The notes below the pieces were generated by a model. It worked only from the letters and a program-made list of their open reading frames with translations, ran no database searches and was not told the DNA's origin. Positions 1 through 36,211 of a DNA stretch of 36,211 nt are shown in pieces. Position numbers and translations under genes: made by a program. Source of the stretch: Hellea sp. (GTDB lineage: Bacteria; Pseudomonadota; Alphaproteobacteria; Caulobacterales; Maricaulaceae); assembly GCA_020629195.1 (NCBI GenBank), contig JAHDDT010000001.1, positions 1-36,211 on the forward strand, read 5' to 3'. Each line of letters begins with the position of its first letter. Position 1 is the first letter of the stretch.

Positions 1-776
1 TTTTCTATGAAGGCGTCTATACCTTCTTTGGCGTCGTGTCTGAGCATGTTTTCGACCATAACCTCTGATGTGTAAGCATAGGCTTCAGGCAAGTTTAAAT
101 CTTTTTGAGCGTAAAAGGCTCTTTTGCCTGTCGCGAGGGTGAGAGCTGATTTTACAGCAATTTTCTCTGCGAGTTCCATAGTTATTTGTCTTAATTCAGA
201 CGCTGGGACGGCGCGATTGATGAGGCCTATCTCTGCGGCATAATTTGCGGAAATCATGTCTCCCGTTAGGAGCATTTCCATAGCCTGCTTTGAGGACACA
301 TTTCTAGAAAGCGCGACCATGGGCGTTGAACAAAATAGCCCGATGTGAACGCCGGGCGTACTGAAAACGGCCGTTTCAGACGCTATAGCGAGATCACAGC
401 TAGCCACTAATTGACATCCGGCGGCTGTGGCGACGCCCTCTACCTCAGCGATGACAGGCTTAGTGCAACTCACAATGTTTTGCATAAACTCTGAGCAAAG
501 ATGCATGAGTTTTGTAAAAAAGGCCTGTCCTTTATCGTGATCACTGCGGTGGGACGAAATCTCTTTTAAGTCGTGACCCGAGCAAAAAGCAGGGCCTTTA
601 GCTGCGATAATGATCACGCGAACATTGTCGGTTTGATCAGCCTCTTTAATGGCGCGGCTCAGTTCCATCAGCATGGTTTCGGATAAGGCATTGCGGCGGC
701 GATTATCATTCAAAGTCAGGCGCTGAACGCCTAGAGGGCTCAATTCGGATTGCAAAATATCAGTATGTTGGGTCAT
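1..776 (-). CDS. Enoyl-CoA hydratase/isomerase (crotonase) family protein, ECHDC3-like, 3' end outside window
   Basis: Reading the minus strand from the ATG at 776-774 gives about 258 uninterrupted codons that run off the left edge, so the C-terminus is missing. The crotonase fold is clear: an N-terminal strand block, the oxyanion-hole segment PAFCSGHDLKEI, the second oxyanion segment GVATAAGCQLVASCDLA, then FSTPGVHIGLFCSTP. In classical enoyl-CoA hydratases the two catalytic glutamates lie in these last two segments. Here those positions read Gln and Val, as I recall for the ECHDC3-type subgroup, so ordinary hydratase activity is doubtful. A CoA-thioester substrate is likely but unknown. It diverges from the TonB-dependent receptor gene, and nothing ties it to the methyl-stripping genes. 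DmdD, the methylthioacryloyl-CoA hydratase of DMSP breakdown, is also a crotonase, but I see no specific reason to call this DmdD. Confidence 0.85.
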   Translation of the reverse strand, partial: MTQHTDILQSELSPLGVQRLTLNDNRRRNALSETMLMELSRAIKEADQTDNVRVIIIAAKGPAFCSGHDLKEISSHRSDHDKGQAFFTKLMHLCSEFMQNIVSCTKPVIAEVEGVATAAGCQLVASCDLAIASETAVFSTPGVHIGLFCSTPMVALSRNVSSKQAMEMLLTGDMISANYAAEIGLINRAVPASELRQITMELAEKIAVKSALTLATGKRAFYAQKDLNLPEAYAYTSEVMVENMLRHDAKEGIDAFIE

Positions 777-1144
777 CAACTTGGTCTCACAATTCTAGAA
801 TTTTTATATTTTTCTAAGATGTTACGCAGCCAGATAGTCTGAAGACTCTAATATCTTTTTTTAAAGGCCACCTTGGATCTGCCTATAGAATCTTTGTCTT
901 TGGGTGTCGCTAAAGCTCTCTTGCTGATAATTTTTAGTGATAGGGATGATAAGATAATTTAATTCCAAAGCGCCTATTAGCCTATAACTGTGACATATTT
1001 AGCGCAATATTCGGATTTTAGCAGTAATTATCTTTCATTTAAGGCCAAGCGCATCACCTCCACATTTGTGTTTTCTAATAATGTTGTTACACAGCTCACT
1101 TATAAAAAAGACTCCGCGCCCGGGGTCGATACAAAGGGAATCCA
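777..1144. other. Intergenic region between divergent crotonase and TonB receptor genes
   Basis: These 368 bases are AT-rich and hold no open frame I would call a gene. Both flanking genes start here, so promoters for both must lie within. A TATAAA box occurs near 1101-1106, but no well-spaced -35 box accompanies it. The receptor start is preceded by the purine-rich AAAGGGA, a plausible ribosome-binding site. I see no clear operator palindrome. Confidence 0.4.
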
Positions 1145-3781
1145 ATGCAAAAGAAAAATCTATTAGGTTGTAGTGCAATCAGCATCATCATGGCTGGCAG
1201 CTTAGCGGCTCCGGCTTACGCCCAACTCGAAGACGAAGTTATTGTCACAGCCACCAAGAGAGCGGAGACAGCCCAAGATGTTCCGATTGCTGTTGCGGCT
1301 TTAGGGGAAAGCACTCTTGAAGAATTGCGTGTTGACGTTTTTACAGATTATCTTGTTCAGCTGCCAGGTGTTACGGCTGGCGGTGCGGGTCCGGGTAACA
1401 ACACAATTTATATTCGCGGTCTCGCGTCTACTACGCCAGCCACATCCATTGCGGGTGTTGCGGGTCTAGCGCCGAACGTTGCTTTCTATCTTGACGAGCA
1501 GCCCCTAGTTCAGCCTGGCCGTAACTTAGATGTTTATGCGGCTGACTTAGAGCGCGTTGAAGTTCTCTCTGGTCCGCAAGGTACGCTTTTCGGAGCGAGT
1601 TCTCAGGCCGGTACCGTTCGTATGATTACGAATAAGCCAAAAATTGGCGTTGAAGAGGCCAATTTCACAGTCGGAACATCTTTCACCAAAGGCGGCGAGG
1701 CCAGCTTTAAGGGCGAGGCCGTTTATAACGTACCTGTGAGTGATAGCTTTGCTCTTCGCGCGGTTGTCTATGGTGACCGCCAAGGCGGCTGGACAGATGC
1801 TGTAGCCGGGCAGCTTGATACAACATCTGCTGCGCGTTATCGGTCTGCAGATGCTGTTCGTGATAATGGGACATTGGTTGGCGCTCGTGCTGGTTTTGAT
1901 GCCGGTGCAGATACATCGGGTATCAATGCTATTCCTGCGATTGCCATTGAAGAGAAAAATCAAAATGACGCAACTTATTTTGGCTTCCGGACATCAGCTC
2001 TTTATCAGGCGACCGATGACTGGTCACTCTTGGTAGGATATGCGCACCAGCAATTGCAAACAGACGGTATTTTCCTAGCAAACCCAGATTTGGGAAGCCA
2101 TAAAATCCAAACATATGAGCAAAGCGAGCTTGATGATGAGTATGATAATCTCAGCTGGACGTTGAAGGGCCGTTTAGGCGCATTGGAAGCCGTTTATACG
2201 GGCGCTTACACGGACCGTAAGGCCGAGCAACGTATCGACTATTCTGAGTATGTTTTCGTGTCTCAGTATCTACCTTATTATATTTGTGACTATTCAACCT
2301 ATTCATCGGCGTATTCTGATGCAGAACCGACAGGCACCTGTCAGGCGCCGAACCTTTATGGTGATGTCGAGTCAAATCTAGAAGTTCAGACACATGAGCT
2401 TCGGTTTAACACGCCGGCTGAAAAACGTATCAGAGCAACTGTCGGTGGTTTCTACAGCGACACAGTCTTGGAAGAACTCGTAAACTTTAACTATCCTGGT
2501 AATAAGTTTATCTTTGACGCCGATGGTGATGGTCAACCAGATGGTTATCCACTGAATTTCCGTTTCCCTGGACCTGGCTATAGTTCTGATGATACAGCCT
2601 TTGATGAAGATACAATCTTCAGAAACGATGTAAGACGAACCGATAAGCAACTTGGTGTATTTGGTGAAGGTAGCTTTGATCTAACGGATCAATTCTCTAT
2701 CACACTTGGGGCGCGTTATTATGATAATGAGGTTGACCTAGAAGGAACGGCGAACTCATCTTTCTGTAACTTGTTCTCACAAGAAGACAGAAACGCCTTT
2801 GGTACGGATATCAACGATCTTTATGATGGTGATGGGTCTTATACATTCACGCGCGATTGTAATCCCGACAACCAGATTACATTCACATTAGCGGACACTG
2901 TAGATGATATTCGCAATGCGCTCCCCGCCAACCGCCAAGGACAAGCGCAGCGTATTTTCAATGAATTGCGTGCGCCCGATAAAGCCGAAGCTGATGGCCT
3001 CATTAAAAAGGCGACTTTAACCTATACGCCAAATGAAGAAATGCTCTTTTACGGAACATATTCAGAAGGTTATCGTCCAGGCCTTTTGAACCGTCCCGGC
3101 GGTGCTGTTTCAGGAAACTTTACAGTTCCGTTTGAGCTTGAAACAGATGATGTGACTAACTTCGAACTCGGTTGGAAAACACGCTTGATGGATAATCAGC
3201 TTCAGTTTAACGGCTCAGCTTTCTTTGTAGATATCGAAAATCTGCAAGCGACAATTTTTGATACCTCAATTGTTAACCTGTTCTTCAACGCAAATGTGGG
3301 TGACGCAGAAGTTAAAGGTATAGAGGGCGAGATTACTTATGCGCCGTTTAGTATGGAAGGCCTGACTGTCACAGGTGCTTACAGCTTCTTGGATACTGAA
3401 ATCACAGAAGTCTCCATTCCAACGGATGATGTACGTGAAGGTGACTCCCTCTCATTTGCACCGAAGTATCAGTTCAATGTGCGGGCACGTTATGAGTGGG
3501 ATACGGCCAGCGGCCTTACGGCTCACGTCATGCCGCAAATTGTTCACTCTGCGAAATCCTTCTCAGATATCATCGTGAAAAATCGTGATGAAATTCAAGG
3601 TTGGACAAAAGTGAGTGTTTCAGCCGGTCTTACAGCGGATGCTTGGACAGGCGAAATCTTCGTGGATAACCTCTTCGACTCAGACATCGAGCTTAACCGC
3701 CAGCACATTAATGATGTGTCGCGCGTGAGCTATGCGCGTCCGCTAAATGCAGGTGCACGTCTCTCTGTGAAATTCAGATAG
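1145..3781 (+). CDS. TonB-dependent outer-membrane receptor
   Basis: This 878-residue protein has a classic signal peptide (KK, hydrophobic stretch, cleavage likely after AYA at residue 26). A TonB-box-like segment DEVIVTATKR follows at about 30-39. The plug domain comes next, with VEVLSGPQGTLFGASSQAGTV around residues 138-158, and then a long 22-strand-type beta barrel. The barrel includes the receptor hallmarks YSEGYRPGLLNRPGG and NFELGWKT, and a terminal strand ending in LSVKFR. Length and order are normal for the family in Sphingomonad/Caulobacter-type bacteria. It would import a ligand across the outer membrane using TonB-ExbBD energy. The ligand cannot be read from sequence. A perfect terminator follows the stop, so it is probably a single-gene transcript, although TPR-sulfotransferase genes often neighbour such receptors. 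Confidence 0.95.
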   Translation: MQKKNLLGCSAISIIMAGSLAAPAYAQLEDEVIVTATKRAETAQDVPIAVAALGESTLEELRVDVFTDYLVQLPGVTAGGAGPGNNTIYIRGLASTTPATSIAGVAGLAPNVAFYLDEQPLVQPGRNLDVYAADLERVEVLSGPQGTLFGASSQAGTVRMITNKPKIGVEEANFTVGTSFTKGGEASFKGEAVYNVPVSDSFALRAVVYGDRQGGWTDAVAGQLDTTSAARYRSADAVRDNGTLVGARAGFDAGADTSGINAIPAIAIEEKNQNDATYFGFRTSALYQATDDWSLLVGYAHQQLQTDGIFLANPDLGSHKIQTYEQSELDDEYDNLSWTLKGRLGALEAVYTGAYTDRKAEQRIDYSEYVFVSQYLPYYICDYSTYSSAYSDAEPTGTCQAPNLYGDVESNLEVQTHELRFNTPAEKRIRATVGGFYSDTVLEELVNFNYPGNKFIFDADGDGQPDGYPLNFRFPGPGYSSDDTAFDEDTIFRNDVRRTDKQLGVFGEGSFDLTDQFSITLGARYYDNEVDLEGTANSSFCNLFSQEDRNAFGTDINDLYDGDGSYTFTRDCNPDNQITFTLADTVDDIRNALPANRQGQAQRIFNELRAPDKAEADGLIKKATLTYTPNEEMLFYGTYSEGYRPGLLNRPGGAVSGNFTVPFELETDDVTNFELGWKTRLMDNQLQFNGSAFFVDIENLQATIFDTSIVNLFFNANVGDAEVKGIEGEITYAPFSMEGLTVTGAYSFLDTEITEVSIPTDDVREGDSLSFAPKYQFNVRARYEWDTASGLTAHVMPQIVHSAKSFSDIIVKNRDEIQGWTKVSVSAGLTADAWTGEIFVDNLFDSDIELNRQHINDVSRVSYARPLNAGARLSVKFR

Positions 3782-3828
3782 TTTCAACTGATTATCGACA
3801 CAGATAACACTATTTGATTATAAGTAAG

Positions 3829-3856
3829 CGCGCCCCATGATTGGGGCGCGTTTTTT
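3829..3856 (+). terminator. Intrinsic terminator after the TonB-dependent receptor gene
   Basis: A perfect 9-bp GC-rich stem, CGCGCCCCA (3829-3837) with TGGGGCGCG (3842-3850), closes a four-base loop and is followed by six T residues at 3851-3856. It lies 48 bases past the receptor stop. The next start codon is only 14 bases beyond the T-run. Confidence 0.93.
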
Positions 3857-3870
3857 CGTATCAGGCTATT

Positions 3871-5868
3871 ATGACCGACACCAAAGATGCTCACATGGCC
3901 GTTCAAGGCTTGATGCAGCAAGGCCAGTTTTCGAAGGCTTTGGTGCAGGCAGATGCTTTGCTGAAAGACACGCCCGAGGATATTGAAGTTCTTTATATGA
4001 AGGCCGTCTCGGCGCGCTATTCGAAGGACTTCGCCCTTGCGGAAAAGACCTTAGAGGAATTGAAAAATATTCAACCTAATTTCGGACGGGCTCTGCAAGA
4101 AGAGGGTCATCTCGCGCGGGATCAGGGCTTGTTTGATGCCGCATTATCGGCCTATCAAAAAGCTTGCCGTGCCAATCCGGCTCTGATTGCAAGCTGGAAA
4201 TCTCAGGCTGATATTTTATCGCGCAAGGGTTTGAGGCAAGAGGCCTATAAAGCCAATTTTCAAGCAGAGCATTTATCCAAATTACCGCAGGAATTATTGA
4301 CGGTTACGCATTTTATTCATGAAGGAAAGCTGCTCAAGGCCGAAGAATTATGCCGTTTTTTCTTGCAAAATAATCCGCATCACATAGAGGCCATGCGGCT
4401 GCTCGCAGATATTGGATCAAGATTTGGTGTCTTTAACGATGCCGATTTTTTACTGGAAAGTGCCATTGAGTTTGATCCCGACAATATTCAGCTTCATCTC
4501 GATTATATCCAAATCTTGCGTAAGCGGCAGAAATTTGCGGCGGCGCTTGAACAGGCGGAAGAGCTATATAAACGCGATCCAGAGAATCCTATATTTCAAT
4601 CGCATTTAGCGATTGAGAGCATGCAAACAGGCGATCATGAACGTGCTTTTGCATTGTTTGAAGATGTATTGAAAAAAATACCACATGATCCCGCAACTCT
4701 GACCTCGCGCGGGCACGCTTTTAAGACCTTTGGTAAACATGAAGAAGCGGTGGAAAGTTACCGTGCCGCTTACCAGTCAAAAGCAGATCATGGGGATGCT
4801 TATTTTGGTCTCGCAAATCTGAAAACCTATAAATTTACGGATGATGAAGTCTCGCAAATGAAAGCTCTGACGGCACGTGCAGATATTGGCTTTATGGACC
4901 GCGTAAACTTATTTTTCTCTTTGGGGAAAGCGTTGGAAGACCGCAAAGATTACGCCGCAGCTTTCGATCAATATAAACAAGGCAATGACCTGAAATCCCA
5001 TGAATCCCGCTATAAGTCATCGGACATGACAGAAGAGCTAGAAGGACAAGCCCAGATATGCACGGCTGAGCTGTTCGAAAAACAAGGCGGTAAGGGGCAC
5101 CTTGCGCCGGATCCCATATTTATTGTTGGGCTGCCTCGTGCAGGGTCAACTCTATTGGAGCAAATTATCGCGTCTCATAGTCAGGTTGACGGCACGCTTG
5201 AGCTTCCTAACATTCTATCATTATCTTATCATCTTCGTGGCAGGCAGCGGGCTAAAATCAATGGCCGCTATCCTGGTATTTTACACGATCTTACCGAAGA
5301 ACAGCTGAAGAGTTTTGGTGAGCGGTTTATTGAAGATACACGCATTCACCGGAAGGAGGCGCCGTTCTTTATTGATAAAATGCCGAACAACTTTCGGCAT
5401 ATCGGCCTCATTAAACTGATATTGCCGAATGCCAAAATCATTGATGCGCGGCGTCATCCTATGGCCTGTTGTTTCTCAGGCTTTAAGCAGCATTTTGCGG
5501 AAGGCCAAGAGTTCACCTACGGTCTTGAGAATGTTGGGACTTATTACAAAGACTATGTCGCTTTGATGGACCATTGGGACGCTGTCTTGCCGGGCGAGAT
5601 ATTGCGCGTTCAATATGAAGATGTCGTGGGTGATACAGAGACGCAAGTGCGGCGCGTGCTTGATTATCTTGGCTTACCGTTTGAAGAAGCATGTCTTGAA
5701 TTTCATAAAACAAAACGTTCTGTCAGAACCGCAAGTTCTGAGCAAGTGCGCCAGCCCATTTTCAAATCTGGTCTTGAGCAATGGCGGAATTTCGAACCTT
5801 GGCTTGGGCCACTGAAAGAGGCGCTAGGGCCTGAAATTTTAGCGCGCTACCCGATTGAGCCGAGCTAA
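3871..5868 (+). CDS. TPR-repeat sulfotransferase family protein
   Basis: The protein is about 665 residues from the ATG at 3871. An in-frame TTG at 3841 lies inside the terminator hairpin and is rejected as start. The first ~370 residues are tandem tetratricopeptide repeats, seen as recurring A-x8-A-x-Y/F helix pairs. A sulfotransferase domain follows. Its 5'-phosphosulfate loop is IFIVGLPRAGSTLLEQII at about 416-433, and the 3'-phosphate-binding region is the DARRHPMACCFSGF stretch. PAPS-dependent sulfation of an unknown acceptor is the family expectation, but many bacterial TPR-sulfotransferase proteins have no proven substrate. There is no signal peptide. Its stop overlaps the methyltransferase start by one base (TAATG), so the two are translationally coupled. 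Room for its own promoter is small because the preceding terminator ends only 14 bases upstream. Confidence 0.9.
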   Translation: MTDTKDAHMAVQGLMQQGQFSKALVQADALLKDTPEDIEVLYMKAVSARYSKDFALAEKTLEELKNIQPNFGRALQEEGHLARDQGLFDAALSAYQKACRANPALIASWKSQADILSRKGLRQEAYKANFQAEHLSKLPQELLTVTHFIHEGKLLKAEELCRFFLQNNPHHIEAMRLLADIGSRFGVFNDADFLLESAIEFDPDNIQLHLDYIQILRKRQKFAAALEQAEELYKRDPENPIFQSHLAIESMQTGDHERAFALFEDVLKKIPHDPATLTSRGHAFKTFGKHEEAVESYRAAYQSKADHGDAYFGLANLKTYKFTDDEVSQMKALTARADIGFMDRVNLFFSLGKALEDRKDYAAAFDQYKQGNDLKSHESRYKSSDMTEELEGQAQICTAELFEKQGGKGHLAPDPIFIVGLPRAGSTLLEQIIASHSQVDGTLELPNILSLSYHLRGRQRAKINGRYPGILHDLTEEQLKSFGERFIEDTRIHRKEAPFFIDKMPNNFRHIGLIKLILPNAKIIDARRHPMACCFSGFKQHFAEGQEFTYGLENVGTYYKDYVALMDHWDAVLPGEILRVQYEDVVGDTETQVRRVLDYLGLPFEEACLEFHKTKRSVRTASSEQVRQPIFKSGLEQWRNFEPWLGPLKEALGPEILARYPIEPS

Positions 5869-6503
5869 TGGCTTACAGCAAAAATGATAAGCTAGAGAAA
5901 GTCTATGCGGCACGAAGCAATGATGAACGCCGCAGTGCTTATGATAGTTGGTCACAGACATATGATCAGGATGTAACATCCTTTGGGATTCAGTTGCCCT
6001 ATGTTGGCGCAAGTGTTTTCGCGCGCCATGTGAAGATGGGGGAGAACCGCATTTTGGATGCGGGCTGTGGAACCGGTATGCATAGCCTTCCCCTCAAGCT
6101 CATGGGTTATACGAATTTTCACGGAATAGATTTATCAACGGGTATGTTAGAGATTGCAAAGTCTCGGAATATTTATGACAGTCTTGAGCAAATGGCTCTG
6201 GGGGAACGGCTTGATTTCGCAGATGATGAATTTGACGTGACCTATTCCATTGGTTGCCTGGCGCCAGGAAATGCGCCGCCTCATAGCTTGGACGAATTTG
6301 TAAGAGTTACGAAATCAGGCGGCCTTATTATCTGGTCAACACATGCCCATAAGAACGAACAGACCCAAGCTTTCCATGATTATCGACACGCATTGACGCG
6401 AGCGAAAGAATGGCAAATAGAATTTGAAACAGCTCCCTTTGTATCTATGCCAAATGGGGATCATAATATAAAACATGCGGTCTATGTGTACCGCGTCAAT
6501 TAG
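5868..6503 (+). CDS. Class I SAM-dependent methyltransferase
   Basis: This 211-residue protein has methyltransferase motif I, RILDAGCGTG, at residues 61-70. The acidic strand-2 end follows in GIDLSTGMLEIAK, then a LDFADDEFDVTYSIG segment (motif IV-like) and an LIIWSTHAH strand. It fits the compact Methyltransf_11/25 group, which methylates small molecules. The first 60 residues (AYDSWSQTYDQDV) are the usual substrate-side cap. The substrate is unknown. It overlaps the TPR-sulfotransferase gene by one base and lies nine bases before the DpkA-like gene, so it is in the same transcript. A methyltransferase heading a run of demethylating enzymes is curious, but no functional link can be shown. 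Confidence 0.88.
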   Translation: MAYSKNDKLEKVYAARSNDERRSAYDSWSQTYDQDVTSFGIQLPYVGASVFARHVKMGENRILDAGCGTGMHSLPLKLMGYTNFHGIDLSTGMLEIAKSRNIYDSLEQMALGERLDFADDEFDVTYSIGCLAPGNAPPHSLDEFVRVTKSGGLIIWSTHAHKNEQTQAFHDYRHALTRAKEWQIEFETAPFVSMPNGDHNIKHAVYVYRVN

Positions 6504-6512
6504 GGGAAAATC

Positions 6513-7514
6513 ATGAGCCATCAGATAATGAGCGTTGAGTCTATTCATAGCTTAGCGAAAGACACTTTGATGAAGTTTGGTGCGGACGAAACCAATGCCA
6601 AAGCGGTTGCGGATATCGTGACGATGGCAGAACGTGACGGCTGTGTGTCGCACGGCCTGTTTCGTCTGCCGGGATATGTCGCAACGCTTAAAAGCGGGAA
6701 GGTGAATGGAAAGGCAAAGCCAACAGTTACAAAACTCGCCGGTGCTGTTGTGCAGGTGAACGGCCATAACGCATTTGCCCCAACGGCATTGGAGGCCGGG
6801 CGGCCCGCCTTAATTGAAGCGGCTAAAACATGCGGGATTGCGGTTATGCCGCTGATTGGTGTGCATCACTTTGCGGCCCTTTGGACGGAGTTAGAACCAA
6901 TTTGCGAGGCGGGTCTCGCAGCTTTTGCTTGTACGTCCTATAAACCCTCCGTCATTCCGGCGGGAGGTAAGAAAGCTTTGTTCGGGACAAACCCGATTGC
7001 TTTTGGGTGGCCGCGCGTGGGTAAATCACCGATGATATTTGATATGGCGACATCTGTTATGGCGCGAGGCGAAGTTGGCGTTGCGGCCCGAGATGGTCAT
7101 ACATTACCCGAAGGTGTGGGTGTGGATGCGGATGGAAATCCGACAACGGACCCGAATGAAATCCTTAAAGGCGCGCTGATGACCTTTGGGGGATATAAGG
7201 GTTCATCTTTGTCGATGATGGTGGAACTTCTGGCGGGCGCAATGGTGGGTGAAAGCTTTAGCTTTGAAGCAGCGGCTCGCGATAATAATGATGGCGGACC
7301 GCCACAGGGCGGCGAATTCCTCATGGCGATTGACCCCACTCTCGTACGCGGAAATGACGGCTGGAATGATCATGCCGAAAGCTTCTTTGATAAAATATAC
7401 GCGCAAGACGGAACGCGTCTTCCGGGAGATCGCCGCATCGCAAACCGCGCCAAACACGACAAAGAGGGCGTAGAGGTTTCGCAAATAATTCTCGATAAGA
7501 TAAGCGCTCTTTAA
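6513..7514 (+). CDS. Ldh/malate-dehydrogenase-superfamily imine reductase, DpkA-like (delta1-piperideine/pyrroline-2-carboxylate reductase or N-methyl amino acid dehydrogenase)
   Basis: This 333-residue protein belongs to the NAD(P)H-dependent Ldh_2 family, which is distinct from Rossmann lactate dehydrogenases. Visible landmarks are the N-terminal helical region with VSHG (Ser46, His47), GVHHFAALWTELEP (His118/119), LFGTNPIAFG, the nucleotide-site FDMATS (Asp177) and FGGYKGSSLSMMVELLAG near residue 225. From memory these match Pseudomonas DpkA more closely than malate or sulfolactate dehydrogenases, especially HHFxALW and the DADGNPTTDP loop. DpkA reduces cyclic imino acids and can form N-methyl amino acids from methylamine and 2-oxo acids, which would suit a methylated-amine locus. 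The start has a strong GGGGAAAATC leader. A different 2-oxo acid dehydrogenase specificity remains possible. Confidence 0.75.
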   Translation: MSHQIMSVESIHSLAKDTLMKFGADETNAKAVADIVTMAERDGCVSHGLFRLPGYVATLKSGKVNGKAKPTVTKLAGAVVQVNGHNAFAPTALEAGRPALIEAAKTCGIAVMPLIGVHHFAALWTELEPICEAGLAAFACTSYKPSVIPAGGKKALFGTNPIAFGWPRVGKSPMIFDMATSVMARGEVGVAARDGHTLPEGVGVDADGNPTTDPNEILKGALMTFGGYKGSSLSMMVELLAGAMVGESFSFEAAARDNNDGGPPQGGEFLMAIDPTLVRGNDGWNDHAESFFDKIYAQDGTRLPGDRRIANRAKHDKEGVEVSQIILDKISAL

Positions 7515-7564
7515 CATTTAACATAAGAACGGCCTGACTTAACGGGGAGTTCAAAGGAAAAGAT

Positions 7565-8998
7565 ATGACTGATATTTACGGCCAGCTTATTAATGGCGAA
7601 TGGGATAATAGCGGCCCGCAAAGCGCCAATATCAATCCATCTGATGTATCTGACACGATTGGTCATTTGGCGAGCGCCACGGCGTCACAGGTCAGTGATG
7701 CCATCGCTGCAGCGCGGGCGGCGCAACCTAGCTGGGAAGCTGTAAAGCTCGAAGAGAAAAAGAATATTCTACATGCCATTGGCCAAGAGCTGATTGACCG
7801 CTGTGATGAGATTGGACAAATGCTCTCGCGCGAAGAGGGCAAACCCTTTGGCGAAGGCCGGGGCGAGACTTTTCGGGCGGGTGAGTTCTACCAATATTAT
7901 GCGGCAGAATGCCTACGCCAAATCGGCGAAAGCGCGGCTTCTGTACGTCCCGGAATCAATATTGATATTTCACGCGAAGCCATAGGGGTCGCGGGTCTTA
8001 TTACACCTTGGAACTTCCCCATTGCGATTGCGGCTTGGAAAATGGGCCCAGCATTGGCTTATGGAAATACTGTTGTCTTGAAGCCGTCAGAAGTGACGCC
8101 AGCCACGGCGCATATTCTGGCCGAAGTGCTCAATAAGCATTTGCCCAAAGGCGTCTTTAATATGGTGCAAGGTGGCGGCGAAGTCGGCGCGGCATTATCG
8201 TCGGGTAAAATTGATGCTGTGTCATTTACAGGCTCTGTGCCGACAGGACGGAAGATTGCGCAAGCGGCTATTCAAAATATGGCGCGTGTTCAATGCGAAA
8301 TGGGCAGCAAAAACCCGATCGTCGTTATGGACAATGCGGATATGGATATTGCAATTGCACAATCTATTCACGGCGCATTCGGGGCGTCTGGTCAGAAGTG
8401 TACAGCCTCATCGCGTCTTATTGTGCACGAAGCTATTCATGATGAATTTGTTGAAAAACTTGCCGAGGCCGCTGAAGCTAAAAAGGTCGGCCATGCGCTG
8501 GAAGACGGCACGGAATTAGGCCCTGTCGTTTCAGAAACACAGATGGATAAAATCCTCGGCTATATGGACCTTGCGAAAGAAGAGGGCGGCGAACTTATCA
8601 CAGGCGGTAAGCGTCTTGAGCGCGATACCGAAGGGTATTATCTCGCGCCTACGATTTATACAGGCACAACGAATGACATGCGGGTCAACCGCGAAGAAAT
8701 CTTTGGACCTATGACTTGCGTGCAAAAGATAAGCACTTACGAAGAAGGTCTGGCCATTGCTAATGATACAGAATTTGGTTTGGCGGCCTCTATCATCACA
8801 AGCAATCTGAAACAGGCCGAGCATTTCAAGCGTAATGCGAAATATGGAAGTGTCTTGGTAAACTTGGCCACAGCAGGTCTTGATTATCACGTGCCCTTTG
8901 GCGGACGGAACAGCTCTTCTTATGGCCCGCGGGAGCAAGGTGAACACGCCAAAGATTTCTACACAATCATGAAAACAGCTTACACGAACCCTGGTTAA
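7565..8998 (+). CDS. NAD(P)-dependent aldehyde dehydrogenase, 2-oxoglutarate-semialdehyde-dehydrogenase-like
   Basis: The full-length 477-residue ALDH has every catalytic landmark: PWNFP (Asn150), the cofactor segment VVLKPSEVTP, FTGSVPTGRKIA, general base Glu245 in CEMGSKNP, nucleophile Cys279 in GQKCTASSR, and EEIFGP. The C-terminal FGGRNSSSYGPREQG resembles 2-oxoglutarate-semialdehyde (2,5-dioxovalerate) dehydrogenases of hydroxyproline and sugar-acid pathways. Betaine-aldehyde dehydrogenases look less similar there. It would oxidise an aldehyde to its acid in the cytosol. The start is preceded by AAAGGAAAAG. The M19-like gene follows after four bases. The pairing with a DpkA-like imine reductase suggests breakdown of a cyclic or N-methylated amino acid, but no proline or hydroxyproline enzyme is present to confirm it. 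Confidence 0.85.
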   Translation: MTDIYGQLINGEWDNSGPQSANINPSDVSDTIGHLASATASQVSDAIAAARAAQPSWEAVKLEEKKNILHAIGQELIDRCDEIGQMLSREEGKPFGEGRGETFRAGEFYQYYAAECLRQIGESAASVRPGINIDISREAIGVAGLITPWNFPIAIAAWKMGPALAYGNTVVLKPSEVTPATAHILAEVLNKHLPKGVFNMVQGGGEVGAALSSGKIDAVSFTGSVPTGRKIAQAAIQNMARVQCEMGSKNPIVVMDNADMDIAIAQSIHGAFGASGQKCTASSRLIVHEAIHDEFVEKLAEAAEAKKVGHALEDGTELGPVVSETQMDKILGYMDLAKEEGGELITGGKRLERDTEGYYLAPTIYTGTTNDMRVNREEIFGPMTCVQKISTYEEGLAIANDTEFGLAASIITSNLKQAEHFKRNAKYGSVLVNLATAGLDYHVPFGGRNSSSYGPREQGEHAKDFYTIMKTAYTNPG

Positions 8999-9002
8999 AC
9001 CG

Positions 9003-9977
9003 ATGTTGATTATCGACGCGCTGCAATATGTAAACTGGACACGCGAGCTGTTCGAAGAGGCCAAAGCGGGCGGCGTCAACGCGATACATGTGACCATCGC
9101 GTATTGGGAAAACACGCGAGACGCACTTGAAAATATTGGAGATTGGCGAAAGCGCTTTCGCGATCATAGCGATATCATTATGCCTGTGCGTCAAGCTTCA
9201 GATATTTTAGCGGCGCAGAAATCGGGTAAGATTGGCATTATATTTGGCTTCCAAAATTGTTCACCGATTGAGGATGATTTGCGCATGGTCGAAACGTTGC
9301 ATGAGCAAGGCGTGCGTATCATGCAGCTAACCTATAATAATCAAAGCCTACTCGCGACGGGATGCTATGAGGAGGGCGATAGCGGCGTCACGCGCTTTGG
9401 CCGTGAAGTTATAAAAGAAATGAACCGTGTCGGCATGATAATAGACATGTCTCACAGTGCCGAGCATTCGACGCTGCAAACAATAGAATTGTCAGAGCGC
9501 CCGATCGCTATCACCCATGCAAACCCGTCCCGTTGGCACGAAGCGCTTCGGAACAAATCTGATGACGTTTTAAAGGCCTTAGGCGAGAGCGGCGGAATGC
9601 TTGGGTTCTCCATGTATCCTTTTCATCTCAATAATGGGCCCGATTGTAGCCTTGACGATTTCTGCGGCATGATAATGGATACGGCTGAGCTCATGGGTAT
9701 TGACCATATCGGTATTGGATCGGACCTTTGCCAAAATTGGGGGTATGAGACTCTGGAGTGGATGCGGTCCGGGAAATGGACTTTCAAGCCAGACTATGGC
9801 GAAGGCAGCGCCTCTAACGCAGATTGGCCGCGCCAGCCCGATTGGTTTGCAAGCTCCAAAGATTTTGGAAATATTGCCAAAGGCTTGTCCGATAAAGGTA
9901 TGGCGCAAAGCGATGTTGAAAAAGTCATGGGTCTTAATTGGTTCAACTTTTTTGAAGCCGGGTTTCAGCCCGCCTAA
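9003..9977 (+). CDS. Membrane-dipeptidase-like (peptidase M19 family) protein with altered metal site
   Basis: The 324-residue amidohydrolase-fold protein aligns by eye to M19 renal dipeptidases through GVRIMQLTYNN, IIDMSHS (His151), ITHANP (His172) and HIGIGSDL. Two canonical metal-binding elements are changed. The N-terminal HxD reads DALQYVNW, and the bridging-Glu segment (EGG in dipeptidases) reads FQN with Gln84. The same DxxxxxxWNRELFE- and FGFQN-type features, as I recall, mark the subfamily next to the dimethylglycine demethylase genes (dgcAB) of Pseudomonas, which fits the DMGDH gene downstream. There is no signal peptide, so it is cytosolic. Real dipeptidase activity is doubtful. 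It overlaps the next gene by one base (TAATG). Confidence 0.8.
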   Translation: MLIIDALQYVNWTRELFEEAKAGGVNAIHVTIAYWENTRDALENIGDWRKRFRDHSDIIMPVRQASDILAAQKSGKIGIIFGFQNCSPIEDDLRMVETLHEQGVRIMQLTYNNQSLLATGCYEEGDSGVTRFGREVIKEMNRVGMIIDMSHSAEHSTLQTIELSERPIAITHANPSRWHEALRNKSDDVLKALGESGGMLGFSMYPFHLNNGPDCSLDDFCGMIMDTAELMGIDHIGIGSDLCQNWGYETLEWMRSGKWTFKPDYGEGSASNADWPRQPDWFASSKDFGNIAKGLSDKGMAQSDVEKVMGLNWFNFFEAGFQPA

Positions 9978-11686
9978 TGGTAATGCTTGCGCCGCATATC
10001 GCTGATGACGCTTTGGATTACCGCCCCGCGAGTGTCGTCATGGATATTAATCGCCTCGGGACGTTATATCCTTATCCCTTAAGTTTTATGCGCTCTTTGG
10101 TGCGCCGTATTTTGCGAGAAAAATGGGATATTCAGCGTACGCATCTCTCTCTCTGTGATGAAGGCTATGGAGAGGTTATCTATAGTGTGAAGACACCCAA
10201 TGGTATTTTTAGCTATGTTATTTTTTCTAAATATCTCGATCCGAATATTCGCAGTGACCGCGTAATTGCCGAAGATTGGGATATGACGGTCACGCTCTGT
10301 GAAGGCGAGGTGGATAGCGGGCGGCTTGATGTGCTGCGCGCAAATGTACCGCTCCAAGAAAAAGGCCGCGTGGATAGTAGCTGCTTTGTTTTATCCCGCG
10401 CGAATAAGTCGGCGCGTAACTTTAATTATGTCGTGGATAGCTTGTCTTCGGGACAGCAGCCTGATTTAGATGTTATGGCAAAAGTCGGATATCTTTACCG
10501 TACAACAGCGGTTTATGGCTCAGGCAAATTTGGCATGGCCGTATGGGATAAGGTGAAATCTAAATATCCAGATTTCGCGAGCCCTTTTGCCGCTGAGATG
10601 TTCTCTTGTTTTCTCATTCGTGATTTCAGTTTGTTCCAAGCCGATTATGTGGCGAAAAAGCGAGCTCCTGATACCGCGGTGGAAATGGCACCTCCCATTA
10701 AGCGCTATGTCGGGATTGGTAATGCAACCGGGCTTGGCATGGCACCTTATCTTATTAATCACCCTCTGCTGATAAATAATTGGATTGAGGTCAGAGAAAC
10801 GGCCTTAGCCCGCGTAAAGCGCAGTGGTCCTATAAGTGATGATAAGCGCGGCGACTTTCTCTGTTTGGCTGAAAAGGCGATGCAGCACTTGGATGAAATA
10901 TCGACCGATAATGCAGACCAAAATGCTTTAAACCTAAAAGCCAAAACAGATATGGCGGCTTTAGTGAAATGGTTTCAAGGCGCGCAGGTTTCGGCATGGT
11001 CCGAGCTTACCGAGCATGCTGAGCTGCATTTCAGCGTCGAGGCGCAAGAGCTTCTAAATGTTCTGCTTTTGGAGCTCTATCCAGATTTATTCACTGATCT
11101 GGAAGAGAGTTTGTCTCTTGAGGAGGTTTATTCCCTAGAGGCAAGCATGTCTGTCAGAGATCTAAAACGCCTTGTCGAAACACACTATGATTGGGCGCTT
11201 GGGATTGATTATACAGACCCTAAAACACAGGGTATTTTCTGGTATCGCTCGGAAGAAAAAATGGAGCCACGTCTGGGCCAACGCTTTGAAGAGCCTGGGG
11301 CCGCGAATGAGATGCTTTTGGGTATCGGATGGTATGTTTGTGAGAGCTATAGAGATCTCTGCGAATATATTGAGAAACAAGGCGACGAACTGACAACTGC
11401 CCGTTTTGTTTTTGAAAACCCTCAACATCGTTACATCGTGCGCCGTATGCAAACGATGGCTAAAACGCGCTATGGCGAGATACGGATCAACGCCATTGAT
11501 TTAGATGTGCTGCCCATACATTTGCTGCGCTGTAAACTCTCTTTCTTTGGTGTTGGCAAATTTGACCCCCGTTCCCGTATGTGGGTGCGTAATACAATGT
11601 TTCAGGGCGCGCCTCTTATATCCGATATCGGGCAAACGGTTGAGGACACGTGGTGTTTTCCAATCCGTCCCGAAGTGAATGGATGA
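9977..11686 (+). CDS. Uncharacterised 569-residue protein, not recognised
   Basis: I do not recognise this family. The protein is soluble-looking, with no signal peptide and no membrane segment, and is mildly acidic overall. The N-terminal 170 residues alternate strands and helices (RLGTLYPYPLSFMRSLVRR, WDMTVTLCEGEVDSGR). A central conserved-looking patch YVGIGNATGLGMAPYLINH lies near residues 238-256. A helical stretch rich in Leu/Glu follows around 330-400. The C-terminus is rich in aromatic and Arg residues (RMWVRNTMFQGAPLI). The gene is coupled on both sides: it begins inside the stop of the M19-like gene and ends in an ATGA overlap with the next gene. That packing argues for a real and jointly needed product. 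The glycine-rich GIGNATGLGM patch could be a ligand loop, but that is a guess. Confidence 0.8.
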   Translation: MVMLAPHIADDALDYRPASVVMDINRLGTLYPYPLSFMRSLVRRILREKWDIQRTHLSLCDEGYGEVIYSVKTPNGIFSYVIFSKYLDPNIRSDRVIAEDWDMTVTLCEGEVDSGRLDVLRANVPLQEKGRVDSSCFVLSRANKSARNFNYVVDSLSSGQQPDLDVMAKVGYLYRTTAVYGSGKFGMAVWDKVKSKYPDFASPFAAEMFSCFLIRDFSLFQADYVAKKRAPDTAVEMAPPIKRYVGIGNATGLGMAPYLINHPLLINNWIEVRETALARVKRSGPISDDKRGDFLCLAEKAMQHLDEISTDNADQNALNLKAKTDMAALVKWFQGAQVSAWSELTEHAELHFSVEAQELLNVLLLELYPDLFTDLEESLSLEEVYSLEASMSVRDLKRLVETHYDWALGIDYTDPKTQGIFWYRSEEKMEPRLGQRFEEPGAANEMLLGIGWYVCESYRDLCEYIEKQGDELTTARFVFENPQHRYIVRRMQTMAKTRYGEIRINAIDLDVLPIHLLRCKLSFFGVGKFDPRSRMWVRNTMFQGAPLISDIGQTVEDTWCFPIRPEVNG

Positions 11687-12438
11687 GCGGCGAGACGCAT
11701 CTATACTTGTCATTAAATGAGCTGCGCGCGCTTATGCGGCGTACCTATGAGGCGCTCTATCATCACGGTTATGATTTTGCTGTAATGGCGCGGTCTTGTC
11801 TTTGGCTTGAAGCGCACGGCCTTGACGGAATTGGATTGATTATACGCAGCCTTCCGGATTTGGAAACGCCCGCGCGTGAGATTAAACTCTCAGAGCCTAC
11901 GCCGAACCACTTTTTGTTAGAGGGATATGGCCGCTGTCTTATTCCTTTTATAAATGCGTCAACAGATTTGGCGATTGCGGGGGCTCAAGAAAGCGGCTTT
12001 GGGCAAATCGACATTCTCAATGTCTTTGGCCGCCTGAATGTTTTTGCCGCCTTGAAAAAAACGGCACGGCTTAATTTATATTCTGCCGCCATCTGGTATG
12101 ACGCCACTGAAGCGCGAACGCATATTCTCTGGCTTCAATCCTCTCAAAACTTGCCTGATTATTTTATTTTGAACGAGGTCCATCAAGGACCTTGGGGTAA
12201 ATCTGGTTTGCGTTTTTTATGTTCAACGGAGGCGGAAGTGGTGAAAGAAAATGTGCGCCGCGTTTTACCAGAGAATACATCGCCTCATAAAACGGCAATG
12301 GAGTTAGAGAAGGCTTATGCGCACGCTTTGGAAAATGGGATTTCTGTGTCCAAAAACACCTATGCACAGCTCAATAAAATTGCAGACCGGCTGCTTGTGC
12401 CCTCAACAGATGCCTCTCGGCGCGGAGCTGGCGAGTAG
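11683..12438 (+). CDS. Uncharacterised protein, possibly DUF3726 family
   Basis: From the ATG at 11683 the product is 251 residues. An in-frame GTG at 11650 would add 11 residues and a longer overlap, so the ATGA junction with the preceding stop is preferred. The N-terminal helical region LSLNELRALMRRTYEALYHH with WLEAHGLDGIGL recalls both DUF3726 proteins and the N-terminal helical domain of Ldh_2 dehydrogenases (compare SVESIHSLAKDTLMKFG and DGCVSHGLFRLPGY in the gene at 6513). The tail VPSTDASRRGAGE also fits my memory of DUF3726. It lacks the nucleotide-site motifs of Ldh_2 enzymes, so it is not an obvious dehydrogenase. Function is unknown. It is translationally coupled to the unknown gene before it. 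Confidence 0.78.
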   Translation: MSGETHLYLSLNELRALMRRTYEALYHHGYDFAVMARSCLWLEAHGLDGIGLIIRSLPDLETPAREIKLSEPTPNHFLLEGYGRCLIPFINASTDLAIAGAQESGFGQIDILNVFGRLNVFAALKKTARLNLYSAAIWYDATEARTHILWLQSSQNLPDYFILNEVHQGPWGKSGLRFLCSTEAEVVKENVRRVLPENTSPHKTAMELEKAYAHALENGISVSKNTYAQLNKIADRLLVPSTDASRRGAGE

Positions 12439-12563
12439 GCTGGCGTCCGTTAATCCTAGGGCTGTTTTATAACATTAATAGAGCTAATATCTGTTTGGCG
12501 GAATTGACGCATTCCTGCCCTGTGGATAGGGGCTAAAATAGATAAAATATACAAGGTCGTGCC

Positions 12564-15011
12564 ATGAGTGAGATTCAAAAAACAGCCAAAGCCGTTGTCA
12601 TTGGAGGTGGCGTAGTTGGCGTTTCGACGCTCTACCACTTGGTGAAAAAAGGCTGGTCTGATTGTGTTTTGTTCGAACGCAAAGAGCTAACTTCGGGTTC
12701 AACTTGGCATGCGGCTGGCCTCTTGCCGCTCTTTAATATGAGCTACTCTGTGGGGCAGCTTCATAAATATTCCGTTGAGCTTTACAAATCGCTTGAAGCC
12801 GAAACAGGACAGGATGTTGGCATTCGTCCCGTCTCTAATATTCGCCTTGCCACCAACCAAGACCGCATGGATGAGTATCATCAATATGCGGGTGTTGCGC
12901 AGACCATTGGTGTGCAGGTGGATTTCCTCACGGCGGAGGAGGTTGTGGAGATTTGGCCCTTCGCAAAGAAAGAGGGCATTGTCGGCGCTATTCGGCATCC
13001 GGAAGATGGGTATGTGCAGCCCGCCGATTTGACTCAAGCCTTTGCGATTGGCGCGCGTGCCGGCGGTGGTAAAATCCACCGAAACACGTCTGTGCTTGCT
13101 ATTGAACAGCTACCTGATGATCGGTGGAAGGTGACGACGGATAAGGGCGAAATTATCGCTGAGCATGTCATTTCTTGTACGGGTTCATTTGCCCGTAAAA
13201 CAGGGGAGATGATTGGCCTTGATATTCCTGTTGTCCCCGTAGAGCATCAATATATCGTAACAGAATCTCATCCTGATATTGTGCAGCGCCGCAAAGACGG
13301 TTTGCCCGAACTGGGAGTGCTGCGTGAGTCTGATGGCTCTTGGTATATGCGCGAAGAGGCGGGCGGCTTAATCCTTGGGCCCTATGAGCACGGCGCGCCG
13401 GCTTGCTATCTTGATGGCCCTGATGCGCAGTCTGAATATGAGCTGTTCCAAGAAGATATTGACCGCCTTATGCCGCATATTGAAAGCGCCATTAACCGCG
13501 TGCCTATCTTTGAAGATTTGGGCATCAAGAAAGTCTATAACGGCGCGATTGCTTACACCCCTGATGGCAACCCAATTGTCGGTCCTGCTTGGGATAAGAA
13601 AAACTTCTGGCTTAATGAAGGTCATAGCTTTGGCATTACAGCTGCGGGCGGAGCAGGATGGCAACTCGCCGAATGGATTGTCGAAGGCGAGCCGACCGTT
13701 GATATGCTCGGTGTCGACCCGCGCCGTTTTGGACCTTATGCGACGAAGAGTTACCTCATTGAGAAGAACGAAGAAGCTTACGCGGATGTTTTCACCATCC
13801 ATTATCCTGATGAGGAAAGAATGGCGGCGCGTCCTTTGCGAACATCTCCGTGTTACGACCGCATGAAGGATAAAGGCGCTGTCTTTGGGCAGCTCTTTGG
13901 ATGGGAACGCCCAAACTGGTTTGCGCCTGAGGGCACCCCGCAAAAAGATGATTGGTCATTCCGCCGCTCTTCCTATTTCGAACATGTCGGAAATGAGTGC
14001 AAAAATGTCGCTGAGAATGTGGGTCTGCTAGATATGACGGCATTTGCTAAATGCCGGATCGAAGGCAAAGGCGCGGCCAAGTGGCTTAACACAATGCTGG
14101 CACAAAAAATGCCAGTGCGGGCAGGAAAACTCGCATTGGCGCATGGCCTGACATCCAAAGGCGGCGTTCATTCTGAATTTACGGTGCAGCGCGAAAGTAA
14201 GACAAGTTTCTATCTCGTTTCGGCGGGCGCTAATCATCGTTTGGATCATGACTGGCTCCGTAAGCATCTTCCTGATGACGGGTCAGTGCATATGACTGAT
14301 CTCACAAATTCTATGGGTGTTTTTGTTGTCGCGGGGCCAAAAGCGCGGGACCTCTTACAGCCCATCACAGGCTCCAATCTTTCCAATGAAAATTTCCCAT
14401 GGCTAACAGGGCAGGAGACCTATGTCGGGCATGCGCCTGTTAAGCTGCTGCGCGTGAATTTTGTTGGCGAACTCGGATGGGAAATTCACCATCCTATTGA
14501 ATATCAGAACCATATATTTGACGCTCTTTTCAAACATGGCGATAAGCATGGCCTTAAGCCTTTTGGTATCCGCGCTATGAACTCAATGCGTCTTGAAAAA
14601 TCCTACCGTTTAGTTGGCACAGAAATGTCAATTGAATATGCGGCTTATGAATCTGGGCTTCACCGTTTTGTAAATATGAAAAAGAAAGAAAATTTCTTGG
14701 GCAAAGAGGCCCTTTTGGCTTGGGAGAAAAAGGGTTTCGAGAATGCCTTTGTAACGCTGGGCGTGAGTGATGTTGATGATGCAGACGTCATCGGGAATAA
14801 TCCCATCTATCATGACGGCAAGGTCATTGGGCGCGCGACAGGGGGCGGTTATGGCTGGCGCATGCAAACGTCTTTGGCGCTTGCAATGGTTCATCCCTCA
14901 GTCTCAGCGGTTGGCACCAAGCTGGAGATTGAAATTCTTGGTAAGCGGTATAAATGCCAAGTTCTCGAAGACAGCCCGCACGATCCAACAAATGAGAAAC
15001 TGAGATCTTAA
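12564..15011 (+). CDS. FAD-dependent oxidoreductase with C-terminal GcvT/folate domain (dimethylglycine/sarcosine dehydrogenase family)
   Basis: This 815-residue two-part enzyme starts with a DAO-type FAD fold. The dinucleotide loop is GGGVVG at 14-19, and the flavin-linking motif is GSTWHAAGL with His49, which in dimethylglycine dehydrogenase carries covalent FAD. The linker region around residues 390-430 (RPLRTSPCYDR) leads into a GcvT-like tetrahydrofolate domain and C-terminal barrel (residues ~430-815: TSKGGVHSEFTVQR, VNFVGELGWEIH, GGGYGWRMQTSLALAMV). The expected role is oxidative N-demethylation of dimethylglycine or a related methylamine, giving 5,10-methylene-THF and passing electrons to ETF. 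It abuts soxB with no gap. A 125-base gap precedes it, so a promoter there is likely. A TTGACG occurs at 12504-12509, but no well-spaced -10 box is evident. Confidence 0.92.
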   Translation: MSEIQKTAKAVVIGGGVVGVSTLYHLVKKGWSDCVLFERKELTSGSTWHAAGLLPLFNMSYSVGQLHKYSVELYKSLEAETGQDVGIRPVSNIRLATNQDRMDEYHQYAGVAQTIGVQVDFLTAEEVVEIWPFAKKEGIVGAIRHPEDGYVQPADLTQAFAIGARAGGGKIHRNTSVLAIEQLPDDRWKVTTDKGEIIAEHVISCTGSFARKTGEMIGLDIPVVPVEHQYIVTESHPDIVQRRKDGLPELGVLRESDGSWYMREEAGGLILGPYEHGAPACYLDGPDAQSEYELFQEDIDRLMPHIESAINRVPIFEDLGIKKVYNGAIAYTPDGNPIVGPAWDKKNFWLNEGHSFGITAAGGAGWQLAEWIVEGEPTVDMLGVDPRRFGPYATKSYLIEKNEEAYADVFTIHYPDEERMAARPLRTSPCYDRMKDKGAVFGQLFGWERPNWFAPEGTPQKDDWSFRRSSYFEHVGNECKNVAENVGLLDMTAFAKCRIEGKGAAKWLNTMLAQKMPVRAGKLALAHGLTSKGGVHSEFTVQRESKTSFYLVSAGANHRLDHDWLRKHLPDDGSVHMTDLTNSMGVFVVAGPKARDLLQPITGSNLSNENFPWLTGQETYVGHAPVKLLRVNFVGELGWEIHHPIEYQNHIFDALFKHGDKHGLKPFGIRAMNSMRLEKSYRLVGTEMSIEYAAYESGLHRFVNMKKKENFLGKEALLAWEKKGFENAFVTLGVSDVDDADVIGNNPIYHDGKVIGRATGGGYGWRMQTSLALAMVHPSVSAVGTKLEIEILGKRYKCQVLEDSPHDPTNEKLRS

Positions 15012-16262
15012 GTGAAATATTCTGCCATAAGCCTATTCGCGAATGCGCTATCGGGTCATAAAAAATGGCCTGTACAATTTCCGGATAAAGAACCGAAAAA
15101 AGAATATGATGCCATCATTGTTGGCGGTGGGGGTCATGGCCTTGGCGCGGCCTATTATCTCGCCAAACGTTACGGTATTACCAATGTTGCGGTTCTAGAA
15201 AAGGGCTGGATTGGCGGCGGAAATACAGGTCGGAACACGACGATAATTCGGTCTAATTACCTCTTTGATGAGAGCGCGGCCATGTATGATCATGCCGTCG
15301 ACCTTTGGGATGGTTTAGGGCAAGAGCTAAATTATAATTTGATGTTCTCCAAACGCGGGGTGCTGATGCTCGCCCATAATGTGCATGATGTGCAAAGCTT
15401 TCAGCGTCATGTCCATGCAAACCGCCTAAACGGCGTTGATAATAAATGGCTCAGCCCTGAAGAGTGCAAAGCCTTTTGTCCGCCGCTCGATATTTCACCC
15501 CATCGCCGCTATCCCGTGATGGGCGGGGCGCTACAAATGCGGGCAGGTACTGCGCGTCATGATAGCGTGGCTTGGGGCTATGCCCGGGCTGCGAGTAAAC
15601 TTGGCGTCGATATTATCCAAAACTGTAAAGTTATCGGTATTCGCCGGGATGCAGATGGCGCTGTTGAAGGCGTCGAAACGGAAAAAGGGTATATTGCTTC
15701 AAAGAAAATTGGTGTTTCTGCGGCAGGTAATACTTCCGTTGTGATGGAGATGGCGGGCTTGCGGTTTCCGCTTGAGAGCTATCCTTTGCAGGCTTTGGTC
15801 TCTGAGCCTGTCAAACCTATTATGCCCTGCGTTGTGATGTCAAATGCGGTTCACGCCTATATTAGTCAGTCTGATAAAGGCGAGCTTGTGATTGGCGCGG
15901 GCACGGATCAATATACGAGTTACAGCCAGCGTGGGCCCTTGCATCTTCAAGAACATAATGTCGCTGCGATTTGCGAGATTTTCCCAATTTTTAAACGTCA
16001 ACGTATGCTCCGTTCTTGGGGCGGGATTGTTGACGTGACACCAGACCGATCACCCATTGTGGGCAAAACGCCTGTAAAAGGGCTTTATGTGAATTGCGGA
16101 TGGGGCACGGGCGGCTTCAAAGCCACACCAGGCGCAGCCGATATGCTGGCCTATACCGTGGCGCATGATGCTCCGCATAAAATAAATGCACCGTTTAATC
16201 TGGACCGGTTCGTCGGTGGACGCTTAATCGACGAAGCGGCGGCTGCCGCTGTTGCCCATTAG
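15012..16262 (+). CDS. soxB: Heterotetrameric sarcosine oxidase subunit beta
   Basis: The 416-residue protein starts at GTG directly after the TAA of the upstream gene. It shows the beta-subunit FAD loop GGGGHGLG at 38-45, the conserved GGGNTGRNTT that follows the first flavin strand, and His183 in GTARHDSVAWGY. That histidine corresponds to the residue that holds covalent FMN in characterised SoxB. The C-terminal TPDRSPIVGKTP and NCGWGTGGFKATPGA close the FAD site. Length and N-terminal extension are typical. The enzyme oxidises sarcosine to glycine, and with tetrahydrofolate it yields 5,10-methylene-THF. The gene order B-D-A-G that follows is canonical. Confidence 0.96.
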   Translation: MKYSAISLFANALSGHKKWPVQFPDKEPKKEYDAIIVGGGGHGLGAAYYLAKRYGITNVAVLEKGWIGGGNTGRNTTIIRSNYLFDESAAMYDHAVDLWDGLGQELNYNLMFSKRGVLMLAHNVHDVQSFQRHVHANRLNGVDNKWLSPEECKAFCPPLDISPHRRYPVMGGALQMRAGTARHDSVAWGYARAASKLGVDIIQNCKVIGIRRDADGAVEGVETEKGYIASKKIGVSAAGNTSVVMEMAGLRFPLESYPLQALVSEPVKPIMPCVVMSNAVHAYISQSDKGELVIGAGTDQYTSYSQRGPLHLQEHNVAAICEIFPIFKRQRMLRSWGGIVDVTPDRSPIVGKTPVKGLYVNCGWGTGGFKATPGAADMLAYTVAHDAPHKINAPFNLDRFVGGRLIDEAAAAAVAH

Positions 16263-16272
16263 AGGATAAGAG

Positions 16273-16608
16273 ATGTTTGAAATTCATTGTCCTTATTGCA
16301 ACGAAAAGCGGCCTGAGATTGAGTTCGCTTATGCAGGTGAAGCGCATTATGTGCGCCCAACGGCAAAAGAGCAGAGCGAAATGTCTGATGAAGACTGGTC
16401 ACGCTATATGTTCATCCGCGATAATAAACGCGGTGAACATGCTGAACGTTGGTGGCACAATGCGGGATGTAATATGTTTTTCAACGCTATTCGCAACACG
16501 GTTACCGATAAATTCGTGATGACCTATAAAATGGGGTTGCCGCCCCGAACTGACAAACAGATTGATGCGGCTCGACGAACAGATGCCAAAGAAAAGGCGT
16601 CATCATGA
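16273..16608 (+). CDS. soxD: Heterotetrameric sarcosine oxidase subunit delta
   Basis: This 111-residue protein carries the zinc site typical of SoxD: Cys6 and Cys9 in HCPYC, then His62 and Cys66 in WWHNAGC. The first GEAHYVRP and later NTVTDKFVMTYKMG segments are family landmarks. The start has the leader AGAGGATAAGAG, and its TGA overlaps the soxA ATG by four bases. It is a structural subunit, with no catalysis of its own known. Confidence 0.95.
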   Translation: MFEIHCPYCNEKRPEIEFAYAGEAHYVRPTAKEQSEMSDEDWSRYMFIRDNKRGEHAERWWHNAGCNMFFNAIRNTVTDKFVMTYKMGLPPRTDKQIDAARRTDAKEKASS

Positions 16609-19565
16609 GCGCTTTTCGTAAAACAGGTCGAGGCCGTGTTGACGCTTCAAAGGTGATTAATTTCACTTTTGATGGCAAGTCTTATCAAGGCGTTCAAGGT
16701 GATACAGTCGCATCAGCTTTACTGGCCAATGGCAATCATCTCATGGGCCGCAGTTTTAAATATCACCGCCCGCGCGGGGTTTTAGGCGCAGGCTGGGAAG
16801 AGCCCAATGCGCTTATCGCTGTGGATAGAGGTAAGGGTCGGGTCACGCCGAATGTTCGCGCCACAACACAGGAAATCTATGAGGGTCTGAAAGCTGAGAG
16901 TCAGAACCGCTCACCGAATTTGAAGTTCGATATGGGGGCTTTCAACAATGCCTTTTCTATGTTCTTCCCAGCAGGATTTTACAACAAGACTTTCATGTGG
17001 CCGAAAAGCTTTTGGGATAAGGTCTATGAGCCTTTCATCCGGAATATGGCAGGTCTTGGCCCTGCGCCTGACGCGGATGACCCTGATGTTTATGCGAGTG
17101 TATATGGGCACTGTGAAACGCTGATTATCGGCGCGGGCCCCGCTGGCATTGCCGCGGCTCTGGCGGCGGCTAAAAATGGCGAGCGTATTATACTTGTCGA
17201 TGAGAATGCACAAATGGGCGGAAGCTTACTCTCCACTCCAAGCATTGAAATTGACGGCAAGCCCGCAGGCAAATGGCTCGAGACTTCGCTTAAGGCTTTA
17301 GCCAAAGCTGAGAACGTGACGCTGATGACGCGCACAACAGCAACAGGCTATTATCACGATAATTTCGTCGCGCTTGCGGAGCGTATAACGCACCATGTTC
17401 CAAATGCGGAAATTGGCAAGGTGCGCGAGGCGCTACACCGTATTCGCGCAGGGAAAGTTATTCTTGCCCAAGGCGGTATTGAACGTCCTTTGGTCTTTAA
17501 TGGAAATGATCGTCCTGGCGTCATGCTCGCCTCTGCCGCGCAGACTTATCTAGGCGAATATGGCGTTGCAGTGGGTAATGAAGTCGCCGTATTTACAAGT
17601 CATGATAGCGCCTATCAGGCTGCATTTGATGTGGCTGATGCGAACACCCGAATTGCCGCTATTATTGATGTGCGCGGCACTATTCGGGATGATCTCATCA
17701 TGGGCGCAACAGAGCGCGGCATAAAAGTTATAAAGTCCGCAGCTATCACCAAGACCTTTGGCAAGCTTCGCGTCAAAGCCTGTGAAGTTTACGAGCCTGA
17801 GAGTGGAAACAAAACGAAACTTAATTGCGACGCTATATTGATGAGCGGTGGCTGGACGCCAAGCCTGCATCTGTGGTCACATTCAAAGGGCGGAATTAAA
17901 TGGGATGCAGATTTAGCCGCTTATATTCCTGACGCGCCGAATGAGAATGCTGTTTGTATTGGGGCTTGTAATGGCGACTTTGGCATCGCGGCCGCTTTAA
18001 GCGCAGGTCATAAAGCGGGCGGGGGACGTAAGACTTATAAAACGAATGAAACTGATTTTGGAACAGGTCTCGTCCTGAGCAGTCTTCCAAGTTATCTCGA
18101 CAGCTCCAAGCAAAAAGCCTTTGTCGATTTCCAAAATGATGTGACTGAAAAAGATATTAAACTTGCGGTCAGCGAAGGCTTTAAATCAATTGAGCACGTT
18201 AAGCGCTACACCACAAATGGCATGGCGACTGATCAAGGTAAAACGTCCAACCTCAATGCATTGGAAATCGCATCCAAAGCCGTGGGTAAACCCATTGAAA
18301 AAGTGGGCCTTACCACATTCCGTCCGCCCTATACGCCGACGACATTTGGGACCTTTACAGGGTACCGCGATAATGAATTATTCGATCCGACGCGCAAGAC
18401 GCCCATTGACCCTTGGGCCGAAGCTAATGGAGCGGCTTTTGAACCTGTCGGGCATTGGCGCAGGGCGTGGTATTTTCCGAAGGAGGGCGAAGATATGCAT
18501 GCCGCCGTTGCGCGGGAATGTAAGGCGACGCGCGATAGTCTTGGAATTTTTGATGCCTCCACATTGGGTAAGATTGAAGTCGTTGGCCCTGACGCGGCAA
18601 AATTCATGAATTTGATGTACACCAACCCTTGGAGCAAGCTGCCTGTCTTAGGGTGTCGTTACGGGCTTATGTGCCGTGAAGATGGTTATATCTATGATGA
18701 TGGAGTTGTCGGTCGCATGGCTGAAGACCGTTTCCATGTGACCACAACAACTGGCGGCGCGCCGCGTGTCTATCGCCATATGGAAGATTATCTGCAAACT
18801 GAATTTCCTGAACTTGATGTCTGGCTGACATCCACAACCGAGCAATGGGCTGTGATTGCGATTAACGGGCCCAACGCTCGAAAGCTGATTGAACCTTTTG
18901 TTGAAGGCATTGACCTCTCTGCAGACTCTTTTCCGCATATGACCTTGCGCGAAGGAAAGATTTGCGGCGTTCCGACCCGTCTTTTCCGCGTGAGTTTTAC
19001 AGGCGAGCTTGGTTTTGAAATAAATGTCCCCGCTCATTATGGACGCATGGTTTGGGAAACACTTTTTGAAGAAGGCCAAAAATATGACATTTGTCCTTAC
19101 GGCACGGAAACCATGCATGTGCTTCGCGCGGAAAAAGGTTTCATTATTGTGGGGCAAGATACTGACGGAACGGTAACGGCGCATGATGCGGGGATGTCTT
19201 GGGCTGTCTCTAAAAAGAAAAGAGATTTTGTCGGGAAGCGTTCACTGGCGCGTCCTGACCTTGTGGCCGAGGGCCGCAAGCAACTTATTGGGCTTCTGAC
19301 GGAAGACTCTAAAGAGGTACTCGAAGAAGGCGCGCAAATTGTAGAGGATCCCAATCAGCCAATTCCGATGGACATGCTGGGTCACGTCACATCAAGCTAT
19401 TGGAGTGAATCCCTAGGGCGTTCGATTGCTATGGCTGTGGTGAGAGATGGATTTAACCGCATGGGCGAAACGCTGAACATCCCAATGCCCGACAAAGTCA
19501 TTAAAGCAAAGGTGGTCAAGCCCGTCTTTTATGATCCGAAAGGGGAGAGATTAAATGTTGTTTGA
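16605..19565 (+). CDS. soxA: Heterotetrameric sarcosine oxidase subunit alpha
   Basis: The 986-residue alpha subunit has the expected order of domains. First is an N-terminal 2Fe-2S-like fold of about 100 residues (FDGKSYQGVQGDTVASALLA, with GRSFKYHRPRG). Next is a pyridine-nucleotide domain with GAGPAG at 176-181 and VDENAQMGGSL. The C-terminal GcvT-type tetrahydrofolate domain and barrel start near residue 600 (RAWYFPKEGEDMHAA, FRVSFTGELGFEI, HDAGMSWAVSKKKRDFVGK). The folate domain takes up the methyl-derived carbon made at the beta subunit. The start overlaps soxD by four bases and the stop overlaps soxG by eleven. The length is normal. Confidence 0.96.
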   Translation: MSAFRKTGRGRVDASKVINFTFDGKSYQGVQGDTVASALLANGNHLMGRSFKYHRPRGVLGAGWEEPNALIAVDRGKGRVTPNVRATTQEIYEGLKAESQNRSPNLKFDMGAFNNAFSMFFPAGFYNKTFMWPKSFWDKVYEPFIRNMAGLGPAPDADDPDVYASVYGHCETLIIGAGPAGIAAALAAAKNGERIILVDENAQMGGSLLSTPSIEIDGKPAGKWLETSLKALAKAENVTLMTRTTATGYYHDNFVALAERITHHVPNAEIGKVREALHRIRAGKVILAQGGIERPLVFNGNDRPGVMLASAAQTYLGEYGVAVGNEVAVFTSHDSAYQAAFDVADANTRIAAIIDVRGTIRDDLIMGATERGIKVIKSAAITKTFGKLRVKACEVYEPESGNKTKLNCDAILMSGGWTPSLHLWSHSKGGIKWDADLAAYIPDAPNENAVCIGACNGDFGIAAALSAGHKAGGGRKTYKTNETDFGTGLVLSSLPSYLDSSKQKAFVDFQNDVTEKDIKLAVSEGFKSIEHVKRYTTNGMATDQGKTSNLNALEIASKAVGKPIEKVGLTTFRPPYTPTTFGTFTGYRDNELFDPTRKTPIDPWAEANGAAFEPVGHWRRAWYFPKEGEDMHAAVARECKATRDSLGIFDASTLGKIEVVGPDAAKFMNLMYTNPWSKLPVLGCRYGLMCREDGYIYDDGVVGRMAEDRFHVTTTTGGAPRVYRHMEDYLQTEFPELDVWLTSTTEQWAVIAINGPNARKLIEPFVEGIDLSADSFPHMTLREGKICGVPTRLFRVSFTGELGFEINVPAHYGRMVWETLFEEGQKYDICPYGTETMHVLRAEKGFIIVGQDTDGTVTAHDAGMSWAVSKKKRDFVGKRSLARPDLVAEGRKQLIGLLTEDSKEVLEEGAQIVEDPNQPIPMDMLGHVTSSYWSESLGRSIAMAVVRDGFNRMGETLNIPMPDKVIKAKVVKPVFYDPKGERLNVV

Positions 19566-20100
19566 TCAAGCCATCGATATCCCTGAGTGTTTAAACGCAG
19601 AGGCTCTAACGGTTTCGCTGATGGGTGAAAAAGCGCGCTATAGTTTGCGCCTTAAATCCGCAGATGTTAGCGCTATAAAAAAAGCGAGCGGTTTGAAGCT
19701 TCCCGCCAAAATTATGGGCGCATCGCACGGTAAAGACGTTACATGTGCAAAGCTCGGCCCTGATGAGTGGATTGTTATTGCTGACCCCGTCCAAAAGCCA
19801 AAGCTGGATAAGGCTCTGGCAAAAGTCTCTAAAGATTTTACTTGCAGCGTTACAGATATATCGCACCGCAATGTGGGGTTTGGCATTACGGGAGCAGACG
19901 CGGCAAAGCTTATAAATGTGGGATGTCCTCTGGATTTATCATTAGAAAAATTTCCCGTTGGCAAAGCCGTACGTACATTATTTGAAAGCGCGTCTATTCT
20001 TCTGATCCGCACGGATGAGCAGAGCTTTCATATGGAATGTTGGCGCTCCTTCGGCCCTTATCTGAGAGACTTTTTTGCGAGGGTCGTCACAACGCGTTGA
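19555..20100 (+). CDS. soxG: Heterotetrameric sarcosine oxidase subunit gamma
   Basis: The 181-residue protein is the small GcvT-fold gamma subunit. Visible landmarks are GPDEWIVIAD, VTDISHRNVGFGITGADAAKLINVGCPLDL, GKAVRTLF and the C-terminal SFHMECWRSFGPYLRDFF. The start ATG sits inside the end of soxA behind GGGGAGAG, indicating coupling. It is the last gene of the plus-strand run. Only 29 bases separate it from the convergent SDR gene, and I see no clear terminator hairpin there. The usual partners of sox operons (glyA, purU, folD) do not follow. Confidence 0.93.
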   Translation: MLFDQAIDIPECLNAEALTVSLMGEKARYSLRLKSADVSAIKKASGLKLPAKIMGASHGKDVTCAKLGPDEWIVIADPVQKPKLDKALAKVSKDFTCSVTDISHRNVGFGITGADAAKLINVGCPLDLSLEKFPVGKAVRTLFESASILLIRTDEQSFHMECWRSFGPYLRDFFARVVTTR

Positions 20101-20129
20101 AGGAATATTTCTTTTTGATATGGCTCAAC

Positions 20130-20855
20130 TTAAAGCGCCGTGTAACCCCCATCAATAGAAAGAATAGTTCCGGTAATATGCCTCTCTCGCGCTAGAAATA
20201 ATATCGCGCGAGAGACTTCTTGCGGCTCGGCGACATTGCCAATCGGAATGCTCTCCATGTTGCGCTTCACAACCGTTTCCGCATCTTTCGGATTGCTATG
20301 TTTAGAAAATAACATGGGTGAATTTATTGCGCCCGGCGCGACCGCGTTGACCGTTATTTTGCGCGGGGCCAATTCTAGCGCCATAGTTCGCGTTAATTGA
20401 TTTAGTGCGCCTTTAGAGGCGCAATAGGCCGCAAGCCCAGCCGCCCCGACTTGGCCGCAAGTCGACGAAACATTGATAATCGTGCCGTCGTCCAAATCTT
20501 GCTGCGCAAATTCACGGCTGAAATAGAACGGGCCATTGACATTTACGTCCATAATGAATTGCCAATCGTCATCATTCGTATCACGTGCATCCGCTCTGTG
20601 AATGGCCCCCGCATTATTGACAAGTACATCCACTGCGCCCGCTTGCTTAAAAGCGTTTAGGGCTGTTTGAGACTCTCTGACGTCACCTGCAAAGTAATCG
20701 TATCCTGTGTCTTTTAACTTTTCAGCTGTGCGTCCGACTAAAAATATATTTGCGCCTGCATCTGAAAACAGCTTGGCGCATTCCAAACCCACGCCACTAC
20801 CACCACCTGTAATGAGAACTGTTTTACCTTCGAAATTTCGGGGGTCTCCAGCCAT
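20130..20855 (-). CDS. Short-chain dehydrogenase/reductase
   Basis: The 241-residue classical SDR has the cofactor loop TGGGSGVG at 16-23, NNAG at 80-83, catalytic Ser130/131 in NVSS, and YCASK with Tyr144 and Lys148. The C-terminal GTILSIDGGYTAL is the usual oligomer strand. The segment FLVGR after the second strand (no acidic residue at its end, an Arg next) hints at NADP(H) preference. The start has a GTAGGATTTTC leader that overlaps the stop of the upstream SDR. It is the last of five genes in a minus-strand operon. An oxidation or reduction of a sugar-acid or hydroxy-acid intermediate is plausible next to an FAH-fold hydrolase, but the substrate is unknown. Confidence 0.9.
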   Translation of the reverse strand: MAGDPRNFEGKTVLITGGGSGVGLECAKLFSDAGANIFLVGRTAEKLKDTGYDYFAGDVRESQTALNAFKQAGAVDVLVNNAGAIHRADARDTNDDDWQFIMDVNVNGPFYFSREFAQQDLDDGTIINVSSTCGQVGAAGLAAYCASKGALNQLTRTMALELAPRKITVNAVAPGAINSPMLFSKHSNPKDAETVVKRNMESIPIGNVAEPQEVSRAILFLARERHITGTILSIDGGYTAL

Positions 20856-20862
20856 GAAAATC

Positions 20863-21606
20863 CTACAAATTTGGTAGCGGAAGTTTTGCCATACGGCCGC
20901 CCGCGACGATGATTTCTTGACCGGTTATAAAGCCTGCTTTGTCACTTGCCAGATAAAGGGCTGTATTGGCGATATCTTCAGGCAAACCCAAACGGCCCAC
21001 GGGATGCAGGCTTTTTATCTCGCTATCCACTTTCGCCCGGTCCGGATATTGACCGAGAAATTTTTCATTAAAAGGCGTGTTAATCCATCCCGGCGCGATG
21101 GCGTTACAGCGAATGCCGTGCGGCCCGTATTCTAGGGCAGTGTTATGGGTGAAACTCGCAACAGCGCCTTTAGACGCGCCATAAACACTATGTTGCGGGT
21201 TTGCGCCGAGGCCTTCGATAGAGCTTATATTCACGATGGCAGGTTTTTCTGAAACGCCATTCGTCATGAGCGGGAAAGCATGCTTGGTCATGAGGAATAC
21301 GCCTTTGACATTGATATCCATTACGCGATCCCACTGCTCTGTGGACATATCCTGAAGGGGAACTTCGATGCAAATGCCGGCATTATTCACGAGAACATCT
21401 AAGCGGCCAAATTCACCACTGACCATCGCCATTAATTTCTTGACGTGGTCTTCATCAGCGACATTTGTTTTGTGAAAGGTGTGGGCGGTCTCTGTGGGCG
21501 GGCGAATATCTGCGATAACGACGCGGGCGCCTTCAGCGGCAAAGCTATTTGCAATCGCAAGGCCAATATTTTGTGATCCACCCGTGACGATAACGACCCT
21601 ACTCAT
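20863..21606 (-). CDS. Short-chain dehydrogenase/reductase
   Basis: From the ATG at 21606 the product is 247 residues. A start at 21645 would add 13 residues buried in the FAH gene and lacks support, whereas the ATG at 21606 follows an AGGATCG leader. Motifs are TGGSQNIG at 8-15, NNAG at 74-77, Ser128/129 in NISS, and YGASK with Tyr142 and Lys146. The second strand ends IADIRPP, whose Asp favours NAD(H). It overlaps the FAH gene's stop by eight bases (ATGAGTAG). With the FAH-fold enzyme it recalls the keto-deoxy-fuconate/rhamnonate dehydrogenase plus hydrolase pairing of non-phosphorylative deoxysugar pathways. That link is only inference. Confidence 0.9.
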   Translation of the reverse strand: MSRVVIVTGGSQNIGLAIANSFAAEGARVVIADIRPPTETAHTFHKTNVADEDHVKKLMAMVSGEFGRLDVLVNNAGICIEVPLQDMSTEQWDRVMDINVKGVFLMTKHAFPLMTNGVSEKPAIVNISSIEGLGANPQHSVYGASKGAVASFTHNTALEYGPHGIRCNAIAPGWINTPFNEKFLGQYPDRAKVDSEIKSLHPVGRLGLPEDIANTALYLASDKAGFITGQEIIVAGGRMAKLPLPNL

Positions 21607-22441
21607 ATGGGACGATCCTGCTTTTTTGAGAGCCAAGCCCTGCAATCGTCGGTTCCATGATGTCGCCCGGCTTCATGTAAAGCTGTGGCTTCATGCCATA
21701 TCCGACTCCGGGTGGGGTGCCTGTGAACATTATGTCTCCTGCTTCCCATCTTACATATTGAGAGATGTTTGAAATAAGCTCAGCCACGGTAAAAACCATG
21801 TCACCCGTATTACTGCTCTGTCGCGTGACTCCGTTTATCGTGATTGAAATATCTAGAGCATTCGGGTTTGGAACATTTTCCTTAGTGACAAGCCACGGGC
21901 CGATAGGTTTCAGTGTGTCCGCGCTTTTCCCCTTCGTCCATTGCGTCCCGCGCTCAAGTTGAAATTGGCGTTCGGACACATCGTTACCCACGCAGTAACC
22001 TGCGACATGCTCCATAGCCTCATCGGCAGGAATATAGCTTCCGCCTTTGCCGAGCACGACCACAAGCTCTGCCTCCCAGTCAAGTTCTGTTCCGCCGCGC
22101 GGGATAATCACGTCATCATAAGGGCCGTTAATAGCTGTGCGTGATGTGAGCATGAACATGGGCTCACTAGGCGTTTCCAATCCTGCTTCTTGGGCGTGCT
22201 TGCCATAGGTGAGGGCGCATCCAATAATCTTGCCGATTTGCCCGATAGGCGGGCCTAAACGCGTGGAAGATTTTATGACGGGTAGATTTGAAAGCTCATG
22301 CTTTGCTAAGAGGCTCTCAGCACTACCTACCGTTTCACCTGTCCAATCGCTAACTAGCGAGCTTACATCTCTCCATATATTTTGGGCATCTATGATACCA
22401 GGCTTTTCCTGACCTTTTTCTCCAAACCGAATGAGCTTCAT
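21599..22441 (-). CDS. Fumarylacetoacetate hydrolase-fold enzyme (2,4-diketo-3-deoxy-acid hydrolase-like)
   Basis: The 280-residue protein has a complete FAH metal site: Glu123 and Glu125 in LDWEAELVVVLG and Asp154 in GYCVGNDVSERQ. It also has the substrate segment KSADTLKPIGPWLV and the C-terminal MFTGTPPGVG. This form resembles 2,4-diketo-3-deoxy-L-fuconate/rhamnonate hydrolases, which split a diketo acid into pyruvate and a smaller acid. Other FAH relatives decarboxylate or isomerise, so the reaction is not certain. It starts in an ATGA overlap with the epimerase stop and ends overlapping the next SDR, so all three are coupled. Confidence 0.9.
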   Translation of the reverse strand: MKLIRFGEKGQEKPGIIDAQNIWRDVSSLVSDWTGETVGSAESLLAKHELSNLPVIKSSTRLGPPIGQIGKIIGCALTYGKHAQEAGLETPSEPMFMLTSRTAINGPYDDVIIPRGGTELDWEAELVVVLGKGGSYIPADEAMEHVAGYCVGNDVSERQFQLERGTQWTKGKSADTLKPIGPWLVTKENVPNPNALDISITINGVTRQSSNTGDMVFTVAELISNISQYVRWEAGDIMFTGTPPGVGYGMKPQLYMKPGDIMEPTIAGLGSQKSRIVPYE

Positions 22442-23400
22442 GCGTTTTTTCCAATCAGTGATAATGCAAGTTCTGGCGTTAAAACATGCCTATCACGGGC
22501 CTTCCTAAAAATATCCAGAGTTTGAGCAATCCCGTCCCGCATAGACCTGTAGGGCGCAACGCCGAGCAATGTGTCTAGCGCTCCATCATCAGGCGCGTGA
22601 GGGAATGGCAAAGGTGAGCCCGCCATATGAATATCCGCCCCCTCGATTTGATGTTTGATGTCTGTGAGGACATCGGCAATGTCGGCTTCAGTGCCTTGCA
22701 TATCAAAGACTAAGGCGTCTTTTATATCTTTTGAAACGGCAGCGATAAATCTGTTTGCGGCGTCTTCAACATGGACAAAGGCAACGGGGCCTGAGAATGG
22801 AATAGTATAGCTTTGCTCAAACAAGGCGGCCAATATAGCCATAGTGGGCGCCGCGCTCATGCCTTGATCGCGGCCGGGACCATAAATCACGCCAGGCCTA
22901 ATGCACAGGCTCGGGACTTGCCAGTCTTGCCAGTAAACAGCCGCCATCTGTTCGCCGCAAACTTTATGCGCGCCGTAAAGCGTAGCCAAAAAATCATTAT
23001 CCCCCATGGCAGGAGAGGCAATGGAGCTGGCATAGGTCAGCCGTTTAATGCCAAATTTTCTAGCAGCTTCAAAGATGTGCGTCGTGCCGACCACATTGAC
23101 CTTAACACTTGTGATAGGGTCTGCTTTACAAAAGGGCACTTGCAATGCAGCGAGGTGAATGATGGCAGAGACATTATGTTTTTCAATCACGCCGCAGAGA
23201 CGCTCATAATCTGTAATGTCGCCTATTTCCCATACCACTTTAGCAGCATCATCCATTACTAAGGCAAGGCGTGAACGATTATCCGTCAAATCGAAGACAA
23301 TGGGTTTCGCGCCTTGCTCCGTTAGTTTTTTAACGGTCCAAGCCCCGATACACCCTGCGGCCCCAGTCACTAGGACAGACTTGTTTTTAAGATTTGTCAT
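22438..23400 (-). CDS. NAD-dependent epimerase/dehydratase (extended SDR)
   Basis: From the ATG at 23400 the product is 320 residues. The NAD loop is VTGAAGCIG (GAAGCIG at 13-19), and the extended-SDR active site has Ser125/126 in YASS and YGAHK with Tyr142 and Lys146. The segment LCIRPGVIYGPGRDQG is typical of nucleotide-sugar or hydroxysteroid-type epimerases. An alternative start at 23409 adds three residues. I prefer 23400 because it gives the TAATG one-base overlap seen at other junctions here. The real substrate may be a free sugar or acid and not a nucleotide sugar. It is the second gene of the minus-strand operon. Confidence 0.87.
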   Translation of the reverse strand: MTNLKNKSVLVTGAAGCIGAWTVKKLTEQGAKPIVFDLTDNRSRLALVMDDAAKVVWEIGDITDYERLCGVIEKHNVSAIIHLAALQVPFCKADPITSVKVNVVGTTHIFEAARKFGIKRLTYASSIASPAMGDNDFLATLYGAHKVCGEQMAAVYWQDWQVPSLCIRPGVIYGPGRDQGMSAAPTMAILAALFEQSYTIPFSGPVAFVHVEDAANRFIAAVSKDIKDALVFDMQGTEADIADVLTDIKHQIEGADIHMAGSPLPFPHAPDDGALDTLLGVAPYRSMRDGIAQTLDIFRKARDRHVLTPELALSLIGKNA

Positions 23401-24395
23401 TAACGACACGGCCCCGCAATTGAATTTCGAAATTTAAGGAGGGGTTCCAAAGCGGCGTCGAGCTGTTTGGTAAGAGCCTCATTATCGTCATGAAGACTGA
23501 CGGATTTAACAAGTTCTTCGAGCCTTGCCGACGCTCGCCAAGCTTCGTGCCGCGTTAATTCTGCGGGAAGCCCTGGGTCATCCCAGCTTAGCATATTGAC
23601 TGAGTTAGTCGCATCATTCGCCGTTGGCGGCGTGACGACAAAAGATGGTACCATCGTTATGCGTTCCGCTTTTTGCTTGAGGCGGCAAGCCCGGTGGAAA
23701 ATCATATTGCCTTGTTGCATAAATCCATATCCTGCTGCGGGGAAAGGAACCGTTATTGTTCGGTCTTGCGGGAGTTCTGTATCAAGCCCTTCTTCACCCT
23801 CAATACCGAGTAAGCGCTGCCCCTCCATTTTTGTCCCGTGGAAATATTGAAACTCTCCGCCCTCAAGCAACTGAGGGTCTGACACCATCATGACGATATC
23901 GAACGCAACGGAATCAATATGCCAACTATCAACGGCTTTGCGGATATCTTTCGGCGCATAATTCACCCCGCAAGCGACGGCCGGAACAGAGTGCCGTGCT
24001 AAGGGAACGCCTGCCATATTTGAAAGATAATCTGCCAGTTCAGGGCTGTCACAAAAGTCTTTGATAAATTGCGAGCGATAGCCCGCGCCGCGCACATAAG
24101 AGCCAAGTCTGTTAAGGCCCGTACCGATACTGACATTGCGGTTGTCATACATGGCGTTGCAAATTTCATGCATAGCCGCCACGCCTTCGCGGGATAAAAT
24201 TCTAAAGGCCGTTGAGACACCAAAGTCAGAAGGACAGTCGTCAATTTCCTTATCCGTATAACCCAGCTCTCCAAGGGTGGTGATTTTTTCAACAGGCCCT
24301 AATGCGAGATGTTTACCGGCTTCAAAGACCGGTTCTTTGCTCAGCTTTATATAGCTGGGTGGCCGTTGGTCAGGAAAAGGCAATGTAGTCTTCAT
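23400..24395 (-). CDS. Fe(II)/2-oxoglutarate-dependent oxygenase-like protein
   Basis: The 331-residue protein shows the double-stranded beta-helix metal triad: His159 and Asp161 in SWHIDSVAF, and His234 in NMIFHRACRL. Arg245 (AERITMVPSF) is a candidate for binding the 2-oxoglutarate carboxylate. EFQYFHG and GYGFMQQGN mark neighbouring strands. The N-terminal 130 residues are helical and not diagnostic. It does not match ectoine hydroxylase or gamma-butyrobetaine hydroxylase motifs that I know. Such enzymes hydroxylate or oxidatively demethylate small molecules. It is the first gene of the five-gene operon and is divergent from the BCCT transporter, so its substrate may be what that carrier imports. 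The substrate itself is unknown. Confidence 0.8.
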   Translation of the reverse strand: MKTTLPFPDQRPPSYIKLSKEPVFEAGKHLALGPVEKITTLGELGYTDKEIDDCPSDFGVSTAFRILSREGVAAMHEICNAMYDNRNVSIGTGLNRLGSYVRGAGYRSQFIKDFCDSPELADYLSNMAGVPLARHSVPAVACGVNYAPKDIRKAVDSWHIDSVAFDIVMMVSDPQLLEGGEFQYFHGTKMEGQRLLGIEGEEGLDTELPQDRTITVPFPAAGYGFMQQGNMIFHRACRLKQKAERITMVPSFVVTPPTANDATNSVNMLSWDDPGLPAELTRHEAWRASARLEELVKSVSLHDDNEALTKQLDAALEPLLKFRNSIAGPCR

Positions 24396-24461
24396 ATGCT
24401 GGGCTTACCAAGTTATATCTGCACGCGTTGTTTCGCCGCTCATCGATAAGGTCAATGTCTT

Positions 24462-24482
24462 AGCTCCTATGATAAGGGAGCT
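24462..24482. promoter_or_regulatory. Inverted repeat between divergent oxygenase operon and BCCT gene
   Basis: AGCTCC at 24462-24467 is matched by GGAGCT at 24477-24482 across nine bases. It sits in the 209-base divergent intergenic region, 67 bases upstream of the oxygenase start and 122 bases upstream of the transporter start. It could be a shared operator. The arms are only six bases, so chance is possible. Confidence 0.3.
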
Positions 24483-24604
24483 TAATACTTGCATTTAAAA
24501 CCGTGATTTAACAGCTCTCTTCGATGTCTTTCACAATTTACCGAGAAAATCATTTGATGCAGCCCTATGAGTCCCGCATAGATATTCGAAAATAAAGGGA
24601 AATT

Positions 24605-26206
24605 ATGTCCACCACCGATGATAGCACTGCTGATGAGAGCCTCAGTTTAAAGACGGCCAGTTCCGGGTTTTACGCCGGCTTTAATCCAGTTGTCGCGATA
24701 GGGTCAAAAGTTCTTATTGGTATTTTGATTGTTTGGGCAGGCCTATTCCCATCTGAAGCGGGCGCAGTCTTGCTTAAGATTCAGAATTGGACAATTTCAG
24801 CATTTGGGGGATGGTATGTGTGGGTCACCGCCTTTTATGCCATCGTCTCTTTGGGCATAGCTTTCTGGCCTAAATCGGGGCGCATCAAACTCGGTAAGCC
24901 CGATGAGACGCCTGAATTTTCGCGCTTTTCATGGTTTTCTATGATGTTTGGGGCGGGCATTGGTGTCGGTATGCTAACCTATTCCACGGCAGAGCCTATA
25001 TTCCATTTTGCGAATAATCCGGACGTTATCAAAGGTCTTTCCGACGGACAGAGCGCCAATAATGTGCGAAATGCTTATAAGTGGGCGATGCTGCATTACG
25101 GTATAACCCCTTGGGCCTGTTACGGTATTGTCGGAATGGCGTTAGGTTATTTTGCTTATAATCGTAATTTACCGCTCTCCTTTCGGTCTTCTTTAAAACC
25201 GCTTTTTGGAAAAAGACTGGAAGGCGGCCTCGGCAATGTCGTGGATATTGTAGCCATCCTCGCGACAGTCATTGGCGTGAGCGTTACGATTGGGTACGGC
25301 GTTTCTCAATTCGCGTCGGGCGTCTTTAATATCACCGCTTTTGAATGGATTAGCGCTGAGAACGGCAAGCCGACTTTGATAGCACAGCTGCTCGCATTGC
25401 TTCTGATTATTGGCGCCTCAATATTCTCAGCGATTTCTGGTGTCGATAAGGGCATTAAGTGGTTGTCTAACATTAATATGGGGTTGTCGTTTTTCTTGCT
25501 CGCCTTCTTTGCTGTTTTCGGCGCGACCATTTTTGCTTTCAAGCAGTTCTTTGTGACCCTTTGGGATTATTTCATCTCGCTCCCGGCAATGTCATTTACC
25601 GTGTGGTCTGAAGGCGAGTTAGCAATTTGGCAAGGCGCTTGGACCATTTTTTATTGGGCGTGGTGGATTGCCTTTGCACCTTTTGTCGGCTTCTTCCTTG
25701 CGCGGGTTTCGCGTGGTCGGACCATTCGTGAATATGTCTTAGGCGCGATGTTTGTGCCAGCGGCGATGGGACTTGTTTGGTTTACATTAGTTGGCGGCAC
25801 AGCGATAGATCTGGAGCTGTCGGGCGTGGCGCAAGGCAGCATCGTCAATGCCGATATTTCAGCGCAGCTTTTCCAAACAATCAACCTTATCCTCACGCCG
25901 CTTATGGCCAAGCTCATGTCATTTGTGATCGTTATTTTGCTGCTGACCTATCTGGTCACCTCAGCGGACTCGGCCATTCTTGTGATCAATACAATTACGT
26001 CTGCGGGCAGCCGCGCAAGAGCCCACACGCGTCACATTATCATTTGGGGCGTGATCTATATTGCTGTAGTGGCGGCCTTGCTGACAGCGGGCGGTATGGA
26101 TGCCTTACGTTCAGCCATGATTGTTGGGGCTTTGCCATTCTCTGTTGTGACGGCTTTGATGGCTATATCACTTATGAAAGCGCTTATTACGGACCGTAAA
26201 AATTAA
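24605..26206 (+). CDS. BCCT-family betaine/onium-compound transporter
   Basis: The 533-residue integral membrane protein fits the 12-TM BCCT family (LeuT fold). Landmarks are FGAGIGVGMLTYSTAEPIFHF near 115-135 (the unwound TM helix with substrate and ion contacts), the tryptophan-rich core WTIFYWAWWIAFAPFVG at 346-362, and FFLARVSRGRTIREYVLG after it. LVTSADSAILVINT near residue 453 is the second helix lining the site. BCCT carriers import glycine betaine, choline, carnitine, proline betaine, ectoine or DMSP with Na+ or H+. This one has short cytoplasmic ends and lacks the long C-terminal osmosensor of BetP, which suits a nutritional role. A good AAAGGGAAATT leader precedes the start. It converges on dmdA, whose product demethylates DMSP. 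Confidence 0.94.
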   Translation: MSTTDDSTADESLSLKTASSGFYAGFNPVVAIGSKVLIGILIVWAGLFPSEAGAVLLKIQNWTISAFGGWYVWVTAFYAIVSLGIAFWPKSGRIKLGKPDETPEFSRFSWFSMMFGAGIGVGMLTYSTAEPIFHFANNPDVIKGLSDGQSANNVRNAYKWAMLHYGITPWACYGIVGMALGYFAYNRNLPLSFRSSLKPLFGKRLEGGLGNVVDIVAILATVIGVSVTIGYGVSQFASGVFNITAFEWISAENGKPTLIAQLLALLLIIGASIFSAISGVDKGIKWLSNINMGLSFFLLAFFAVFGATIFAFKQFFVTLWDYFISLPAMSFTVWSEGELAIWQGAWTIFYWAWWIAFAPFVGFFLARVSRGRTIREYVLGAMFVPAAMGLVWFTLVGGTAIDLELSGVAQGSIVNADISAQLFQTINLILTPLMAKLMSFVIVILLLTYLVTSADSAILVINTITSAGSRARAHTRHIIIWGVIYIAVVAALLTAGGMDALRSAMIVGALPFSVVTALMAISLMKALITDRKN

Positions 26207-26225
26207 GGCAAAATTTGAGCTAAAG

Positions 26226-26255
26226 GCAAGCTACCTTATTTGAAAGGTAGTTTGC
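26226..26255. terminator. Hairpin between convergent BCCT and dmdA genes, possible bidirectional terminator
   Basis: GCAAGCTACCTT (26226-26237) pairs with AAGGTAGTTTGC (26244-26255) across a six-base loop, with one G-T wobble. It lies in the convergent junction and includes the dmdA stop codon. Neither side has a strong T-run, so termination strength is uncertain. Confidence 0.5.
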
Positions 26256-27342
26256 AAATGGTAGCTTCACGGTCGCCATTGGGTGTTTTCACAGTGACGA
26301 CATTGCCTATATCCCAATGGTCGCGTCCAATCATGCCGATCGCGACATTGGTTTTAAAATCGGGCGACCATGCGGCTGAGGTAACTTGACCAATCTGAGA
26401 GCCTTCATGGGTAACAGGCCAAACATTTGGGCAGGACGGAACGGCATCGCCAGAAATGGAAAGACCGCGTATTTGCTGTTTTGGACCCTCGTTTTGTTCT
26501 TTACGAAGAGCATCAGCCCCTATGCAGCCGCTCGCCGCAGGACCTTTGCAAAACCGTCCTAAACCAGCTTCGTAAGGTGTGTTTTCAATGGTCATGTCAT
26601 TGCCGTAAGATAACAAACCGCCCTCAATCCGCTCAATGAGGTTCGGACAGCCAGCTTTGACATCCAAATCTTTACCTGCTTCGAAGAGCGCGTCCCATAG
26701 GGCTTCGCCTTGATCCGAGCCTTCGACATAGATTTCAAAACCGCCTTGCACAGAATAACCTGAGCGCGCGATTGTATGCTCTTTTCCATTGAAGGATATC
26801 TTGCGGTGTCGAAAGAATTTAAGGTTTGGGACATCCTCGCCAAATACTCTTGCGACCAGAGTGTCTGATTTGGGGCCTTGTATGGCCAAAGGCGAGACAT
26901 CAGGTTCGTGGATTTGGACATTAAGGCCTTTGCCAGCGGCCAGTCCCTTAACCCAATACATCAAGTCAGAGTCAGCTAGCGATATCCACCAATGGTTATC
27001 ATCATGCTTTACTGCGACAGGGTCGTTAAGCATGCCGCCATTTTCATCCACCACGGGAATGTAATAACACTGGTCATCTTTCATCTTCTTCAGATCGCGC
27101 GGCGTAAGCATTTGGATAAGCCGGGCAGCATCTGGTCCTTTAACTTCGACTTGCCGCTCACAGGCGACATCCCAAACCTGCACATGTTTTTTTAGGTGAT
27201 GATAGTCAGCCTCCACGCTGTCAAAGACGGTCGGCAACAACATGTGATTATAGACTGTATAGCCTTTGACCCCGTGGGCTGTATTCTTATCTGTCCAGGG
27301 CGTGCGGCGCAGACGGCGCGAAATAGATAAAACAGGCTGCAT
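26236..27342 (-). CDS. dmdA: Dimethylsulfoniopropionate demethylase (GcvT-fold)
   Basis: The 368-residue protein is a single-domain GcvT relative. It is much closer, by memory of the sequences, to marine DmdA (SAR11 and Ruegeria) than to glycine-cleavage T protein. Shared landmarks are SISRRLRRTP, VKGYTVYNHMLLPTVFDS, HVQVWDVACERQV, DQCYYIP, GGMLNDPVAVK, RSGYSVQGGFEIYVEG and LSYGNDMTIENTPYE. DmdA moves a methyl group from DMSP to tetrahydrofolate, giving 3-methylmercaptopropionate and 5-methyl-THF, without redox chemistry. The downstream genes dmdB and dmdC are not in the window. It sits 141 bases behind an FAD oxidase on the same strand, and that gap holds two palindromes. The start has an AAGGGG leader eight bases away. 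A DmdA-like paralogue acting on another onium compound cannot be excluded. Confidence 0.82.
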   Translation of the reverse strand: MQPVLSISRRLRRTPWTDKNTAHGVKGYTVYNHMLLPTVFDSVEADYHHLKKHVQVWDVACERQVEVKGPDAARLIQMLTPRDLKKMKDDQCYYIPVVDENGGMLNDPVAVKHDDNHWWISLADSDLMYWVKGLAAGKGLNVQIHEPDVSPLAIQGPKSDTLVARVFGEDVPNLKFFRHRKISFNGKEHTIARSGYSVQGGFEIYVEGSDQGEALWDALFEAGKDLDVKAGCPNLIERIEGGLLSYGNDMTIENTPYEAGLGRFCKGPAASGCIGADALRKEQNEGPKQQIRGLSISGDAVPSCPNVWPVTHEGSQIGQVTSAAWSPDFKTNVAIGMIGRDHWDIGNVVTVKTPNGDREATICKLPFK

Positions 27343-27381
27343 AGAGCAATCCCCTTAAAAACTCTATTTTTCCGCCTAAAG

Positions 27382-27394
27382 GAATATAATATTC
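27382..27394. promoter_or_regulatory. Perfect 13-base palindrome upstream of dmdA
   Basis: GAATAT-A-ATATTC is a perfect dyad with a one-base centre, 40 bases upstream of the dmdA start. Its place between promoter-distance and start suggests an operator, but it is AT-rich and could overlap a -10 element. Confidence 0.4.
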
Positions 27395-27424
27395 TCTGTC
27401 ACAAAAAAATTCCGCTGTGCCGTT

Positions 27425-27439
27425 TTCTAATAATTAGAA
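27425..27439. promoter_or_regulatory. Perfect 15-base palindrome, candidate LysR-type box upstream of dmdA
   Basis: TTCTAAT-A-ATTAGAA has two perfect seven-base arms. It contains TCTAATAATTAGA, which meets the LysR-type T-N11-A dyad pattern. It lies in the gap between the FAD oxidase and dmdA. The LysR gene at 29044 is the natural candidate to bind it. Confidence 0.45.
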
Positions 27440-27483
27440 TTAGAGCGGGGTAATATGTTTGTTCTAGATAAATAATTCGCGCG

Positions 27484-28833
27484 TTAACTCCACGGGAAGG
27501 GGCTGTTAGACGTCGGGTGTAACTCGCCTTCGGCATAGCGAGAGAATCTGAATGGCGTTAGCAGCGCCGAGCTTTCCCCCATAATATGTTGCGCTACCAA
27601 TTTGCCAACGCCAATCATTTTATAGCCGTGATTGCTATCCGCCAGAATATAAGCATTTTCGCAAAATTCATCAAAGACGGGGAAGCTGTCAGGTGTGAAG
27701 CAACCCACGCCGCCAGAGGGTTCTTTATGGTATGAGTCCATCAAGCCTTCAAAGCGCTTATGGCAATGCGCCAAAGCCGAGACCCACATATGCGCAAATT
27801 CAGGTGAGCTAATCCATTCAGGAGAAGCTGGGCCGTAAGGGTCTAATTGCAGCTCATCGACAGGAGTTGTGACGGGATAGGGCATTGCGCCGCCTTGGAC
27901 GCCGCCAAAGTGAAAGTCAGGTTTATAATAAAGCCCCCAAATCTTATCTTGCTCAATCACAGACCCATCGACGGTTGAATAAAGCGTAGCATCTGTGTCC
28001 ACATGCATGACGGGAGGTTGATTGCCATCATTGGTTTTAAACATGTCTGGATCAACATTTAAGACCCCTTCCTCGAGCTGCCAAAACGTCCACATATTTA
28101 TGCCGTCATGTGTTTGGCCGTCTTTGCCTTTAATGCTGACAGTCTTGGGAAGCTCTAGCATGTTCCAAAAGTCTCGCACCCAAGGCCCTGCGCCGATAAC
28201 AACATAATCGCACGCGACGTCACCTTTGGAGGTTTCAACGGTTTTTATGGCGGAGGAGGTACCATTTGCGCGCTTGAAGCCTGTAACCTCAACACCCGTT
28301 ATGATGCGAACACCTTCGGCCTCGGCTTTGCCGGCTAATCCATACATGGATTTCGTATTATTTGCGTAACCGCCTTTTTTCTCGTGTAAGACAGAGGTGA
28401 TATTCTGAGCTTGCCAATCCTCGTAAATATTTTCCATATAGCTTTTGCAGTCTGCCTCACCCTCAATGAGAACGGAGTCATACCCAATGGATTGCTGCTG
28501 CTCATATATTTCGGAAATGTCAGCGTGCATAGACTCGCAAGATATCTGCATATAGCCGACGGGATGGTAAGAATAAGCTTCGGCATCAGACTCCCAAACA
28601 TCGACGGAATGGGCCATCAATTCACGCATAGCAGGTTGATAGTAATTATTTCGTACAACGCCGCAGGCTATGCCCGAAGCTCCTGAGGCTATCCCGCCTT
28701 TGTCTAGGATGATGATGTCTTCGCCGCTTCCTTTGCCCGACGCTTTTAGGTCCAATGCGAGGTGGTAAGCGGTTGAGAGGCCATGTATACCTGCACCGAT
28801 AATAACATATTTCGATGACGTGGGAAAACTCAT
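27484..28833 (-). CDS. FAD-dependent amine/amino-acid oxidoreductase (DAO/SoxB family)
   Basis: From the ATG at 28833 the product is 449 residues. An upstream in-frame ATG at 28863 is rejected because the 28833 start has AGGAG at ideal spacing. The FAD loop is GAGIHG at 13-18, followed by the second flavin contact LDKGGIASGASG. The C-terminal GCFTPDSFPVFDE and LADSNHGYKMIGVGKLVA segments complete the DAO fold. It resembles single-subunit sarcosine/N-methyl amino acid oxidases and SoxB, but has no folate domain of its own. The next gene on the strand encodes the free GcvT-fold DmdA. Oxidation of an N-methylated amine or amino acid is the family expectation. The substrate is unknown. Confidence 0.88.
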   Translation of the reverse strand: MSFPTSSKYVIIGAGIHGLSTAYHLALDLKASGKGSGEDIIILDKGGIASGASGIACGVVRNNYYQPAMRELMAHSVDVWESDAEAYSYHPVGYMQISCESMHADISEIYEQQQSIGYDSVLIEGEADCKSYMENIYEDWQAQNITSVLHEKKGGYANNTKSMYGLAGKAEAEGVRIITGVEVTGFKRANGTSSAIKTVETSKGDVACDYVVIGAGPWVRDFWNMLELPKTVSIKGKDGQTHDGINMWTFWQLEEGVLNVDPDMFKTNDGNQPPVMHVDTDATLYSTVDGSVIEQDKIWGLYYKPDFHFGGVQGGAMPYPVTTPVDELQLDPYGPASPEWISSPEFAHMWVSALAHCHKRFEGLMDSYHKEPSGGVGCFTPDSFPVFDEFCENAYILADSNHGYKMIGVGKLVAQHIMGESSALLTPFRFSRYAEGELHPTSNSPFPWS

Positions 28834-28839
28834 TGGAAA

Positions 28840-28844
28840 CTCCT
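28840..28844 (-). promoter_or_regulatory. Ribosome-binding site deciding the FAD oxidase start
   Basis: On the minus strand AGGAG lies six bases before the ATG at 28833. This makes that ATG the start and leaves the one ten codons upstream as part of the leader. Confidence 0.8.
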
Positions 28845-28899
28845 GATCGTGATCTAGAGCCATAAACAGTCTCGTTTTCGGAACAACTAAATATGCCGC

Positions 28900-28953
28900 T
28901 TTTCACTTTTATTTATCTGCCAACATTAAGATTATTGATTTATAGAGTGAAAA
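28900..28953. promoter_or_regulatory. Inverted repeat in the LysR/FAD-oxidase divergent region
   Basis: TTTTCACT at 28900-28907 is matched perfectly by AGTGAAAA at 28946-28953, with 38 bases between the arms. The 210-base region separates the divergent oxidase (-) and LysR (+) genes, the classic place for a LysR regulator to act. The spacing would put the arms about four to five helical turns apart, which fits binding by a tetramer and DNA bending. Confidence 0.4.
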
Positions 28954-29043
28954 TAAATGCAAATTTGGTGTGTTTAAGGGGCTTTACTTAATGTCTACTA
29001 ATGGTAATGGCGTTTTGTAAAATATAAATTAGGGGTTTGGGAT

Positions 29044-30006
29044 ATGAAGATTCCAAATAACTTTGACCTTCGGTCTTTGCAAGTTTTTGTCATAACAGCA
29101 GACCAAGGGGGTATGACCCAAAGCGCTAAAGTATTGCGCATGACCCAATCCGCGGTCTCTCAAATCATTGCAGGACTGGAAGACGCTGTCGGCGTCAAAC
29201 TTTTTGACCGTTCAGTTAGGCCTATCGTCTTGACGTCGGCGGGGCGCATATTGTTAGAGCGCGGGCGGCAAATTCTGCGTGATACCAAAGAAGCCTTTCG
29301 AGAAACACGCACATTGGAGCGCCGCCGCTTAGCGTCTCTGACAATTGCGATGACGGATAGTATGTCAGCCGTGCTGGGCTCTCATCTTTATGAGACAATG
29401 AACGAAGTTTCGAGCTATTGGCGATTTTGGAGCGGCCTATCACCCTATCACCGCGAAGAGTTTCTCACCCATAATATCGACCTTATCATAACAACAAGTG
29501 ACGTCATGGAAGATGTCAGCGGTTTGAACCGCTATAAAGTTTTTCAAGAGCCTTATGTTCTTATTTTCCCTAAAAATCATAAAGGCTCAACAAAGCTTGA
29601 AGATGGAGAACGGGATTTGCCGTTTCTGAGATTTTCAATTCGTTCTGCCATGGGGCTTAGAATCGAAAGGCAGCTTAACCGATTGCGTCTTAAGTTCCCT
29701 GATATTGCTGAATTTGACCGCGCCCCTGCGCATACGCTTGCGGTTGCAAAGGGACTTGGTTGGGGTGTCACAACGCCCTTATGTTTGCTCGAAAATCCTG
29801 AGTTGATACCGCACGTGGATATTCAGCCTATTATGCGCGGAAGTTTTAGCCGTCATTTTGACCTGTTATCCCGTGAAGATAACCTAGGGGATATTCCTGA
29901 GAAAATTGCAATTGAATCGCGTCGTATTCTGAAGAAACATTGTCTTCCTAAGCTCTATGATCAAGTGCCTTGGCTTGAAGAGATGATCTTGCAAAATGAG
30001 GATTAA
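29044..30006 (+). CDS. LysR-type transcriptional regulator
   Basis: The 320-residue regulator has the N-terminal winged helix-turn-helix (residues ~8-65: LRSLQVFVITADQGGMTQSAKVL..., with TQSAVSQIIAGLEDAVGVKLFDR). A periplasmic-binding-like effector domain follows from about residue 95 (LTIAMTDSMSAVLG, DLIITTSDV, HTLAVAKGLGWGVTTPLCLLE). It is divergent from the FAD oxidase-dmdA pair and upstream of the Rieske gene, so it probably controls one or both. The effector may be a betaine or DMSP derivative, but this cannot be read. The start follows AGGGGTTTGGGAT. An intrinsic terminator ends its transcript. Confidence 0.93.
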   Translation: MKIPNNFDLRSLQVFVITADQGGMTQSAKVLRMTQSAVSQIIAGLEDAVGVKLFDRSVRPIVLTSAGRILLERGRQILRDTKEAFRETRTLERRRLASLTIAMTDSMSAVLGSHLYETMNEVSSYWRFWSGLSPYHREEFLTHNIDLIITTSDVMEDVSGLNRYKVFQEPYVLIFPKNHKGSTKLEDGERDLPFLRFSIRSAMGLRIERQLNRLRLKFPDIAEFDRAPAHTLAVAKGLGWGVTTPLCLLENPELIPHVDIQPIMRGSFSRHFDLLSREDNLGDIPEKIAIESRRILKKHCLPKLYDQVPWLEEMILQNED

Positions 30007-30012
30007 AGAGTT

Positions 30013-30043
30013 TAACGCGGCTAATACTGCGTTATGGTTTTTT
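30013..30043 (+). terminator. Intrinsic terminator after the LysR gene
   Basis: TAACGCGG (30013-30020) pairs with CTGCGTTA (30027-30034) over a six-base loop, with one G-T wobble, and a TTTTTT run begins at 30038. It separates the regulator from the Rieske gene, which then needs its own promoter in the ~55 bases that follow. I could not pick out a convincing promoter there. Confidence 0.6.
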
Positions 30044-30099
30044 CTTATTGGTCAACACATACTCTTGCCTCATGAGGCCTGACGCTTTTAGGGTTTAGT

Positions 30100-31236
30100 A
30101 TGAGCTTACAAAACGTCATAAAACCATTGGCTACCGCTCGCGGGCTTCCCAATGAGCATTATATCACTGCGGATATGTATGCGCGAGAGCGTGAGGTGCT
30201 TTTCTTCAAAAATTGGTCGGCTGTTGCCTTTGAGAGCGACGTAAAAAAACCTGGTGATGCGTTTCCTGTGGACTTTATGGGAGTTCCGCTTTTGCTCGTG
30301 CGGGCCAAGGATGGCGCGGTAAATGTCTTCCAGAATACGTGTCGCCACCGCGGTATGATATTAGTTGATGAGCCCACCCATCTAAAAGGCCCCATAAGAT
30401 GTCCCTATCACAGTTGGTGCTATTCTCATGAAGGTAAATTGGTTCGAACGCCTTATGTGGGCGGTGTCGACATAGATACGCATGAGGCCATAAAGCCTAC
30501 CGAGCTTAGTCTTTTCGAAATGAAAAGCCATATTTGGCACGGCGTTGTCTTCGTGAACATCTCTGGGGATGCAGCACCTTTTGAGGAGGTCCATAAAGAC
30601 CTGTTAAAGCGGTGGTCGGAATTTCAGCAACCCTATCACCTTGGCGGTACGGCCAGCCGTTTTGATATGAAGGTATCTGCGAATTGGAAGCTAGCAATTG
30701 AGAATTTTTGCGAGTCTTATCATCTGCCTTGGGTGCATCCTGAACTTAATGAAATATCGCCGATTAATGTTCATTATCCTATCGATGATAGCTCGGGCTA
30801 TGCCGGGCAGGGTAGCCGCAACTATAATCAACTTGTCGGCAAAGACGATAAGCGCTTTCCTGATTTTAAAAACTTATCACCCATATGGGAAAAGCAGGCT
30901 GAATATGTTTCATTTTTCCCCAATGTCCTCATGGGTGTTCACCGCGATCACACTTATGCCACCATTTTAATGCCGCAAGGCGCGGAAGAGACATTTGAAC
31001 GCGGCGCCTTATTTTACGCAGATGAGCATATTGATACGCCGCAATGGCAAGACCTACTCAAGGAAAATACACGTATTTGGCAAGATGTGTTTTCAGAGGA
31101 TATCGGCGTTGTCGAAGGCATGCAAAAGGGCCGTCATGGGCCGATGTTTGATGGCGGTAAATTCTCGCCTGTCATGGACGGTCCAACCCATGTTTTCCAT
31201 AAGTGGGTCGCACGTCAGATGCAGTCAAATGAATAG
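30100..31236 (+). CDS. Rieske non-heme iron oxygenase alpha subunit, quaternary-ammonium demethylase type
   Basis: The 378-residue protein has a Rieske cluster motif Cys81-x-His83 (NTCRHRG) and Cys101-x2-His104 (RCPYHSW). The mononuclear iron site is ENFCESYHLPWVH, with His208 and His213, and Asp334 in SEDIGVVEG is the likely third ligand. The bridging residue between the two centres is Glu205 where ring-hydroxylating dioxygenases have Asp. Glu here is typical of carnitine monooxygenase CntA and, as I recall, of glycine-betaine and stachydrine demethylases. Expected chemistry is N-demethylation or cleavage of a quaternary amine with release of formaldehyde or another aldehyde. These enzymes need a flavin/2Fe-2S reductase, and none is encoded in the window. 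It lies 70 bases before the formate dehydrogenase genes. Substrate choice among betaines is not resolved. Confidence 0.88.
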   Translation: MSLQNVIKPLATARGLPNEHYITADMYAREREVLFFKNWSAVAFESDVKKPGDAFPVDFMGVPLLLVRAKDGAVNVFQNTCRHRGMILVDEPTHLKGPIRCPYHSWCYSHEGKLVRTPYVGGVDIDTHEAIKPTELSLFEMKSHIWHGVVFVNISGDAAPFEEVHKDLLKRWSEFQQPYHLGGTASRFDMKVSANWKLAIENFCESYHLPWVHPELNEISPINVHYPIDDSSGYAGQGSRNYNQLVGKDDKRFPDFKNLSPIWEKQAEYVSFFPNVLMGVHRDHTYATILMPQGAEETFERGALFYADEHIDTPQWQDLLKENTRIWQDVFSEDIGVVEGMQKGRHGPMFDGGKFSPVMDGPTHVFHKWVARQMQSNE

Positions 31237-31306
31237 CTAATATTTCTAACTCTAATGATGCAAAGCGCCTCTTGTTTTGTTATGATTATCGGCAATAGGA
31301 CGCATT

Positions 31307-31786
31307 ATGGTTACCCTACTAAATACAGTTGAAGATAAGTTTGCGCGCGAGATCTGCCGAGATCACGGTGACAAATCAGATGAGCTCTTGGAGATTTTAC
31401 ACGCGGTACAGCATGAGAAAGGTCATCTCAGTGATGGCGCGCTAAGGACAATTGCGCAGGCCCTTAATATATCCCGGGCTGAAATCCATGGTGTGGTGAG
31501 CTTCTATCATGATTATAAACGCGAAGCTGGCGCTCAATTCACGCTCCATATTTGCCGTGCAGAGGCGTGTCAGGCGGTTGGCGCAGATGAGCTTATCACG
31601 GAAGCCGAAACACTATTTGACGTTAAGCTCGATGGGGGCGGTGAGGATGTGGCTTTGGCAGCAGCTTACTGTCTTGGAAATTGCGCTTTGGGTCCGGCTG
31701 TCTTAGTCAATGAGAAACTTTATGGCCGCGTAGACAAAGCCAAAATCAAAGCCATTGCGGCGCAACATATGGCGCAAAACTCATGA
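31307..31786 (+). CDS. fdsG: NAD-dependent formate dehydrogenase gamma subunit (NuoE-like)
   Basis: The 159-residue protein is the thioredoxin-like 2Fe-2S subunit. It has an N-terminal helical part (LLEILHAVQHEKGHLSD, HGVVSFYHDYKRE) and four cysteine ligands in CRAEACQAVGA and AAYCLGNCALGP. It passes electrons within the soluble Fds complex. An AGGA leader precedes the start, and the gene overlaps fdsB by four bases (ATGA). Similarity to NuoE alone would not decide, but the order gamma-beta-alpha with a molybdenum subunit makes it fdsG. Confidence 0.94.
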   Translation: MVTLLNTVEDKFAREICRDHGDKSDELLEILHAVQHEKGHLSDGALRTIAQALNISRAEIHGVVSFYHDYKREAGAQFTLHICRAEACQAVGADELITEAETLFDVKLDGGGEDVALAAAYCLGNCALGPAVLVNEKLYGRVDKAKIKAIAAQHMAQNS

Positions 31787-33327
31787 GCGTAAAAATTTAC
31801 ATCCCACGCGATTCCGCAGCTTTGTCAGTTGGCGCTTTTGAGGTGGCTGAAGGCATCAAAGCAAAAGGCGGAGATGATGTTCAAATCATCGCTACAGGCT
31901 CTCGCGGCATGTTATGGCTTGAGCCTTTAGTCGAAGTCGAGACGCCAGAGGGCCGCGTAGCCTATGGCCCGGTTCAGCCAGAAGATGTGAAGAGCTTATT
32001 TGACGCTGATTTTCTAAAAGGCGGCGATCATAAGTTACGGCAGGGTTTGACAGAAGAAATTCCTTATTTCGCAAAACAGGACAGACTAACCTTTGCCAGA
32101 GTTGGCGTTATTGATCGTTTGAGCCTTGAAGATTACGAAGCGCATGGCGGCCTTAAAGGGTTGAAGGCGGCGCTTTCAATGACGCCTGAAAAAATCGTTG
32201 AAGAGGTACTGGAGTCAGGACTTCGCGGGCGCGGCGGTGCTGGCTTCCCAACAGGCATAAAATGGAAGACCGCTCTCGCGCAAACATCTGAACAAAAATA
32301 TATTTGCGCAAATGCGGATGAAGGCGATAGCGGCACCTTTGCGGACCGCATGTTGATGGAGGGTGATCCGTTCTCTCTCATCGAAGGCATGATAATTGGC
32401 GGCCGAGCTATCGGGGCCCAGACGGGCTATGTCTATATCCGTTCAGAATATCCACATGCCATTCGCGTGATGCGGCGCGCTGTAAAAGCGATGGAAGATG
32501 CTGGCTGGCTGGGCCAAAACATAGGCGGATCAGATGCCCATTTTGATCTTCACATCCGTGTTGGTGCGGGCGCTTATATTTGCGGCGAAGAAAGTTCGAT
32601 GCTCGAAAGCCTCGAGGGCAAGCGTGGGCAAGTCAAAGTCAAACCGCCCATCCCGGCGATCTCGGGTCTGTTTAACAAACCCACCATTGTGAATAATGTC
32701 CTAACCCTTGCGACTGTGCCTTTTATTTTATCCGAAGGCGCGAAAACATATGCAGATTATGGACAGGGCCGATCGCGCGGGACACAGCCTTTTCAGCTTG
32801 CTGGGGATGTGGCGCAAGGTGGGCTCATTGAAATGGCTTTTGGCGTTACGATTGAAGAAATTGTCAATGAATTTGGCGGAGGCACGCGTTCAGGCCGCCC
32901 TGTTAAAGCCGTTCAAATTGGCGGGCCTTTGGGCGGATATTTAACGCCAGAGCAATTCAGCACAAGCTTGGGTTATGAAAGTCTTTCAGAAGCCGGGGGC
33001 ATGATTGGTCACGGCGGTATTGTAGTTTATAACGACACCACAAGCATGATGAAAATGGCGCGTTACGCGATGGAGTTTTGCGAGCTTGAGTCTTGCGGAA
33101 AATGCACGCCTTGCCGCATCGGCTCTGTACGCGGGAAAGAAACGCTCGATAAGATAGCTGCGGGTGACGATGTCGCTGCCAATCTGGATGTGCTAGACGA
33201 TTTGTGTGATCTCATGGAAGAGGCCTCGCTTTGCGCTATGGGTGGGTTAACGCCAATGCCTGTGCGAACAGCGATGAAAGCCTTTCCAGAAGAATTTACG
33301 GGCCCCCTAGAAAAGGCTGCGGAGTAA
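31783..33327 (+). CDS. fdsB: NAD-dependent formate dehydrogenase beta subunit (NuoF-like)
   Basis: The 514-residue flavoprotein has an N-terminal thioredoxin-like extension of about 90 residues, as in FdsB. The FMN/NAD loop is SGLRGRGGAGFPTGIKW (GRGGAG at 149-154), with YICANADEGDSGTF and the NAD-contact YICGEESSMLESLEG after it. The 4Fe-4S ligands are in ESCGKCTPCRIG plus the later Cys in EEASLCAMGG. It takes electrons from the alpha subunit and reduces NAD+. It overlaps fdsG by four bases and is four bases ahead of fdsA. Confidence 0.96.
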   Translation: MSVKIYIPRDSAALSVGAFEVAEGIKAKGGDDVQIIATGSRGMLWLEPLVEVETPEGRVAYGPVQPEDVKSLFDADFLKGGDHKLRQGLTEEIPYFAKQDRLTFARVGVIDRLSLEDYEAHGGLKGLKAALSMTPEKIVEEVLESGLRGRGGAGFPTGIKWKTALAQTSEQKYICANADEGDSGTFADRMLMEGDPFSLIEGMIIGGRAIGAQTGYVYIRSEYPHAIRVMRRAVKAMEDAGWLGQNIGGSDAHFDLHIRVGAGAYICGEESSMLESLEGKRGQVKVKPPIPAISGLFNKPTIVNNVLTLATVPFILSEGAKTYADYGQGRSRGTQPFQLAGDVAQGGLIEMAFGVTIEEIVNEFGGGTRSGRPVKAVQIGGPLGGYLTPEQFSTSLGYESLSEAGGMIGHGGIVVYNDTTSMMKMARYAMEFCELESCGKCTPCRIGSVRGKETLDKIAAGDDVAANLDVLDDLCDLMEEASLCAMGGLTPMPVRTAMKAFPEEFTGPLEKAAE

Positions 33328-33331
33328 GATA

Positions 33332-36169
33332 ATGGCATTATTACAAGAGACGGATTACGGAACGCCTAAGGTCAAATCAGACAAGGTTGTCTCGGTTGAA
33401 ATTGACGGTCACAACATTTCTGTGCCCGAAGGGACATCTGTCATGCGGGCGGCCGCAGAAGCAGGCATTCCCATCCCCAAGCTCTGCGCAACGGATAGTC
33501 TCAATGCATTTGGCTCCTGCCGTTTGTGCGTGTGTAAAGTCGAAGGCAAACGCGGAACGCCTGCCTCCTGCACAACGCTTGTCGAAGAGGGTATGAAGGT
33601 CACAACACAAGATGACCATCTTGCGAAAATCCGCAAAGGCGTGATGGAACTTTATATCTCTGATCACCCGTTGGATTGCCTTACCTGTTCTGATAATGGC
33701 GATTGCGAACTTCAAGATATGGCGGGCGCTGTGGGCTTGCGTGAAGTACGTTATGGTCATGAGGGTGAAAACCACACAGATGCCCCGACGGATGACTCTA
33801 ATCCCTATTTCAGCTTTGATGAAAGCAAGTGTATTTTGTGTTCGCGTTGCGTGAGGGCTTGCGACGAAGTGCAAGGGACTATGGCGTTAACCGTCGAAGG
33901 CCGCGGATTTAAATCTAAAATCTCAGCCTCAATGGGCGAGAAGTTTATGGAGTCGGAATGCGTCTCTTGCGGCGCTTGCGTCCAAGCTTGCCCAACTGCG
34001 ACACTTCAAGAAAAATCCGTGATTGAACACGGCGTGCCGGACCGTACGGTTCTAACAACCTGCGCTTATTGCGGTGTTGGCTGTTCCTTTAAAGCTGAGC
34101 TTAAGGGTGATCAGGTCATTCGCATGGTGCCTTACAAAGACGGTAAAGCTAATCATGGTCATAGCTGTGTGAAGGGCCGTTTCGCCTTTGGATATGCGAC
34201 CCATAAGGACCGTATCACGCAGCCCATGATACGCGAAAATATTACAGATGCATGGCGCGAAGTCTCTTGGGAGGAAGCGTTCAAATTCTCAGCAGACCGC
34301 TTGAAAGCGGCGCAGGCCAAATATGGTATTAAGTCCATTGGCGGCATTACATCAAGCCGCTGTACTAATGAGGAAGTTTGGCTCGTTCAGCGTCTTATCC
34401 GTCAAGGCTTCGGGAACAATAATGTTGATACCTGCGCGCGTGTTTGTCACTCACCCACGGGCTATGGTCTCAAACAGACCTTTGGCGAAAGCGCTGGCAC
34501 ACAGAATTTCGACTCTGTGATGGAAGCGGATTGCATCATGGTGATTGGGTCAAACCCCACCGATGCCCATCCGGTCTTTGGGTCACAAATGAAGCGGCGT
34601 CTGCGCCAAGGGGCCAAGCTTATCGTTGTTGATCCGCGAGGCATTGATCTTGTGCGTTCCCCGCACATTAAAGCGGATTATCATTTACAGCTTCAGCCCG
34701 GAACCAATGTCGCTTTGATAAATGGCCTTGCCTATGTCGCGGCGAAAGAGGGCCTGCTCGATGAAGAGTTTATCAAATCGCGGACTGATATTGCGAGCTA
34801 TAAGGAATGGAAAGCCTCGATATTAGACGAGGTGAACTCACCTGAGAGCGTGTCTGAAATAACAGGCGTTCCAGCCGAGGATATTATCGGCGCAGCGCGG
34901 CTCTTTGCGGCGCAAAATAATTCGGCCATTTATTACGGGCTCGGCGTCACGGAACATAGCCAAGGCTCAACCATGGTTATGGGTATGGCTAATTTTGCGA
35001 TGGCGACGGGTAATATTGGTCGCCCCGGCGTCGGCGTAAATCCAATGCGCGGACAAAATAATGTCCAAGGGTCTTGCGATATGGGCAGCTTCCCGCATGA
35101 GCTATCGGGCTATCGTCCTGTTGGCGATGATGCTGCACGCGGATTATTTGAAACAAAATGGGGCACAAAGCTTGATAATAAGCCGGGTTACCGCATTCCC
35201 AATATGTTCGATGAAGCGTGCGCGGGAACCTATAAAGGTATGTATATTCAAGGCGAGGATGTGGCGCAATCTGATCCAAATATTCAGCATGTCGAAGCGG
35301 CCCTCAAAGCGCTTGATATTTTGATTGTGCAGGACTTATTCCTCAATGAAACCGCACGTTTTGCGCATGTCTTTTTACCGGGAACAAGTTTTCTCGAAAA
35401 AGACGGCACCTTCATCAACGCTGAACGCCGCATCAATCGCGTGCGCCCCGTCATGAAACCCGCCACAGGAAAGCATGAATGGGAAGTCACTCAAGATTTA
35501 GGCCGTGCTTTGGGTATTGATATGGGCTTTAACTCGGCTTCTGAAATTTTAGACGAAATCGCAGATCTCACGCCTCAATTTGCGAATGTCAGTTTCAAAG
35601 TTTTGGATGATGCAGGCAGCCTTCAATGGCCTGTCAATGATGAGCATCCTGAGGGCGCGGAAGTTATGCATGTCGGCGAATTTGTGCGCGGTAAGGGGCA
35701 ATTTGTTCCAACTGAATATCAGCCCACACCTGAGCGTACCAACCGTAAGTTTCCGCTTATACTCACAACGGGCCGAATATTGTCTCAGTATAATGTCGGA
35801 GCGCAAACGCGCCGCACAGAGAATAATCAATGGTGGGATGAAGACGTTCTTGAAATTCATCCATCTGATGCTGAGGCTCAAGGCGTGAGAGATGGGCAGT
35901 GGGTTTCGCTTAAATCCCGTAAGGGTGAAATTACGCTACGGGCCAAGCACTCAGACCGTATGGCGCCGGGCGTTGTATATACGACTTTCCACCATCCTGA
36001 CACGGGCGCAAATGTTGTTACGACGGATAATGTGGATTGGGCGACAAGCTGTCCTGAATATAAGGTCACAGCCGTCGCTGTTGCGCCGGCAAACCATAAA
36101 TCCGATTGGCAGATGAATTATGAGGATGAGCTCTCTGAGTATCGCAAGATCGCTGAACCTGCTGAGTAA
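33332..36169 (+). CDS. fdsA: NAD-dependent formate dehydrogenase alpha subunit (molybdenum bis-MGD)
   Basis: The 945-residue catalytic subunit has an N-terminal 2Fe-2S domain (Cys52, 63, 66, 80) and a His-Cys3 cluster (His112, Cys116, 119, 125). Two 4Fe-4S ferredoxin motifs follow (CILCSRC at 167-173, CVSCGAC at 210-216). The 4Fe-4S next to the molybdenum cofactor uses Cys244, 247, 251 and 279. The molybdenum ligand and proton relay are Cys372-His373 in ARVCHSPTGYG. The C-terminal molybdopterin-binding barrel has TTGRILSQYNVGAQTRRTENN. Cysteine and not selenocysteine is used at the active site. The enzyme oxidises formate to CO2 with NAD+ in the cytosol. The fdsC/fdhD and fdsD genes expected downstream are beyond the window. 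Confidence 0.96.
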   Translation: MALLQETDYGTPKVKSDKVVSVEIDGHNISVPEGTSVMRAAAEAGIPIPKLCATDSLNAFGSCRLCVCKVEGKRGTPASCTTLVEEGMKVTTQDDHLAKIRKGVMELYISDHPLDCLTCSDNGDCELQDMAGAVGLREVRYGHEGENHTDAPTDDSNPYFSFDESKCILCSRCVRACDEVQGTMALTVEGRGFKSKISASMGEKFMESECVSCGACVQACPTATLQEKSVIEHGVPDRTVLTTCAYCGVGCSFKAELKGDQVIRMVPYKDGKANHGHSCVKGRFAFGYATHKDRITQPMIRENITDAWREVSWEEAFKFSADRLKAAQAKYGIKSIGGITSSRCTNEEVWLVQRLIRQGFGNNNVDTCARVCHSPTGYGLKQTFGESAGTQNFDSVMEADCIMVIGSNPTDAHPVFGSQMKRRLRQGAKLIVVDPRGIDLVRSPHIKADYHLQLQPGTNVALINGLAYVAAKEGLLDEEFIKSRTDIASYKEWKASILDEVNSPESVSEITGVPAEDIIGAARLFAAQNNSAIYYGLGVTEHSQGSTMVMGMANFAMATGNIGRPGVGVNPMRGQNNVQGSCDMGSFPHELSGYRPVGDDAARGLFETKWGTKLDNKPGYRIPNMFDEACAGTYKGMYIQGEDVAQSDPNIQHVEAALKALDILIVQDLFLNETARFAHVFLPGTSFLEKDGTFINAERRINRVRPVMKPATGKHEWEVTQDLGRALGIDMGFNSASEILDEIADLTPQFANVSFKVLDDAGSLQWPVNDEHPEGAEVMHVGEFVRGKGQFVPTEYQPTPERTNRKFPLILTTGRILSQYNVGAQTRRTENNQWWDEDVLEIHPSDAEAQGVRDGQWVSLKSRKGEITLRAKHSDRMAPGVVYTTFHHPDTGANVVTTDNVDWATSCPEYKVTAVAVAPANHKSDWQMNYEDELSEYRKIAEPAE

Positions 36170-36211
36170 ATGCCATTCCCCATAAATATTCATGGGGAAA
36201 GCCTTGCGGCT
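36170..36211 (+). CDS. Start of a further open frame abutting fdsA, truncated by window edge
   Basis: An ATG follows the fdsA TAA with no gap, and its frame stays open for the 14 visible codons (MPFPINIHGESLAA). In fds operons the next gene is usually the sulfurtransferase fdhD/fdsC or another cofactor gene. The fragment is too short to identify. Confidence 0.35.
   Translation, partial: MPFPINIHGESLAA
36176..36199. other. Inverted repeat just after fdsA
   Basis: TTCCCCAT (36176-36183) pairs perfectly with ATGGGGAA (36192-36199) across eight bases. No T-run follows, and an open frame runs through it. It may be a weak attenuator or only part of a coding start. Confidence 0.3.

Follow-up and report, generated by a model that had tools for sequence, protein, structure and literature searches.

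What does a gene for dimethylsulfoniopropionate (DMSP) demethylase do among genes for the breakdown of betaine? DmdA-family enzymes transfer a methyl group from DMSP to tetrahydrofolate (THF), giving MMPA (3-methylmercaptopropionate) and 5-methyl-THF, and dmdA is a widely used marker for the fate of algal DMSP sulfur, methanethiol versus the climate-active DMS. A first-pass annotation of the stretch of DNA analyzed here (the window; 36,211 nucleotides from Hellea sp., assembly GCA_020629195.1, contig JAHDDT010000001.1) had read one gene as dmdA outside its usual dmdBCD setting and had linked the use of DMSP to betaine catabolism. We asked whether the gene encodes a true DmdA and whether this enzyme is coupled to its neighbors. 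A 69.8-kb contig (C4) begins with the window; the assembly to which it belongs measures 2.18 Mb and is 76.5% complete. Among 65 relatives of the window DmdA in named genomes, the closest was that of Hellea balneolensis DSM 19091 (L006:10001-11104; 89% identity over 368 residues), followed by proteins from bins labeled Hellea, Hyphomonadaceae or Caulobacterales (63-77%). The host is hence a Hellea relative, and the NCBI taxonomy places Hellea in the Robiginitomaculaceae, Maricaulales.

The open reading frame at 26236-27342 encodes a full-length GcvT-fold protein, as annotated, and its coordinates are exact. It runs from ATG to stop on the minus strand, and the same frame on the plus strand of this interval contains many stops. 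All three landmarks quoted at first pass (SISRRLRRTP, YTVYNHMLLPT and VWDVACERQV) occur in the translation, and their counterparts in the solved structure 3tfh are KSRRLRSTP, YTIYNHMLLPA and IWDVAAERQV. Both GcvT-fold domains scored above their cut-offs (PF01571, 148.9 bits; PF08669, 52.7 bits). The protein reached 607.5 bits in NCBIfam NF009133 (dimethylsulfoniopropionate demethylase), with a curated cut-off of 410, whereas three GcvT models gave 133-182 bits, below their own cut-offs of 236-459. Its best solved relative was PDB 3tfh (376 bits, E=2e-111), with residues 6-367 aligned to residues 7-368 of 3tfh; the next solved structure was a GcvT, presumably from B. subtilis, with 130 bits. 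The identity to 3tfh was 46%, as it also was for the R. nubinhibens protein, and so close a match to a solved enzyme leaves no doubt about the fold. Although 3tfh was deposited under the title 'GcvT-like Aminomethyltransferase protein', we take it to be the Pelagibacter DmdA of Schuller et al. This agrees with a review that, in the excerpt available, describes the structure of the Pelagibacter DmdA and names two characterized DmdAs, from R. pomeroyi and P. ubique, and gives Km values of 5.4 and 13.2 mM (PMC5395565).

A DmdA/GcvT tree, proposed at first pass as a check, placed the window DmdA within the clade that holds the verified SAR11 enzyme 3tfh and apart from GcvT. In a careful tree of 43 rows, hand-picked from 82, the window fell into a clade of 36 rows (support 99/100) together with 3tfh, its SAR11 kin, and gammaproteobacterial and roseobacter DmdAs; R. 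pomeroyi SPO1913 itself is absent, and other roseobacters stand in for that verified DmdA. The 12 rows of the window's family formed one clade (100/99), which joined the roseobacter group at 94/92 (not starred). Outside the 36 rows fell one row each from Anaerolineales and from an actinobacterium, a second DmdA-like group belonging to the window's own family, and GcvT. Two quick trees concurred with the careful tree on the main placement, and the sister group of the family clade was wider in the second quick tree than in the careful one. Excluded before the first quick tree, which contained very long GcvT-type rows, were L001 (the window itself), L003-L005 (domain copies, in whose place two window domains entered), and the fragments L045, L066 and L070; the second was made after dropping four of the 82 rows (L002, L069, and the two window domains).

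The features around dmdA are collected in Table 1. Along the contig, a dimethylglycine-dehydrogenase-like gene is followed by soxBDAG, a five-gene cluster on the minus strand, BCCT, dmdA, DAO, LysR, the Rieske oxygenase, and formate dehydrogenase. The alpha and beta subunits of sarcosine oxidase exceeded their family cut-offs and the gamma and delta subunits were just below. For formate dehydrogenase, the gamma and beta subunits were NuoE/NuoF-like and below the cut-offs, and the alpha subunit exceeded its own. The best NCBIfam family of the Rieske oxygenase was GbcA, with 104.6 bits far below the cut-off of 670. Of 385 genomes sampled across the class, 47 (its own included) had a match to the DAO protein, the others at 40-70% identity. 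We rejected DAO as a general partner of DmdA, because no DmdA match was present around DAO homologues in any of 29 other stretches of 3.3-4.4 kb or in any of 10 stretches of 5-19 kb. Homologues of DAO and the Rieske oxygenase adjoin again in a genome of another family (L146:8271-10895; 65% and 57% identity). DAO may therefore pair with the Rieske oxygenase instead of DmdA, which suggests a demethylation pair for some N-methylated osmolyte.

Two further gene groups lie on the sox side of dmdA. The minus-strand cluster at 20130-24395, between sox and BCCT, encodes two SDRs, a fumarylacetoacetate-hydrolase-type protein (closest to 2,4-didehydro-3-deoxy-L-rhamnonate hydrolase, below the cut-off), an epimerase-like protein, and a HalD-like protein; H. 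balneolensis has this cluster as well, and none of the other family loci examined showed it. At 7565-11686, an aldehyde dehydrogenase gene precedes two genes for proteins of 324 and 569 amino acids. Homologues of these three genes stand side by side upstream of dmdA in a locus labeled Pelagibacteraceae (L062; 55% over half the length, 53%, and 37%), and similar genes presumably occur near betaine catabolism in Pseudomonas.

The BCCT gene does converge on dmdA, with 29 bp between the two, and the first-pass annotation had proposed that its product could bring in DMSP. Its best solved relatives were a trimethylamine transporter (319 bits), an unnamed BCCT (309 bits), a choline transporter (276 bits), BetP (259 bits), and DddT (174 bits). 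DddT, the solved DMSP transporter, was thus not the closest in this comparison, and by these scores the window protein appears closer to carriers of trimethylamine, choline, and betaine. DddT is a BCCT protein that imports DMSP, according to an excerpt of PMC13270143.

Table 1. Positions of dmdA and of genes considered with it (window coordinates unless a contig is given)
Feature	Position	Strand	Details
dmdA, DMSP demethylase family	26236..27342	minus	368 aa; GCV_T and GCV_T_C domains
Dimethylglycine-dehydrogenase-like protein	12564..15011	plus	DAO-type part and GcvT-type part; no family cut-off met
Heterotetrameric sarcosine oxidase	15012..20100	plus	soxB 15012-16262, soxD 16273-16608, soxA 16605-19565, soxG 19555-20100
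BCCT transporter	24605..26206	plus	converges on dmdA
DAO-type FAD-dependent oxidoreductase	27484..28863	minus	459 aa; same strand as dmdA, upstream, 141-bp gap
LysR-family regulator	29044..30006	plus	divergent from the DAO-dmdA pair
Rieske oxygenase alpha subunit	30100..31236	plus	nearest solved relative carnitine monooxygenase, 99 bits
Formate dehydrogenase	31307..36169	plus	gamma 31307-31786, beta 31783-33327, alpha 33332-36169
DddP homologue	contig 39159-40535, beyond window		M24 protein; 12 kb from dmdA
DmdB candidate	C4:57566-59182		30 kb from dmdA, same contig
DmdC candidate	contig C111		the genome's one PF12806 protein

The gene dmdA lies in an island of ∼50 kb with betaine and C1 genes. 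Past the window, the contig carries an AraC-type gene (named from its sequence), the DddP homologue, formate-THF ligase (Fhs), an MtgC-like corrinoid protein, and an MTHFR-like protein. Further on are a methyl-THF:corrinoid methyltransferase, an MttB-type methyltransferase, a second sox set, MetY, an alpha/beta hydrolase, a FadB-like protein, and the DmdB candidate. Fhs exceeded its cut-off, the methyl-THF:corrinoid methyltransferase exceeded a domain cut-off, the MttB-type methyltransferase was below its cut-off, and MetY exceeded that of the OAH/OAS sulfhydrylase subfamily. The second sox set was named by homology to the first, from a SoxA-like match and, for the rest, the order of open reading frames. 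The DddP homologue reached 546.8 bits in the NCBIfam DddP profile, below the cut-off of 600, and its best solved relatives were 4rzy (462 bits) and 4b28 (427 bits), which we take to be DddP structures; the next M24 protein scored 61 bits. A DddP-like gene (360 bits against the cut-off of 600) directly adjoins dmdA in L062:3990-6472, in the bin labeled Pelagibacteraceae (NAT182).

The genes expected downstream of dmdA in the pathway were also searched for. The first-pass view that dmdA lies outside dmdBCD holds for its immediate surroundings and may not hold for the genome, as the contig also carries a DmdB candidate and another contig a DmdC candidate. The best solved relative of the former was 6ihk (281 bits, next 268) and of the latter 6ijc (722 bits, next 657). 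The records name these an AMP-binding protein and an acyl-CoA dehydrogenase; presumably they are the structures of DmdB and DmdC, respectively. The DmdB candidate exceeded the PRK08162 cut-off and reached 335 bits in the NCBIfam 3-(methylthio)propionyl-CoA ligase model, for which the cut-off is 822; the ligases adjoining dmdA in two other loci, L029 and L053, also miss this cut-off (312 and 274 bits). The ligase is 56% identical to one that lies upstream of dmdA in a SAR11 locus with one gene between, and the alpha/beta hydrolase on our contig is 33% identical to the other of the two genes directly upstream of dmdA in that locus. The DmdC candidate is 44% identical to a SAR11 cluster protein, and the NCBIfam DmdC model was not among its family matches. 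Because of these narrow margins and the failed ligase cut-off, we term both proteins candidates. The genome has eight crotonase-domain matches; none of these loci was matched by the crotonase of the R. atlantica cluster in a search for DmdD/AcuH at E<=1e-20 in this 76.5% complete assembly. The methanethiol oxidase family had no match in the two genomes searched for it. The best scores in the AcuI model were 34 bits in the window genome and 50 bits in H. balneolensis, indicating that neither has a near AcuI, while two roseobacter AcuIs scored 426 bits, themselves below the cut-off of 440.

We surveyed 137 genomes of the family for the setting of dmdA. Twenty had a match at E<=1e-60; 18 of them carry this dmdA (63-100% identity), comprising the window, 11 loci from the search for relatives and six more loci, and two have only the outer paralogue. 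LysR lies beside dmdA or the dmdA-DAO pair in 16 of the 18, sarcosine oxidase genes lie on the other side of dmdA in 14, and formate dehydrogenase belongs to the setting in 11, with Fhs-MtgC in four of the other seven. DAO is found in nine of the 18 settings, and BCCT adjoins dmdA in five. The misses include short contigs: L013 and L102 stop before the sox side, L101 stops inside LysR, and dmdA of L032/L107 lies close to the end of a contig. One locus, L007, lacks LysR, and its only sox homologues are more distant ones on the other side. The order of genes from the DmdB candidate to the aldehyde dehydrogenase is the same in H. balneolensis. Among 11 relatives, the DddP homologue was found in nine and not found in two, and was 12-13 kb from dmdA in four. 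Orthologues of the DmdB (69-91%) and DmdC (72-97%) candidates were full-length in 10 of the 11 and fragmentary in the eleventh; that of DmdB is on the dmdA contig in only four of the 11, at 14-34 kb from dmdA. The proposed tie between DMSP use and betaine catabolism thus stands as a gene linkage only, with dmdA persistently near betaine and C1 genes in the family.

A linkage of this kind could arise if a true dmdA landed in the betaine/C1 island without functional coupling to it. The patchy distribution of dmdA over the family would fit such incidental neighbors, as would its lower conservation compared with DAO, SoxA and SoxB (for example, 74% versus 83, 81 and 90% in L009) and the scans for promoters and terminators around dmdA, which gave no excess over shuffled sequences (9 versus 9.1, and 6 versus 6.9). 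The adjacency to LysR and to the sox block recurs, however, across several genera, though the genes between come and go, and we regard a chance association as a real but rather unlikely explanation.

We next compared conserved residues. To avoid circularity, the consensus was taken from 49 clade rows outside the window's family, which gave 69 columns with at least 97% conservation. The window DmdA keeps 68 of these, compared with 37-61 in nine outer DmdA-like rows and 19-28 in four GcvT-type rows. In the 28 columns without a match in the four GcvT-type rows, a subset defined by these rows themselves, the window keeps 27 and the outer DmdA-like rows 11-25. The single missed column is a change of K to V at position 199 of 3tfh, where 48 of the 49 DmdAs outside the family have K; within the family, V occurs in 8 of 19 rows, the window included, and K in 11 of 19, one genome being represented twice among the 19. 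Y206 of 3tfh, which we take to be a pocket residue, is kept in 68/68 clade rows and in all nine outer DmdA-like rows. At position 197, the 68 clade rows have Y (41 rows), W (22), or F (5), and the window has Y, the commonest state. Position 171 of 3tfh as printed is K; the published DMSP-contact residue 'W171' uses the alignment numbering of PMC7487153.

The K-to-V change in a near-invariant column, the largely betaine and C1 neighborhood, and the Rieske/DAO pair upstream of dmdA could all be accommodated by a DmdA-fold methyltransferase that, on account of the betaine island, has shifted to another onium substrate such as glycine betaine, dimethylsulfonioacetate, or an N-methylated compound. 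We consider such a shift improbable, given the 68 retained columns and the invariant Y206, the nesting of the window among SAR11 and roseobacter DmdAs, the K still present in most of the family rows, and the occurrence of DmdB and DmdC candidates in each of the 11 relatives, in fragmentary form in one. That an ordinary GcvT or other aminomethyltransferase, which has the same fold and whose families do match the protein, was taken for DmdA is extremely improbable, as such a misannotation is ruled out by profile, tree and conserved columns, and a separate relative encoded in the genome (contig 74; 25-27% identical) takes the GcvT side of the tree. Profile, tree, and residues together uphold the first-pass identification, and the window gene very probably encodes a DMSP demethylase. 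We note that the presence of a dmdA gene by itself is ambiguous evidence of active demethylation, as stated in an excerpt of PMC7157515.

Five genomes that bear dmdA also encode the second DmdA-like protein, which is ∼39-42% identical to the window DmdA and lies outside the main clade. Its loci are L095:7297-12319 (relative G030), the similar L096:5878-10879 and L098:2236-6126, and also L094 and L097. The row in L095 reads Sulf_transp, DUF6691, DmdA-like, OsmC, crotonase, and DmdB-like, and its DmdA-like protein scored 386.8 bits, just below the DmdA cut-off of 410; a row of this type is possibly a parallel sulfonium pathway. Further DmdA-like genes occur in bins labeled Anaerolineales (L056) and Actinobacteria (L065), where binning errors are possible; L056 keeps 61 of the 69 conserved columns.

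Taking the evidence as a whole, we favor, with moderate confidence, a true DmdA that would be coupled to the oxidation of betaine and C1 methyl groups in its island. From the sequences, family memberships, gene order, and conservation observed here, we infer all reactions and the carbon flow as follows. In Hellea and its kin, dmdA would have become part of a chromosomal island that handles methylated onium osmolytes. DmdA would move one methyl group of DMSP to THF, as its family does, yielding MMPA and 5-methyl-THF, and the latter would pool with one-carbon units from betaine, dimethylglycine and sarcosine. As in the scheme proposed for SAR11, the MTHFR-like protein, Fhs and formate dehydrogenase would oxidize the pooled units to CO2 for energy. 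MMPA could be converted by the DmdB candidate, the DmdC candidate, and a crotonase into methanethiol, from which MetY could make methionine. The DddP homologue would provide a competing cleavage route for DMSP; if it is active, acrylate would have to be handled without a near AcuI. LysR might control dmdA, as suggested by their adjacency. A bolder version, which we offer tentatively, is that in Hellea and its kin a single co-regulated catabolic island of ∼50 kb unites DMSP demethylation and cleavage, methanethiol capture, the stepwise demethylation of betaine, and the oxidation of methyl groups to CO2 via THF, that algal onium osmolytes serve as one interchangeable methyl-group fuel, and that the LysR protein beside dmdA is a switch responsive to DMSP or MMPA. 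In R. pomeroyi, by contrast, control is reportedly responsive to acrylate.

Overall, the enzyme belongs to a known family, and its setting is unusual and informative. The interest lies in the physical union of predicted DMSP, betaine, and C1 genes, found also in one cultured species as judged from gene order. Among the titles and abstract openings listed in searches of the open-licence literature, none described this island or dmdA in it. On the kelp of PMC9238374, Hellea ranked with the most abundant bacteria, and the dmdA passage in the excerpt of that paper concerns Granulosicoccus, not Hellea. The cultured H. balneolensis DSM 19091 shares the island, on which dmdA is accompanied by a DddP homologue, a DmdB candidate, and genes for betaine catabolism, and this makes the system tractable. 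It raises the questions of whether both types of osmolyte are oxidized along a single C1 route, and how cells without the acuI link balance demethylation against cleavage.

How does this setting compare with those of known dmdA genes? We searched 65 dmdA loci with AcuI, DmdB, DmdC and neighboring proteins from a Ruegeria locus and a SAR11 locus (E<=1e-20). These loci had been found via peptide patterns of the window's own protein, and counts among them therefore represent a biased sample and no census. A gene for AcuI lay within 1.5 kb of dmdA at 22 of these 65 loci and one for a DmdB-type ligase at 15; DmdC was separated from dmdA by two genes in R. atlantica and in three SAR11 loci. According to an excerpt of PMC3338564, acuI directly follows dmdA on the 3' side in 24 of 26 dmdA-bearing roseobacters. 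Hence, dmdBCD is not the general rule, and the premise that roseobacter dmdA is usually followed by dmdB/C needs correction: acuI is the commoner roseobacter neighbor, and dmdB and dmdC neighbors mark SAR11 and a minority of others. In the window, the gene directly 3' of dmdA is not acuI but the converging BCCT. The roseobacter DmdAs (R. nubinhibens, Ruegeria spp.), at 57-67% identity to the window (49% in Amylibacter), are nearest as a large group in the careful tree, and differ in setting by an AcuI close to dmdA, near relatives of which the window genome and H. balneolensis lack. Within the host's own NCBI family, Robiginitomaculaceae, dmdA has already been published: Litorimonas strain RW-G-Af-16 is reported to have dmdABC and acuH (PMC12662954, excerpt).

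The P. ubique DmdA (3tfh, 3tfi, 3tfj; SAR11_0246) shares with the window protein a full-length alignment at 46% identity, the conserved columns, and the clade. The settings of the two differ, as the genes upstream of dmdA in SAR11 loci encode an mhpC-like hydrolase, a DmdB-type ligase, and a DmdC-type dehydrogenase, whereas the window has formate dehydrogenase, LysR, DAO, BCCT and Sox. In the parts of PMC3160333 available, a SAR11 genome has dmdA, dmgdh, soxBDAG, fhs, and fdh, with methyl groups oxidized via THF, and measurements of ATP and 14CO2 backed the oxidation of methyl groups from DMSP and betaine. According to the legend of Fig. 1 of that paper, the SAR11 C1 genes lie in separate genome regions, whereas those of the window host lie in one island, which, unlike the scheme given there, also holds a corrinoid methyl-transfer set and a DddP homologue.
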